Shown: positions 1 through 64,000 of the stretch, in pieces | Position numbering within the stretch: position 1 is the first letter of the stretch | Layout of the letters: each line of letters opens with the position of its first letter | Assembly: GCA_029975525.1 (NCBI GenBank) | Contig: JARKOX010000128.1 | Span: 1-64,000 of the forward strand | Length of the DNA stretch: 64,000 bases | Reading direction: 5' to 3' | DNA from: Prolixibacteraceae bacterium | GTDB lineage: Bacteria > Bacteroidota > Bacteroidia > Bacteroidales > Prolixibacteraceae | Translations under genes and position numbers: made by a program | The notes under the pieces: generated by a model | Database searches by the model: none | Told to the model about the DNA's origin: nothing | The model's input: the letters and a program-made list of their open reading frames with translations, nothing else

Positions 1-1
1 C

Positions 2-718
2 GCCAACATTTACAAAAACGAGGTACAATTCAGCGAAGAGCGGCTGGGGAAAATATTAAAATCGCGCCGCAGCCAGGTTTTCCTCTCCACAAAAGTTTCC
101 GAACGCTCCGGCGAGAAGGCCAAAGCGGCGATCGAGGCGAGCCTGAAAAGATTGCAGACCGACTATGTTGACCTTTACCAGGTGCACAGTGTCGTGGATG
201 AAGAGGAGGTGCGCCAGTTCGGACAAAAAGAGGGCATTCTGCCTGTATTGAAAAAGCTGCAGGAAGAGGGAGTGATCAAACACATCGGATTTACCGGGCA
301 TACCTCGGCCAAAGCCATGAAACTGGCGGCCGAAATGTATGATTTCGACACGATGCTGATTGCCCTCAACCATCACCAGAAAGGGAAAGAACCTTTTGAA
401 GAGCAGCCAGTTCCCTATGCGGCAGGCAAAGGAATGGGCGTGCTGGCCATGAAACTGATCCGTCCGCGCGAAACCGTGGCTGGCCTCCGTCCGGAAGAGC
501 TGATCCGCTACGGACTCACCCTGGACCATTTTACCGCAGCAATTATTGGGATAGACAGTCTGGAGGTGCTGAAAGCCAATATCGATCTTTTACGGAATTT
601 CAAGCCGTTGTCGCCCGAGCGGATGAAAGAGCTGCACGGCTCGCTGCAACCTTTCTACCGCGGCACACACCTGCCCTGGATGCAACCCGGCTACATCGAC
701 GGAAGAAACTGGGGGTAA
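2..718 (+). CDS. aldo/keto reductase family protein (5' truncated by window edge)
   Basis: Open frame continues upstream of the listed M to the window edge (ANIYKNEVQFSEERLGKILKSRRSQVFLSTKVSERS...); LQTDYVDLYQVHSV is a typical AKR motif. Confidence 0.85.
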   Translation, partial: ANIYKNEVQFSEERLGKILKSRRSQVFLSTKVSERSGEKAKAAIEASLKRLQTDYVDLYQVHSVVDEEEVRQFGQKEGILPVLKKLQEEGVIKHIGFTGHTSAKAMKLAAEMYDFDTMLIALNHHQKGKEPFEEQPVPYAAGKGMGVLAMKLIRPRETVAGLRPEELIRYGLTLDHFTAAIIGIDSLEVLKANIDLLRNFKPLSPERMKELHGSLQPFYRGTHLPWMQPGYIDGRNWG

Positions 719-727
719 CCCGTCAGT

Positions 728-774
728 AAAAAAAAGCAGGGTCTCCGGAGTTTTCCGGGCAGCCCTGCTTTTTT
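728..774. terminator. Bidirectional Rho-independent terminator between convergent genes
   Basis: AAAAAAGCAGGG ... CCCTGCTTTTTT inverted repeat with flanking A/T runs. Confidence 0.8.
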
Positions 775-781
775 ATGCGAA

Positions 782-2032
782 TTAGCCGAGTGTGTGGATC
801 ACCAGCCCCGAACGCAATTTGGGTTCAAACCAGGTGGTTTTGGGCGGCATAATATTTCCCGAGTCGGCAATCCGGATCAGCTGCGACATCGAAACCGGGA
901 AAAGGGCAAAGGCAACCTGCATTTCTCCCGTGTCAACCCGTTTCTTCAGCTCGCCCAGTCCGCGGATCCCGCCGACAAAATCGATACGCTGCGAAGTGCG
1001 CAGATCGGCAATCCCCAGCACCGGCTCCAGAATCTGCTCCGAGAGGATCGTCACATCCAGGCCGCCAATCGGGTCGCTGTCGTTGTACGTTTTGCTGCGG
1101 GCAGTCAGTTTGTACCAGTTTCCGGAGAGGTACATGCTGAATTCGTGCAGACGGGCAGGTTTGTAGATTTCGGCTCCCTGCTTTTCCACTTCAAAGCCTT
1201 TCTGCAGGGCGGTCAGAAACTCCTCTTCCGTGAGGCCGTTCAAATCTTTCACCACCCGGTTGTAGTCAATGATCTGGAGCTGGTTGTCGGGGAAATGCAC
1301 CGCCATAAAAAAGTTATACTCCTCATTTCCGGTGTGATTGGGATTCCGGGCCTGCCGTTCAGCGCCAATCCGCGCAGCAGCGGCCGTGCGGTGATGTCCG
1401 TCGGCCACGTAGGTAAACGGAACTTTTTCAGCAAACAGACGTTCCAGCTCGCCGTTAACGGCAGCCTCCTTCACCGGCCAGAAGTGATGGCCGAATCCGT
1501 CTTCTGCCACAAAATCATACTCCGGCTCCTGGTTCCTGACAATATTTTCGACAATGGCATCAATTTCGGGAACCGCCTTGTAGGAAAAGAATACCGGCTC
1601 GATGTTGGCATTCAGGTAACGGGTGAGGATCATCCGGTCTTCCTCTTTGTCGGGACGGGTCAACTCGTGTTTGCGGATGATGCCGTTTTCGTAATCGGCG
1701 CAGGCGGCGCAGCCTACCAGGCCATACTGGGTGCGCCCGTTCATGGTTTGGGCGTAAATATAAAAACGGGGTTCCTCGTCTTCCACCAGCCAGCCGTTGT
1801 GCTGAAATTTCTGAAAATTTTCCACCGCCTTGTTGTACACCGTTTCGGAATGGATATCGGTTTCGGGCGGACAGTCAATTTCGGCGCGGGTAACATGCAA
1901 CAGCGAACACTCTTTTCCGGCGGCCATGCGGGCTGCCTCTTCACTGTTCATTACATCGTAGGGCAGGCAGGCCAGTTCTTTAACAATTTCTTTGGGCGGT
2001 CTGAGACCTTTAAATGATTTTACGGTTGCCAT
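782..2032 (-). CDS. DUF1015 family protein
   Basis: 416 aa; MATVKSFKGLRPPKEIVKELACLPYDVMN and YVADGHHRTAAA motifs; next to serA/serC as in many Bacteroidota. Confidence 0.85.
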   Translation of the reverse strand: MATVKSFKGLRPPKEIVKELACLPYDVMNSEEAARMAAGKECSLLHVTRAEIDCPPETDIHSETVYNKAVENFQKFQHNGWLVEDEEPRFYIYAQTMNGRTQYGLVGCAACADYENGIIRKHELTRPDKEEDRMILTRYLNANIEPVFFSYKAVPEIDAIVENIVRNQEPEYDFVAEDGFGHHFWPVKEAAVNGELERLFAEKVPFTYVADGHHRTAAAARIGAERQARNPNHTGNEEYNFFMAVHFPDNQLQIIDYNRVVKDLNGLTEEEFLTALQKGFEVEKQGAEIYKPARLHEFSMYLSGNWYKLTARSKTYNDSDPIGGLDVTILSEQILEPVLGIADLRTSQRIDFVGGIRGLGELKKRVDTGEMQVAFALFPVSMSQLIRIADSGNIMPPKTTWFEPKLRSGLVIHTLG

Positions 2033-2230
2033 ATCAGTTTTTTATGAGATTGGTGACGATTTTTTTCACACAACAAATAGGACTTGTCGCCAACTTCAGC
2101 CTTTGGCGGCAAAAAACCGCTAAGGAAAGCAAAAATCAGCACAAGGAGATACAAAAATACCCGAAGAAGTGGAAATATGAAAAATTGATGAAGCCTGGTA
2201 CCAACTTCTCCGGTCCTGCCCGGAGCGCGG

Positions 2231-3151
2231 TTATTTGTTCACCTGAAACTCGACGTTGCCTTTTTCAAAGAAAGCCACAATCTGTTCAGCGGCAGCCACA
2301 CCGGCATTGGTATTGGCTTCAGCAGTTTGAGCCCCCATTTTTTTCGGTGTAAAATAGTACCGTCCGCTGAATTTTTCTGCAAAAACAGCCTTGCAGTCCG
2401 GCTCGATATCCGACAGGTAACGAATATCGGGGCGCTCTTCCATGATCCGGCACAGGTCGGCTTCGTTGACCACCTCTTTGCGGGCGGTGTTGATAACGAT
2501 AGCCCCTTTTTTGAGTTCCTGGAGGACGGAATAACTAACCGACCGGAGGTGTTCGCCGCGGGCCGGCACATGGATCGATACCACGTCGCTTTTGCGATAC
2601 AGCTCTTCGAGCGAGTCGGTAACTTTCAGGCCGATGGCAGCGGCCGCCGATTTGCTGTAACGGGTGAAGACGATCACCTTCATCCCCAGCGCACGGGCAA
2701 TGCGGAAAACATTGCGGGCCACGTACCCGAACCCATGCAGCCCGAGGGTACGTCCGCGAAGCTCCCCGCCCGATTTGCCGCTAAAAAACTCGCGAATGCC
2801 GTAAATCGCCAGCCCGATTGCCAGCTCGGCCACCGCGTTGGCGTTTTGCCCGGGGGTGTTCATCACCACAATGCCGCGCTCCCTGGCTGCCTGGCAATCA
2901 ACATTATCGTAACCCGATCCGGCCCGGACCACGATCTTCGCATTTTGGGCAGCTTCCAGCACTTCGGCATCGACGATGTCGCTGCGCACTATGATGGCAT
3001 CAACATCGGCCACGGCAGCGATAAATTCGCTTTTTGACGTGTAGCTTTCGAGCGTTGTAAACTGGTAACCTGCCTTGCGGATTACTTTTTCAATTTTGTT
3101 TTTTGCTTCAGGAGCAAATGGCTTGTCGGTCGCAACTAAAACTTTTTTCAT
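2231..3151 (-). CDS. serA: D-3-phosphoglycerate dehydrogenase (2-hydroxyacid dehydrogenase family)
   Basis: 306 aa; VRAGSGYDNVD, TLGLHGFGYVARNV (NAD binding); adjacent to serC. Confidence 0.85.
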   Translation of the reverse strand: MKKVLVATDKPFAPEAKNKIEKVIRKAGYQFTTLESYTSKSEFIAAVADVDAIIVRSDIVDAEVLEAAQNAKIVVRAGSGYDNVDCQAARERGIVVMNTPGQNANAVAELAIGLAIYGIREFFSGKSGGELRGRTLGLHGFGYVARNVFRIARALGMKVIVFTRYSKSAAAAIGLKVTDSLEELYRKSDVVSIHVPARGEHLRSVSYSVLQELKKGAIVINTARKEVVNEADLCRIMEERPDIRYLSDIEPDCKAVFAEKFSGRYYFTPKKMGAQTAEANTNAGVAAAEQIVAFFEKGNVEFQVNK

Positions 3152-3184
3152 CCCTTTCTTTGATTAAAGTTTTAACTTCTGAAT

Positions 3185-3217
3185 AAAAAAACAGAGCAGG
3201 ACCCGCTGGCCCTGCTC
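3185..3217 (-). terminator. Terminator-like hairpin between serC and serA
   Basis: GAGCAGG...CCTGCTC inverted repeat followed on the - strand by TGTTTTTTT. Confidence 0.65.
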
Positions 3218-3226
3218 CTGACTTAT

Positions 3227-4297
3227 TTAGTTGTTTTTTTCAAACTCCTTCATCACGTCAACCAACGCCTGGACACTTTCGATCGGCATGGCATTGTACA
3301 GCGATGCACGGAAGCCGCCCACCGAACGGTGACCTTTCAACCCAATCATTCCACGCGAGGTGGCGAAATCGTTGAATGCTTTTTCCAGCTCGGCATATTC
3401 GGGTGCCATCACAAAAATGACATTCATGCGGGAGCGGTCGGCCGGATCGGGAATGGTTGAGGCGAACATTTTGTTGCGTTCAATTTCCGCGTAAAGCAGT
3501 TCGGCTTTTGCCTTGTTGATTTTTTCTATTGCTTCAACCCCACCCTGCTCTTTCAGCCAGATCAGCGTTTGCAGGCAGCCGAACACCGGCACGGTTCCGG
3601 GCGTGTTAAACATCGAATCGTTTTCGATATGCACGCGGTAGTCGAGCATCGTCGGAATCGGACGCGAAACTTTGCCCAGCAGGTCGTTTTTGACAATCAC
3701 CAGCGTAGCGGCCGAGGGGCCCAGGTTTTTCTGTGCGCCGGCATAAATGAGGGCATATTTGGACACATCGATCGGGCGGCTGAAAATGTCGGACGACATG
3801 TCGGATACCAGCGGCACCGGCGAAACCGGGTCAACCAGGATCTCGGTTCCGTAGATCGTATTGTTCGAGGTGTAGTGGAAATAGTCCACATCGGCCGGAA
3901 CCTGGTAATTTTTCGGAATGTAGCTGAAGTTTTTGTCTTTCGACGAAGCCACTTCAACCACTTCGCCCAGGAAGCGGGCTTCTTTGATTGCTTTGGAAGC
4001 CCACGAACCGGTGTTCAGGTAAGCGGCTTTGGTTTCGAGCAGGTTGTAGGGAGCCATCAAAAACTGAAGGCTGGCGCCGCCCTGCAGAAACAGAACCGAA
4101 TATCCGTCGGGAACCTGGAGCAGCTCTTTTACCAGATCCATGGCTTGGGTAATCACCGCCACAAACTCTTTGCTCCGGTGTGAAACCTCCATCACCGACA
4201 GACCCGTGCCGGCGAAATTGAGGATCGCTTCCGCGGTTTTTTCCTTGGTGAACTCGGGCAATATCGATGGCCCGGCGTAAAAATTGTGTTTCTTCAT
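3227..4297 (-). CDS. serC: Phosphoserine aminotransferase
   Basis: [16 protein letters not shown] start (internal M of the 372-aa ORF), [12 protein letters not shown]-lysine region. Confidence 0.93.
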
Positions 4298-4543
4298 TTG
4301 TTCAGTATTTTTTGAGTTAATAACTATTTTTTTCGGCAACCTCAATCAAAGAAAGGGAAAAGTTGAGGCAAGACCGATGAGAAAAATCAAGGTATGCTGC
4401 ACGTTTGCAGGTTTTACAACAAGATTATAAAACACAAATATTCCTGACAAATATCAGAAAAAATAGAGATAAAATATTCCATCAGGCAGAAAAGCGCCCG
4501 TAAATCCTGATTTTTTAAACCTGGCGACACATCGTCCGGGGTG

Positions 4544-4587
4544 TTAAAAAACAGCAGGCGCCATTCCCGGAGGAGAAGCGCCTGCTG
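4544..4587 (-). terminator. Rho-independent terminator downstream of gcvT
   Basis: CAGCAGGCGC...GCGCCTGCTG perfect 10-bp stem, followed by GTTTTTTAA on the - strand. Confidence 0.85.
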
Positions 4588-4614
4588 CCCGCTGATAATT
4601 CGCTATCCGAAGGA

Positions 4615-5697
4615 TCAGATAAAGGGGAGTTTTACGATTTCTGCCGGAACTTTTTTATCACGGATTCCGACAAACAGCGTGGTGCCAATAGCCGAATACT
4701 CTTTGGAAACATACCCCATGCCGATTCCCTGGTTCATCACCGGCGACATGGTTCCGGAGGTTACCCGCCCGATCACGGTCCCTTCCGAATTATACAAAAG
4801 GTAGTCGTGGCGCGGAATACCCCGTTCGAGCATCACAAACCCGCGCAGTTTGCGGCTGACCCCCTCTTTTTGCTGCATGGCCAGGAACTCGCGGTCGATA
4901 AACAGGCGGCCGTTATTAAATTTGGTGATCCATCCCAGCCCGGCTTCAATGGGCGAAGTGGTGTCGTCGATATCATTTCCGTAGAGGCAGAACCCTTTTT
5001 CGAGGCGCAGGGTGTCGCGTGCCCCCAGCCCGATGGGTTTGATGCCAAATTCAGCGCCGGCCTCAAAAATGGCCTTCCAGAGTTTCTCCCCGTCTTCATT
5101 GTAAAAATAGAGTTCGAAACCGCCCGCCCCGGTGTATCCGGTTGCCGATACAATTACATTACTGACGCCGGCTACCTCTCCCGTAAAAAAGGTGTAATTT
5201 TTCTGGGCTGAAAGATTTACCGGGGTGAGCTTCTGAAGGGTGTCGACAGCTTTCGGGCCCTGAATGGCCAACAGGCTGATGCGGTCGGAGGCATTTTCCA
5301 GTTCAGCCCCGGCGCTGTTCTGGCTCACCAGCCAGTTCCAGTCTTTTTCGATATTGGAGGCGTTGACCACCAGCAGGTATTTCTCCGGCTCGTAGCAGTA
5401 TAACAGCAAATCGTCCACAATGCCCCCTTTCCCGTTGGGAAAGCAGGAGTATTGAGCCTGACCCGGCACCAAAACCGTCGGATCGTTGGAGCAGACTTTT
5501 TTAAGCAGTTCGAGGGCCTGGGGGCCTTTTACCCATATTTCACCCATATGCGAAACATCGAAAACTCCCACCCCGTTGCGTACGGTCATATGCTCATCTT
5601 TAATGCCGGAGAACTCCAGCGGCATCTCAAATCCGCCAAATTCTACCATCTTGCCGCCGTTTGCTTTATGAAGGCTATTGAATACAGTTTTCTTCAT
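4615..5697 (-). CDS. gcvT: Glycine cleavage system T protein (aminomethyltransferase)
   Basis: 360 aa; [36 protein letters not shown]. Confidence 0.95.
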
Positions 5698-5850
5698 GAA
5701 TTATATTATTTTCGAATGCTCAAAATTATAGATTGCATGCAGGGGAAATTATGAATTTAATCAGCAAACCTGCAGGGCATGCTGATCCTCCTCCTGAACA
5801 CAAAAAATGAAGCGCAAAGGTATAATTTAAAACCTTAAATTTGACAAATT

Positions 5851-6207
5851 ATGAATTCGTTGACCGATCTCCGTTATCTGGAAGAAGTTGCCTCTGGCGA
5901 TGCTGCTTTCGTCCGCGAGATAGCCGAAACATTCTTCCGTCAGATTCCTGATTTTGTTCAGAACATGCAGCGCTTCCTCGCCAACCGGGAATATGGGCTG
6001 CTGGCCAAAGAAGCCCACACCGCCAAATCGTCGGTACTGCTTTTTGGCCTCTCTCACCTGGCCGACCGGTTGAAAGAGCTGCAATTGCTGGCCGAAAAAT
6101 CAGAGCAGGTGGAACGTTATTCCGAAATTATCGAAGAATTTGAAACCACCTGCCGGCTGGCAACCGACGAAATTAAAGTGAAACTCGGCTTAACCGAACC
6201 GATGTGA
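5851..6207 (+). CDS. Stand-alone Hpt (histidine phosphotransfer) domain protein
   Basis: 118 aa; AKEAHTAKSSVLLFGLSHLAD resembles the Hpt phospho-accepting helix. Confidence 0.75.
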   Translation: MNSLTDLRYLEEVASGDAAFVREIAETFFRQIPDFVQNMQRFLANREYGLLAKEAHTAKSSVLLFGLSHLADRLKELQLLAEKSEQVERYSEIIEEFETTCRLATDEIKVKLGLTEPM

Positions 6208-6497
6208 TGATCGAGACCATCGGCTGGACCGGAAATATCCTCTTTGCGGTCTGCGGCATTCCGCAGGCGGTTAAGACGTGGCGTACCAAACGCGCCGAGG
6301 ACCTGAGCGCGCTCTTTCTCTGGCTCTGGCTCACCGCCGAACTCCTCACCTTCTTTTACATCGTCGCCCTCGACCTGCAAACCCGCACTTTTCATTTCCC
6401 GCTCTACTTCAACTACACTTTCAACACCATCCTGGCCACCTACCTGCTCTACGCCAAATATTTCTACAAGGCTCCTGCAAACAGGAAAGGCAACTGA
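6207..6497 (+). CDS. Small PQ-loop/SemiSWEET-like membrane protein
   Basis: ~97 aa; GNILFAVCGIPQAVKTWRTKRAEDLS PQ motif and three hydrophobic helices; start overlaps the Hpt stop codon (TGATG). Confidence 0.7.
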   Translation: MIETIGWTGNILFAVCGIPQAVKTWRTKRAEDLSALFLWLWLTAELLTFFYIVALDLQTRTFHFPLYFNYTFNTILATYLLYAKYFYKAPANRKGN

Positions 6498-6549
6498 AGC
6501 GCCTTAACTTCAATTGCCTTTCTGTCAAAATATTGCCTTGCCGGCGTAA

Positions 6550-7773
6550 TCAAAATCCCATTTCGCTGAATGTCTTTTTGATCCGTCCGATGGCATCCAT
6601 CAGCTGTTCTTCGGTGATCACCAGCGGAGGGGTAAACCGGATGATGTGTTCGTGGGTAGGTTTGGCGATGACGCCGTTCTCCTTCATGCCGAGGCAAAGA
6701 TCCCAGGCCGATTTGCCCCGAACGGGTTTAATGGCAACGGCATTGAGCAGCCCTTTCCCACGGACGGTCTGGATCATCTCCGAGCGAATGCCTTTCATCT
6801 CTTCGCGGAAGATGGCGCCCAGTCTTTCGGCATTTTCAGCCAGTTTCTCTTCCTGCAGCACCTCCAGGGCGGTCATGGCCACCCGGCAGGCGATCGGATT
6901 TCCGCCGTAAGTGCTGCCATGTTCTCCGGGTTTAATCGTCAGCATCACTTCATCGTCGGCCAGTACGCACGAAACCGGGAACATACCGCCCGAAAGGGCT
7001 TTCCCGAGGATCAGAATGTCGGGACGGACATTTTCGTGGTCGCAGGCCAGCATGCGGCCGGTGCGTCCCAGACCGGTCTGCACTTCGTCGGCCATAAACA
7101 GTACCCGGTATTTTTTACACAGCGCGGCTGCTTTGGCCAGGAAACCATCTTCGGGAACATAAACGCCGGCTTCGGCCTGGATCGGTTCTACCAGAAAACC
7201 AGCCACGTTGGGATCCTGCAGCGCCTTTTCCAGCGCCTTCAGGTCGTTGTACGGAATATTAATAAAACCAGGTGTGTAGGGACCATATTCGTTGTAGGCA
7301 TCCGGATCAGACGACATGGAGATGATGGTGATGGTACGCCCGTGAAAATTGCCGTTGCAAACCACAATTTTCGCTTCGTTGCGCGGAATTCCCTTCACCT
7401 TGTATGCCCATTTGCGGCAAAGTTTCAGGGCGGTTTCATCGGCTTCGGCGCCCGAGTTCATCGGCAACATGCGGTCGTAGCCAAACAGCCGGGTCATGTA
7501 TTCTTCCCATTCGCCCAGCAAATTGTTGTAAAAAGCCCGTGAGGTGAGCGCCAGTTTCGAAGCCTGATCGGCAAGCGCTTTTACAATTTTCGGATGGCAG
7601 TGGCCTTGGTTAACGGCAGAATAGGCCGCCAGAAAATCATAATAACGACGTCCTTCCACATCCCACACAAAAACGCCTTCGCCACGTTCGAGCACTACCG
7701 GCAGCGGGTGGTAGTTGTGCGCCCCAAACCGGTCTTCCCGGTCCATATATTCCTGAGAAGTCATTTTACCCAT
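6550..7773 (-). CDS. rocD: Ornithine--oxo-acid aminotransferase
   Basis: Class III aminotransferase; [48 protein letters not shown]; start set at internal MGKMTSQEY. Confidence 0.92.
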
Positions 7774-7906
7774 AAAATACTGCAATTTTAAATTTCTTGC
7801 AGATTTACAACATTCGTCCCTGATTTCAAAATTCAAAAAGCTGTTAAATAAAAGCTTTTTCTTTTCTGAAGGGAAAAAACATCGATCGCCGGGAGGCGGC
7901 CCAGTC

Positions 7907-9976
7907 CTATTTGAGCAGACGGGCAATCAGCGCTTCGGCCAGCAGGAAAAGGAGCGCTGACACCAGGAACCATTTCCACAGCTTTTTCCCGTTCCGGATT
8001 TCGTCGAAAAGCGCTGAAAAACTCCTGTCGCCGGCACTGATCAGGGATACCTTTTTCAGGTTGTGCTTTTCGATTTCGGTTTGCAGCGCGTTGGTGTCCC
8101 AGTAGCGCAGATCCGACTCGGCGCGGTCGTAATTCATCGAAATGGGCGGCAGCACTTTTTCTCCGGCTTCTACCCGGTAGTGGCCGGCCTGATCGAAATA
8201 TTCCGAAAGGTTAACCCGGAGCATATTGCCTTCGGAAAAGAGCACTTCGGGCATAAACTGCCGGCCCGTTTCGGCATGGGTGACCGTCAGCGGATCGGTG
8301 GAGGAGATTTCCGGAGATTTGGGCAGTGTGGCCCAGCTTTCGCGGCCGATCATCCACGAACTTTTTTGCTGCGGAAGACTATTCAGCACCAGGCTGTAGA
8401 TGGTGGGCACAAACAGCACATTCCGGGCAAAACTTTCGGTTTTGGCAGAAAGCGGAAAACTGAAGACCACAAAATTACCATCTCCAACCGGCTGCGTCGA
8501 CAACGCTTTGTGACCGCTCCGGAACCAGAGCAGCGGCGTTTCGGTAACCTGGATGTGGCGGGCGAAGGTAAAATGCCCGTCCACCTCGGGCAGGGAGATG
8601 TCGTCGTCCCGGCTGCTGAACGCTTCGGCAAATACCGGATGTTTCCATTCGATACCGGAAATGGGAAGTTTGGCGGGATCGATGCCCGAAACCGGGTTGG
8701 CTCCCATCCGGCTGAGCAGCTGGTTGTAATTTTCCGGGTCGCCGTCAAATTCCGGGAAGAAGATCACGCTGCTTCCGTTTTGGGCCGTTTTGACCAGCTC
8801 ATTGATGAGCCCGGTAGAAAAGCTGTTGCTATTCAGCAAAAAGATGGCATGGTACGCAGCCAGCTTGCTCACAGGCAGGTTTTCGAGCGCCATCTCGTCA
8901 AACTGCACATAATCGTCGCCGGCAAACAAGGCCCGCAGGTAGGGCAATCCCTGGTTTTCGCGGGGCGCCGTGCCGCTGTAAAGGGCCAGCGCCTTTAAAA
9001 AGGGCTGCACGGTGTAACTCAGAAACCAGGTGTTGTCGTGGGTAAACGGGTAGTCGGAGATTTCGGCGTAACCGGATTGGTTTCCGGCCGAAAAATTGAG
9101 GTATTTCAGCTGCACCACCTCCTCTTTTTGCGGGCCGATATCAAAATTGGCCAGCGCCTTCAGCGAGTCGTTCAGGAAAAATTTCAGTGGAAGTTTCTGG
9201 TATCCTTCGTCGGAACGGTTGACAATCCGCACGTTGAGTACCTCTTCCTGTCCCAGTTTATGGGCCGGCGTTTCCATCCAGCAGGAGTCGATGTACAGGT
9301 TGCTCACTTTTTCGGGACGCAGGGGGAGCAGGTAGGTGAACAGGCTTGAGTCGGCGCGGAATTCGCCCAAATCGACGGTTTGCTGCTGGAAGTCGCTCAA
9401 CAGGTAGAGCGTTTTTCCGATCCGTTCTCCCTGTTCCGATAAATTGCCGGCGGTTCGGTTGTAAACCTGCGAAAGGGGAATCGAACGCGCCGAGCCCTTC
9501 ACTTCACTCACCTGCCGGATGAACTGATCTTTGTTGAAAAGATGACGGTGCCGGGGGTCAAGATCGTTGGTGATCAGCTGAAAACGGGTAGTGGAGGGAT
9601 AAACGCCGGCAATTTCAACGGCTTTGTTGCGGGCCACTTCCAGCAGTTGTCCCTGCGACGAAAGGGCGTTCATGCTGAAGGAGTTGTCGATGTAAACCGC
9701 CACCACCTGTTCGGGTTGACGGCTTTGCTGGTTGTCGGACGGCAGGTAGGGCTGGGAAAAAACAAAAACCAGGCTCACAATGGCCAAAACCCGCGCCAGC
9801 AGCATCAGCAGTTGCCGGAGCTGCGACTTTTTCTGCGACTCCTTCCGGATATTTTTCAGGTAGTTCACATTGCTGAACCAAACCGTTTTGTACCTCCTGA
9901 AGCTGAACAGATGAATCAGGATGGGGATGGCCACCGTCAGCAGTGCAAATAAAAAGGCAGGGTACAAAAATTTCAT
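7907..9976 (-). CDS. BatA-like membrane protein (N-terminal double-TM domain, vWA-like region)
   Basis: 689 aa; [54 protein letters not shown]-terminal TM helix. Confidence 0.75.
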
Positions 9977-10138
9977 TCGTAAAAATTTTCAAAGTTATTG
10001 CTTACCACTCCGCATCAACGTCAACCTTTTCAGCCATTCCCCACGGAACTGAGCAGCTATTTTTTCTTTTTCGGCAGGGATAGCCTTCAACACTGCTGGC
10101 TATTTTATTTCTTCTAAAAGTTAACATCAGCCGGCCGT

Positions 10139-11125
10139 TCAGTCCGTAAAAATAGCAATTTCTTTCTCTCCTGCCGAGGAGACGAAACCACGGAACATCC
10201 CCGAAGTGTTGAAGGGCAGCACCACGTTACCGGCGGCATCCACCGCTACAAAACCACCGGTCCCGCCCAGGTTGGTCAGTTTTGCCATCACCCTGTCGGA
10301 GGCCTGTTGAAGGCTCATTTGCCGGTATTCCATCAGCGCGGCCACATCGCGGGCTACGGTCAGCCGGATGAAATATTCGCCATGGCCGGTGCACGAAACC
10401 GCACAGGTTTTGTTGTCGGCATAGGTGCCAGCCCCGATAATAGGCGAGTCGCCGATCCGCCCGTATTTTTTGCCGGTCATGCCCCCGGTGGAGGTGCCGG
10501 CGCACAGGTTCCCGTAGATGTCGACCGCCACACAGCCTACCGTACCGTGGTTGTCAGCTTCCTGCCGGCGGCGTTGCTGTTTCTGCAGTTTTTTCAGCGA
10601 TTCCTTGCGTTCGCGGGTAGAAAAATAGCGGTTCGGGACCAGCGTCAGTCCCTGTTCGCGGGCAAACTGAGTGGTTCCTTTTCCGCTCAGCAGCACATGT
10701 TCCGAGTGGTCCATCACGGCGCGGGCGGCAACAATCGGATTTTTAATCCGGGTAGCGCCGGCCACTGCCCCGGCTTTCAGCGTGGCGCCATCCATAATGG
10801 AGGCATCCAGCTCATTTTTTCCGCTGTGGGTAAAAACAGCGCCCCGCCCGGCGTTAAACAACGGGCAATCCTCCAGGTAGCTGATCACCGAAACCACTGC
10901 ATCGGCCGAAGTTCCGCCCTGTCGCAGCACCGAGTCGCCAAGGGTTAACGCCCGGTCCAGATGACGAAGATACTCCTGCTGCCGCCCGGCTGGCATGCGT
11001 TCTTTCGACAACACCCCCGCCCCGCCGTGAATAGCCAGCGTATATTTCTGCTGGGCAGCGGCTCCCATCGTACATAAAACCAGCAGGACACCCCCTATCC
11101 ATGCGGACAATTCTGATCTCTTCAT
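10139..11125 (-). CDS. Isoaspartyl peptidase/L-asparaginase (plant-type Ntn hydrolase), secreted
   Basis: 328 aa; YTLAIHGGAGV, NHGTVGCVAVD (Thr nucleophile region), signal peptide. Confidence 0.9.
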   Translation of the reverse strand: MKRSELSAWIGGVLLVLCTMGAAAQQKYTLAIHGGAGVLSKERMPAGRQQEYLRHLDRALTLGDSVLRQGGTSADAVVSVISYLEDCPLFNAGRGAVFTHSGKNELDASIMDGATLKAGAVAGATRIKNPIVAARAVMDHSEHVLLSGKGTTQFAREQGLTLVPNRYFSTRERKESLKKLQKQQRRRQEADNHGTVGCVAVDIYGNLCAGTSTGGMTGKKYGRIGDSPIIGAGTYADNKTCAVSCTGHGEYFIRLTVARDVAALMEYRQMSLQQASDRVMAKLTNLGGTGGFVAVDAAGNVVLPFNTSGMFRGFVSSAGEKEIAIFTD

Positions 11126-11338
11126 GGCCTCAACTTTTTTGAACTGTTGAAATTAGGCTTTTCCCGCTAAAAAAGAGCGCCGCCCTGAAATAATTTGACC
11201 GGCTGCCTGCCCGGGTGATTCTGTTTAGATTATAGTTTAAAAACCCTGAACAAAAGGCAACACCTTTCGTTATATTGGATAAATTTTCAACAGGTTAAAT
11301 TCCTGTGTGATTAGCATTTTCACCTTTTACATCAAATC

Positions 11339-12217
11339 ATGAAAGAGACTGTTTACTCCATTAAAGATCTGGAACTGCTATCGGGGATTAAAGCACACAC
11401 CATCCGTATCTGGGAGAAGCGTTACGGGGTTTTTTCGCCCGACCGGACCGAAACCAACATCCGTTTGTACAGCGACAACGATCTGCGCAAACTACTCAAC
11501 ATCACCCTGCTCCTCAAACACGGGTTTCGTATCTCCACGATTTCGCAGTGGGACGAAGAAAAGGTCTGCGCCATGATTGTTTCGCTGGAGAAAAAGAGCG
11601 AAAAGAACCCCGATTACCTGGAGCGGCTCACCATATACATGATCAATTTTGACACCGTTGCCTTTTCCGGGCTCATCGACGAGATCATCCGGAAGCATGG
11701 ATTTGAGGAGGCGGTCAGCGATGTTTTTTTCCCGTTTTTCAACAAAATCGGGACCTACTGGCAGGTCGGCTCCATTTTTCCGGCGCAGGAGCATTACGTC
11801 TCCAATGTGTTCCGGCAGAAACTGATTGCCGAAATCGACCAGCTGGGGCCCGGAACCCCGCAACAGGAGACGATCCTTTTTTTCCTTCACGAAAAAGAGC
11901 AGCACGAGCTGAGCCTGCTCTTCTACAGCTACCTGGCCAAAAAACACGGCCTGCAGGTTTACTACCTGGGGCAGCGTGTGCCGTTTGACGACCTGAGAAA
12001 ACTGGGACACCTGCCGGCAATTAAATATCTTTTCACCGCCTTCATCAATTCGATTGAAGCCGACGAGCTGGAGGATTACCTGCGTGCCCTGAAGAACGCC
12101 TTCCCGGGCCGGAAATTTTTTCTGACCGGCCGGCAACTCCAACAGCACAATCCTCACCTGCCGCGAGGTTTTAAGGTGATTGAAACCTGGAAGGATTTCT
12201 GTAAATATTTCGGATAA
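11339..12217 (+). CDS. MerR-family regulator with C-terminal B12-binding-like domain (CarH/LitR-like)
   Basis: N-terminal MerR HTH (YSIKDLELLSGIKAHTIRIWEKRYG); W-x9-EH (WQVGSIFPAQEH) and ExH (EQHELS) motifs. Confidence 0.8.
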   Translation: MKETVYSIKDLELLSGIKAHTIRIWEKRYGVFSPDRTETNIRLYSDNDLRKLLNITLLLKHGFRISTISQWDEEKVCAMIVSLEKKSEKNPDYLERLTIYMINFDTVAFSGLIDEIIRKHGFEEAVSDVFFPFFNKIGTYWQVGSIFPAQEHYVSNVFRQKLIAEIDQLGPGTPQQETILFFLHEKEQHELSLLFYSYLAKKHGLQVYYLGQRVPFDDLRKLGHLPAIKYLFTAFINSIEADELEDYLRALKNAFPGRKFFLTGRQLQQHNPHLPRGFKVIETWKDFCKYFG

Positions 12218-12235
12218 GATACCGCCGCTGGCAGA

Positions 12236-13018
12236 TCAGATAAAAAGAGTCCCGATACTGTAAGTAACCGCCGTGCCGCCAATCTGCACCCGGTCGCCGG
12301 CCAGGCGGCAAAAGAGCGAGCCGCCCCGTTGCGAAACCTGCCGGGCAACCAGCGCCTCTTTCCCGAGCCGTCGGGCCCAATACGGAATGAGCGCTGTGTG
12401 CGCCGAGCCGGTCACCGGATCTTCGGCAACTCCCACTGCCGGAGCAAAAAACCGGGAGACAAAATCGGCCTCCACCCCCGGCGCCGTCACAATAATACCC
12501 CGGTAGGGCAGTTTCCCCAGTCTGGCAAAATCAGGGGCCATCTTCTGAATCTCTTTTTCATCTTCAAAAACCACCATCAAATCTTCGCCTCCCCGCCAGC
12601 AGCCAAGCGGTTTTTGGCCAAGCGCCCGGGCCACTCCTTCCGGAATCTCCACCGGTTCCACGCAGGCCACCGGAAAGTCGAGAAAAAGCAGATGGCTTTC
12701 ACGGCTCACCGTCAGCAAGCCGCTGCGCGACTGAAACTGCAGTTTGCCGCCCTGAAAACCCAAATGGCTAAAAAGGACGTGCGCCGTTGCCAACGTAGCG
12801 TGTCCGCAAAGATTAACCTCGGTTTTCGGGGTAAACCAACGCAGGTGAAACCCCTCCTCTTCCGGAATAAAAAAGGCCGTCTCCGACAAGTTATTCTCCA
12901 TCGCAATATTTTGCAGGAGGTTGTCCGGAAGCCACTCCGTAAGCGGGATAACAGCAGCGGGATTTCCGCGGAAAAGGGTTCCCGCAAAAGCATCCACTTG
13001 AAAGATTGACAATTCCAT
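12236..13018 (-). CDS. PhzF family isomerase/epimerase
   Basis: 260 aa; FQVDAFAGTLFRGNPAAVIPL, EDPVTGSAHTAL. Confidence 0.92.
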   Translation of the reverse strand: MELSIFQVDAFAGTLFRGNPAAVIPLTEWLPDNLLQNIAMENNLSETAFFIPEEEGFHLRWFTPKTEVNLCGHATLATAHVLFSHLGFQGGKLQFQSRSGLLTVSRESHLLFLDFPVACVEPVEIPEGVARALGQKPLGCWRGGEDLMVVFEDEKEIQKMAPDFARLGKLPYRGIIVTAPGVEADFVSRFFAPAVGVAEDPVTGSAHTALIPYWARRLGKEALVARQVSQRGGSLFCRLAGDRVQIGGTAVTYSIGTLFI

Positions 13019-13046
13019 TTTCTACAGATAATCTTTTTGACGACAG

Positions 13047-15530
13047 TTAAAAGTTGACAGACAGTTTCAGGTTTATTTTCCGGCCGGTGAGGTAGTTGGG
13101 AACGGCAAACATATCGCCGTAGCTGCTCGACACCCAAAAATAAGATATGGTATTGTTGATATTCAGCAGGTTAAATATTTCGAGGCTGATCCACATATCT
13201 TTGATCAGGCTGAGGTGGCGGTTTGACAGCGGATTGTTTTCGCTGACAAGCACCTTTGAAAAGCCCAGGTCAACCCGTCGGTAGGGTGGCATCCGGAACA
13301 CATCCTGCCACCGTTCGGAGTTGGGCGGGCCGGCTGGCAGCCGGGCCCCGTAAAAGGCGCCCAGGTGCATTTTGTAGGTGGGATTGCCCGGCAGGTAATC
13401 CTGAAAAAAGAGGCTGAAGTTCATCCACTGGTCGGTGGGGCGCGGAATGTAACCATGCCCGTCGTTGAGCACATCTTCTTTGGTTTGCATAAACGACAGG
13501 CTGGCCCACGACTGGATCCCGCTCACAAATTCGCCGTTGATCTTCATATCAAGGCCGGTGGCGTAACCTTTCGATTCCTGGTCGGAAAGATAGCGGATCC
13601 GCACATTGTCGACCTGGTAAGGCACCAGACGGGTCATGTGTTTGTAGTAGGCTTCCGAAGTAAAGCGAAAAGGACGGTTCCAGGCGGTGAAAATGTAATC
13701 GGTGCCGGCCACCACCTGAAACGAACGCTGTGCCCGGGCATGGTAATTGATTTCGCCCGAGCGGTTGCGCAGCTCCTTGAAAAACGGCGGCTGGTGGTAC
13801 ATCCCCAACGAGAGTTTAAAGGCCATATTTTGCTCCCACTCCGGAAAATAGCTCAGGTTCACCCGCGGACTGATCACCAGTTCCCGGTTAAAATCCCAGT
13901 AGTGCGCGCGGATTCCGCCGGTCAGGTAGAGATCGCCGCGGCTGGACAAAACCTGCCAGGTATCCTGCAGGTAGCCGGTAATCCGGTTGGTCGAAAGTTT
14001 GGCTTTTCCGTTGGCCGTGTACCAGAGCCGCACCTCGCTGTCGGAATAGGGCAGCGAATAGCCGGTTGAGTCGCGGTAGATCCATTCGTTGATGCGGTCG
14101 TCGATATTTTCGTGCTGCAACTGGATGCCCCAGTTCAGCAGGTGGTTTTCCGAGTTCCAGGCGCCGCGGTGGGCGATGCTCGTCACCTTTGCCTTCAGGT
14201 AGTTGCGGGCATGATTCAGAAAGGTCCCTACCCCCAGGTTCAAAACGCTGTCGCCAAACTCTTCCGACGACATATTACGCTCCAGCTCATTCAGGTAGTA
14301 CTGTCCCATGATGTCGTAAGTCTCTTTTTCTGAGGCATAATAAGCCGAAGCGATAAACTTCAGGTTCAGGTTTGAATTGGGATGGTAATTGGCGCTCAGG
14401 GCGCCGAGGTAAGTTGAAAAGTCGTCCACTTCGTTGCCGTCAAAATAGATTTTGGTGTTGAGCGGGGTGGTCCAGGTTCCGAAGGTGGTTTCGCGGGTTT
14501 GTGGGACAAAATGGTAACGGTTTTGGGCAATATTTCCCAGGAAAGAGAGGTCGAATTTTCCGGAAGGCTGCCAAGTGATAAACGACTGCAGGTCCACAAA
14601 GCGGGGATCGTACTCCCCTTTTTCGTCGAGGCTGCCCAGCAGGTAACGGTTGGTTTTATAACGAATTCCGGTGATATGCGACAATTTGCCTTTCAACGCC
14701 AGGTCTTCCACATGGGCCGTAACTCCCAGCAGGCTGGCCGAAGCCGATCCCCGGAGCTCGGTCGGACGCCGGTATTTGATATCGAGTACGCTCGACATCT
14801 TGTCGCCATATTTGGCGCTAAATCCGCCGGCGGAAAATTCGATCGACGAAACCAGGTCGCTGTTGACAAAGCTGAGCCCCTCCTGCTGGCCTGAACGGAT
14901 CAGAAACGGGCGGTAAATCTCAATGTCGTTCACATACACCAGGTTTTCGTCGAAATTGCCGCCCCGCACCGAATATTGCGAGCTGAGTTCGTTATTCGAC
15001 GAAACCCCCGGCAGGGTTTTGATCAGCGCCTCTACCCCACCCGACGAAGCTCCCGGCAGCGAGCTGACCAGCTTCGGGTCGATACGCACAGCGGTGCCGC
15101 CGTTTTTGCGGGTTTCGGTCACCTGCACCTCGGCCAGTTTCTGGTCGGTAGTCGCCAGCACCACGTTGAAGGAGATCCGCTCTTCGGGGCCGGCATTGAA
15201 CCTCTTTTCGACAGGGGCGTAACCAACCGAAGAAAAAACCACCGTTATTTCGCGCCGCGCCGGAATACGCAGCAGGTATTCGCCTTTGCGGTTGGTGACG
15301 GTTCCCACGGGAAAATCGCGCAGCGAAACGCTGACCAGCTCAAGCGGACTGCCGTCTTCACCGGTTACTTTACCGCTGAGGGTGGCGTTGTTGCTCTGGC
15401 CGGCCGCTCTCATCCCGGCGCCCCACATCAAAAAAAACAGAAATAAGGTAAAGGCTTTTTTCACCTGTTTGCTTTTTAGAAAATTACTGAATCTCCCTTC
15501 CGCCTCCGTGCAATCCTGTCCAACGGTCAA
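13047..15530 (-). CDS. TonB-dependent outer membrane receptor with carboxypeptidase-like regulatory domain
   Basis: 827 aa; SGKVTGEDGSPLELVSVSLRD, plug domain, beta-barrel ending in LSVNF; true start uncertain (VKKAFTLFLFF...). Confidence 0.85.
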   Translation of the reverse strand: MTVGQDCTEAEGRFSNFLKSKQVKKAFTLFLFFLMWGAGMRAAGQSNNATLSGKVTGEDGSPLELVSVSLRDFPVGTVTNRKGEYLLRIPARREITVVFSSVGYAPVEKRFNAGPEERISFNVVLATTDQKLAEVQVTETRKNGGTAVRIDPKLVSSLPGASSGGVEALIKTLPGVSSNNELSSQYSVRGGNFDENLVYVNDIEIYRPFLIRSGQQEGLSFVNSDLVSSIEFSAGGFSAKYGDKMSSVLDIKYRRPTELRGSASASLLGVTAHVEDLALKGKLSHITGIRYKTNRYLLGSLDEKGEYDPRFVDLQSFITWQPSGKFDLSFLGNIAQNRYHFVPQTRETTFGTWTTPLNTKIYFDGNEVDDFSTYLGALSANYHPNSNLNLKFIASAYYASEKETYDIMGQYYLNELERNMSSEEFGDSVLNLGVGTFLNHARNYLKAKVTSIAHRGAWNSENHLLNWGIQLQHENIDDRINEWIYRDSTGYSLPYSDSEVRLWYTANGKAKLSTNRITGYLQDTWQVLSSRGDLYLTGGIRAHYWDFNRELVISPRVNLSYFPEWEQNMAFKLSLGMYHQPPFFKELRNRSGEINYHARAQRSFQVVAGTDYIFTAWNRPFRFTSEAYYKHMTRLVPYQVDNVRIRYLSDQESKGYATGLDMKINGEFVSGIQSWASLSFMQTKEDVLNDGHGYIPRPTDQWMNFSLFFQDYLPGNPTYKMHLGAFYGARLPAGPPNSERWQDVFRMPPYRRVDLGFSKVLVSENNPLSNRHLSLIKDMWISLEIFNLLNINNTISYFWVSSSYGDMFAVPNYLTGRKINLKLSVNF

Positions 15531-15755
15531 CGTTGTGACAGTGAGCCGGCGGCGCAGGCGTTCACCTGTTGTTTACGGAAGCTCCCCACTTCGCCGGCGC
15601 AAATCTAAAAACACCTCTTCAATAAACCATTATTCCGGCCATATATTGTTCATACAGCAGGGAAAATCACCGCAGCAGGTTGTTTTTCTGCGGTTTTTAA
15701 TGTAAAATCAAACTTTGAAAAAAATCAAATCATCAATAAACTTAACACTGAAATT

Positions 15756-16619
15756 ATGAGGAAACATTGCCTGTCCGTCCTGTTTTTGTTTCTGCCGGCC
15801 CTGCTTTGGGCCCAGTCAGGAAAAGTGTTCGACAACCTGTCGCTGAGCAGTAAAATCCTGCAATCGGAACGCAAATTTGCCATCTACCTTCCTCCCGATT
15901 ATGAAAGTTCGCAGCGCAGTTACCCGGTTTTATACCTGCTGCACGGCGCCGGCGACGACCAGACCGGCTGGGTGCAGTTCGGCGAGGTGTTGCATATCGC
16001 CGATAACGCCATCCGCCAGGGAACTGCCACGCCCATGATTATCGTGATGCCGGATGCCAACACCGGACGCCGCGGCTATTTTAACGACATGAAAGGGGAA
16101 TGGCGGTACGAAGATTTTTTCTTTGAAGAGTTGATGCCTTACGTGGAACAGACTTTCCGCATTAAAAAAGAGAAACGTTACCGGGCAGTGGCAGGCCTTT
16201 CGATGGGCGGCGAAGGAACTTTTGTTTATGCCCTGCGCCACCCCGAACTCTTTTCATCGGCCTGTCCGCTGAGCGCCGCCACCGGCCCGCTCTCGATGGA
16301 CGACATGAAGAATTACCTGCAGCGGCGCGGACTTGCCGATGCTTCGCCTGCCGAAATGGAAGCGTACTACAAACGGCACAGCGTGCTGGAACTGATCAGC
16401 GCCATGCCCAATGACCAGAAGAGGGCTGTCCGTTGGTATATCGACTGCGGCGACGACGACTTTTTGTATGAAGGAAATTCACTGGTTCACATTGCCATGC
16501 GCAAGAAGGAGATCCCGCATGAGTTCCGCATCCGCGACGGCGGCCACACCTGGAGCTACTGGCGCACGTCGCTGCCGGCCGTCCTCTCCTTTGTGTCAGA
16601 TGCTTTCCATCAATACTGA
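15756..16619 (+). CDS. Secreted esterase (alpha/beta hydrolase, esterase D/XynZ-like)
   Basis: YLLHGAGDDQTGWVQFG, AVAGLSMGGEGTF nucleophile elbow. Confidence 0.85.
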   Translation: MRKHCLSVLFLFLPALLWAQSGKVFDNLSLSSKILQSERKFAIYLPPDYESSQRSYPVLYLLHGAGDDQTGWVQFGEVLHIADNAIRQGTATPMIIVMPDANTGRRGYFNDMKGEWRYEDFFFEELMPYVEQTFRIKKEKRYRAVAGLSMGGEGTFVYALRHPELFSSACPLSAATGPLSMDDMKNYLQRRGLADASPAEMEAYYKRHSVLELISAMPNDQKRAVRWYIDCGDDDFLYEGNSLVHIAMRKKEIPHEFRIRDGGHTWSYWRTSLPAVLSFVSDAFHQY

Positions 16620-16641
16620 TTGTTATCCCCCCGGATAAACC

Positions 16642-16675
16642 AAAAGGCTGTTCGCACAAATCCGAACAGCCTTTT
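16642..16675. terminator. Bidirectional terminator
   Basis: AAAAGGCTGTTCG...CGAACAGCCTTTT between convergent genes. Confidence 0.85.
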
Positions 16676-16705
16676 GTCTTTCCTACCGGAACCAGCTCCA
16701 ACGTA

Positions 16706-19027
16706 TTAAATCTGCTGCAGCTCTCCGTTGAGGATCATTTCACGATTTGCCGGCAGTTCAAACTCCCTGACCTTTCCGTTGTAAAATATTTTCAGCGGTT
16801 TACCCAGCAGCGATTTGACTTTTGTCTTCACCAGCCGTCCATTTTCCCAATAAAGGTCCACTTCGAAGCCGCCGCGGGCACGCAAGCCGGTGATTTTTCC
16901 CGACGGCCAGCCCGGAGGCAGCGCCGGCAGCAGCTGTAGCACCTGGTTGTGACTTTGCAGAAGGGCTTCGGCAATTCCGGCAGTGGCGCCGAAATTTCCA
17001 TCAATCTGGAAAGGCGGATGGTTGTCGAACAGGTTGGGCAGCGTCGATTTGGCCAGCAACGCCTGGAAGTTCTCTTCCACTTTGGCGCCATCTTTCAGCC
17101 GTGCAAAAAAGTTGATGATCCAGGCGCGACTCCAGCCGGTGTGCCCGCCTCCGTGCGACAGGCGGTAGTCGATCACCTTCCGGGATGCTTCCATCCATTT
17201 CGGATCGGCCGGGTTGGTGAACTCCTCGCCCGGGTGCAGGGCATACAAATGCGAAATGTGGCGGTGTCCCGGCTCCCATTCGGGCAACTCCTCCGACCAC
17301 TCCAGAATCCGGCTGTCGGAGCCGATTTGCGAAGGCGTCAGCTGCGTCAGCAGGGTCCGCAGGGTATCGGAAAAGGCCTGGTCCTGCCCGGTAATTTCGC
17401 TGGTACGGATACAATTATTAAAAAGCTCCCGGATGATCTGGTGGTCCATTGCCGGCCCCATACAAACCGTCCCGCGTTTGCCGGTTTTGGTGATAAAACC
17501 GTTTTCGGGCGAGATACTCGGACCGGAGACCAGCAATCCGGTTTCCGGATTTGGGGTCAGATAATCGACAAAGAAGAGCGCCGCCTCTTTTAAAACGGGA
17601 TACGCTCTTTTTTCCAGGAAAACCGTGTCGCCGGTGTATTCAAAATGTTCCCAGAAATGGTCGGAACACCAGGCGGCGCCCAGGGGCCACAATCCCCAGC
17701 CGGTGCGACCAATCACGTCGGTAAATTTCCAGGCGTCGGTGGTGTGGTGGGCGGTAAACCCCCGGCATCCGTAAGTTTCACGGGCGGTTTTCTGTCCGGA
17801 GGGGACCAGCTTCTCCACAAAATCGAAAAAGGGCTGGTGCAGCTCCGAAAGGTTGGTAACCTCGGCCGGCCAGTAGTTCATCTGGATATTGATATTGATG
17901 TGGTAGTCGGCATTCCACGGCGGCGCCAGCGTGCCGTCCCAGATTCCCTGCAGGTTGGCAGGCAGTCCGCCCGGTCGCGAGGAGCTGATGAGCAGGTAGC
18001 GTCCAAACTGAAAGTAGAGCTCGGCCAGGTGCGTGTCGGCGCCCCCGGCTTTGACCTGTTCGAGACGCTGGTCGGTCGGGAGATTGAGTGTGTCGGGACC
18101 GCCAATTGCCAGTTCCACCCGTTTAAAGAGGGAGCGGTAGTCCTGTTCGTGGGCCTGTTTCAGCTTGTTGAATCCCAGTGTGGCGGCGCGGGAGAGGTCG
18201 TCACCGGCTTTCAACACCGGGTCGTCGCCCCAGTAATCGGTTCTTCCGGCCACCAGCAGTAAAACTTCGTCGGCATCCTTCACAATCAGCGAGGTGTCGG
18301 CAGCGACCCTGGTTCCGCCTTTTGCCACCATTTGCACCATCCCCGAAAAGTAGGTGCCCATTCCCTGGCATTCGGCAAAGCCGTACATCTCAAGCCGGTT
18401 GTCGTTTACCTCAACCGCCTCGGCATCGCCCGGACGGTTCAGCCAGGTTTCCAGTGATATTTTATTTTTTTCGGAAGCCGAAATACGGATGGCCAGCACC
18501 TGGTCGGGGAAGGAGGAGAAAACTTCGCGGGTGTAGGTTACGCCCGCTTTGGTGAACGAGGTGGTGGCCACGGCACGGTTCAGATCGAGGCTGCGCCGGT
18601 AGTTTTCAGCGCCCTCCATCCCGTCCATCCGGATAAAAAGATCGCCCAGCGTTTGGTAGGTATGCATACCGCCGTCGAGGTGCAGTCCCATGATCTTTTC
18701 CTGGGCCATCTTCTCGGCCTCTTCATATTTCTTTTCAAAAAGCAGCTGGCGCACTTTGCCAAGATGCTGCAAGGCCTCGGGGTTGGCGCGCGGAATCGGG
18801 CCACCCGACCAGAGCGACTCTTCATTCAACTGGATTCGCTCCTGTTCCACGCCGCCAAAAACCATCGCTCCCAGCCGGCCATTTCCCACCGGCAGCGCTT
18901 CGACCCACCGGGTGGCCGGCTGGCGGTACCAGAGTTCAAGGGCGCGTTCGGTTTTTCCGGAATCGGGCTGACAGGAGAAAAAAGTTATGACTGCTAAAAA
19001 GCTTAGAAAAAAAGTTCGGTTATTCAT
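16706..19027 (-). CDS. Glycoside hydrolase family 95-like (alpha-L-fucosidase type)
   Basis: 773 aa; WYRQPATRWVEALPVGNGRLGAMVFGGVEQERIQLNEESLWSGGP is characteristic of GH95. Confidence 0.88.
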   Translation of the reverse strand: MNNRTFFLSFLAVITFFSCQPDSGKTERALELWYRQPATRWVEALPVGNGRLGAMVFGGVEQERIQLNEESLWSGGPIPRANPEALQHLGKVRQLLFEKKYEEAEKMAQEKIMGLHLDGGMHTYQTLGDLFIRMDGMEGAENYRRSLDLNRAVATTSFTKAGVTYTREVFSSFPDQVLAIRISASEKNKISLETWLNRPGDAEAVEVNDNRLEMYGFAECQGMGTYFSGMVQMVAKGGTRVAADTSLIVKDADEVLLLVAGRTDYWGDDPVLKAGDDLSRAATLGFNKLKQAHEQDYRSLFKRVELAIGGPDTLNLPTDQRLEQVKAGGADTHLAELYFQFGRYLLISSSRPGGLPANLQGIWDGTLAPPWNADYHININIQMNYWPAEVTNLSELHQPFFDFVEKLVPSGQKTARETYGCRGFTAHHTTDAWKFTDVIGRTGWGLWPLGAAWCSDHFWEHFEYTGDTVFLEKRAYPVLKEAALFFVDYLTPNPETGLLVSGPSISPENGFITKTGKRGTVCMGPAMDHQIIRELFNNCIRTSEITGQDQAFSDTLRTLLTQLTPSQIGSDSRILEWSEELPEWEPGHRHISHLYALHPGEEFTNPADPKWMEASRKVIDYRLSHGGGHTGWSRAWIINFFARLKDGAKVEENFQALLAKSTLPNLFDNHPPFQIDGNFGATAGIAEALLQSHNQVLQLLPALPPGWPSGKITGLRARGGFEVDLYWENGRLVKTKVKSLLGKPLKIFYNGKVREFELPANREMILNGELQQI

Positions 19028-19141
19028 ATAAGTTCAGATTCAATTTCACGGGTTAAAATAACCAATCTGTTCCGGATGAAAAAGAAATCGGCCGGAAAAA
19101 AAGCTAAGGCTGAGCGGCCGGCTGACGCCAGCCAGAAGCGG

Positions 19142-20047
19142 TTATTTAAAACAGCTCAGGAATTTGCGGGGCACGGGAGTTTCAAAACGCATCTCCTTGC
19201 CTGTTACCGGATGCCGGAACGCCAGGATCATGGCATGCAGCCCCACCCTTCCGATCGGATTTTGCGTCGATCCGTACTTTTTGTCCCCAACAATGCAGTG
19301 TCCGATGTCGCTCAAATGGACGCGGATCTGGTTTTTGCGGCCACTTTCCAGGGTTACCTTCAGCAGTGAAAACCGGTCGTTGGTTTTAAGGGTTTTGTAA
19401 CGGGTGACGGCCGGTTTTCCGTCGCCGGGTTCCTGACTCGAATAGACCATCATCGCTTTGTTCTCCCGGAGCCATGAAGAGATAACTCCTTCGGGCTGCT
19501 TTACCGTTCCTTCGGTCAGCGCGGCGTAACTGCGCTCGATGATAACCGAATACCACGCCTCCTGCAGCATTTTCTGCACTTTGGCGCTTTTGGCAAACAT
19601 CATCAATCCCGAGGTTTCGCGGTCGAGCCGGTGAACCACAAAAATTTTTCCGCCCGGATTTTTGGTTTTCACATGGTCGCGCAGCATGCTGTAGGCCGTA
19701 AAGGTTTCCTTGTCGTCGGTAGCGACCGAAAGAACCCCAGCGTGTTTGTCGATTACAATCAGGTCGCGGTCTTCGTAAACCACGGTGATTCCGCGGTAGG
19801 TTTTGGGTTTGGGGATTTTGAAACGGCTGATGGTCACCTGCTGGCCGGGGCGAAGCGGATGGTTAAACTGGCTGATGATTTCATCATCGACCAAGACCTG
19901 CCGGTCGCGCAGCAGTGTTTTGATGTTGTCGCGGTTTTTGTGCGGCATCTGCTTCAGCAGAAACTCCATCAACGCAGCGCTTTCTGCCACCCGGAAAGTG
20001 GTCTCGGCTTTCCGGGGCGTATTTCTTTTTTCGGGTTTATTTACCAT
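19142..20047 (-). CDS. RluA family pseudouridine synthase (S4 domain)
   Basis: 301 aa; VVHRLDRETSGLMMFAKSA. Confidence 0.93.
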   Translation of the reverse strand: MVNKPEKRNTPRKAETTFRVAESAALMEFLLKQMPHKNRDNIKTLLRDRQVLVDDEIISQFNHPLRPGQQVTISRFKIPKPKTYRGITVVYEDRDLIVIDKHAGVLSVATDDKETFTAYSMLRDHVKTKNPGGKIFVVHRLDRETSGLMMFAKSAKVQKMLQEAWYSVIIERSYAALTEGTVKQPEGVISSWLRENKAMMVYSSQEPGDGKPAVTRYKTLKTNDRFSLLKVTLESGRKNQIRVHLSDIGHCIVGDKKYGSTQNPIGRVGLHAMILAFRHPVTGKEMRFETPVPRKFLSCFK

Positions 20048-20059
20048 TTAATATACGAA

Positions 20060-20254
20060 TTAACCGATTATCTCTTTGACGCGGCCAACCAGTCCGTTGG
20101 TCAGCCTGACCTTGATTCCGTGCGGGTGCTGGGGAGAGTTGGTCAGGATATCCCGGACAATCCCTTCGGTGAGCTTCCCGGTGCGCTGATCTTCTTTCAG
20201 CACCACACGAACCGCCAACCCGATTTTTATCTCCTTGCGCAATGTTCCTTTCAT
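20060..20254 (-). CDS. YwbE family protein
   Basis: 64 aa; LKEDQRTGKLTEGIVRDILTNSPQHPHGIKVRL. Confidence 0.85.
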   Translation of the reverse strand: MKGTLRKEIKIGLAVRVVLKEDQRTGKLTEGIVRDILTNSPQHPHGIKVRLTNGLVGRVKEIIG

Positions 20255-20507
20255 GCCGCAAATGTATCGTATTTTTCGGGGTTGAAGAGCCAGATTGGGG
20301 GATAGGTCACCAAATAATCATTTTTTTGGAAAAATAAAATAGCCGCCATAATTTATTTTGAATAAAATCATTATCATTGCGCAAGAATTGAGTCATTGAT
20401 TTCAGAACGTCATTTTTTTCAACTTTCCGTTCATTGTGTAAGTGAAGTTTTGCCCGCCTGGTTTCAACCTCATTAACTTATTTAAAATCACTTAATTTTT
20501 AGTTTTA

Positions 20508-20906
20508 ATGAACATTTACATTTCAAACTTAAGCTACGATGTCAACGACGCCGACTTAAGAGAGTTATTTGAAGAGTACGGAGCAGTATCTTCAGCACGC
20601 GTGATTACAGACAAATTTTCGGGCCGGTCAAGAGGATTCGGATTTGTTGAAATGGACAACGACGAAGAAGCACAAAAAGCGATTGAGGAATTGAACCAAG
20701 CAGAATATGATGGCAAAACCATCAGCGTTTCTGTAGCCAAACCCAGAGAAGAGCGCCCGGAAAGAAGGCCTTACTCAGGTGGTGGCGATCGTCGTGGCGG
20801 CAGCTTCCACGGAGGCGAACGCCGTAGCGGCGGTGATTTCCGCGGTGGCGACCGTCGTGGTGGCAGCGGTGGCGGATTCAATTCCGGCAGAGGAAACAGG
20901 TACTAA
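20508..20906 (+). CDS. RRM RNA-binding protein with RGG-rich tail
   Basis: RNP motifs MNIYISNLSY and SRGFGFVEM; C-terminal GGGDRRGG...RGNRY. Confidence 0.93.
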   Translation: MNIYISNLSYDVNDADLRELFEEYGAVSSARVITDKFSGRSRGFGFVEMDNDEEAQKAIEELNQAEYDGKTISVSVAKPREERPERRPYSGGGDRRGGSFHGGERRSGGDFRGGDRRGGSGGGFNSGRGNRY

Positions 20907-20922
20907 TAACTATCTGAATATA

Positions 20923-20951
20923 AAAAAGGCATCCGAGGATGCCTTTTTTTG
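20923..20951. terminator. Rho-independent terminator
   Basis: AAAAAAGGCATCCGAGGATGCCTTTTTTT. Confidence 0.9.
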
Positions 20952-20975
20952 TGTCTGCTATTTGACGAATCGAAC

Positions 20976-21743
20976 TTAATTAATCCGTTTACCTGCCCAG
21001 TTAATGGCTGCGGCGATGTGTTCCACAATCTTCGGATCGCGGAAAGATTCGTGCGTGTGGCCAAAACCGGTATAAAAACTGCGGGCCCCTTTAACTTCAT
21101 GCCACCAAACCAGCGGGTGATCGCCCATCTTCCAGTCGTTGTTGCTGAATTTTTTAACCGACGATTCATCGAGGCTCATCAACACGTTAACCTTTGAACG
21201 GGGATTTTCCTTGAAGGTGTACCATTCATCGAAGGTGGTGTAGGTTTTCATCCCTTCAAAAGGTTTCATGGCCGGATGGTTGGTGTTTTCGATGATGACG
21301 GTAGCCTCCTGTGCCGGCGGATGGGTTTTGAAGAATCCTCCGTTCAGTTCGCCATACCAGGGCCACTCGTATTCGCAGTCGGCCGAGGCGTGCACCCCGA
21401 CAAACCCTTTCCCCGATCCGATAAATCTTTCGAATGCCTTTTGCTGGGCATCGTCAAGCACATCCTGCGTGGGATTCAGAAAAACGGCCACGTCGAAGTT
21501 TTTCAGCAGTTCATCGGTAAAGAGCGAAGCATCTTCCGTGCAGGTGAGCACCCAGGTCTGCGCCTTGCTGAGGTCGTAAAGCATTTTTACGCCCGAACTG
21601 ATCGACTCGTGCCGGAATCCTTTGGTCTTTGAAAAAACCAGCACATTCAGCGGCTTTTGTTCTTTTTCCTTCGGTTTCTCCTGTGCTTGCCCGGCAACAG
21701 CCGAAAACAGCACCGTGAGAGCAATCAAAATGGTTTGTTTCAT
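20976..21743 (-). CDS. ThuA domain-containing protein
   Basis: NVLVFSKTKGFRHESI, GVHASADCEYEWPWYGEL; start set at internal MKQTILIAL signal peptide. Confidence 0.9.
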   Translation of the reverse strand: MKQTILIALTVLFSAVAGQAQEKPKEKEQKPLNVLVFSKTKGFRHESISSGVKMLYDLSKAQTWVLTCTEDASLFTDELLKNFDVAVFLNPTQDVLDDAQQKAFERFIGSGKGFVGVHASADCEYEWPWYGELNGGFFKTHPPAQEATVIIENTNHPAMKPFEGMKTYTTFDEWYTFKENPRSKVNVLMSLDESSVKKFSNNDWKMGDHPLVWWHEVKGARSFYTGFGHTHESFRDPKIVEHIAAAINWAGKRIN

Positions 21744-21813
21744 CTGATAACGATTTAGGTTATTTTCTACAATGTTAGCAAAAAACCGACAATCCTCCTC
21801 CGGCTGCTTCCCG

Positions 21814-23115
21814 CTAATTAGCGGCAGCAATCCGCGAATGATGAATCGTGTAGGTCCGGTAACCGTAAATGGTGATCACCACAAAGCAGATGAACGGGAG
21901 GAAAAACGAAGCCCGGACTGCCGAGAAGGAGAAAATCACTCCCATATCAATCACACTTCCCATCAGGGGCGGCATGATTGAACCACCGAGAATGGCCATA
22001 ATCAGGCCGGCGGCCCCGATTTTGGCATCGTCGCCCATTCCACGAAGGGCAATCCCGTAAATGGTGGGGAACATCAGCGACATGCAGGCTGAAATTCCGA
22101 CCAGCGCATACAGCCCGGTCATTCCCTGGATGAAGATTGTACCCAACGTGAAGGCCATCCCGCCAATGGCCAGGAACATCAGCAACCTGCCGGGCGAAAT
22201 ATATTTCAGCAAAAAGGTGCAGATAAACCGGCTGACCACAAAAATTGCCATGGCAACCATATTGTAACCCTGCGCTTCGGCTTCCGACAGTCCCAGCTCC
22301 ATGGTGGCATAATGGATAATGAAAGTCCACACCATAATCTGGGCGCCCACATAAAACATCTGGGTAATCACTCCTTCGTAATATCTTTTGGTTTTCAGCA
22401 GCCGTTTAATGGTTTCCGAAAAGTGGACATTGTGGTTCTGATCCTGGTTTCCGGGCAGTTTGGCCAGGGCGATGATCACCAGCACCACCAGGATTACGAA
22501 GGCAATGCCAACATAAGGAAAGCGGATGGCAGCCAGATCTTTCGACGTAACTTCCTGCAGAAACGCGGGGTCCATGGCGACTCTTTCATCGGCCGATGCC
22601 GGATGCAGCCGGGCCAGAATAAGCTGTTGCGCCGCCAGCATTCCCACCAGCGAACCGATGGGATTAAATGCCTGTGCCAGGTTGAGCCTGCGCGTAGCCG
22701 TATCTTCGGGCCCCATTGAAAGGATATAAGGATTGGCGCTGGTTTCGAGAAACGACAGGCCGCAAGTCATGACAAAATAGGCAACCAAAAAGGGCCAGAA
22801 AACCATACTGATACTGGCCGGAATAAACAACAGGGCGCCGCCGGCATACAAGCCCAGTCCGACCAAAATGCCCGCTTTGTATGAAAAACGTTTGATGAAC
22901 AGCGCCGCCGGGAAGGCCATCGCAAAATAACCGCCGTAAAAGGCAAACTGAACCAGTGAACCTTCGAAATTGCTCATCATCAAAATCCGGGAAAAAGCTT
23001 TTACCATCGGGTTGGTAATGTCATTGGCAAACCCCCACAAAGCAAAACAGGAGGTAATCAGAATAAACGGCAATACCAGCTTTTTAGGTACCACCACATG
23101 TTTTTGTCTTTCCAT
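21814..23115 (-). CDS. MFS sugar transporter, FucP-like
   Basis: 433 aa; LWGFANDITNPMVKAFSRI, SFLETSANPYILSMGP. Confidence 0.85.
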   Translation of the reverse strand: MERQKHVVVPKKLVLPFILITSCFALWGFANDITNPMVKAFSRILMMSNFEGSLVQFAFYGGYFAMAFPAALFIKRFSYKAGILVGLGLYAGGALLFIPASISMVFWPFLVAYFVMTCGLSFLETSANPYILSMGPEDTATRRLNLAQAFNPIGSLVGMLAAQQLILARLHPASADERVAMDPAFLQEVTSKDLAAIRFPYVGIAFVILVVLVIIALAKLPGNQDQNHNVHFSETIKRLLKTKRYYEGVITQMFYVGAQIMVWTFIIHYATMELGLSEAEAQGYNMVAMAIFVVSRFICTFLLKYISPGRLLMFLAIGGMAFTLGTIFIQGMTGLYALVGISACMSLMFPTIYGIALRGMGDDAKIGAAGLIMAILGGSIMPPLMGSVIDMGVIFSFSAVRASFFLPFICFVVITIYGYRTYTIHHSRIAAAN

Positions 23116-23408
23116 AGGTTACAAACAATAGGTTTTAAAATTGAGTTTCACGTTTTTTCAAAACTCAAAAATGAAAAAAATATTCACAGCAGGTAACCTG
23201 CACTACCCTGCCCGATTCCGGTAAAAAGCAAAAAATCAGGAAGAAATTGCCTCCTCAAAATGGAGGAGAGCAGATCGGCCGGGCACAATCCGGGATATTC
23301 TGTTTAATTTTTTTTCGGAAGGCGTGTCGCGATTCAGAATTTTTATATATTTGCATCGCTTTTGAAGGCGCGCCAGCCGCGCAGAAAGAGTAAAAAGTTC
23401 TCACAAAA

Positions 23409-23495
23409 GCCCAGGTGGCGGAATTGGTAGACGCGCTAGTTTCAGGGACTAGTGTTCGAAAGGATGTGCAGGTTCGAGTCCTGTCCTGGGCACCA
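23409..23495 (+). tRNA. tRNA-Leu (anticodon CAG), encoded CCA
   Basis: Acceptor GCCCAGG/CCTGGGC, GGTAGACGCGC D arm, anticodon stem-loop CTAGT-TTCAGGG-ACTAG, GGTTCGAGTCC T arm, ACCA end. Confidence 0.95.
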
Positions 23496-23509
23496 ATCCA
23501 AAAACAGAA

Positions 23510-23543
23510 GCCTTACAGATAAAACTGTGAGGCTTTTTTCTTT
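23510..23543 (+). terminator. Terminator downstream of tRNA-Leu
   Basis: AAGCCTTACAGATAAAACTGTGAGGCTTTTTTC. Confidence 0.75.
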
Positions 23544-23654
23544 TAATATCCCTGCTCCACGCCGGTGTGTGCAAAAAAAGAACCCCGCCGTCAGGCAGGG
23601 TCCCCTCTCAATTGGCAGTACAAAAACAGCCAACCTTTTTCAGTTGCTCTGGTA

Positions 23655-25337
23655 TCAGTATGGTTTGCCGGTTCCCTGAATAACCCAGATTTTCGACATC
23701 ACATGGTCTTTGGACTGTCCGGCCGGGACAAAAACGGTCGCTTCGAGCCGGCCGACAGCCTCGTTGTAATTGACCATGTATTTTTCATCAGAATTGGGTA
23801 CCGGGTAGGCCATCCGGATGGGGATCGCCGGGCCGTAGGAGGCTACCGGGCCGGGTTTCAGATCGGGAAAGCCGGTGCGCCGCCAGTCAAACCACGGCTC
23901 AACGTTCAGCCATCCGGCAAGCCACTTTTGCTCCATAATCCGCTCCAGCTTATTGGCTGCTGCGGCATAATCCACGCCCGGATTGCTGTAATAGGCATTA
24001 AAACTGAAGCCGTTTTTGCCATCGATAATTCCCCACCGGGTCATTGAAGCTTCAATACCCTTCCGGTAGTGGCTTTCGGCTGTACCGGCTACCGAAAATC
24101 CGCCCCTGAAGGCTGCTTCGGCCAGCAGGAACTCCACTTCGCTGTAATCCATGATATCGAGCCGGAGAAGAGGGTCGGTATTCTCGCGGTACCGGCCGTG
24201 CATGTAGGAGATAAAAGGACTTCTTTCGGCATTGAAAGTTTGCGAATAAGAGCCTTTGTTGTAGTTCATCGCATCCTGCACCGCCAGTCCCATGGGAAGC
24301 CCCACATACAGCGAAGTATCGAGGCTGGTGTTGGTAGTGGGCAGATATTTGACGGTGTAGCTATCGCCAAACATGGTGGTGACGGTTTTGTCGGTTTCGG
24401 CGGCAATGTTCAGGTCCCACTTGATCGCAACGGGCATCACCCAGCGGTAGAGCCGGGGATCGCTGATCGATTGCAGCTTGTCGACCAGGGTTGCACAGGG
24501 TTTGGTGGCAAACGGAGGATTCGACGAGTTGAGTTTTCCGCCGGGCGCTGAGTTTTCGGGGGTGGTCCCGATGTACTTCACCAGGGCGTCATCGTCGACA
24601 GCGGTAAACGCCTTGCCAGCCGCGTCGTTAAAAATAGCGATGATATCAACCCCCAGGGCCGACATGTCGTTCTTTTTGTCATACAATCGCATGGCATAAC
24701 GCAGGCGGAGCGAGTTGCAGAATTTACGCCATTTGGCGGCGTTCCCGGCATACATCAGGTCGGCGGCAGGCGTCACTTTGTAAGTTGCAATGTCGGGTTG
24801 TGCCAGCAACGTTTCCGCTTTGTTGAGATCTTCCAAAATACCTTTGTAGATATATTTCTGCTCGTCATATTTCGGAAAGTAAAGCCCTTCTTTGGCTTTC
24901 AGGCTTTCAGCATATGGAATATCCCCGAAAACATCCGTGGTAACCCCAAAAACTGCGGCACGGAAAATCAGCGAAATGGCTTCAAAAAACGGATTTTTAC
25001 TTTCCAGCGCATAGCCGTTAATCATCTGGATGTTGCGTAAGACATCGTAAAAGCCGTCCCACGATCCTTTGTCCCAGTTGTAATGATTTATTTTCCAGGA
25101 GCTTTCGTTGGTACCCACCTGTACATACTGCATGGCCCCGGCAACCTGCGAATTGTAGTTGCCCAGCGATTTGTAGTAGAGGGCCGTTTTGGAAAGCACA
25201 TACGGCAATATGTAGTTGGAGGAGACTTTTACCGGATTGTTGGGATCTTCGTTCAGTTTATCCAGATCGAGACATGAAAAAAGCGGCATAAACAGCGTGA
25301 TGGCCAAGAGGATGACGCCTATTTTGATCGTTTTCAT
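23655..25337 (-). CDS. SusD/RagB-like nutrient-binding outer membrane lipoprotein
   Basis: 560 aa; lipobox-like FSCLDLDKLNEDPNNP, downstream of SusC. Confidence 0.9.
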   Translation of the reverse strand: MKTIKIGVILLAITLFMPLFSCLDLDKLNEDPNNPVKVSSNYILPYVLSKTALYYKSLGNYNSQVAGAMQYVQVGTNESSWKINHYNWDKGSWDGFYDVLRNIQMINGYALESKNPFFEAISLIFRAAVFGVTTDVFGDIPYAESLKAKEGLYFPKYDEQKYIYKGILEDLNKAETLLAQPDIATYKVTPAADLMYAGNAAKWRKFCNSLRLRYAMRLYDKKNDMSALGVDIIAIFNDAAGKAFTAVDDDALVKYIGTTPENSAPGGKLNSSNPPFATKPCATLVDKLQSISDPRLYRWVMPVAIKWDLNIAAETDKTVTTMFGDSYTVKYLPTTNTSLDTSLYVGLPMGLAVQDAMNYNKGSYSQTFNAERSPFISYMHGRYRENTDPLLRLDIMDYSEVEFLLAEAAFRGGFSVAGTAESHYRKGIEASMTRWGIIDGKNGFSFNAYYSNPGVDYAAAANKLERIMEQKWLAGWLNVEPWFDWRRTGFPDLKPGPVASYGPAIPIRMAYPVPNSDEKYMVNYNEAVGRLEATVFVPAGQSKDHVMSKIWVIQGTGKPY

Positions 25338-25349
25338 AATCGTAAATTT

Positions 25350-28300
25350 TTAAAATTCTAAACTAAGTTTTACACCCAAAGTTCCCGTCCATGGCATGGT
25401 ATTGTAATACTCGAGGCCGTTATTCCAGGCGCCGCCATTGGGTTTGAAAGCTCTTTCCGGGTCGATGTCCACGCCGGCCTTGGTCCATTCCAGCATGTTG
25501 GAAGCGACCAGGGAGATGCTGGAGTTCTGCAGGTGCAACTGCTGGTTGATCTTCCGGGGAAGATGGTAGGTCAGGGCAAGTTCCCTCAGTTTGACAAATG
25601 TGGCGTCGTAGGTGTTCCGGTAAGGAAATGGCCGGTTGGCGTAGCGGTTGGCATTGAAGGGGTCGAGCCATTTGGTTGTTGACCCGCCCAGATTTTCGAC
25701 ATAGGTTTTTACCCCATTCACCACCACTTCACGAACCCCGACATTGAAGCTGGCGTCCTGTTTACGTCCGGCGCCGCTCCCGGCAGGCCACGGAAAACCG
25801 CCGTATTCGGCCGTACGTCCGCCCACCCATTCTCCGAAGAAATATTGCGGGTTCTCTTTGATCTGTTCTTCAATACTCCGGTTGGGATCGTAGGCAATGC
25901 CCGAGAAGGTGTCTTCGCGCATCCCGTTATTTTGCATAAACATCATGGTTTTGGAGTAAAACTTCCCGCCCTGGTTCCAGTCGATATTGGCATAAACCGA
26001 AAAAGAGCCGTACCGGAAGGTGGGTTGAATCCCCAGGTTAAAATCGGGATTTGCATTTCCGATCTTCTTAATGTGATCGGGGTTGTTGTCGACCTGGTAC
26101 TGCCCGTTGGAATTGAGCAGCGGATAGCCGTAATAGGGCGACGATTTATCGGCAACGGTCAGCATGGGCTGGCAGTAGAAATCGCCGATCAGCCCTCCTT
26201 CGTAGGTGCGGAAATAGCATCCGTCGGATTCGGTCCACTGGGCATAGGCCATCCCCTCGGCCAGTTCAACCAGCCAGGTGCGGTTGCGGGTGAAATGAAG
26301 CCCCAGATCCCACCGGAATTTACCGGCAATCACCGGCGTGGTATTCAGGCTGACCTCCCATCCTTTACTTTCGATCAGGCCGGTGTTGATCTTTTTGCTG
26401 GTGGCTCCCGACTCAACAGGAACCGAAATGCTCAGCACCTGGTTTTCGTTCCGGACCCGGTACCAGGTTGCCTCCAGTCCGATCCTGTTTTTCACAAACC
26501 GTAAATCGGCGCCCACCTCCAGCGAAGTAGCCTTTTCGGGCACCAGATTGGGGTTTTGAAGCCCTCCGGCCATGTAAATTCTTTTTACCGATCCCCAGTC
26601 TGAGGCAATTGAAAAATTCTGACTGAGGCTGTAGGGACTGGTGTCGTTCCCCACCTGGGCAATCCCGGAACGCAGTTTGGCAAAGGTGATCCACTGCGGC
26701 AGCGCCACCATTTCGGAGAGCAGGATGCTCAGCGAAGCGGAGGGATAGAAATAGGAACGGTTTTCGGGCGGCAAAGTGCTCGACCAGTCGTTGCGGGCAG
26801 TCAGGTCGAGATAGAGCATGTCGTTGTAGCCCAGTGAGGCCATTCCGTAAACGCTGTAGATCGCTTTTTCAGACCAGTAGCTGCTGTAAACCACTGTTCC
26901 GGGTACGCCGTTGGAAATGGTGTACAAACCGGGGATCACCAGCTGTCCGGCCTGGTTGTAAATCGATTTGGCATAGGAATACATCCGGTTTCCGGCAATA
27001 AAAGCATTGAGATTCCATTTTTCATTCAAATCTTTCTGAAACGAAAGGTTGAGTTCCATGTTGGTCTCTTTCCGGCTGATGTCATACAGGGTGTACTGTC
27101 CGTTTGGCTCTGAATAGGAACTGAACGCCCTTTTGGATTCCCGGTTTTCGATATTGCCATCCCGCATGAAACGCCCCATGAGGGTGAGGTCATCGTTGAT
27201 TTTGTAATCAAACTGCACTTTGCTGGTCAGCCTTTCGCGTTTGAAGGCATTGGTATTTTCATAGGCCAGGAACCAGGCGTTATTCTGTTTCTCCTTGTAT
27301 TTCAGCTGCTGGAGCCCCTCCTGTCCTTTCACCCAGTAATCTTTCAGGTCGAGGATATTCACCTGCGCCCCGGTTTCGGTAAGGCTCCTGACGATATCGT
27401 TGCGGTCGTCGCCATTCACATTCGGCCGGTTGCCCGAACCCGATTCCGCCCAGTTGAACATGGCCGAAACCGAAAGTTTGCTGGTGAGATTGTAACCCGA
27501 ATTGAGTGAAATGGTGGAGCGGTTCAGATCAACATTCGGAATGATTCCCTGGTTTCGCATGTCGCCAACCGACAACCGGAAAAATCCTTTCTCGTAGTTG
27601 CCTTCCACACCAATATTATTGGTGGTGGTAAACCCGGTCTGAAAAAAATCCTTAAACCGGTTGGGGTAGGAAACCAGAGGAACTTTCTGGCCGTTCGAGT
27701 TCCACAACACCCACATCTCTCCCACATCGAGCTGGGCGCCCCAGGTTTCATTTTCAGGTTCTTCCAGTAAATGGGCCCCGGCTTTTCCGGAGCCAAATTT
27801 ATTTTGTACCGGAAAATAGTGATAGGGAATTTCAAAAACATTGGTTGTGCTGAAAGTTATCCCGATCCCTTTCCGGCCGGCAGCGCCCGACCGGGTGGTG
27901 ATCAGCACCACGCCGTTACCGGCGCGGGAACCGTACAGGGCGGCAGCGCTCGCCCCTTTCAGCACCGACACACTTTCAATGTCGTCGGGGTTGAGGTCGC
28001 TGATCTGGTTCCCGAAATCAGCCCCCTGGAAATAGTTGTTCAGCTGATTTTTAACCGGAATACCATCGATAACAAACAGGGGCTGGTTGTCATTGTTCAG
28101 CGAAGTGGCCCCGCGAATGATCATACTCACCGACGAACCGGAAGTACCATCCATCTGGTTGATTTTCACCCCGGAGACCTTACCCTGCAGTGCATTCAGT
28201 ACGTTCGTCTGGCTGGTCTCCGTCAGGTTGTCGCCTTTGACTTCCCCAACAGAATATCCCAGCGCTTTTTTGTCGCGCTTCAACCCCAGCGCCGTAACCA

Positions 28301-28619
28301 CCACTTCATCTACTCCAATGGTGGAAGCGCGCATCGTAACATCGATTGCGGACCTTCCGTCAACCGGAATTTCCTGCTTTTCCATTCCCACGAAAGAAAA
28401 AACCAGGATGTCTTTAAGGTTGTCGGCTGAGATGGAGTATTTCCCGTCAATATCAGTAATGGTACCTTTCGAGGTGCCCTTGACCAGGATACTAACTCCG
28501 GGAAGCAGTTCGCCCGAATTGCTTTTGACGACACCGCTTACCGGATGCTGTGCATACATGCGACCTGTCAACAGAACCAAAGTCCCCAACAGGAGCATCC
28601 GTAAAAACTTTTTTTTCAT
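25350..28619 (-). CDS. SusC/RagA-type TonB-linked outer membrane protein
   Basis: HPVSGVVKSNSGELLPGVSILVKGTSKGTITDIDGKYSI, SVSVLKGASAAALYGSRAGNGVVLITT; start at internal MKKKFLRML. Confidence 0.93.
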   Translation of the reverse strand: MKKKFLRMLLLGTLVLLTGRMYAQHPVSGVVKSNSGELLPGVSILVKGTSKGTITDIDGKYSISADNLKDILVFSFVGMEKQEIPVDGRSAIDVTMRASTIGVDEVVVTALGLKRDKKALGYSVGEVKGDNLTETSQTNVLNALQGKVSGVKINQMDGTSGSSVSMIIRGATSLNNDNQPLFVIDGIPVKNQLNNYFQGADFGNQISDLNPDDIESVSVLKGASAAALYGSRAGNGVVLITTRSGAAGRKGIGITFSTTNVFEIPYHYFPVQNKFGSGKAGAHLLEEPENETWGAQLDVGEMWVLWNSNGQKVPLVSYPNRFKDFFQTGFTTTNNIGVEGNYEKGFFRLSVGDMRNQGIIPNVDLNRSTISLNSGYNLTSKLSVSAMFNWAESGSGNRPNVNGDDRNDIVRSLTETGAQVNILDLKDYWVKGQEGLQQLKYKEKQNNAWFLAYENTNAFKRERLTSKVQFDYKINDDLTLMGRFMRDGNIENRESKRAFSSYSEPNGQYTLYDISRKETNMELNLSFQKDLNEKWNLNAFIAGNRMYSYAKSIYNQAGQLVIPGLYTISNGVPGTVVYSSYWSEKAIYSVYGMASLGYNDMLYLDLTARNDWSSTLPPENRSYFYPSASLSILLSEMVALPQWITFAKLRSGIAQVGNDTSPYSLSQNFSIASDWGSVKRIYMAGGLQNPNLVPEKATSLEVGADLRFVKNRIGLEATWYRVRNENQVLSISVPVESGATSKKINTGLIESKGWEVSLNTTPVIAGKFRWDLGLHFTRNRTWLVELAEGMAYAQWTESDGCYFRTYEGGLIGDFYCQPMLTVADKSSPYYGYPLLNSNGQYQVDNNPDHIKKIGNANPDFNLGIQPTFRYGSFSVYANIDWNQGGKFYSKTMMFMQNNGMREDTFSGIAYDPNRSIEEQIKENPQYFFGEWVGGRTAEYGGFPWPAGSGAGRKQDASFNVGVREVVVNGVKTYVENLGGSTTKWLDPFNANRYANRPFPYRNTYDATFVKLRELALTYHLPRKINQQLHLQNSSISLVASNMLEWTKAGVDIDPERAFKPNGGAWNNGLEYYNTMPWTGTLGVKLSLEF

Positions 28620-28901
28620 AATTAGAGATTTTTGGTTAATTAATTCTGAAAAGCTTTGAGCCAAACGCCTGTGTAATTCTTATACAAAGTTTATCTAATA
28701 ATCAAGAACTTACTAATAGAATTTTATTGCGATTGCATTACATTTTGACCTGTTTGTTTTATAAAGGAAAAATTCATCGTAACATGTGGTCAAAAAACCA
28801 TTACCTCAGATCAATATTTTTTATAAAAATCCCTTCTTTTAAAAAAGATAAAAAAGTTTCTTATCTGTCCGGATCGCCAAACCCCTGATGGGGCCTGTCT
28901 T

Positions 28902-30011
28902 CTATTTTCCGGAGAGACTTTGATAAACAGCCAGCAGAAAATCGCGGTTGTCGGCCGTCAGATAATCCATCTCCCCTCCCATCCGGCTGAAAGTTTTACA
29001 GTAGCGCAGGTAATAGGCCGGATTGTCCATCGGCGGCTCGCCCGCTTTCTGCCAGTCCCAGTCGGCCTGGGCCAAATCGACCACCAGCATGTAGTGGTGA
29101 TCGATGTGCCTCCCGTGCTGGAGGTGCAGGTTTTGCGCCATCGACAGCGCTTTTTCAAAAATCATGGGCGACATCACCGCCGATCCGATCGACAGGTAAA
29201 CGCCATTTTCGAGGTTGTACACACTCTGGGCAAAGCTGAGGAAATCGTTCAGGGCGACACGTCCCAGGGCAGCGCCGTGGTTCATCGGGTGGTTGTAGAT
29301 GATGTCGTGTCCGATCATCGGGTGACCGGTAAACGGGATTCCCAGCTCGAAAGCACGCGCCTGTGCCGAATATTTTTTGTAGGGATGCGGGATCGACCGG
29401 AAATCGGGTTTCAGGTTAAACTTCCGGATCACTTCGGCCAGGTCGATGGCTGCGGCAGCCCGGGCGTGGTCGGTTTGCATTTTTTCTGCCGCCTCGTGGT
29501 ACAAAGCCGAAACTTCGGGGATATGAAGGCCTTCCTGTGCAATCATTTTCCCCACCGATTCGCCGTATCCCAGCCCCTCGTAAGCTCCCACCACCAGCGC
29601 CAGATTGATGTTGAACCCCGTGTGGTCCCAGATTCCAAACTGTCCCAGGTTGACATTTTCGCGCACATCTTCGCTCGATTTTCCCTGAAAAGCAAACTCC
29701 CAGTCGTGAATAATGCCGGCGCCATTGGTGGCCAGATGGGTCACCCAGCCCTCTTCCAGGAGGGCAATCAACGTGGGCGACATCCCGTTTTTGATGGTGT
29801 GGGCGCCAAATGTGAGCATTACCGGGCGTTCTTCCCGGCGGGCCTGCCTGATCCGCGCAACCGCTTTTTCGATCAGCTTCCACCCGGCTTCCGAAATATT
29901 TTCGGGAAGGCGCGTTAACGGTACGTGGTCCCTTTCAATGCAAATCTTGTTCTTCCGGTCATTCAGTTTTTTGATATCCAGCAGGCTTCTATCCAGTTTT
30001 AAATAAGGCAT
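28902..30011 (-). CDS. Uncharacterised protein, possibly deoxyhypusine-synthase-like fold
   Basis: 369 aa; VMLTFGAHTIKNGMSPTLIALLEEGWVTHLATNGAGIIHDWE resembles the DHS-like NAD-binding region; assignment by eye. Confidence 0.5.
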   Translation of the reverse strand: MPYLKLDRSLLDIKKLNDRKNKICIERDHVPLTRLPENISEAGWKLIEKAVARIRQARREERPVMLTFGAHTIKNGMSPTLIALLEEGWVTHLATNGAGIIHDWEFAFQGKSSEDVRENVNLGQFGIWDHTGFNINLALVVGAYEGLGYGESVGKMIAQEGLHIPEVSALYHEAAEKMQTDHARAAAAIDLAEVIRKFNLKPDFRSIPHPYKKYSAQARAFELGIPFTGHPMIGHDIIYNHPMNHGAALGRVALNDFLSFAQSVYNLENGVYLSIGSAVMSPMIFEKALSMAQNLHLQHGRHIDHHYMLVVDLAQADWDWQKAGEPPMDNPAYYLRYCKTFSRMGGEMDYLTADNRDFLLAVYQSLSGK

Positions 30012-30018
30012 GGCAGGG

Positions 30019-31920
30019 TTATTTAATATTCAACAAGCTGAGCAGCTGCTCCATTTGCGAAAAGTCGGGAATAATCACATCGGCTCCGGCTTTGATCAGG
30101 CGGGTGCGTTTATTTTCATTCAGGCTGAACCGTTTCACCTCATTGCTGGCAATTCCGATTGAAAGTCCGCCCCTTTTGCGGGTTTCGCGTATTTCAACAG
30201 GTCCGTCGCCAAATGTGACCAGCTTGCCGAATGATGATTCGCCAATCGCACTTAAAATGCGGTCGAGGACAATTTTTTTGGCTTCTTTGTTCACATCGCC
30301 CACGGCGCCGTAGATCCGGCCTTCAAAAAGATGGGCATAACCGAGCGCTTCCGCCTCTTTTTTTACATCTTCCTCGTCGGTGCCGCTGGCCAGGTAAAGT
30401 TTTACACCGGCACGGTAAAGCGCCTGGAGGAACGGAACCGCATTTTTAATGGTAAAATCTTCCAGCGACAGTTCCCCTTTCCAGTATTTGTCTTCGCGGA
30501 TGCTCACCATTTGCAGCAACTCGTCGTTGTAAATTTTTTTGTATCCAAATTCGTCGAGCATCTCCTCTTTGGGGATGCAGCTAAATTCGCGGATGATCTC
30601 CAGCAGGCCCTTCATCTGGACCAGCGTCTGGATTCCGGTGGTTTTGTCAATGTATTCATTCACCCGGCCGAGCACTTTCTGGTAGAGCGCTTCGTCGGCA
30701 ACGTGGTATTTCTTTCCCAGCACGGCTTTCACCATCATCGGTCCCATGATCAGCTCCCAGCCTTCGCGCAGGGTGGAGATGGTTCCGTCGTGGTCAAAAA
30801 TGGCATGTTCGATCTGTAGTTTGCCGCTCCAGGGGTTGACCACTTCAATTTCCGTGTCGGGCAGGCAGGAGGCGTGGCGGATATCTTCGGCCAATTCGGG
30901 GGCGTAAACGTAGTCTGGGTCACTGCCAATGGCCAGGATCTCTTCGGGGGTGGCTGTTCCGGTCTGAAAGAGTTTCTGGATGGTTACGCCGGCCACAAAC
31001 GTCCCGATCCGGGCGGCCGTTCCCATGTCGTATCCGGCAGCCAGAGCTGTTGCCGCGCCGGCCAGGTAGCTGTCGCCCGCCCCCACCGTGTCGACCCGCG
31101 AAATGATCATCAGCCCGGGAATATCCGAAATCCCCTTTTCGCTGATAGCGAGCGACCCTTTTTTGCCGCGTGTGATAAACAACGGCTTCTGAAACCGGCG
31201 GTACAACTCTTCGGCGCAGGCGACCACTTCCGAATAGAGCACCACGTCGTCGGGCGCTTTGTCCAACCCGCACAGGCGGGCAGCCTCGGTATCGTTCATC
31301 TTGCGGATGGCGCCCGCAAAAAAATCGTTGTAATGGCGGCTGTCAACGATGAACATTTTCTCCGGAAAACGTTGAATTACCCCCAGCAATTCCTCTCTGA
31401 AATAGCGGGTGTGAATCCCCGACAGCACCTGCTGGTTGATCAGGATCACATCGACCTCCGGAATCTCCCGCACCAGGTTGGCAATAAGCCGGTCAGCGGT
31501 GTTTTCGGAGAGGAGGTTGTAATTGCCGAAATCAATGCGGCTCAGCTCGGCGTCGTCAAGATAAGGTTTTGAGTAGGTGTGCGTACACCACTCCTCTTCC
31601 TGCACCAGCAGGTTATTGGTTTTGATGCCCGTCTGGTTCATGATCCGCACCATTTCGGTACCAAACGGGTCGGTCCCGATCACGCCAAACGCCCGGATAT
31701 CCCCGACTCCCATAGCAGCCAGGTTGTTGGTCACATTCCCGGCGCCTCCCAGCGAGTAGCGTTGCTGGCGGACAGGCCGGGTGGGCAGGTTGGTTTCTAT
31801 TGAAATTTCACTCATCGCTTCATCAATAAACCAATAGGAATCGAGACAAAAATCGCCGACTACCGCAATCTTCACCTGCTGAATAGCCTCCAGGATTTTT
31901 TTGAGTTCTTCTTTTTTCAC
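30019..31920 (-). CDS. PfkB (HldE-like) sugar kinase fused to HAD-superfamily phosphatase
   Basis: 633 aa; N-terminal GDFCLDSYWF, SLGGAGNVTNNLAAMG, DTVGAGDSYLAG; C-terminal HAIFDHDGTISTL, YLASGTDEEDV, VTFGDGPVEI (HAD motifs). Confidence 0.85.
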   Translation of the reverse strand: MKKEELKKILEAIQQVKIAVVGDFCLDSYWFIDEAMSEISIETNLPTRPVRQQRYSLGGAGNVTNNLAAMGVGDIRAFGVIGTDPFGTEMVRIMNQTGIKTNNLLVQEEEWCTHTYSKPYLDDAELSRIDFGNYNLLSENTADRLIANLVREIPEVDVILINQQVLSGIHTRYFREELLGVIQRFPEKMFIVDSRHYNDFFAGAIRKMNDTEAARLCGLDKAPDDVVLYSEVVACAEELYRRFQKPLFITRGKKGSLAISEKGISDIPGLMIISRVDTVGAGDSYLAGAATALAAGYDMGTAARIGTFVAGVTIQKLFQTGTATPEEILAIGSDPDYVYAPELAEDIRHASCLPDTEIEVVNPWSGKLQIEHAIFDHDGTISTLREGWELIMGPMMVKAVLGKKYHVADEALYQKVLGRVNEYIDKTTGIQTLVQMKGLLEIIREFSCIPKEEMLDEFGYKKIYNDELLQMVSIREDKYWKGELSLEDFTIKNAVPFLQALYRAGVKLYLASGTDEEDVKKEAEALGYAHLFEGRIYGAVGDVNKEAKKIVLDRILSAIGESSFGKLVTFGDGPVEIRETRKRGGLSIGIASNEVKRFSLNENKRTRLIKAGADVIIPDFSQMEQLLSLLNIK

Positions 31921-32011
31921 ACCTGTAATTTTTAAAAGTTAATCAATGTCAATCTTCTGTCTGTTGAATCTTTTTCAGGCCGGAAACGGGCCGGCAGCCC
32001 GGGAAGTCCGG

Positions 32012-33163
32012 TTAGTTTTTACGCACATAGAGCGATACCCAAAGGATGTAGAGCATGCAGGCGCCCACAACCGACAGGCTGGCAACCGGCCCCACGGTGG
32101 TGCTCACCAGTCCCATCACCAGGGGGATGACAGCGCCACCGGATACGGCCATAATGAGCAGCCCGGAAATTTCATTGGCCCGTTCGGGCATTTTCTCCAG
32201 GGCCAGCGAGAAAATGAGCGGAAACATATTACCGGCGCCCAGTCCGATGAGGAAAATGGCTGCAAACGCAACACCATTCGACGGGGCGAAAAAGATCCCC
32301 ACAATGCCCAGCAGCGCCAGCAAAACGATCAGCAAAAGGAAGAGGCGCGGCTGGATCACATTCAGGATAATAGCTCCCAGAAAGCGGGAGATGGTTTCAC
32401 CGGCAAAGAAAAAGCTGATTCCGATCGCGGCCGTTTCCAGCGGCACGCCATATTTGGCAATCAGTACATTGGCAATATTGGTATTGATCGCCACTTCGGC
32501 CCCCACAATCAGAAAAATCGACAAGGCCATCAGGGCAACAAACCGATTTTTCAGCAAACCGAAACACGAGGCAAAGGAAGCCGGTTTCCGGTCGGGTTTG
32601 GTCTCCGGAATAGGAGTCAACGAAAGCCACAAAGCCGCCAGCAGCGAGGTGATTCCGTAAACGGCAAACACCAGCTTCCAGTTTCCCAGGCGGGCAGCCA
32701 TAAAAGTGGCAAGGAGGGGACCGGAAAAGGAGATAATCGCTTTGACAAACTGCGAGGTGCTCATAAAACTGGCCAGTTTGTCGGACGGGGTGACATCCTG
32801 CAGCAGCGGGTTGGCCGAAACCTGGATAACGGTATTCCCGATTCCCAGCAAAATAAACGAGGCAAACATCATGGCAAACGAGTAGTGAACGAACGGAAGC
32901 CCCAGGCCGATCGCCTGAATGAGCATGCCCACATTCAGCATGTTACGCTTGCCAAATTTATCCTGTAAAACGCCTGCCGGAACCGACAGGACAAAAAACC
33001 ACAGCAGCACCATCATGGGTAAAAACTGGGCGATAAAATCGGTCAGGGCAAAATCTTGTTTGACATATCCGGTGGCCACACCGATGATGTCCACAAATCC
33101 CATCACGATAAATGAAAAAAGTACCGGAAATATCTTCCGTAGATTGATTTTTGGTTGGTTCAT
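32012..33163 (-). CDS. MFS transporter (sugar porter, FucP-like)
   Basis: 383 aa, ~12 hydrophobic helices; FVDIIGVATGYVKQDF, GNTVIQVSANPLLQDV. Confidence 0.8.
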   Translation of the reverse strand: MNQPKINLRKIFPVLFSFIVMGFVDIIGVATGYVKQDFALTDFIAQFLPMMVLLWFFVLSVPAGVLQDKFGKRNMLNVGMLIQAIGLGLPFVHYSFAMMFASFILLGIGNTVIQVSANPLLQDVTPSDKLASFMSTSQFVKAIISFSGPLLATFMAARLGNWKLVFAVYGITSLLAALWLSLTPIPETKPDRKPASFASCFGLLKNRFVALMALSIFLIVGAEVAINTNIANVLIAKYGVPLETAAIGISFFFAGETISRFLGAIILNVIQPRLFLLLIVLLALLGIVGIFFAPSNGVAFAAIFLIGLGAGNMFPLIFSLALEKMPERANEISGLLIMAVSGGAVIPLVMGLVSTTVGPVASLSVVGACMLYILWVSLYVRKN

Positions 33164-33223
33164 ACGTATAGATTTTTTTTAGTAATTATCTATTTTTCAG
33201 TTTTTTGCAAGGATTGTTTTAAC

Positions 33224-35791
33224 CTATTCCTCGAGCAGGTTAACCTCTTTGGTTGCTCCTGATTTGGGGTTGATCCGCAACGTTTTGATCTCGAAAGGCG
33301 TAAAGCGGCCCCTCCACTGGCGACCGTTAAATCCAACGTGCAGGGTTGCCGTACCGTCGCGGCCGGCCAGCTCCACACAACGGACGATGAGATCGCTCCC
33401 GCTTTCGGCCTGTTTGACAGCCGTCACAATCACATTGGGCGAATCGACCGAAAGGAAAGAGCCGGATTTGGGCAGCGTTCCGCCATGAATGCCCTGGTAA
33501 ATGGCCAGCGGCGGGGCGCTGAACGCTTCGGCAATCCGCAGAATACCGCTCTCCTGCCAGCTTCCGCGGTGCGGCACCACCATCATCCGGAAGGTTTGGA
33601 TTCCCTGGTCCATCCAGAGGTATTCATTTTTCATATCGAGAACTTTCGGATTGTGGTGGGCAAAAACCGCTGCCCGGGCTACCGAAATCCGCAGGTCGTT
33701 CCCCTGCACGCTGTAACCGTATTTGGCGTCGTTGATAACGGTCAGTCCGAAAACCCCGCTGGTGCGCCGGCCGGTAACATCGATCCAGCGTTGCCCCGGA
33801 TCTTCCTTTCCGTTGGCTTCGCGAACGATAAACCCGTAAGGAGTTTCGTAGGTCGGCACCGGCGCCTCCACATCAACCGGGAAGGAAAATTTCAACATTT
33901 TCAAACGTTCGTGCCAGTCGAGCATCACCCTGGCCTCCAGGTTGCGCGAACCGGCATACAGGGTCCAGTCGATGGTCAGCGTCGAGGCGCCGTAGGTGGT
34001 CATTACCCGCATGGTGGCCCGGAGCGGTCCGTTTTCCAGTATCTTCAGGGTGGCATTTCCGAAAGCGCCAATCTCTTTTGAAAAACGTTGGATGTCGTGG
34101 CTCCAGGTGTCGCTCGGATCATCAATCACAATAGCCCGGCAACCGCTGTTTCCTCCGGCAAAAACCTCTTCTCCGGTCGTTTTGTCTGCCATCCCGAACG
34201 AACCGTCGTAAGAAAAAGTAACTCGGACCAGTTCGTTCTCCAGGCTGTTTTCAGCAGCAGTGGCCGTGACCTGGTGGTGGTAATCGCCACCGTCCCAAAG
34301 CCTGAGCTGCCGGTATCCCATCGCCGGAATTGCCGTTTCCACAACCAGCTTGCGGCGGGTACCGGTTTCCGACGATCCACCGGTCCACTGATGCGGCAGC
34401 GGATCCCCGTTTTCATCATCCACCCGCGAAGTTTTATGGTACTGCGTTCCCCAGTTAAAATCATATTCCACCTGAGCCCGTATATCCCAGGCATGCGGGT
34501 TGAACACCACCAGGTATTGCGAATCGGGATCTTCGGCGGCAATCTGCCACTCCAGCTTCTGAATGGCCAGGTAGGCGGCCTGGTGGGCCACATCCAGGGC
34601 AAACCCGTAACCTTCGCGGGCGGTTTGCGAATGGTCAAAAAGGGAGGTGCCGGCCAGGCTGTCGTGGAACTGGAGAAAGAGCACCCGCTGCCAGGCCGCA
34701 GTCAGCTCCTGCCGGGGATAATGGGCGCCCCACGCCAGGACTCCAAGGGCCGCGACCTTTTCGGCCGTAACCAGCGCAGTTTCTGCCTGCCGGTTTCCTT
34801 TTTTGATCTCCCACTCAGCCGTGTAACATCCTACGGCATGGTGCTGAAGATCGTCTTTGACTACTTCGAGCGACAGGTTTTTATCAGCCCTGATCTCTTC
34901 AAAATAGCGTTCGGGAGTACTGTAGAATACAACCGGAGCGCCTTTTTCTGCCTTTAATGCTTCGATTGACCGGATATTTTCCCGAGTAGCTCCTCCGCCA
35001 TGGTCACCTGCTCCGAAATAGTACATAAAACTCTTCACGGGCTGGTTCTGTACCTGTGCCAAAACCCGCTCCAGGCGATTTCGCACCACGCCGCTGTCGT
35101 TGTAGCTCTGCTGGATGCGGTAAGTCAACACGCGGGTTCCATCGGCGCCTTCCCACCAGAAGAGATCGGCAGGCAGCTCTTTTTCGTGGGGAGCGGGCCG
35201 CATGAAGATGTAGCTCTCCATCCCCTGTTTTTTGAGGATCTGTGGCAAAGTTCCAGCGTGTCCGAAAGAGTCGGGATTGAAAGCGATGAGAGCTTTCCGC
35301 CCAAACAGTTTCTGAAAGGTGAGCTGTCCGTACAACCCCTGTCTGACCAGCGCTTCGCCGCCGGGGATGTTTACGTCGGGCTCCACCCACCAGCCGCCCA
35401 TGAGGCACCAGCGCCCCTCTTCCACCCGTTGGCGGATCTTCTTCATCAGGCCGGGATCATTTTGAGCCACCCAGTGATAAAACTGCGCCGAGCTGCTGAT
35501 AAAACAGAAGTCCGGGGTTTCGTTCATGCGGTCGAGTGCCGACTGAAAAGTGCTGTGTACAATTGAAACCCCCTCGGTCCACGGCCAGAGCCACACCGGG
35601 TCGATATGCGCGTGGCCGATCATGTGAAACCGGAAAGCGGAAGCGTTGGCCGGCCAGGGCGTGGCCTGCCTGAGATCACCGGCCAGCAGTTTCGGGACCG
35701 GGGTGACAGCTAAAAAAGCCGCGCCGGCAGCAGTCTGGCGGATAAAGGTTCGTCTGGAGATCCGGGGGCTGAAATTGGTTTTACGGTTCAT
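33224..35791 (-). CDS. GH38-type alpha-mannosidase with twin-arginine-like signal
   Basis: 855 aa; GHAHIDPVWLWPWTEG, GGWWVEPDVNIPGGEALVRQ, FNPDSFGHAGTLPQIL; N-terminus SRRTFIRQTAAGAAFLAVTP. Confidence 0.92.
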   Translation of the reverse strand: MNRKTNFSPRISRRTFIRQTAAGAAFLAVTPVPKLLAGDLRQATPWPANASAFRFHMIGHAHIDPVWLWPWTEGVSIVHSTFQSALDRMNETPDFCFISSSAQFYHWVAQNDPGLMKKIRQRVEEGRWCLMGGWWVEPDVNIPGGEALVRQGLYGQLTFQKLFGRKALIAFNPDSFGHAGTLPQILKKQGMESYIFMRPAPHEKELPADLFWWEGADGTRVLTYRIQQSYNDSGVVRNRLERVLAQVQNQPVKSFMYYFGAGDHGGGATRENIRSIEALKAEKGAPVVFYSTPERYFEEIRADKNLSLEVVKDDLQHHAVGCYTAEWEIKKGNRQAETALVTAEKVAALGVLAWGAHYPRQELTAAWQRVLFLQFHDSLAGTSLFDHSQTAREGYGFALDVAHQAAYLAIQKLEWQIAAEDPDSQYLVVFNPHAWDIRAQVEYDFNWGTQYHKTSRVDDENGDPLPHQWTGGSSETGTRRKLVVETAIPAMGYRQLRLWDGGDYHHQVTATAAENSLENELVRVTFSYDGSFGMADKTTGEEVFAGGNSGCRAIVIDDPSDTWSHDIQRFSKEIGAFGNATLKILENGPLRATMRVMTTYGASTLTIDWTLYAGSRNLEARVMLDWHERLKMLKFSFPVDVEAPVPTYETPYGFIVREANGKEDPGQRWIDVTGRRTSGVFGLTVINDAKYGYSVQGNDLRISVARAAVFAHHNPKVLDMKNEYLWMDQGIQTFRMMVVPHRGSWQESGILRIAEAFSAPPLAIYQGIHGGTLPKSGSFLSVDSPNVIVTAVKQAESGSDLIVRCVELAGRDGTATLHVGFNGRQWRGRFTPFEIKTLRINPKSGATKEVNLLEE

Positions 35792-35816
35792 AACTGATGG
35801 TTTAGTCGGTTGGTTT

Positions 35817-36473
35817 TTAGGAGGAATGGAGATCGCTGTTTCCGAAGAAATGGGCTTCCACCATCATACAAAGCGCATGATAAACCGGAAGCTGCAACTC
35901 CTGAACCCGCGCTGTTCTTTTCTCCGGAACATTAATCAGGAGGTCGCAGCGGTTTTTCATCTGCCCGCCTGTTTCGCCGGTGAGGCCAATTACCGTGAGA
36001 CCAAAAGCTTTGGCGGCAATGATGGCATCCACCACATTTTGGGAATTACCGGAAGTGCTGAGGGCAATTAAAATATCCCCGGCTTTTCCGTAGCCAGCCA
36101 CCTGCTGGGCAAAGACGAGGCTGGGATCGGTATCGTTGGCCACCGCCGTAACCAGCGCGCTGTGGGCCGCCAGGGAAATGGCCGGCAACCCCTGCTGCAA
36201 TTTCTCCGCCAGGTAGCTGCCCCGTTCGCCGCCGGATTTTATCAACGCCGCTTTCAACGGCTGGCTCAACGGCCGGTGGTGTTCGAATCCTTTCATCAGT
36301 TCACCCACGAGGTGGTCTGCGTCGGAACAGCTCCCGCCGTTGCCGCAAACCAACACTTTTCCTCCCTGTTCATAACAGCGGATCAGGCAACCGGCGGCTT
36401 CCAGCATGACTGCTTCCAGAGGGGCCAGCTGCGGAAATCTGGCTGACAATTCATTTAAAATTGCTGTTTTCAT
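35817..36473 (-). CDS. SIS-domain sugar-phosphate isomerase (GmhA-like)
   Basis: VLVCGNGGSCSDADHLVGELMKGF, LSTSGNSQNVVDAI; start set at internal MKTAILNEL, after the ROK stop. Confidence 0.85.
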   Translation of the reverse strand: MKTAILNELSARFPQLAPLEAVMLEAAGCLIRCYEQGGKVLVCGNGGSCSDADHLVGELMKGFEHHRPLSQPLKAALIKSGGERGSYLAEKLQQGLPAISLAAHSALVTAVANDTDPSLVFAQQVAGYGKAGDILIALSTSGNSQNVVDAIIAAKAFGLTVIGLTGETGGQMKNRCDLLINVPEKRTARVQELQLPVYHALCMMVEAHFFGNSDLHSS

Positions 36474-36483
36474 GTCCGGCGTA

Positions 36484-37473
36484 TTAAAATTTGTTTTCAT
36501 AGACCGCCACGCACAATGCGGCATAATCGCCAATCGAATCGCCCAGCTCGGCGGGTTTGATCTGACACACCTCCCGCGCTGCCGGAATCGCTTCCTGCCG
36601 GAGCACCTCTTCCACAACGGGTTGAAACAATTCCACATTCCGCGCATAAATACTGCCGATGACGATACATTCCGGGTTGAGGATATCGATCAGAACGGAG
36701 AGTCCCCTCCCAAGATATCCGGCTGAAATCCGGATAATTTCGAGGGCTGTCGAGTCGCCGGCACGGGCAGCCAGCGCCACGGCTTTGGCGTCAATTTCCC
36801 CGATTTTATCGGGTGAAGGGCAAAAATCAACCGGCTGGTTCTTTTGCCATTTTGCGGTTATCACCGACCGGGCGAGCTGGGCAATGCCGCCGCCGCTGCA
36901 AAAACCTTCGAACGAGCCGGCTTTTCCAAATCCGACCGGTCCGTCGGGGGCCAGCCGGATATGGCCCACTTCGCCGCCCAGGTCGTTGGTTCCGCTGTAG
37001 AGTTTTCCGCCCAGAATCAGTCCCGAGCCCATTCCGGTGCCGAAAGTGAGAAAGACCATGTTGCGGGTCCCTCTTCCGGCGCCCATCATCCACTCGGCCA
37101 GCGCGCAGGCGTTGGCGTCGTTCTGAAGCGCGGTTTCCACGCCATATTTTTGGCTGAAAATCTCCACAACCGGCACCCCGTCCCACCCCGGAAGGTTAGG
37201 CGGCGAATAGATCATCCCCCGGGCCGAATCGAGCGGTCCGCCACAACTGATGCCAATCCGCATCAGTTTGCTGTTGCCGAACTCTGCCAGCAGCCTGCCG
37301 ATATGCAGGTGAAATTCCGCCAGAATAGCCTGGTATCCCCTTTCAACACGGGTTTCAAAAAACACTTTTCTCCAGATGTGAAAGGACGCATCGCCAATTA
37401 CCACCGCACATTTGGTTCCGCCAATGTCCAGTCCAAGATATATTTCCCGGGGAAGCTCTTTTGCTTTGTTCAT
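36484..37473 (-). CDS. ROK family protein (sugar kinase-like)
   Basis: YLGLDIGGTKCAVVIGD, NDANACALAEW, FGTGMGSGLILGG, GGEVGHI; alternative start at 37491. Confidence 0.88.
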   Translation of the reverse strand: MNKAKELPREIYLGLDIGGTKCAVVIGDASFHIWRKVFFETRVERGYQAILAEFHLHIGRLLAEFGNSKLMRIGISCGGPLDSARGMIYSPPNLPGWDGVPVVEIFSQKYGVETALQNDANACALAEWMMGAGRGTRNMVFLTFGTGMGSGLILGGKLYSGTNDLGGEVGHIRLAPDGPVGFGKAGSFEGFCSGGGIAQLARSVITAKWQKNQPVDFCPSPDKIGEIDAKAVALAARAGDSTALEIIRISAGYLGRGLSVLIDILNPECIVIGSIYARNVELFQPVVEEVLRQEAIPAAREVCQIKPAELGDSIGDYAALCVAVYENKF

Positions 37474-37494
37474 ATTAGTTGGTTTATCCATTCA

Positions 37495-37508
37495 CTAAAT
37501 CGATTTAG
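37495..37508. promoter_or_regulatory. Candidate LacI-family operator (perfect 14-bp palindrome)
   Basis: CTAAATCGATTTAG with central CG, between the LacI and ROK genes. Confidence 0.6.
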
Positions 37509-37527
37509 CCTTGTGAGCAAAAAAAAA

Positions 37528-38559
37528 TTAAGCTCCGCACGATTTCCGCACGATGAACTCGGTTTTCAGTTTTATCTGCTGAAGTTTTGGTGCATTCTTG
37601 CGGGAAGGGTTGATTTCATTGAGCAGGACCTGAACCGCTTTTTTCCCGATTTCTGAAAGCGGCTGTCCGATAACGGTCACCGGGCTGACGCAAATTTTGT
37701 AGGCATCCACATTGTCGAAACTGACGACGGCCACATCCTCCGGAATCCGGAGCCCCAGCGCCGAAATACATTCAATTCCCATCACCCCGATTTTGCTGGT
37801 GGAAAAGAGAATGGCATCGGCTTTCCGGTCATTTTGGTCTCCGACCAGTTCGAGAATCGCCTTGTTGACATCGGTATTGTCGTGCGAAAAAGGTAAAATT
37901 TTGATCAGCTTTTCGTCGACCTGCAGCCCGTTATCGAGGAGGGCCTTTTGGTACCCCTCCGTACGCTCTTTCATGTTGACCAAGTCGAGGTTCAGCGTGA
38001 TATTGGCGATTTTTTTACGGCCCCGTGCAAGCAGATGGGTAGTGGCCCGGTAAGCGGCGTCCAGATTATCGACCACAATATAGCTGCACTCGATATCGGG
38101 AAAATAGCGATCGATCAGCACCACCGGGAGATGGGCCCGGAGGAGGGCGCGGATCTGCTCTTCGCTGTCGATCGTGGGCGAAATAATATACCCGTCCACC
38201 TGGCTCTGCTGCAGCATGGCAATCTGCTGTTTCGATTTTTCAGGGTTTTCATCAGAGCTGCAAAAGATGATCCGGTAACCGTAGCGCGCCGCTTCCTTCT
38301 CAATTTCGCGGCCCAGCTTCCCAAAAAACGGATTGGCAATATCGGCAATTATCAACCCGATGGTTTTGGTTTTGCCGGTACGCAACCCCTGGGCAATCCG
38401 GTTGGGCTGGTAATTCATCTCTTTGGCTGTTTCCAGCACTTTCCGACAAACTTCATCGCTGATCCGGAACTCTTTGCCCCGCCCGTTAAGAACAAACGAA
38501 ACCAGGGTTTTGGAAACCCCGAGCTGCTTCGCAATGTCATTAAGAGAGGTTTTTTTCAT
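37528..38559 (-). CDS. LacI family transcriptional regulator
   Basis: MKKTSLNDIAKQLGVSKTLVSFVLNGRGKEFRIS HTH; TIGLIIADIANPFFGKL. Confidence 0.94.
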   Translation of the reverse strand: MKKTSLNDIAKQLGVSKTLVSFVLNGRGKEFRISDEVCRKVLETAKEMNYQPNRIAQGLRTGKTKTIGLIIADIANPFFGKLGREIEKEAARYGYRIIFCSSDENPEKSKQQIAMLQQSQVDGYIISPTIDSEEQIRALLRAHLPVVLIDRYFPDIECSYIVVDNLDAAYRATTHLLARGRKKIANITLNLDLVNMKERTEGYQKALLDNGLQVDEKLIKILPFSHDNTDVNKAILELVGDQNDRKADAILFSTSKIGVMGIECISALGLRIPEDVAVVSFDNVDAYKICVSPVTVIGQPLSEIGKKAVQVLLNEINPSRKNAPKLQQIKLKTEFIVRKSCGA

Positions 38560-38858
38560 GTCTGTAGAACTGATTTTTTGTCTGGATCGATACATGGGTT
38601 TACCCAGCTTTTTCAAACAGGTTTCCATGTCATTCAAAATTAAGCGATCCGGCCGGGTTGCTTAAATAATAAATTGCCCTAAACTGATAACATTTTAACG
38701 GAAGTTTGCTTTGAATGCAACGTGATGAAATGGGGCATGCGTTTCACAACACCTGCTGACAGGTAAAAACCGCTATCCGACAGGATAAAAGTTTTTGACC
38801 GGCCTGCCTCGGAAAGGTTTAGAAAAGAGAAGAAAAAAAAGCTCGATTATCCTGGTGG

Positions 38859-39710
38859 TTACCTGAAATCTTTGCGGTAATCCGAAGGGGTTTTTCCCAT
38901 GATCACCTTAAAATAATGGTTAAAATTTGCGAGGTTGTTGTATCCGCACTCGTAACAAATCTGGGTGATCTGCTTGTCGGTTTCGGCCAGCAATTTGGCT
39001 GCAATCCCGATTCTGACGCTTTTCACGTAGTCCATGAAGGTTTGTTTGGTCTTCTTCTTAAAATAGCGGCAAAAGGAGCTGGGTTCCATGCAAACCAGCG
39101 ACGAGGCCTCACGCAGGTTAATTCCCTCCTGGATATTCTGAAATACGTACTCGTAAATTTTGTTGATCTGCTCGTAATCCTTGTCATACGAGTGGGGCAG
39201 CGAGGAGGGCAGCGCCAGGTATTCGCGGTCTTCAATCTGGATCAGGTAGCTGAATACTTTCAGCAGTTCGATGTACTGTTCCAGCCCTCTCAGGCTGACC
39301 ATTCTGCGGAGAATGTTGGCCGATTTTTCGGCCAGCGGCCCGTGAAAGAGGATGCCGCCGTCGGCGCTGTGCAGCAGGTCGGCAACCGGTTCCAGTTCGG
39401 GCATCTTAAAATAATCGGAAACAATCAGATTTTCGTAAAAGTGGGTTACAATACACTCCGGCTCCATCCCATCTTCAGTTTCGAGCACCTCCCAGCAGTG
39501 CATGATGTTTGGCCCCAGCAGCACCAGGTCGCCTTTGGTGTAACTCGAGATGTTGTTTCCCACAATACGACGGCCATATCCGGAAGTAATCAGGTTCAAT
39601 TCAAAATTTTTGTGTGAATGTACTTTGTCGGAATGAGGGTCCATCTTTAACCTTCGCGTGATAAACGAATGCTTTTGCGGCACAAAAATCTTTTCATAAA
39701 CGAACTCCAT
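38859..39710 (-). CDS. AraC family transcriptional regulator (cupin-like N-terminus)
   Basis: 283 aa; C-terminal ITQICYECGYNNLANFNHYFKVIMGKTPSDYRKDFR. Confidence 0.92.
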   Translation of the reverse strand: MEFVYEKIFVPQKHSFITRRLKMDPHSDKVHSHKNFELNLITSGYGRRIVGNNISSYTKGDLVLLGPNIMHCWEVLETEDGMEPECIVTHFYENLIVSDYFKMPELEPVADLLHSADGGILFHGPLAEKSANILRRMVSLRGLEQYIELLKVFSYLIQIEDREYLALPSSLPHSYDKDYEQINKIYEYVFQNIQEGINLREASSLVCMEPSSFCRYFKKKTKQTFMDYVKSVRIGIAAKLLAETDKQITQICYECGYNNLANFNHYFKVIMGKTPSDYRKDFR

Positions 39711-39855
39711 ACCTCTCCAGTTTAATCAGACAAAAATTTTAACCGAAAAATATAAATATATAAGCGAAATTCAAAGATCAAGTCAAATTTCAATGTAAAA
39801 CGAACAATATACAACAAAAAAGATGCGGTCTATTGATTTTTCTTTGTTGTACCCG

Positions 39856-39869
39856 TTAAATCGGTTTAG
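39856..39869. promoter_or_regulatory. Candidate LacI-type operator
   Basis: TTAAATCGGTTTAG, 12/14 to the 37495 palindrome, 50 nt upstream of the aldolase start. Confidence 0.45.
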
Positions 39870-39918
39870 CAAACCGGTTGAGAACGGCATAAACAGACAC
39901 TTATCAATCAAAAATAGT

Positions 39919-40833
39919 ATGAGAGCTTTATTTCACGGAATTATTCCACCAGTGGTTACTCCATTGCTCAGTAACGATGCACTTGATGAAGCGGGCCTCA
40001 GCAGGCTGATCGAACACATGCTTGCGGGCGGTGTTCACGGATTATTTCTGCTCGGCACGACCGGCGAGGCGACCAGTCTGAGTTACAAATTACGCGAGAA
40101 ATTTGTAAAGCTGGCCTGCAACCAGATCGGGAAAAGGGTACCGGTAATAGTAGGGATTACCGACACCTGCATTGAAGATTCGCTGAACATGGCCTCCTGC
40201 TACAAAGAGGCCGGCGCTGATGCCGTGGTTATTGCCCCCCCCTATTACATCCCCATTTCGCAGAGCGAAATGATGCAGTACCTGGAAGGCCTGGTACCGC
40301 AGTTGCCCCTCCCCTTTTTCCTTTACAACATGCCCGGCTACACCAAGCTGCACATGTCGGTTGAAACCGTCAACTTCGCCCGGGAGCTGGGGGCCCTCGG
40401 AATCAAAGACAGTTCGGGCGACCTGATGTATTTGTATACGCTGATTGATAAATTCAAAGACACTCCGGAATTTTCCATCTTCACGGGCACCGAGATCTTC
40501 ATTCCCGAGACCATTATGCACGGCGGCCACGGCGCGGTTGCCGGCGGCGCCAATATGTTCCCCCGCCTGTTTGTCGATTACTATGAAGCCGCCGTCCGTA
40601 AAGACTTCGAGCAGATCAGCCTGCTGCGCCAGATGGTGATGCAGATCTACAACACCGTTTACAATGTCGGCAAACACACGTCGAAGTACACCCTGGGCAC
40701 CAAGTGCGCCCTCTCGGTGATGGAAATCTGCAACGACTACGCCGCCCTGCCATTGCGCAAATTCGACGATGAAAAACGGGCCCGGATGCAACAATATATC
40801 CAGGAACTGAAAGAGAAATTGGTCTATATTTAA
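39919..40833 (+). CDS. DapA/NanA/KDG-aldolase superfamily protein
   Basis: GIIPPVVTPLL, LGTTGEATSLS, FFLYNMPGYTKLHMS, GIKDSSGD; start at internal MRALFHG. Confidence 0.88.
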   Translation: MRALFHGIIPPVVTPLLSNDALDEAGLSRLIEHMLAGGVHGLFLLGTTGEATSLSYKLREKFVKLACNQIGKRVPVIVGITDTCIEDSLNMASCYKEAGADAVVIAPPYYIPISQSEMMQYLEGLVPQLPLPFFLYNMPGYTKLHMSVETVNFARELGALGIKDSSGDLMYLYTLIDKFKDTPEFSIFTGTEIFIPETIMHGGHGAVAGGANMFPRLFVDYYEAAVRKDFEQISLLRQMVMQIYNTVYNVGKHTSKYTLGTKCALSVMEICNDYAALPLRKFDDEKRARMQQYIQELKEKLVYI

Positions 40834-40849
40834 TGTTCTCCAACAAAAA

Positions 40850-40890
40850 CCGGAACAGCCGGCACCACTTTCGGCTTTTGTTCCGGTTAT
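40850..40890 (+). terminator. Terminator-like hairpin after aldolase
   Basis: AACCGGAACA...TGTTCCGGTT. Confidence 0.55.
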
Positions 40891-41082
40891 TGCTATTTTG
40901 CTGACACCGGGAAATGTTTTTTCCGGCGCGTGACGGTCCAAAAGTCTTTTTTGCCGCAGCCAGCGAATTTTTTCGCAACTCCGGCTATCTTTAAGGCTGA
41001 GGAGTGCCATGAAAAGCTTCAGGCAGGAATTTCCCTGCCTGCTTCCTTCAACAAAATATTCAATTAACGATCAACTAATTCT

Positions 41083-42168
41083 ATGAAAGCATTTACCACC
41101 CTTCTGCTGATAACCCTTTCAGCCATCCTTTTGCAGGCCCAACCCTACCGGGGCGACCAGGCTATTGTAAAATCCGAATTCATTTACCGATCCGAAGATG
41201 TCAAATTTCCAAGTTGCCATGCTTCAACAATTGCCGAAACCCAGGAGGGACTCCTGGCTGCCTGGTTTGGAGGAACTGCCGAAAAGGATCCGGACGTGGG
41301 CATTTGGATCAGCCGGTTCTCAAACGGAAAATGGTCGGTTCCCACGGAAGTAGCCAACGGCGTTCAAAATGAAAGTTTAAGGTATCCGACCTGGAATCCG
41401 GTGCTTTTTAACGCCGGCAAAGAGATCATCCTGTTCTACAAAGTGGGGCCCAACTGTTCCGACTGGTGGGGCGAATACATTACCTCGTCCGACAACGGAC
41501 ACACCTGGAGCAAGCCGGTGCGCCTGCCCGACGATATCTGGGGCCCTATCAAAAACAAACCGGTGTTGCTGCCCAACGGCGAACTGCTCTGCCCGTCGAG
41601 TACCGAAAAAACAGGCTGGCAGGTTCACCTGGAAAGCACCGCCGACTGGGGCAAAACATGGAAAAGAACCCCTTCGATAAATGACGGGAAAGAGGTCGGG
41701 GCCATCCAGCCTACCGTCCTGATACATTCGGGCAACAAACTCCAGATTTTATGCCGGAGCACCAATAAAATGATCCTCTCGTCCTGGTCCAGCGACCTGG
41801 GCAAAACCTGGAGCAAACTGGAGCCGATCCAGCTCCCCAATCCCAACTCCGGCATCGACGGTGTTGCCCTGCAGGATGGCCGTCATGCCTTGGTTTACAA
41901 CCACGTCAAACCAGCCGAAAAATGGGGCGACCGTAACATTTTGAACCTGGCCCTTTCCAGCAACGGAAAAAAGTGGAAAGCTGCCCTCCTGCTTGAAAAT
42001 GACCCGGATGCCGACACCGAATACTCCTACCCGGCGATTATCCAGGCCAGCAACGGGCTGCTCCACATCACCTACACCTGGAACCGGAAGCTGATCAAAC
42101 ACGTGGTGGTGGATCCCTCCAAACTGACGACCAGGCCGATGGTGAAAGGTTCGTGGCCGACGGAATAG
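41083..42168 (+). CDS. Secreted BNR/Asp-box beta-propeller (sialidase-like fold) protein
   Basis: 361 aa; signal peptide; CHASTIAETQEGLLAAWFGGTAEKDPDVGIW, SSDNGHTWSKP, TADWGKTWKR Asp boxes. Confidence 0.82.
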   Translation: MKAFTTLLLITLSAILLQAQPYRGDQAIVKSEFIYRSEDVKFPSCHASTIAETQEGLLAAWFGGTAEKDPDVGIWISRFSNGKWSVPTEVANGVQNESLRYPTWNPVLFNAGKEIILFYKVGPNCSDWWGEYITSSDNGHTWSKPVRLPDDIWGPIKNKPVLLPNGELLCPSSTEKTGWQVHLESTADWGKTWKRTPSINDGKEVGAIQPTVLIHSGNKLQILCRSTNKMILSSWSSDLGKTWSKLEPIQLPNPNSGIDGVALQDGRHALVYNHVKPAEKWGDRNILNLALSSNGKKWKAALLLENDPDADTEYSYPAIIQASNGLLHITYTWNRKLIKHVVVDPSKLTTRPMVKGSWPTE

Positions 42169-42237
42169 TCCGCGCTTTTTTTGGGACCGGTTAGCTGCGA
42201 GGACCGGATGACTGTTTTGACTTTTAATTCCAAAAAA

Positions 42238-44211
42238 ATGATCAGAAAAAAAATATTCCGGATACCCCTCCTGATAGCGGCTGGAATAATGATATCCGCC
42301 CTGGGGGTTTCCCTCCGGGCCAATGAACCCCTCAGACTGAAGTACAACCATCCCGGGCTCCTGACCGACCTGGGGGTTGGTTTGTGGGCCTGGCCGTTCC
42401 CGGTCGATTATGACCACGACGGCGATTACGATCTGGTGGTGAACTGTCCGGATGTCCCCTACAACGGCATCTGGTATTTCGAAAATTCAGGGGGAAAGGC
42501 GAACCCGGTTTTTAAAGCGCCGGTCTGGCTGGCTCCTGCCGTGAAAAACATTCAGTTTTCGGACGTGAATGGCAAACTGGTGGTTATGACGCCCGGCGTA
42601 GTTTACAGCGATTTTCTGAAGTTGTTTGCCCAATCGCCCGACACAGTGTTCCATCCCGCTTTTTACAAAGAGCTGAGTGAAAAATCGAGGTTCAATTTAT
42701 GGCGGATGGTGGATTACGAAGGCGACGGCGACCAGGATTTTATTGTGGCCATCGACGACTGGTCGGATTATGGCTGGGACAATGCCTTTGACGAAAAGGG
42801 AACCTGGAAAAACGGTCCGATTCATGGGTACATCTACCTCATTGAACAAACCGCTCCGAACGAATATGCACCTCCCCGGCACCTCAAAGCCGGCGGCAAA
42901 AAAATCGACCTCTACGGAGTTTCCGGTGCCAACTTCTTCGATTTCGACAACGACGGCGACCTGGATATCATCATGGGAGAATTTGTCGACCGGATCACCT
43001 GGTTCGAAAACATCGGGAGCCGGACCCAACCAGTTTATGCCGAAGGCAGGTTTTTGAAAGTGGAAGGCAAAACCTTCCGGGTCGACCTGGAAATGTTTAT
43101 TTCCAATGCGGTGGACTGGGATCACGACGGTTATATCGACCTGATTATTGGCGAAGAGGATGGCCGGGTTTTCTGGTTAAAAAACAGCGGAAAGAAAACC
43201 CCGGACGGACCAGTCTTTGAAAAGCCGGTCTATTTTCAGCAGGAAGCCGGCGACCTGAAATTTGGCGCATTGGTTACCCCGTACAGTATTGATTGGGATA
43301 ACGACGGCGACGAAGATCTGATCTGTGGAAATACGGCCGGCTACATCGGTTTTATTGAAAACCTCGACGGAGGGAATCCGCCCCAATGGGCCAATCCGGT
43401 TTACCTCAAAGCCGAAGGAAAAACCATCCGCATCATGGCCGGAGAGAACGGCTCCATTCAGGGACCGGCCGAAAAAAAATGGGGCTACACTACCCTGTCG
43501 GTCGTTGACTGGAACTGTGACGGCTTGCCGGATATTGTTGCCAACTCCATTTGGGGAAAAATCGAATGGTATGAAAACAAGGGAACCCGGTCGAAACCCC
43601 GGCTGGCGGCCGCCCAACCCGTTGAAGTGGAATGGTCCGGCGTCAATCCCAAACCCGCCTGGAACTGGTGGAACCCGCCGGGAAAAAACCTCGTGACCCT
43701 TTGGCGCACCACTCCGCTGGTCTACGACTGGAACCAGGATGGCCTGCCCGACCTGGTGATGCCTGACCACGAAGGCTACCTGGCGTTCTGGGAACGGGTC
43801 CGGGAAAACAAAACGCTGAAACTGCTGCCCGGCAAACGGATTTTTACGGCCGAAGAGCACACCACTCCGACCGACCAGTTTACCAACGACGAGGAAGGCC
43901 GGTTACGCCTCAGCACCAAAACCGCCGGTGGATCGGGCCGGAGAAATTACTGCATTGCCGACTGGGACGGTGATGGTCTGCCCGATCTGCTGGTAAACAG
44001 TGTAAACATCTCCTTCCTGAAAAACAAAGGAGTCCGGAACGGAAAAGTTGTCCTAGAAAACAAAGGCCCGCTGCTAACCAAAAAAATGGCCGGCCATTCC
44101 ACCTCGCCTACGGTGGTTGACTGGGACCGGAACGGAATTCCCGACCTGCTCTTCGGAGCCGAAGACGGGCATCTTTATTATTACCCCAACGACCAGTTTA
44201 AGAAGAAGTAA
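42238..44211 (+). CDS. Secreted FG-GAP/VCBS-repeat beta-propeller protein
   Basis: Repeated DxDxDGxxD motifs: DYDHDGDYD, DFDNDGDLD, DWDHDGYID, DWDNDGDED, DWNCDGLPD, DWNQDGLPD, DWDGDGLPD; start set at MIRKKIFRIP. Confidence 0.85.
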   Translation: MIRKKIFRIPLLIAAGIMISALGVSLRANEPLRLKYNHPGLLTDLGVGLWAWPFPVDYDHDGDYDLVVNCPDVPYNGIWYFENSGGKANPVFKAPVWLAPAVKNIQFSDVNGKLVVMTPGVVYSDFLKLFAQSPDTVFHPAFYKELSEKSRFNLWRMVDYEGDGDQDFIVAIDDWSDYGWDNAFDEKGTWKNGPIHGYIYLIEQTAPNEYAPPRHLKAGGKKIDLYGVSGANFFDFDNDGDLDIIMGEFVDRITWFENIGSRTQPVYAEGRFLKVEGKTFRVDLEMFISNAVDWDHDGYIDLIIGEEDGRVFWLKNSGKKTPDGPVFEKPVYFQQEAGDLKFGALVTPYSIDWDNDGDEDLICGNTAGYIGFIENLDGGNPPQWANPVYLKAEGKTIRIMAGENGSIQGPAEKKWGYTTLSVVDWNCDGLPDIVANSIWGKIEWYENKGTRSKPRLAAAQPVEVEWSGVNPKPAWNWWNPPGKNLVTLWRTTPLVYDWNQDGLPDLVMPDHEGYLAFWERVRENKTLKLLPGKRIFTAEEHTTPTDQFTNDEEGRLRLSTKTAGGSGRRNYCIADWDGDGLPDLLVNSVNISFLKNKGVRNGKVVLENKGPLLTKKMAGHSTSPTVVDWDRNGIPDLLFGAEDGHLYYYPNDQFKKK

Positions 44212-44284
44212 AGAGGACGCTTCCGTCAAAATCACGGAACAGCTCCGTCAACAAACAGTGATTTGACCAGTAAAAATCAACCAT

Positions 44285-46426
44285 ATGCAACACCATTTCA
44301 GAAATAACACCGGGCAGCTTCTCCGCCTTAAAACGGCCGGAATAGCTGTCCTGCTGCTTTTGACCGGCTCCGCAGCTTTCGGACAAAAGAAAAAAGCGGC
44401 AACAACCAGCCCAAAAGCCACTTTTCAGGCTGAATATATTTTTCCTTTCCAGACGCAGCATGTGCATAGCAGTTCGGTGGTCGAACTGCCCAACGGCGAC
44501 TTGCTGTGCTGCTGGTTCCAGGGGTCGGGCGAACGAAGCGCCAATGATGTGGCCATCAAAGGCGCCCGGCTGAAAAAAGGGGAAACCCGGTGGAGCGAAC
44601 CTTTTGTTTTGGCCGACACCCCCGACAATCCCGACTGCAACCCGGTGCTGTTCCTCGACAACAGCAACCGGCTGCATCTCACCTGGATTGTGGTGATGGC
44701 CAACCAATGGGAATCGTCGCTGCTGAAAACACGCATTTCGACCGATTACCTGGGGGCCGGCGCTCCGAAGTGGAACTGGCAGGATGTCATCCTGCTGAAA
44801 CCCGGTGAAGAGTTTGCCCGAAGTATCCCGGAACAGTTTAAAAAACTCCCGACGCCGGAGCTGGCCTGGGGCGGTTATGCTCCCAAATACGAAGCGCAAA
44901 TTGCCGCTGCAGCCAAAGATCCGGTCAAACGTGAAACGGGCTGGATGGGACGCATCAAACCGACGATTTTGTCGGGCGGACGAATCCTGTTGCCGCTCTA
45001 TTCCGACGGCTACAACCTCTCGCTGGTCGCCATTTCCGACGACAATGCCGAAACCTGGAAACCCAGTCTGCCCATTGTGGGCCGCGGAAATATCCAGCCC
45101 GCCATCCTGCGCAAAAAAGATGGCAGCCTGGTTGCCTACATGCGCGACAACGGCGATGCCCCGGGGCGCATCCAGAAAAGTATTTCTACCGACAACGGCT
45201 ACACCTGGACACCGTGCGAAAAAACCACGCTCCCCAATCCGGGCGCCAGCGTGGATGCCCTGGCGCTGAACGATGGCCGCTGGGTTATGATTTACAACGA
45301 CCTGGAAGAGGGCCGTTACCGGCTGGCCGTCAGCCTTTCGGAAGATGAAGGCGCCACCTGGAAATACACCCGGTATCTCGAAAACAACCGGGAAGGCGGT
45401 TTTTCATATCCATCCATTATTCAGTCACGGGACGGAAAAATTCACGCCACCTACTCTTATCACGTTAAAAATGAGAAAACCATCAAACAGGTCAGTTTTC
45501 CGGCCGACTGGGTCATGGAACAGCCCGCCGCTACGACCAATGCCGAAAAACTGGGATTTCCGAAGGGGAAAAAGGTCATCCTGCTCCACATGGACGACCT
45601 GGGGATGTGCGACGAGGCTAACCAATCGGGAGAGTTTTACATGCAGAACGGCTTTGTCAACTCCGGCGCGGTGATGATGCCCTGTCCATATGCCAAACCG
45701 TTTATCGACTGGGCCAAAAAGAACCCGAAAGCCGATGTCGGCGTGCACCTCACCCTCACCAGCGAATGGAAAACCTACCGCTGGCCCTCGGTTACCAGTC
45801 CCGCCCAAGTTCCGGGTTTAATTGACCCCGAAGGGAAGCTCTGGCGCGATGTTCCGGAGGTGGTGGCCCACGCCACGGCCGCCGAGGTGGAAACCGAAAT
45901 CCGTGCCCAGATTGATCAGATGATCGCCCTGGGTCACCGTCCCACGCATATGGACACCCACATGGGAACCCTCTACGGATCGCCCGAATATGTCAAAGTA
46001 TTCCTGAAAGTGGCCGAAGAATATGGGATACCCGCCAACGCCATCGATTTGTCGGACCCCAAAGTGGCAAACAAATTCAAAGCGATGGGATATCCCATTT
46101 CTGAAGCGATGACCGCCCTGATGGACCGCTATTCGCTGCCCAAACTCGACGATTTCGGCAGTGTTCCGAACGGAAAAACCTATGCCGAGAAGAAGGAAAA
46201 CTTCATCAAACTGGTCAATTCTCTTGAAAACGGACTGACCGAAATCATCTTCCACCCGTCGGTCGAGACGGAAAACCTCAAAAGTATCACCGGGTCATGG
46301 CAGCAGCGGGTTTGGGAGGCCCAAATGTTTTCCGATCCCGAAATCCGGAAGTTTTTGGCCGGCCAGAATATTATCCTGACCGACTGGAAAGATATTATGA
46401 ACCGCTTTAACCAACAAAAAAGATAG
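44285..46426 (+). CDS. BNR beta-propeller fused to ChbG/HpnK (YdjC-like) carbohydrate deacetylase
   Basis: 713 aa; N-terminal HSSSVVELPNGDLLCCWFQG plus Asp boxes; C-terminal KKVILLHMDDLGMCDEANQ, ADVGVHLTLTSEW, PTHMDTHMG. Confidence 0.85.
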   Translation: MQHHFRNNTGQLLRLKTAGIAVLLLLTGSAAFGQKKKAATTSPKATFQAEYIFPFQTQHVHSSSVVELPNGDLLCCWFQGSGERSANDVAIKGARLKKGETRWSEPFVLADTPDNPDCNPVLFLDNSNRLHLTWIVVMANQWESSLLKTRISTDYLGAGAPKWNWQDVILLKPGEEFARSIPEQFKKLPTPELAWGGYAPKYEAQIAAAAKDPVKRETGWMGRIKPTILSGGRILLPLYSDGYNLSLVAISDDNAETWKPSLPIVGRGNIQPAILRKKDGSLVAYMRDNGDAPGRIQKSISTDNGYTWTPCEKTTLPNPGASVDALALNDGRWVMIYNDLEEGRYRLAVSLSEDEGATWKYTRYLENNREGGFSYPSIIQSRDGKIHATYSYHVKNEKTIKQVSFPADWVMEQPAATTNAEKLGFPKGKKVILLHMDDLGMCDEANQSGEFYMQNGFVNSGAVMMPCPYAKPFIDWAKKNPKADVGVHLTLTSEWKTYRWPSVTSPAQVPGLIDPEGKLWRDVPEVVAHATAAEVETEIRAQIDQMIALGHRPTHMDTHMGTLYGSPEYVKVFLKVAEEYGIPANAIDLSDPKVANKFKAMGYPISEAMTALMDRYSLPKLDDFGSVPNGKTYAEKKENFIKLVNSLENGLTEIIFHPSVETENLKSITGSWQQRVWEAQMFSDPEIRKFLAGQNIILTDWKDIMNRFNQQKR

Positions 46427-46639
46427 AATACGGAGCCTGACACCGTAAAAAAATTCCGGGAGGCACAGGTACCCTGCCACTATCGGGCAGCAAGGTGCGG
46501 TTGACAGCTTTCAGTTGAAAAACGTCCGGTTTTCCGGAGGGAAAAGATGAAGAAAAAACCGCAGCACCACCATCCCGGCCCAACACAAAGTCGATTCTTC
46601 TGACAAAAACCGATCAACTTACTTTGCCAGATCAGAAAA

Positions 46640-46674
46640 GAGGCTGCCTGAAAATCGGGCAGCCTCAGTTTTTG
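46640..46674. terminator. Terminator-like hairpin
   Basis: GAGGCTGCC-TGAAAATCG-GGCAGCCTC then AGTTTTTGG. Confidence 0.6.
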
Positions 46675-46759
46675 GGTTTTGTCCAGACTGAAATGAAGGC
46701 AATAGAGCAGATTTGCAGAACAAATCGTCAACCTGCCGCACCGGCGGCAAATAGCCTTC

Positions 46760-48547
46760 CTATTTTTTCAGGCGGAAAGAGTCAACCAGGTGATTTTGGG
46801 CATCCAACGTCTGCGACACCAGCTCATTTCCGTTGATCTGCACATGCTGGTAGAGATGCCCCTTAAAATTCCGGACGGCAGCATAAGGTTCCGGGGTTCG
46901 TTCCCCTTCGCGGCTCGGAATGCCAACCGACACCATGTAGGTGGTTCCATGAGTGCCTTCCGGCACTACTTTTCCGCCTTTCATCGGTTTGGAGCGCATG
47001 TAGTAGTGAATGTGTCCTCCCAGCACCAGGTCGACCTGGTATTTATCGAACAGAGGCACCCACGCTTCCTGGATATTCAGATACGGCTCTTCCCAGTTGT
47101 AGGGCGGAAAGTGAAACATGGCAATTTTCCAGGTCGCCTTACTTTCAGCCAGCTGTTTTTCAATCCAGGCGGTGTGCGGTTCCAGGGGCGAGGTGGCGTC
47201 GATCATCAGAAACAGGGCGTTTTTGTATTGAAAGGCGTAGGTTTGCTCGGCCGGCACCCCTTCGGGAGCGTTGAGCGGGTAGCTGAACTGATCGCGGAAC
47301 AACTGTGCGCCCCGTCCGGCGCGGTTGTCGTGGTTGCCGGGAACGGCCATCAACGGAATCTGGTTGGCCACCCCGCGGGAATAGGCCCAAAGCTCATCCC
47401 ACTGGTCGCGGAACAGGCCATCGCTCACCAGGTCGCCCGCAATGGAGAAGAAAGCCACTTCGGGCCTGGTTTGGTAAGCCAGCTGCAGGATTTCGCCAAA
47501 CAGCGGGGAGTTGTGGGTGTCGCCAAACCAAAGGAAAGAGAAAACATCGTCGGAAGCAGCCGTGGTAAAAGCGTCCCCTTCCGCCCAACCGTCTCCGGCC
47601 GAATATTCGTAGGTTGTGCCGGGAGTCAGGTCTTTCAGCCGGGCGGTAAAATGGTGCACATAACGGTCGTTCATCAGCAGCCGGTCTTCCATCCGGAGTT
47701 TTTCAGCAGGTACGGTCTGTTCTTCGGCAGTTCCCTTCACCCGGTATTTCAACTGACCGGTTGCCACCGACGTATCGGTCCGCCACAACACATCGATGGT
47801 GGTTGAGGGATCGGAGCTCCAGCTCAGGTGAAACTGGTCGGGCGAGGCGGAAGCGGGAAATTTGCTTTCGCGGAAGGCCCCGATCAGGTGAGACTCGGCC
47901 GCGCGTCCCCGCACCGTGGGAAGCAGTTGTTGCCCTTTCATTTCGTCGGGGACATCGGTCAGCACCAGCTCGTCCCAGTCGTGGTAGGTAAATGCCCCGT
48001 CATCGAGGATCCCGACATACTGGCTGGCGGGGAAAAAATTGCTCAGTACCAGCCGGTCGTTTTTATTTTGCGGCGCCACGGTTACAAAATAGTGCATGCC
48101 CAGATTCTGGTCGAACCCGTTAATTCCGAGTCCTACGGTTCCGGCATCAAATTTTTTCTGCCACACTTCGTAGGTGGTCTGTTCGTTTTTCATGGTCAGC
48201 CCGGTTTTCTGAAAACCATATTCCGGCAACCAAAAGGGCACAATTTTCTGGTTTACACTGCGCATCACCGAAACGACCACGGGCACACTGGCCTCAAAAC
48301 TCCAGTGCCGGGTTCCGAGCACTTGTCGCTCCTCCTGGTCAAACAGCTTCATCACGGCGTCGTAGTCCAGTTTTCGCAAATCGTCGGGCTGAAAATTGCG
48401 GTACAAAAAGGTCACTTTGTCGTCCATCACCTCGCTGACAGACCTTCCGGTCCCGGCAGGCTGGCAGGCTGTCATCCCGGTCAGCAGTCCGGCAGTCAAC
48501 AGTATTGAGATCAATCGTTTCACTTTTTCTCGTTTTTGAATTTGCAT
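46760..48547 (-). CDS. Purple-acid-phosphatase-like metallophosphoesterase (FN3-like N-terminal domain)
   Basis: 595 aa; FLWFGDTHNSPLFG, SIAGDLVSDG, AVPGNHDNR, LVLGGHIHYYMRS; lipoprotein-like N-terminus. Confidence 0.88.
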   Translation of the reverse strand: MQIQKREKVKRLISILLTAGLLTGMTACQPAGTGRSVSEVMDDKVTFLYRNFQPDDLRKLDYDAVMKLFDQEERQVLGTRHWSFEASVPVVVSVMRSVNQKIVPFWLPEYGFQKTGLTMKNEQTTYEVWQKKFDAGTVGLGINGFDQNLGMHYFVTVAPQNKNDRLVLSNFFPASQYVGILDDGAFTYHDWDELVLTDVPDEMKGQQLLPTVRGRAAESHLIGAFRESKFPASASPDQFHLSWSSDPSTTIDVLWRTDTSVATGQLKYRVKGTAEEQTVPAEKLRMEDRLLMNDRYVHHFTARLKDLTPGTTYEYSAGDGWAEGDAFTTAASDDVFSFLWFGDTHNSPLFGEILQLAYQTRPEVAFFSIAGDLVSDGLFRDQWDELWAYSRGVANQIPLMAVPGNHDNRAGRGAQLFRDQFSYPLNAPEGVPAEQTYAFQYKNALFLMIDATSPLEPHTAWIEKQLAESKATWKIAMFHFPPYNWEEPYLNIQEAWVPLFDKYQVDLVLGGHIHYYMRSKPMKGGKVVPEGTHGTTYMVSVGIPSREGERTPEPYAAVRNFKGHLYQHVQINGNELVSQTLDAQNHLVDSFRLKK

Positions 48548-48563
48548 GTTGCCAATAGTTGTT

Positions 48564-48608
48564 AAAAAAACAGGCGCACCTGCAGACCGTAGATCTGTCG
48601 GGTGCGCC
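48564..48608 (-). terminator. Terminator downstream of the 48655-50883 gene
   Basis: GGCGCACC...GGTGCGCC followed on the - strand by TGTTTTTTTAAC. Confidence 0.75.
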
Positions 48609-48654
48609 CTACCTAATCACCTAAAACTACCTATGATGTCGAAGCGTTGTTGTT

Positions 48655-50883
48655 TCATTTTTGCGATTCAGGTTCGCCGATCACGCCGAGGTAACGGCCA
48701 ATCCAGTAAGGCAGCAGCCAGATGTCGCCGGCGCTGTTTTCTTCCCGTCCGCCGCCGCGGCTATCCAGGTCGAAGCGGTTGGCGTTGTGTCTCGAAATCC
48801 GGAGTTCGCCCGGAGGCAGAACCTCTTTGACACTCTGTTTTCTGAAATTCGGCGCCAGCAGTTCGATGTCTTTGCGGTGGCTGTTCGAAACCGACCAGTT
48901 GATCAGGTCGATCGGATAGAGCTGCAAATACCACAACGCTTCGTCGAAATCATAATCTTCGTCGCCCACCAACGCGGTCATGATATTCCACAAGCCTTCC
49001 TTCTCCGGACGCTCGGCCTCCCAATGATCCACAATGGCTGCCTTGAATTTTGCTTTCAGCGTATCGTTAAACGCGTAGCGATACAATCCCCAGTAGCCGC
49101 AATAGTACATTTCGTCATCCGAATGGTTCCAGCCGTCCGACAGCTCTTTGCTCATTTCATCGGCATCAGCGGGCGCCATCCCGATTTCGCTCATCGGCCG
49201 CATCAGGTTTTCAAGATAGCCGTGTTCGTTCATCAGATAGAAAGCAGCCTCGCGGTATTTCTCTTTTTGGGTGAAATGATAGGCCGTTTGCAGCATCCCG
49301 ATGATATTGGAGGAGTTGATCTTGCGGTCGCCCACCATCAGCGGGAAGGAGTTGACATATTCGGGGTTCCAGCGTCCCCAGCGGGTAGGTTTGCCGTCCC
49401 AGTCGATCATATAAAAATCATTTTTCACGATGTGCGACATGAGCGTGTCGATCAGCATAACCGCTTTTGCTTTGAGCTCGGGCACCTCTACCAGCTCGGC
49501 GATGGCGCCGAAAGCAAAAATGTGGCCGATCGCCTCGTCGCTGCTGGTTGTCGATTTCCAGTCCCACTCCGGATCTTCGGCGCGGCGCCAGGGTTCGTCG
49601 TGAAATTTATATCCGGTGCGCATGTAAGAACGCGACGGGAAACCGGAGTTCAGGCCGTTGACCGTGTACAAACGTTCCATGGCATCGAGTGATTCGCGGA
49701 TGTTCTGCAGCGCTTCGGGCGATTGGGTGACGGCGTAGCGGAACGTCTGCGAAGCCAGATACATCGAGGTCCACAACCCGTCGTTGTCCGAATCTTCCAT
49801 GCTGCCGGTGGTTACATCGCCCTCCTGCATGCTGGAAACGGTGGCGTTAAACCCGTTGCGGATGTGCCGGTCGCGCACCTGCTTTTCAAAAAACAGGGCT
49901 TTGTCGTGCAGGGTCATCTCGTCGAAACAGATTTTCCCCAATCCGGCGTTGGTGAGGATCAAAACTGAATTCTCGGGACCTTTGGCAATATGCACCACCG
50001 TATCAGACGGGATCCATCTCTTGGAAGCGTAGTAGCTGAACTTGCCGTCTTCGCGGAGCTGCATCGCTCCCCAGGTCGATCCAAACCAGATGTTGCCGTT
50101 AATCTCGGCCACGGTGGTCAGTTCGGTCCAGGGCATTTTTTGCTGAATTTCGCCGATCTGCTTTTTCGTTTGGGTATCGACCAGGTAGTAGCCGTTGTTG
50201 GTTCCCACCACCAGTTTGCCGGCGGCAAGCTCCATACAGGTCACCCGGTCGTCGTTGACCACCGGGGTCAGTTCGTTTTTCGCGGGGTCAAACGTATAAA
50301 TCGATTGCTTGCCCAGGATCCAGAAGAGGTTTTGCGGTTCGTCAAATTTGATCGCCTTCACCTCGTCGCCGGGCAGCGCCCCCTCCCAGAGATTTTTTGA
50401 ATCTTTCAGCAAATGCAGCGCTTTGCCATCCGAAATCAGGAAGGAGAAATCTTTCCCGCCGGCAAAAACCGTGGCGTTGGGCAAAGTGTGGCGGGAATAG
50501 AGTTTGGCGGCCCAGGCGTTGCTGAACACCGCCTTGTCATCGAGGTAGACAAACTGGTCGTGGTAAATACCTATTCCGGCGATTTTTTTGTCAGAGGTTT
50601 GTTTGTCCTGCACATCGGTAACCAGGGTTCCGGGGAAAAGGAACTGTCCGGCACGCGGCCGCAGCAACCCTTTCGACGAATAGACCTGGATGTATCCGTT
50701 GCGGTCGGCGGCTACCGTTTTTAGCTCCGTGTCGGATGTTTCGCGGTTAAACTTGATGCTGTAGTCCTGCAAAAATGGTTTATCGGGACGGGCGGCCACT
50801 TCTTTCCGCTGCTTTTGCGCGGTACACGAGGCCATGGCAAATACTAAGCAAAGCAAGGCAAGCTGAAGTATTGTCTTTTTCAT
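48655..50883 (-). CDS. Uncharacterised lipoprotein: propeller-like N-terminus plus possible alpha/alpha-barrel C-terminus
   Basis: Start at MKKTILQLALLCLVFAMASCTAQ (lipobox); repeated VxAxxGxIWFGSTWGAMQLRED-type segments; C-terminal helical region. Confidence 0.6.
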   Translation of the reverse strand: MKKTILQLALLCLVFAMASCTAQKQRKEVAARPDKPFLQDYSIKFNRETSDTELKTVAADRNGYIQVYSSKGLLRPRAGQFLFPGTLVTDVQDKQTSDKKIAGIGIYHDQFVYLDDKAVFSNAWAAKLYSRHTLPNATVFAGGKDFSFLISDGKALHLLKDSKNLWEGALPGDEVKAIKFDEPQNLFWILGKQSIYTFDPAKNELTPVVNDDRVTCMELAAGKLVVGTNNGYYLVDTQTKKQIGEIQQKMPWTELTTVAEINGNIWFGSTWGAMQLREDGKFSYYASKRWIPSDTVVHIAKGPENSVLILTNAGLGKICFDEMTLHDKALFFEKQVRDRHIRNGFNATVSSMQEGDVTTGSMEDSDNDGLWTSMYLASQTFRYAVTQSPEALQNIRESLDAMERLYTVNGLNSGFPSRSYMRTGYKFHDEPWRRAEDPEWDWKSTTSSDEAIGHIFAFGAIAELVEVPELKAKAVMLIDTLMSHIVKNDFYMIDWDGKPTRWGRWNPEYVNSFPLMVGDRKINSSNIIGMLQTAYHFTQKEKYREAAFYLMNEHGYLENLMRPMSEIGMAPADADEMSKELSDGWNHSDDEMYYCGYWGLYRYAFNDTLKAKFKAAIVDHWEAERPEKEGLWNIMTALVGDEDYDFDEALWYLQLYPIDLINWSVSNSHRKDIELLAPNFRKQSVKEVLPPGELRISRHNANRFDLDSRGGGREENSAGDIWLLPYWIGRYLGVIGEPESQK

Positions 50884-50944
50884 TTCTATTGATTTTTGTT
50901 GATTTATAGTATTTTTCAACCCGTTTAAGGCTGATCGTCTTGTT

Positions 50945-52474
50945 TTACAATTTAGCTGAAATTCTGAAAACCCTGGCAGAAGTCCAGGTTTGGCCAAACA
51001 GGTCAGTGGTCCTGACCTTCAGGGTGTAGGTTCCGGGAAGCAGGTTTTGGGGCAGCTCCCCGCGCCAGATATGTCTTGAAATGCTGGGTTCGTCCATCAG
51101 GTAGCCCAACACCTCTTCCAGCACTTTTCCGTTCACTTTTTCCTGCAGAAACGGGTTCAGTGCATGCATCCGGGCACATTCCGGATCGGGCACTTCCGCC
51201 GGCTCCATTTTCAGCCACGTCCCCTCCCCGCTCAGCTGCATCTCCACCACCGAACGCGGTGAGCCGGCAAACACATTGACCAGCACCTGACGCGACTGGC
51301 GGTCGGAAAGGACCACATCGTCGGCAAGGTAAATGTTCATCTGGTAATTTTCGGGACGGCGGGCGGCCTTAAACCGGACCCGGTAGGAGTTTCCGCTGAA
51401 ATGGATAACCGAATACCCGTTGGGCGTTCCGTCGTTCATGGTGGCATGCGGAATGTTTACCTCGTCGAGTGCGCCGCACCACCAGCTGCCGCACACCGCT
51501 CCGTTGACCAGGTGATGATGGTCGCCGGCTCCCTTCCAGCCCATTGCGGGCCCCACAAACAGGTTGATCTGTTCATGGGCGTGGCCGGAGACCGAAAAGG
51601 TATGCTCCCGGTTGCTGATCAGCGCCAGCAGCTGGTCGCGGTTTTCGCACACCACCACCGGCACGTGCATCATCAAAACCACCAGTTTGCCGGCGGGAAC
51701 AAATGCGAGATAGTTTTTAACGAAGTTAAGCTGCCGTTCGGAGAAGCGGGAGGTGTAACGTCCGTTGGGGGTAAAGTGGATGTTGTTGAGATCGATAAAG
51801 ACCACCTCGCCGTATTCAAAAGCATAGGTCGATGGCCCGTAAACCTGCTCGTAGGTAGCTGTTTTCTCTCCGTCAGTTGGGGCGTCCCGGTCGTAATCGT
51901 GATTTCCGAAGGTGTTGTACCACGGAATCCCGATCTGGGCAATTCCCTGGTTAATGGCCTGAAAAAGGGCGGGGCCGTCGGCTGTGATATCGCCCAGCGA
52001 AACGCCAAAGAGGGCATCGGTCCCGATCAGCTCTTCCACCACATCGTGGTTGATGTAGTTCACCTCTTTTAATCCGCGGGCTTGCGGATCGCCAAAAAAA
52101 AGGGCCGTAAACTCCCTGTTTTCGGCAGTGGCAATGAGCGGAAAGTTGATTCCGTGCTCCGGCGTTTCCCCTTTCTGCCGGAAAAAATGCTGCGGAATCA
52201 TCTCCCGGTTGACCGGAACCCGGTAACCAGCCGGCTTGATGACAAAAAGCGCTGAACTTCCGGAATCTTCCAGCGCCCATTTTCCATCGGCTCCGGAACG
52301 GACCACCACCTCGCCGTTTGACACGCAAACGCCGCCAACACCGGGCTCGCCGGCATCTTTGATCCCGTTTTGGTTGATGTCGTGGAAAACATATCCCCCA
52401 ACATTTTTTCCGGCAGAAAAAACAACCGGGCCCCCAAACAGCATCAACAGGAAGAAAACACGGAGCGATTTCAT
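50945..52474 (-). CDS. Calcineurin-like phosphoesterase with N- and C-terminal accessory domains
   Basis: 509 aa; GGYVFHDINQNGIKDAGEPGVGGVCVSNG, FFGDPQARG, NTFGNHDYD, VSGHAHEQINL. Confidence 0.88.
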   Translation of the reverse strand: MKSLRVFFLLMLFGGPVVFSAGKNVGGYVFHDINQNGIKDAGEPGVGGVCVSNGEVVVRSGADGKWALEDSGSSALFVIKPAGYRVPVNREMIPQHFFRQKGETPEHGINFPLIATAENREFTALFFGDPQARGLKEVNYINHDVVEELIGTDALFGVSLGDITADGPALFQAINQGIAQIGIPWYNTFGNHDYDRDAPTDGEKTATYEQVYGPSTYAFEYGEVVFIDLNNIHFTPNGRYTSRFSERQLNFVKNYLAFVPAGKLVVLMMHVPVVVCENRDQLLALISNREHTFSVSGHAHEQINLFVGPAMGWKGAGDHHHLVNGAVCGSWWCGALDEVNIPHATMNDGTPNGYSVIHFSGNSYRVRFKAARRPENYQMNIYLADDVVLSDRQSRQVLVNVFAGSPRSVVEMQLSGEGTWLKMEPAEVPDPECARMHALNPFLQEKVNGKVLEEVLGYLMDEPSISRHIWRGELPQNLLPGTYTLKVRTTDLFGQTWTSARVFRISAKL

Positions 52475-52508
52475 GTGAGATAATATTACAGAAATTTTTA
52501 ACTGGAAG

Positions 52509-52542
52509 AAAAGGGTGCTGCATCAAAAGTTACCGCACCCTT
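52509..52542 (-). terminator. Terminator-like hairpin between SusD and phosphoesterase genes
   Basis: AAAAGGGTGC...GCACCCTTTT. Confidence 0.6.
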
Positions 52543-52583
52543 TTCAAATTTTCTGAAAGCTATCTTCTTTCAGAAGGATTGTA

Positions 52584-54272
52584 TTACTGCAAGAGCCAGA
52601 ATTTTGACCAGGAGCTGTCTTTGCCGTCGGTGGCGGTAAAGGGTGTTTCCACCAGTCGTTCAATCGCTACCTTGTAATTGGCGTTGTTGCGGCCTTTTTC
52701 ATTGGGGCCATATTCAAACCGCAGGGGCATCGCGTCGCGTAACGCTTTGGGGCCAATGGCCAGGGTCGGGAAACCGGTTCTTCTCCAATCGCACCACGCT
52801 TCGTGGGCAACGGTCCAGTTGGCGATCCATTTCTGGGTGATGATTTGGGCCAGCGTGCCATCGAAAGCAACCCCCGGCTGGGCAATGTAGGCTGCATACG
52901 CGCTGCCAACTCCCCAGGTATCCATAGAAGCTTTAACTCCTTTTTCATACCACTCTTTTTGTGTGCCACCCACCGACCATCCTTTGCGGGAAGCTTCGGC
53001 CATGATGAAACAGACTTCGGCATAAGAGATCATGCGGGCTTTCAGAAGCGTTCCTTTGGCAGCTTTGTAAATATCGTCGAGCGCTGAATTGTGGACATTG
53101 GGACCTCCCTGAACCGGGTTCGGGTTGAGGTTGTAGCTCGATCCGTCGCCCGTGCTTGAGGCAATGGGCATACCGACAAAGCGGGCAGTGTCTACCAGTG
53201 TTTTTCCGGCTTTTACATCTTCCACCCAGGTGCTGGGGTTGTAGATGACCATATTTTTGGCGGCCAGATATTCCGGGCGCAGGTAACGGACATTATTCAC
53301 GACAATATCATTTTCGGGATATTGGGTGGAAACTTTGATTTGGGTTCTGGCTTTGTTGAACCAAACCTCGAGCCGCGGGTCGTTGAATTTCACCAGCACA
53401 TCGCGGAAACCGGCACACAGCTGAATACGGTCGAAACCACTCATGCTGACATCCTGCACGGTATTGGCCGGCCAGGAGTCGTTTTTGGTGGTACCGATGT
53501 AGGACATCGTTGCATCGTCTTCGATTCCGGTAAAAATCGGATACTGGGCCGGATTGGAAGTAATCTCCTGGATTCCGGCTTTGGCAAAATCAGGCAGTTT
53601 CCCCGACAATCTCATATAATAACGCAGCGCCAGTGAGTTGGCCAGTTTGCGCCATTTCAGCGGATTGCCGCCATACATCACGTCGGCCGACTGGCTGATC
53701 TCTTTGTAGTCGCCCACCGGTTTGGAGAGTAAGGTGTTGGCATTTTTCAACTCCTGAAGAATTCCTTTGTAGATGCTCTCCTGGGTGTCAAATACCGGGA
53801 AGAGATCTTCCTGTCCGCCATTGGGGGCATTGAGTGCGGCCGTGTAAGGTGCATCGCCCCAGGAGTCGGCAATGTAGGCAAACTGAAAAGCCCTGATGAC
53901 GGTTGCCACTCCCTGGTGAAACTCCATTTTTTCGGCTACCGCACGATTGTAAAGATGTTTGGCATCTCTCAGCACACTGTAGTTGGAAGCCCAGTCGCGC
54001 TCGGTATTCCAATCCAGCTTGTTAAGGCCGTTTCCCCAGCCGCTCTTCTGCACATACTGCATCACCCCGGCCACATCTCCCTGGTAATTGTTTTCGAGAT
54101 ATTCGGTCATGGTAGCCGTGATAATAGTCGGAATCAACAGGTTCGGATTGACGGTTGACGGGTCAACGCCATTGGGGTTCACGTTGAATTCCGTAAGCTT
54201 ATCCTGGCAGGAGGTGAAGGCAATCACGGTAAGCACCAGGAATATTTTAGCTAATGTTTTCATTCTTTTCAT
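52584..54272 (-). CDS. SusD/RagB-like nutrient-binding lipoprotein
   Basis: 562 aa; SCQDKLTEFNVNPNGVDPSTVNPNLLIP; paired with SusC. Confidence 0.92.
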   Translation of the reverse strand: MKRMKTLAKIFLVLTVIAFTSCQDKLTEFNVNPNGVDPSTVNPNLLIPTIITATMTEYLENNYQGDVAGVMQYVQKSGWGNGLNKLDWNTERDWASNYSVLRDAKHLYNRAVAEKMEFHQGVATVIRAFQFAYIADSWGDAPYTAALNAPNGGQEDLFPVFDTQESIYKGILQELKNANTLLSKPVGDYKEISQSADVMYGGNPLKWRKLANSLALRYYMRLSGKLPDFAKAGIQEITSNPAQYPIFTGIEDDATMSYIGTTKNDSWPANTVQDVSMSGFDRIQLCAGFRDVLVKFNDPRLEVWFNKARTQIKVSTQYPENDIVVNNVRYLRPEYLAAKNMVIYNPSTWVEDVKAGKTLVDTARFVGMPIASSTGDGSSYNLNPNPVQGGPNVHNSALDDIYKAAKGTLLKARMISYAEVCFIMAEASRKGWSVGGTQKEWYEKGVKASMDTWGVGSAYAAYIAQPGVAFDGTLAQIITQKWIANWTVAHEAWCDWRRTGFPTLAIGPKALRDAMPLRFEYGPNEKGRNNANYKVAIERLVETPFTATDGKDSSWSKFWLLQ

Positions 54273-54288
54273 ATTTTACGATTCAACA

Positions 54289-57200
54289 TTAAAAGTTAAA
54301 ATTCAATTTAAAGCCAACGGGGATGGTCCACGGTGAGACGTTGTACCTTTCAATTCCCTGTTTAAACTGAATCCCACTTTTTTGAACACCGCTGGATGCC
54401 TGGAATGCAGTTTCCGGATCGATGCCAATGCCGGCCTTTGTCCAGAGGATCAGGTTACGGCTGTAAACAGAAATCGAAGCATTCTTGAAGCCGATTGATT
54501 TTATGGTAGGCAGCTGATAGGAGATTGAGATTTCTCGCAATTTGATGAAGTCGGCATCAAAAGTTGCCGTCCGGGTAAAATCCCAACCGTAGAAATCCTG
54601 GTATCTGATCAGCGGGGTTCCGTTCTTTTTACCCAGGTTTTCACCCAGATGTTCGGCAACCATGATAAAATTACCATTGTCGTCGTAGTATCCTTCAACG
54701 CCGGGCATAAATACGCCATCATTTAAGGTGATGCCCCCTTCGGTGTGCGGGAAGCCTCCGGTCGCAGCCGTCGGACCACCGACCACCACGTAGAATTCAC
54801 CTCCGGGCAACAAATATTTGTCGGCATTGTCTTTGAGGAATTTGGCAATTTCTGCTCCACTCATATTGTTGACTTTCAACGTTCTGTTGATCCAGCGTTC
54901 GGAGTGCAGGTCGGATTCGCCGTAGCGGAAAGTCTGTGAAACAAACTGTCCTCCCACCCGCCAGTCGAGGCTGGCATTCAGCGTCCATTTTTTATAGGAA
55001 AGCCCGGTTTGAACCCCGATGGTAAAGTCCGGGTTAAAGTTTCCGATGACGTTGGGTTTTCCTTCGTTGATTTTGGTTTGCCACCCTTTTACGTCGTTCC
55101 AGCCTTCGTCATCCAGAATTGGCCAGCCAAAGTACGGAGAGTTCGGATCTTCCACCCGCACCATTTCGGCATCTACAATCTGGCCGATTTCGTCGCCCAC
55201 CCGGGTAACGGCGCCGCCTTTTGCATCGGTCCACAAATCGATATAGTTGAATCCTTCTGCCAGCTCTTCAATCCGGGTTCTGTTGCGCGAGAAGTTTACA
55301 TTTACATCCCAGTTCCATTTATTGTTGCTGACCGGGGTACCTCCCACCGCCAACTCAATCCCTTTGCTGGAGATCAAACCGGCATTGATCTGTTTGGAGT
55401 TATACCCGGTTGAGGGCGGAAGACCAATATTCAAAATCTGGTTTTCATTTTCAGCGGCATAGTATGTCCCTTCAAACCTGAGGCGACTGTTGAACAGCGC
55501 CAGGTCGGCACCTACCTCCCACGAAGTTTTGATCTCCGGCTTCAAATTCGGCAACAACATATTTCCCGAAGTGGTGAGGCGGATTTCATTCCCCCAGGCT
55601 CCGGCGTCGCCCATCAGCGGAAGCAGTTTGTACGGATCGGTATCGTTACCTACCATTGCCCAGCCTCCCCGCAATTTAGCCAGAGAAATTCTTGAATCCA
55701 TCTCGAACAGGTTGTTCAGCAGCATGCTTAAAGAAGCGGAGGGATAGAAGTAGGAACGGTTTTCGGCCGGAAGTGTACTCGACCAGTCGTTACGTGCCGT
55801 CAGATCAAGATAGATGGCATCTTTCCAGCCCAGTGAGGCCAGTCCGTACAAGCTGTAAATTGCTTTTTGGTATGAACTGGAGCCGTACTGAATATTTGAC
55901 GGCGCAATATTTCCGAGCGTGTAAACACCGGGAACCGTCAAACCGGCGCCGGGTTTGCTCTGGGCGCTGTTGTTGTCGCCATACTGGTACATGTAGTTTC
56001 CACCAGCCGAAGCATTGATATTGAAATCCTTGAGTGATTTTTTATACGCCAGCAGGAAGTCTGCATTCTGCTCCCTGCGGTAGAGGTTTACCAAACCATA
56101 TACTCCATTGGCATCGCCGGTGTAACTTTTGGCAATTTTGGTTTCCCGCTTTTCACTAAACTGGTCGTGGTTGTACCGCAACATCAGCGACAAATCCGAC
56201 GTCAGGTCGATATCAAGTTTGGCGTTTCCATACACCCTGTCGCGACGAAAACTGTTGTTTACCTCGTAGGCCAGGAAATACGGGTTGTCAATCCGGTTGC
56301 TGATTTTGTAGGTTCCGTCGGGTTTCAGGTTCAGATTATACGGGCTGTTCTGCTGAATGCCGACCTTTCCGGGTTCCCAGATGGTTTTCAGGTCATTAAT
56401 ATCAATATGGGAATTGATATTGTACAAAGCCTGCAACGGGTTGGCGCCACGTTCAGAGGTTGCAGGGCGGTTATCTGCGCCTGAATTGTTAAAATTAAAG
56501 CTTGAACTGAAAACGACCCCTTTGGCAATTTTGTATTCCGAATTAACCCCGATGCTGTTTTTGTGCAAGTCGCTGTTGGGAATAATACCTCGGTTGAGCA
56601 TGTTTTCATACGAGACCCGGTAATTGAGTTTTTCGTTGGCATCGGTCAGGGCGAAACCGTTTGTTGAGGTAACCCCGGTCCGGAAAAAATCTTTGTAATT
56701 ATCGGGGTGAGCAACCAGCGGCCGGGCTGCAATCTCTCCGGCGGCATTAAAATAGGGCCACTGGTAGGCCATCATACCTTTGTCGAGTTCCGGGCCAACC
56801 CAGTAAGAGTTTCCGGCCGGTACTTCGTAATAAGGCAGGCCATTGGTCGGACGGTTATCCTGTGTAAATGGCCGCTGTCCGTTGGCAAAACGGGTGTGCT
56901 TTTCGAGAAATTTGTACGGAGTTTCAACCACCGTGTTTGAAGTGACCGATACGCCAAGTCCTTTGCTCTTTTTTCCTGATTTGGTGGTAATCAGCACCAC
57001 GCCGTTCCCTGCCCGGGAACCGTATAACGCAGCGGCGCTGGGACCTTTCAGCACAGAAACACTTTCGATGTTTTCGGCGCTGAGGTCGGAGATGGCATTT
57101 CCATAGTCGGCCAGGTTCCCATTCCCAATCTGGGTAATGTTGTTCAAGGTGTTGTTCATCGGTACGCCATCAATCACAAACAGCGGCTGGTTGTCGCTGG

Positions 57201-57720
57201 TCAATGACGATGCTCCGCGAATAACCATACTTACCGAGGAGCCGGTTCCGCCGGTCGAACTGATGGCAACCCCGGCAACTTTACCGGCCAAAGAGTTCAA
57301 CACGTTTTCCTGGGCAACTTTCTGCAACGCTTCTCCGTTAACTTCGCCAACCGAGTAACCGAGCGATTTTTTCTCCCTCGAAATTCCCAAGGCGGTCACA
57401 ACCACCTCGTCCACCCCGATGGTGGCACTTTTCAGGATGACATCAACCACTGTTCTTCCGCCAACGGCAATCTCCTGCGGGACCATCCCGACAAAAGAGT
57501 AAACCAATACCGATTGCGCATCCTGCACGGTAATGGTGTATTTACCGTCAATATCGGTAATTGTACCACTACTCGTACCTTTTACTACAATAGAAACTCC
57601 CGGGAGCAGCTCACCGCTTTCACTCTTGACCTCCCCGCTTACTTTTTGCTGCGCAAACGAAGAAAGAGTAAAAATGGCAAACAGTCCTGATAATAGCATT
57701 TGCAAGATTCTCTTTTTCAT
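54289..57720 (-). CDS. SusC/RagA-type TonB-linked outer membrane protein
   Basis: 1143 aa; KVSGEVKSESGELLPGVSIVVKGTSSGTITDIDGKYTI, plug VLKGPSAAALYGSRAGNGVVLITT. Confidence 0.95.
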   Translation of the reverse strand: MKKRILQMLLSGLFAIFTLSSFAQQKVSGEVKSESGELLPGVSIVVKGTSSGTITDIDGKYTITVQDAQSVLVYSFVGMVPQEIAVGGRTVVDVILKSATIGVDEVVVTALGISREKKSLGYSVGEVNGEALQKVAQENVLNSLAGKVAGVAISSTGGTGSSVSMVIRGASSLTSDNQPLFVIDGVPMNNTLNNITQIGNGNLADYGNAISDLSAENIESVSVLKGPSAAALYGSRAGNGVVLITTKSGKKSKGLGVSVTSNTVVETPYKFLEKHTRFANGQRPFTQDNRPTNGLPYYEVPAGNSYWVGPELDKGMMAYQWPYFNAAGEIAARPLVAHPDNYKDFFRTGVTSTNGFALTDANEKLNYRVSYENMLNRGIIPNSDLHKNSIGVNSEYKIAKGVVFSSSFNFNNSGADNRPATSERGANPLQALYNINSHIDINDLKTIWEPGKVGIQQNSPYNLNLKPDGTYKISNRIDNPYFLAYEVNNSFRRDRVYGNAKLDIDLTSDLSLMLRYNHDQFSEKRETKIAKSYTGDANGVYGLVNLYRREQNADFLLAYKKSLKDFNINASAGGNYMYQYGDNNSAQSKPGAGLTVPGVYTLGNIAPSNIQYGSSSYQKAIYSLYGLASLGWKDAIYLDLTARNDWSSTLPAENRSYFYPSASLSMLLNNLFEMDSRISLAKLRGGWAMVGNDTDPYKLLPLMGDAGAWGNEIRLTTSGNMLLPNLKPEIKTSWEVGADLALFNSRLRFEGTYYAAENENQILNIGLPPSTGYNSKQINAGLISSKGIELAVGGTPVSNNKWNWDVNVNFSRNRTRIEELAEGFNYIDLWTDAKGGAVTRVGDEIGQIVDAEMVRVEDPNSPYFGWPILDDEGWNDVKGWQTKINEGKPNVIGNFNPDFTIGVQTGLSYKKWTLNASLDWRVGGQFVSQTFRYGESDLHSERWINRTLKVNNMSGAEIAKFLKDNADKYLLPGGEFYVVVGGPTAATGGFPHTEGGITLNDGVFMPGVEGYYDDNGNFIMVAEHLGENLGKKNGTPLIRYQDFYGWDFTRTATFDADFIKLREISISYQLPTIKSIGFKNASISVYSRNLILWTKAGIGIDPETAFQASSGVQKSGIQFKQGIERYNVSPWTIPVGFKLNFNF

Positions 57721-57883
57721 AAACTAAATAGTTGGTTATTTAATAAAGCTTCTTCTTATCCGGCAAATCCTTCCCTGAAAACACTTTAAGAATTATTCAC
57801 CTTTACAAATATGCTTGGTATATGCCACTAAAATTTATGGAATCTTACTCTCATTGCATTAAATATTAACAGCCACCGAAATA

Positions 57884-57897
57884 CTAAATCGATCCAG
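57884..57897. promoter_or_regulatory. Candidate LacI-type operator upstream of SusC
   Basis: CTAAATCGATCCAG, 12/14 to the 37495 palindrome, intergenic, ~164 nt before the SusC start. Confidence 0.4.
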
Positions 57898-58045
57898 CAC
57901 AAAATAACTGTCAATATTTAATCACAATAGAATAACAAAAAGATAATGATTGGGGGGATTTTTTAACGCATTAACAGGCAAACCGCAAAAAAAGTTCAGG
58001 TGTTTGGGGGCTGAACACACTTTTTCCGAAAAAACCGGAACCCCT

Positions 58046-59302
58046 TCAATCAACAAATTTCTTTCCGCCTCGCTGGTTATTTCTGATCTCAAACGCATCA
58101 AACAATTTTCCGTCGACGGTGTAGGCGTTGTATTTTAAAACATCTCCCCTGATGCTGATTTCCTGGAAAAGCTGGATGTTCGACCCTTTTTTCTGCATCC
58201 AGTTTTTGGAGCCGGCTTCGTAAATTTTGGGGCCGCTGACCGAAACCACATAGACGATGGAAGGTTTTACGGCCGGATTATCAGAAACCGAACCGCGGCC
58301 GTAAGCGTGGTCATGCCCGGTCAGCACAAGATCAACCTTGTACTTCTCCAGGATGGGCTGAAAATTCCTCCGGAGATTGGCGTTGTCGCGGCTATCTTTG
58401 GTTGAATAGAACGGAAGGTGGGTGGTTACAATCACCCACTCTTGGGTATTGGTCCGTAAAACGGAGTCGAGCCAGTTTTTTTGCGCCGTCATCTCATAAC
58501 CGTTTTCATCTTCCAATTCATCTCCGGCTGCCGAATCGACGGATATCAATCTTAAATTCTGGTAGTCAACAAAATAACAACTTCCTTTGAGGCCAGCCGG
58601 ACCGTTTTGCGGAAAGGTAAACTGCAAATTCCAGTGTGGATCAATTTTTCCGTCACGGTAGTCGTGGTTTCCGGGGGTCATCACCTGCGGCACCATCGGA
58701 AAGATAAATCCGCCGGCGTCGAACAGCTGCTGGTACTCATCGTCGCGGCCGGCCCGGTTGATAATATCGCCGGCATAGAGCATAAACCCGCAATCGGGCG
58801 ATTTCCGGTAGGCTTCGCGAACCACCCGCGACCATTGTGACCGCAGATCGGACTGCGGATCGCCGAAATAGATGAACGAGAAACCTCCGTCCAGGGCAGG
58901 AAGCTGAAACTGAAACCATTCACTCCAGTGCTCGCCGTTTCCCACCCGGTAGAGATATTTTCCGCCGGGAGTCAGTCCGGTTAAAATGCAGGCGTGCTGA
59001 TTGACCTCCACCGGCAGCTGTTCGGCCCCGGAGAAGTATCTGACCGGAGTTGTCCGGGCCCGGAACTGCCTGCTGTCGGCAGCATTGATGCGGGTAGCCG
59101 ATGCAGGCTGCAACTCACAAAACCCCTCCTGCACCGCAGTACCGGTCCGCCAGGTTACGGCGACTGACGTGGAGGGATTTTCTGTCAGATTCATCACAAT
59201 CCGCTCGGGTTGTAAACCGGGCTGCCCCAAAATGGCAACCGGACGGCCCAGAACCAATAAAATTGCCAAAAGGCTAACTGACAGGACTGTTTTCATTCGC
59301 AT
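58046..59302 (-). CDS. Purple-acid-phosphatase family protein
   Basis: 418 aa; ERIVMNLTENPSTSVAVTWRTG, FIYFGDPQSD, LYAGDIINRAG, TPGNHDYRDG, LTGHDHAYGRG. Confidence 0.9.
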   Translation of the reverse strand: MRMKTVLSVSLLAILLVLGRPVAILGQPGLQPERIVMNLTENPSTSVAVTWRTGTAVQEGFCELQPASATRINAADSRQFRARTTPVRYFSGAEQLPVEVNQHACILTGLTPGGKYLYRVGNGEHWSEWFQFQLPALDGGFSFIYFGDPQSDLRSQWSRVVREAYRKSPDCGFMLYAGDIINRAGRDDEYQQLFDAGGFIFPMVPQVMTPGNHDYRDGKIDPHWNLQFTFPQNGPAGLKGSCYFVDYQNLRLISVDSAAGDELEDENGYEMTAQKNWLDSVLRTNTQEWVIVTTHLPFYSTKDSRDNANLRRNFQPILEKYKVDLVLTGHDHAYGRGSVSDNPAVKPSIVYVVSVSGPKIYEAGSKNWMQKKGSNIQLFQEISIRGDVLKYNAYTVDGKLFDAFEIRNNQRGGKKFVD

Positions 59303-59376
59303 AATAAATCTTTTTTAGGAAAGAGAGAATATTTTTTCAATAGCCGGACCTTTCTGACCGGAACCTTCCCAGACGC

Positions 59377-60654
59377 TTATTTATCCGACGGACGGGGACT
59401 TTCACCGATCAGCCGGATGGCTTCCTGCTCCAGAATTTCTCCGGTCATTTCGCCTAACGAAGTCCGGCTGATATACTGATAACGGTCAAAAGAGCCAAAA
59501 TCCTCTTTGGTCAGGATATACCCGAAGGCGTCGTTGGTCAGTCCAAAAAGAAAAGGCTGGCTGGTATTCATTTTCCGTTTTAAATAGTACCCGATATTGG
59601 GCAACGCCTCGCCCGGAATGGTCAACACCTGCGCTTTTCCGATATTCAGCAAATTGAGCCGTGTGGAAACCGTTGTGAAGTCCATCTCTTTGAAGCGGTT
59701 GCCGGCTACCGGCGAATTTTTGAAGATGTAACGCATCGTTTCATTGTCGACCGGCAATTGGATCATCCGGGACGCACAGTAAAGATCCGGATTTTCGGTA
59801 ACAGGCGCCTTCCCGATAATCCGGAGCGCCTCATCGGCCAGCAAGTTTCCGATCCGGACACACTCCGCCCAGTCGTTGGCCTCCCGGCCGTTTTCAAGCC
59901 GGTTGTCGGCTGTCACCATTCCTCCCTGGGCGCTGTTCAGATAAAGGGCGATGCCGCCAACACGGTTTTCGATCCGGTCGTACAACGGCCCGCAAAAGTC
60001 GGGGCTCATGGTTTTACGCGCGGTCCCCAATATTTCAGGATGCGAGGCGTAGTTAACCAGTGTTGCAATAACTTTTCCCTTGTTCGGTTCGGTAGCTGCC
60101 ACCGCCTGGATCACCCCGCACCGCGGATCGTAGAGTTTCTCGGCATAATAATTATAGGCAATTTTGCCCTGGGCTGCTTCCACAGCTGTTTTGAGCAGAG
60201 CCGGCTCCAGTTTTTCCACAGCTTCGTTTACAGCCTCGGCAATCTGCACCACGCACCAATCCAGATATTCCAGGTCGGCGTCGGTATTTCCTTTTTCGTC
60301 CGGAAAACCGTAAGCATCCGGGGCGCTGTGCACATGGGTGGCGGCAATCAGCACGTTGGCGGCCGGAACTCCCCTGATCAGCCTGCGCGAACGGTCGCCC
60401 AGGTAGGCCGGCCAGCCCAGGTTGTCGATACTCACAATCGCCACCCGCGTCTCATTCTTTTCAAGCACCAGTGCGCGGACAAACAGATCGCCCTGTTTGC
60501 CGACGGGCATCACGGGAGTGCCCATCCCCCCGGAAATGGGCAGCAGTTTGTCGGGAGTTATCTTCCGCAAAGCCGCTCCAGCTTTAAACTGGGCAGCCAC
60601 TTGCATGCCTGCGAGGATAATAAGTCCAGCAATCCACAAACAACGTAGTTTCAT
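59377..60654 (-). CDS. Neutral/alkaline ceramidase-like hydrolase (secreted)
   Basis: 425 aa; FKAGAALRKITPDKLLPISGG, VAIVSIDNLG, IAATHVHSAPDAYG resembles the ceramidase zinc-site motif. Confidence 0.75.
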   Translation of the reverse strand: MKLRCLWIAGLIILAGMQVAAQFKAGAALRKITPDKLLPISGGMGTPVMPVGKQGDLFVRALVLEKNETRVAIVSIDNLGWPAYLGDRSRRLIRGVPAANVLIAATHVHSAPDAYGFPDEKGNTDADLEYLDWCVVQIAEAVNEAVEKLEPALLKTAVEAAQGKIAYNYYAEKLYDPRCGVIQAVAATEPNKGKVIATLVNYASHPEILGTARKTMSPDFCGPLYDRIENRVGGIALYLNSAQGGMVTADNRLENGREANDWAECVRIGNLLADEALRIIGKAPVTENPDLYCASRMIQLPVDNETMRYIFKNSPVAGNRFKEMDFTTVSTRLNLLNIGKAQVLTIPGEALPNIGYYLKRKMNTSQPFLFGLTNDAFGYILTKEDFGSFDRYQYISRTSLGEMTGEILEQEAIRLIGESPRPSDK

Positions 60655-60666
60655 AGCCGTTCAATT

Positions 60667-61959
60667 TTAATAGATAAATATCGGATTGGAATAGAGCCAC
60701 GGGACCCGTTTCCCGCCAAAAAGGAGGTGAACCTCGACCCGGTAAACTCCTTTACCCGGCTGTTCCCATCGGCAGGCATACTGCGAATCGTCAGAAATAT
60801 ACCCGGTTTGCCCCGAACGGATCAGCCGAAACTGTCCGGGGAAGGGAGAGACCGCCTCCAGGCTGCCCACCTGTTCAACCCGCAGCGAATCGCCCAGAAT
60901 GCCGCTGATTTCGCCCGCATGGTTGCGGGCATAAAAGAGGAACCCCCGGGCATCGGCCAGACTTTTGAAAGCGGTGTAGAGATGTCCTTTTTTCAGATGT
61001 TCGGCCAGCGAGGCCACCGACAAGGTGTCGGCCAACACATAGTTGGTGATATAATTAAACCCTTCCGGATAGGTATCGATCATCCATTTGAAAATCCAAC
61101 CGTTGGCATCGGGTTCGCCAAACATCCATCGGTTCCAGAAGCTGATTTTTACCGTATCGATCGGCTTGGCATTCGGCCCGACCCATTGCACCCGGCCATC
61201 CGGGATCATCCGGGCCCTGAAGTTCTGGTTTTCGTGGGTGTCGACCGCTGAGTAACCAACAATTTTCCGTTGCTGGTTCAGCGAATCCCAGCGGGCCAGA
61301 ATGGTTGTCTGTTCATCAAACATCTCGCGAAAAGCCCAGCGGCGAAACTTCTTTCCGTTCACCGCAAAATTGATGATATGCGGCCAAAGCGACTCGTCTT
61401 TGGTATCGGTGTGGAAATTGTAAATTTCCATTCCCTGGTAGTAAGGATTGGCCCAATTGTGCGGCTCTTCGGTGTGTGCATAGAAAACCAGGCCTCCCCT
61501 TTCGGTCAGGTTTTTGGCTACCGTATCTTTATCCGCTTTCCAGTCGATCACCATGGTATCGAGCGGCCACACGGCAAATCCCTGCTTTTCGCTTCCCGGT
61601 TCAATCCACACCCCTTCATAAAGTCCTTGGTAGCCGCGCGGGAAAGTATCCAGGTTGCCATGCGGGTGATCGGTCAGAAAAATAAAGTCAATCCCGTTTT
61701 GTTGAGCTGCCGGAACCAGGTCGAACAAGGTTCCTTCGCTGTCGTGCGACCAAAAACTGTGAACGTGCATCACCCCGCGGTAGGTATTCAGGCGGGTGAT
61801 CGCCGGAGGTTCCCTCCTCAGCTGCTGAAAAGCCACAGCTGCTTTTTCCAATCCCGGATAGACCACCCAGCGCCGCCAGAGGGCAGGTGCAAGGGCAATC
61901 GCCGCGATCAGCAGCAGCAGCCCCAGAAAAACCAGGAAAGAATATTTAAAGATTCTCAC
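60667..61959 (-). CDS. PHP-type metallohydrolase (CehA/McbA-like), N-terminal TM helix
   Basis: 430 aa; GVMHVHSFWSHDSEGTLFDLVPAAQQNGIDFIFLTDHPHG. Confidence 0.75.
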   Translation of the reverse strand: MRIFKYSFLVFLGLLLLIAAIALAPALWRRWVVYPGLEKAAVAFQQLRREPPAITRLNTYRGVMHVHSFWSHDSEGTLFDLVPAAQQNGIDFIFLTDHPHGNLDTFPRGYQGLYEGVWIEPGSEKQGFAVWPLDTMVIDWKADKDTVAKNLTERGGLVFYAHTEEPHNWANPYYQGMEIYNFHTDTKDESLWPHIINFAVNGKKFRRWAFREMFDEQTTILARWDSLNQQRKIVGYSAVDTHENQNFRARMIPDGRVQWVGPNAKPIDTVKISFWNRWMFGEPDANGWIFKWMIDTYPEGFNYITNYVLADTLSVASLAEHLKKGHLYTAFKSLADARGFLFYARNHAGEISGILGDSLRVEQVGSLEAVSPFPGQFRLIRSGQTGYISDDSQYACRWEQPGKGVYRVEVHLLFGGKRVPWLYSNPIFIY

Positions 61960-62401
61960 AGACTCCTTTTATAATGACAATCAACGTTACCTCGGCTACA
62001 CCGTTTTCAACAGCCGGACGTATAACCCGGCCAGAGGTGACCACAGATGGCGGCAATTACAAATATGATCATGTGGCGGGGTATTTACCAATAGAAATTT
62101 ATCCGTTTTACATGGGAAATAACCCCTGATCGCCCGACCAAACGTCAAACAACCGTTATTTTAAGTCAAAATAGCATCAGCTTCATTGGGGCGATTCCCG
62201 TAATTTTACAACAGTAGCCTTTCGGTTGAAAACAAGTTAATTATTAAACAAAGCATATCCTGATCTGAAAAATGACCCATTGTCGCCTGAATAAGCCCGA
62301 CCGCGGAAAACATCTTCCGCAAAGTGCTTCGTTCCGGCGCAGGCCGGTAACTCTTTCCGGATCAGAAAAATTCAGTTGTCGAAAATTTACAGAAAAATAT
62401 C

Positions 62402-63214
62402 ATGGCTGAAACCTTGCTTCAAAAACTAAAAAACGGCAGCAATGTGTACGGCACCTGCATCGTCTCCACCTCTCCCATCTGGTCGAAAGCAGTGGCCGGC
62501 GCCGGGCTCGATTTTGTTTTTATCGACACCGAGCACATTCCGGTCGACCGCAACGAGATGACCTTCCTGTGCCAGACCTACAAGGCGCTGGGGTTGGATC
62601 CAATTGTACGGATTCCCAGTCCCGATCCCTACCTGGCCTGCATGGCCAAAGATGCCGGAGCGGTCGGCGTACTGGCGCCCTATGTGGAAACCGTTGCCCA
62701 AATCCGGGAGATGGTTGGCGCCACCAAATATCGCCCGCTGAAAGGCGAACGGCTTCGCCAGCTACTTTCCGGAGAAAGGCCGCCGGAGCCGGAACTGCTG
62801 GCTTACCTGGAAAACTACAACGCCGGCAGCCTCTGCCTGGTGAACATCGAAAGTGTGGCTGCTGTCCGCGATCTCGACCTGCTACTTGCGGTCCCCGGAC
62901 TGGATGCGGTCATCATCGGTCCGCACGACCTGTCGGTCAGCATGGGACTTCCCGAGCAGTACGAACATCCGGAATACCAAAAAACAGTCGGAGACATTAT
63001 CCGCCGGACCCGTGCTCACGGAGTGGCTGCCGGCATCCATTTTCCGGCTGACCCCGCGCGGCAGATCAGGTATATGAAAGAAGGGGTCAACATGGTGCTG
63101 CACAGTTCCGACCTGTTTTTATTCAGCCAGAAACTGGCCGAAGACATGACCCGGATCAAAACAGCAGCCGGCGATCTCTCTCAACTTTCTTTTGAAAATG
63201 ACCTGGTCGTTTAA
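62402..63214 (+). CDS. HpcH/HpaI aldolase family protein
   Basis: 270 aa; YGTCIVSTSPIWSKAVAGAGLDFVFIDTEHIPVDR, GPHDLSVSMGLPEQYEHPEY. Confidence 0.9.
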   Translation: MAETLLQKLKNGSNVYGTCIVSTSPIWSKAVAGAGLDFVFIDTEHIPVDRNEMTFLCQTYKALGLDPIVRIPSPDPYLACMAKDAGAVGVLAPYVETVAQIREMVGATKYRPLKGERLRQLLSGERPPEPELLAYLENYNAGSLCLVNIESVAAVRDLDLLLAVPGLDAVIIGPHDLSVSMGLPEQYEHPEYQKTVGDIIRRTRAHGVAAGIHFPADPARQIRYMKEGVNMVLHSSDLFLFSQKLAEDMTRIKTAAGDLSQLSFENDLVV

Positions 63215-63382
63215 CCCGGCAGTCAACATTCAACCTCAAAATCGTTCGCAACAGTAGGGGTAGCATGCCGTTTCCGGTAAAGGGTGGATGGAGCAGCTGA
63301 CGCCAATACGGAGATTGCAGAAAATAACTTTGAAAATTTACACGAATGAAATGAGCATGATTATTCTAAACACAAAATAGTA

Positions 63383-63398
63383 ATGAAAATATTTTCAT
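63383..63398. repeat. 16-bp perfect palindrome
   Basis: ATGAAAATATTTTCAT in an intergenic region. Confidence 0.8.
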
Positions 63399-63482
63399 GC
63401 GAATTCCATCTCGTTGCTAAACTGGCTTGAAATAATTCGCTGATTACGAAAATTATAGAAACAAGATTGAAAATTTATACGA

Positions 63483-64000
63483 ATGAAAATATACGGAAAA
63501 ACCATCGCGCCTTTGGCGCTTCTGCTCCTGCTCCTTTTTCAGGCGGCCGCACAAAAAACAGATCTTTCGAATTATAAAATTCTGTGTGCCGAAAAAAACA
63601 ACCCGCAGGTACTCAAAGCAGTTGCTGTTCTTCAGGAGGAAATTGGCAAACGCAGCCAGTTGCAGCTTCCGGTCATAAAAAGCTGGCCCAAAAAGTCGGC
63701 TGAAAACCTGATTGTTGTCGGCATTGAAAACAACCTGAAATTTCTTCCGGCGGAATACGCGGCCGAACTGGCCCAGCTTCCCGCCACCCGGGCGGAAGGT
63801 TTTAAACTGCTTGCGCTGGAGAAGGCAAAAATAATCGTAATTGCCGGCCACGACTCCCGCGGGGTGTTGTATGGCGCGGGTAAATTTTTGCGGATGCTGG
63901 AGATGGAGCCCGGCCGGATAAAGGGCATTCCTGCCTTAAAAACCTCCTCGTCGCCGCAATACCCGATCCGCGGGCACCAGCTGGGCTACCGTCCCAAAAC
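63483..64000 (+). CDS. N-terminus of secreted glycoside-hydrolase-like protein (3' truncated by window edge)
   Basis: Open to the window end; MKIYGKTIAPLALLLLLLFQAAAQ signal; DSRGVLYGAGKFLRML resembles the N-terminal domain of GH67/GH20-type enzymes. Confidence 0.6.
   Translation, partial: MKIYGKTIAPLALLLLLLFQAAAQKTDLSNYKILCAEKNNPQVLKAVAVLQEEIGKRSQLQLPVIKSWPKKSAENLIVVGIENNLKFLPAEYAAELAQLPATRAEGFKLLALEKAKIIVIAGHDSRGVLYGAGKFLRMLEMEPGRIKGIPALKTSSSPQYPIRGHQLGYRPK

Follow-up and report, generated by a model that had tools for sequence, protein, structure and literature searches.

The locus analysed here has its closest described counterparts in the heptose-phosphate branch and in bacterial mannoside loci. 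With the former (GmhA, HldE/HldA, GmhB, HldD) it shares a SIS isomerase, a PfkB-family anomeric kinase and a phosphatase that follow the same logic, and the likeness extends to a protein resembling deoxyhypusine synthase (DHS), whose sister form stands beside GmhA and GT9 genes and whose family namesake, GSU2086, is flanked by hldE and gmhA in Geobacter. Transposon mutants of GSU2086, hldE and gmhA have similar defects on electrodes (PMC5585712). Mannoside loci with a GH38-GH92-MFS-ROK arrangement have been described in Caldithrix, and these four components recur in our cassette and its relatives, whereas PfkB-HAD, GmhA-like SIS and GSU2086-type proteins are not mentioned in the available part of that account (PMC4071793). 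Unlike the heptose branch, the cassette has a SIS isomerase with an insertion of ~26 aa, a kinase of a separate clade with another lid motif, and a HAD domain of the Gph/beta-PGM type; it lacks an adenylyltransferase and HldD, and it carries secreted glycosidases, sugar carriers and a LacI regulator.

The window, i.e. the whole 64,000-nucleotide stretch analysed, contains the cassette and its neighbours as follows:

37528..38559, minus strand: LacI-family regulator heading the cassette (Pfam LacI PF00356 and Peripla_BP PF00532)
36484..37491, minus strand: ROK-family sugar kinase, glucokinase/ManNAc-kinase-like (Pfam ROK PF00480)
35817..36473, minus strand: GmhA-like SIS isomerase with the ~26-aa insertion (SIS_2 PF13580)
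33224..35791, minus strand: alpha-mannosidase-family (GH38) enzyme bearing a twin-arginine-like signal (N, middle and C domains of GH38)
32012..33163, minus strand: MFS transporter, gluP/fucP-like (MFS_1)
30019..31920, minus strand: PfkB kinase-HAD phosphatase fusion (PF00294 and PF00702 in a single ORF)
28902..30011, minus strand: 369-aa protein of the GSU2086 family, DHSL-A form (NF052581)
25350..28664, minus strand: SusC-like outer-membrane transporter (ORF list; paired with SusD)
23655..25337, minus strand: SusD-like lipoprotein (Pfam SusD-like_2)

The first seven genes, from LacI to the 369-aa protein, lie on the minus strand with short gaps in the ORF list, and the same-strand array reported in the earlier note agrees with that list in both ORFs and coordinates. 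The longest LacI ORF begins at 38637, while the ATG at 38559 matches the start typical of the family; LacI orthologues (61-76% identity) head the same cassette in relatives. The nearest PDB relatives of the ROK protein are glucokinases and ManNAc kinases. The GH38 protein bears the twin-arginine-like motif SRRTFIRQ, as read from the sequence, and keeps the region of the nucleophile Asp (NPDSFGHAG aligning with LPDSFGYTG), as expected of a GH38 family member. The SusC/SusD pair (23655-28664) starts 237 bp downstream on the same strand; the operon may extend into it, and in a related locus (L019) a SusD-SusC pair likewise lies downstream of the cassette. With SusC/SusD on the cassette strand, CAZymes and a regulator, the region has the composition of a putative SusCD-type polysaccharide utilisation locus. 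We found no LacI operator common to the LacI and SusC upstream regions, and promoter and terminator scans gave results near shuffle expectation. The window also holds a GH95 gene (16706-19027) and sialidase-like BNR_2 genes. Plus-strand genes for DHDPS, BNR_2 and YdjC (39823-46426) were considered but not counted as core members, since only L150, L160 and L161 have homologues of >50% identity close to the module (for YdjC, L055 as well).

The gene set goes beyond a chance assembly, because the 10 of 61 related genomes that carry the PfkB-HAD fusion are precisely those that carry the 369-aa protein (DHSL) and because the cassette gene order recurs across phyla. The genes singled out in the earlier note are conserved as a unit, so the absence of conservation that would have refuted its proposal was not observed. 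In two of the genomes PfkB-HAD and DHSL are physically apart. Among cultured relatives, Mariniphaga anaerophila DSM 26910 and Draconibacterium aestuarii possess the cassette. In 41 of 80 loci, across at least eight phyla, DHSL has a HAD homologue next to it on its own strand, mostly at a spacing below 60 bp, and in Planctomycetota separate HAD and PfkB genes flank DHSL. High-GC loci were searched by tblastn because greedy ORF calling is unreliable there. GH38 and/or GH92 accompany the cassette in relatives, and they also occur near DHSL (L063, L065), near HAD (L127, Hydrogenedentota) and near PfkB or PfkB-HAD (L160, L150). Bacteroidota show this linkage most strongly, and in most loci of Hydrogenedentota, Kiritimatiellota and Lentisphaerota DHSL stands without a glycosidase beside it. 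In relatives an SSS carrier takes the place of MFS. An AGE-family epimerase adjoins DHSL in 18 loci, and PfkB or PfkB-HAD without DHSL in L123, L124 and L154. It matches PDB 8h1k, which we take to be the D-mannose 2-epimerase of Runella slithyformis, with 700 bits over 420 aa; this orthologue belongs to cassette relatives, and the window genome yielded no match to it at E <= 1e-90. The catabolic setting that the earlier note perceived is borne out by LacI, the Tat-type GH38, the transporter and SusCD, to which relatives add GH92 and the mannose 2-epimerase.

The 369-aa protein had been regarded as a DHS-like orphan, a label that has to be dropped: it belongs to a named family, NCBIfam NF052581 ('GSU2086 family'; 331.9 bits against a cut-off of 250, residues 5-364), with ties to heptose genes elsewhere, and a single scan of a genome collection gave at least 510 relatives. 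Within this family it represents the form tied to PfkB-HAD (DHSL-A), which is ~28-30 residues longer than the sister form DHSL-B. Its match to the deoxyhypusine synthase model PF01916 is weak (20.5 bits, under the gathering cut-off of 27); its AF2 model (pLDDT 89) has DHS and AgrE/ArgZ as top PDB folds, and there is a profile match to ArgZ/AgrE. The protein has a predicted deoxyhypusine-synthase/AgrE-like fold and probably binds NAD. The DHS profile alignment covers only residues 59-273, and the invariant K339 falls roughly at the expected place of the catalytic lysine (Lys329 in the human enzyme), by colinearity only. DHSL-B adjoins GmhA-like and GT9 heptosyltransferase-like genes, and none of the 20 DHSL-B genomes tested (seven from the G074 phylum, 13 Bacteroidota) has an HldD match (TIGR02197) over cut-off. 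No publication linking heptose to deoxyhypusine synthase, or to PfkB/GH38, came up in our literature search, and 'mannoheptose' in one paper turned out to be mannoheptaose.

The SIS isomerase and the kinase do fall in the neighbourhoods of GmhA and HldA/HldE, as had been proposed, according to profile matches and the kinase tree. The SIS protein scores 151.6 bits against the GmhA equivalog TIGR00441 (cut-off 209.45), and its H54, E58, Q191 and H199 correspond, at equal spacing, to His61, Glu65, Gln172 and His180 of E. coli GmhA, which we take to be catalytic or metal-binding positions. Its insertion (residues ~69-94) is conserved and cassette-specific, and full-length homologues occur in nine of 10 cassette genomes versus two of 51 others. 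The PfkB domain passes PF00294 (101.8 bits) with a conserved GAGD catalytic motif, reaches 133.8 bits against HldA/HldE TIGR02198 (equivalog cut-off 345), and forms its own clade beside HldA/HldE, apart from HldA at 100/99 support; its lid motif is unlike that of canonical heptose kinases, and it falls outside the phosphofructokinase families. A GmhB identity (HisB/GmhB-type HAD) was rejected for the HAD domain, as no GmhB model matched and the AF2 model is of the Gph/beta-PGM type with a helical cap.

The cassette has no nucleotidyltransferase, in agreement with the earlier note; the genome's rfaE_II (TIGR02199) copy lies on another contig. The window genome carries HldA, the adenylyltransferase and HldD outside the cassette, and in four module-bearing relatives (97-100% complete) neither rfaE_II nor HldD scores over cut-off and a further HldA-like kinase is absent. 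Because the three genes lie elsewhere and are absent from these four cassette genomes, LPS heptose synthesis, already dismissed in that note, is rejected as the function of the cassette in this genome. Sequence comparison supports a conserved module, its linkage to alpha-mannosidases, and a paralogous relation of the SIS/PfkB-HAD/DHSL core to the heptose-phosphate branch, whereas we infer the substrate, the direction and order of the reactions, and what HAD and DHSL catalyse.

A conserved module linked to alpha-mannoside catabolism is very probable. Our main reading, to which we assign a probability of roughly 45%, is that of an operon under LacI control that serves an alpha-mannosidic glycan and has as its core a heptose-branch paralogue retuned to a mannose-type sugar; the repeated linkage to GH38, GH92 and the D-mannose 2-epimerase orthologue points to such a sugar. 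In this scheme, secreted GH38 (with GH92 in relatives) would free the sugar for uptake by the MFS carrier, replaced by an SSS one in relatives, and ROK would form a terminal phosphate ester. The GmhA-like SIS would interconvert aldose-phosphate and ketose-phosphate, the HldA-like kinase would add a phosphate at the anomeric position, and its HAD fusion partner would take off a phosphate to leave a sugar-1-phosphate, on which the DHS-fold protein could perform an NAD-dependent step; the mannose 2-epimerase, where present, may provide a parallel drain from mannose to glucose. This exact sequence of reactions is doubtful. For plain mannose, ROK and an ordinary isomerase would be enough, leaving PfkB-HAD and DHSL unexplained, and the glycosidase-free DHSL loci of Hydrogenedentota, Kiritimatiellota and Lentisphaerota and the lack of a shared LacI operator also count against the main reading. 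We only tentatively suggest an undescribed sugar-phosphate pathway of many phyla that would combine a GmhA paralogue, a fusion of HldA-like kinase and beta-PGM-type HAD, and a new NAD-dependent DHS-fold enzyme on a manno-type sugar, the last catalysing a sugar reaction for which this fold is not known.

Alternatively, the cassette may scavenge heptose: GH38/GH92 would free a manno-configured heptose, e.g. from the LPS of dead Gram-negative cells, ROK would yield heptose-7-phosphate, SIS would turn this into sedoheptulose-7-phosphate to feed the pentose phosphate pathway, and side forms such as the C6 epimer would be left to PfkB-HAD and DHSL. The proximity of SIS and kinase to GmhA and HldA and the surroundings of DHSL-B are in line with this idea; the 20 HldD-less genomes are compatible with DHSL-B at the C6-epimerisation step, and the L160 operon contains BNR_2 and DHDPS-like aldolase genes, as does the neighbourhood of the window cassette, whose products could release and cleave Kdo. 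However, the AGE partner is a D-mannose/glucose 2-epimerase orthologue, the SIS insertion and kinase lid motif are unlike those of heptose enzymes, and we know of no heptosidase activity in GH38 or GH92; this explanation is unlikely.

Synthesis of a nucleotide sugar is equally improbable. Here SIS, PfkB, HAD and an adenylyltransferase would produce a manno-type sugar in activated form, modified by DHSL and destined for a surface glycan, with the glycosidases supplying a precursor or merely being co-regulated. We retain it because in Calditrichota rfaE_II (TIGR02199, over cut-off) lies in one operon with the cassette PfkB, HAD and SIS (the L160 operon, homologous to the cassette), a heptose-1-phosphate adenylyltransferase that fits synthesis better than breakdown, and because the sister kinase of Hydrogenedentota carries an rfaE_II domain as a fusion; the rfaE_II gene elsewhere in the window genome and the similar electrode defects of GSU2086, hldE and gmhA mutants (PMC5585712) also favour it. 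Against it, the window cassette has no adenylyltransferase, the four relatives lack rfaE_II over cut-off, and LacI, MFS/SSS, SusCD and secreted GH38/GH92 suggest catabolism. Ordinary mannose or N-glycan use, with GH38, MFS and ROK serving mannose, SIS as phosphomannose isomerase, PfkB as 6-phosphofructokinase and HAD and DHSL as accessory housekeeping proteins, would suit the usual content of mannose loci, as described for Caldithrix (PMC4071793), and the GH95 and BNR_2 genes, but is very unlikely given that the tightest linkage is of PfkB-HAD with DHSL, not of ROK with GH38, and that the kinase is no phosphofructokinase-family member.

If the reading as a retuned heptose-branch paralogue is true, Bacteroidota and other phyla would possess a duplicate of the LPS heptose-phosphate branch that has been rewired to alpha-mannoside use, and the widespread GSU2086 family would gain a testable role, with a DHS-fold enzyme acting on sugars. 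Assays of the cassette would also inform on the unexplained gene that hldE and gmhA flank in Geobacter. Many of the phyla are known only from metagenomes.

The seven minus-strand genes that the earlier note had singled out in the window are borne out by the open reading frames, and their families are upheld by Pfam and NCBIfam. A SusC/SusD pair follows the cassette, 237 bp downstream, and a plus-strand group diverges from it on the upstream side:

28902-38559, minus strand: seven-gene cassette (LacI, ROK, SIS, GH38, MFS, PfkB-HAD fusion and a 369-aa protein), from ORFs with Pfam and NCBIfam
39823-46426, plus strand: DHDPS-family aldolase, BNR_2, FG-GAP protein and BNR_2-YdjC fusion, divergent, upstream of the cassette

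Homologues of the plus-strand genes with more than 50% identity adjoin the PfkB module elsewhere (BNR in locus L160, DHDPS in L161 and BNR_2 in L150), and in L150 YdjC is a gene of its own near the module (38% identity). On the same strand as the SusCD pair, and downstream of it, lies a GH95 (fucosidase-type) gene (16706-19027, minus strand), whose product may act on a glycan that the cassette also targets.

The gene set is also kept as a unit in other genomes. Among 61 related genomes, whose relatedness means that the counts are not independent events, the family of the 369-aa protein occurs in 10 and PfkB-HAD in exactly the same 10, with both genes present, not adjacent, in two of them (G012 and G032). 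An SIS with the cassette-type insertion is full-length in 9 of these 10 genomes versus 2 of the 51 others. When 299 genomes from across the phylum were sampled, PfkB-HAD matches at E <= 1e-60 proved rare, with 4 genomes giving one and one of these being kinase-only. Our genome collection holds at least 510 candidate stretches encoding relatives of the 369-aa protein; in 41 of the best 80 of these, a HAD homologue adjoins the 369-aa gene, on the same strand every time, and these 41 loci span Bacteroidota, Lentisphaerota, Verrucomicrobiota, Planctomycetota, Spirochaetota, Myxococcota, KSB1 and Sumerlaeota. Since separate HAD and PfkB genes lie on either side of the 369-aa gene in Planctomycetota, the PfkB-HAD fusion is a Rosetta-stone link.

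In relatives, the cassette has the order LacI-ROK-SIS-(GH38)-(MFS)-(GH92)-PfkB-HAD-DHSL, where DHSL denotes the 369-aa protein and its kin; an AGE-family epimerase and an SSS symporter often come next. The epimerase scores 700 bits to PDB 8h1k, which we take to be the Runella slithyformis mannose 2-epimerase. Similar neighbours accompany parts of the module: PfkB-HAD without DHSL (L123 and L124) or a lone PfkB (L154) adjoins the AGE-family epimerase, a lone HAD adjoins GH38 in Hydrogenedentota (L127), PfkB-HAD adjoins GH92 (L150), and GH38 lies near DHSL (L063 and L065). Alpha-mannosidases and mannose epimerase are therefore recurring partners of the module genes. A conserved module tied to alpha-mannoside use is well supported by genome comparison, and a module acting on a mannose-type sugar would be the best explanation, to which, as worded, we assign a probability of about 0.45; the exact order of its steps is less probable still.

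Two further gene associations were seen in the collection. In 11 of the best 80 of the at least 510 loci, the genes near the cassette include a 3-keto-disaccharide hydrolase (PF06439), for example at L016:7080-9182 (minus strand), where a GFO/IDH/MocA oxidoreductase accompanies it. At L192:7794-9195 (minus strand), an insertion-type SIS and a beta-PGM-like HAD lie together, and a glycyl-radical enzyme with its activase is encoded divergently from them; this genome has neither PfkB-HAD nor the GSU2086 family.

It is to this last family that the 369-aa protein, labelled a DHS-like orphan in the earlier note, clearly belongs (NCBIfam NF052581 'GSU2086 family', 331.9 bits, cut-off 250), and its Pfam match to deoxyhypusine synthase (DHS) is weak (20.5 bits, below the cut-off of 27). 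In Geobacter sulfurreducens, the family's namesake, GSU2086, forms a gene run with hldE (GSU2085) and gmhA (GSU2087), and transposon insertions in GSU2085, GSU2086 and GSU2087 gave defects in electrode-grown cells of -3.1, -3.2 and -3.7, respectively, to which polar effects may contribute (PMC5585712). The AF2 model of the 369-aa form, DHSL-A (pLDDT 89), has deoxyhypusine synthases and AgrE/ArgZ as its top PDB folds, and a profile matches ArgZ/AgrE at about 1e-4; given this likeness, DHSL-A is likely to use NAD.

Kinship with the heptose-phosphate branch extends to the other core genes. The cassette SIS retains the four GmhA positions (H54, E58, Q191 and H199) and carries a conserved insertion of ~26 aa that is absent from E. 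coli GmhA and from the GmhA-like genes adjoining DHSL-B, the shorter sister of DHSL-A. The cassette kinase, compared with HldA, forms its own clade (100/99 support), and its lid motif reads T..Y.KP...E..RIDFG versus TT.KTRVIA..Q...R.D. DHSL-B itself adjoins GmhA-like and GT9 heptosyltransferase-like genes (L155-L159; L115, L117-L120). Twenty genomes with DHSL-B were tested (7 from the phylum of genome G074 and 13 Bacteroidota), and every one contains a TIGR02198 (HldA/HldE) kinase, 19 above the cut-off and one at 341.7 against 345, and none of the 20 has a TIGR02197 (HldD) match over the cut-off; DHSL-B might act as a substitute for HldD. Taken together, the SIS with its GmhA positions and insertion, the separate kinase clade and the sister forms DHSL-A and DHSL-B make the cassette core look like a duplicated, retuned heptose-phosphate branch. 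The HAD domain (model pLDDT 90) has phosphoglycolate phosphatases, beta-PGM and a mannitol-1-P phosphatase domain as fold neighbours; GmhB is not among them and is rejected as the identity of this domain.

With a core of such kinship, the module might instead scavenge heptoses, which we consider improbable. Synthesis of a nucleotide sugar is similarly unlikely, although two observations speak against a purely catabolic reading: in Calditrichota (L160), a protein of the heptose-1-P adenylyltransferase family rfaE_II (201.2 bits, cut-off 181.5) is encoded within the module operon (LacI-x-SSS-DHDPS-rfaE_II-PfkB-HAD-GH38-BNR-SIS), and in Hydrogenedentota a sister kinase is fused to an rfaE_II domain. 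LPS heptose synthesis, which the earlier note had already set aside, is rejected as the role of the module in this genome, as the window genome encodes an HldA-like kinase, rfaE_II and HldD away from the cassette (contigs C157, C126 and C80, respectively), and four genomes of 97-100% completeness (G012, G020, G032 and G058) keep the module with no rfaE_II or HldD over cut-off and no second HldA-like kinase.

Elsewhere in the window, a second SusD-like gene has upstream of it a 1143-aa ORF resembling its SusC (together 52584-57720, minus strand), and purple-acid-phosphatase-like genes (46760-48547 and 58046-59302) lie nearby.
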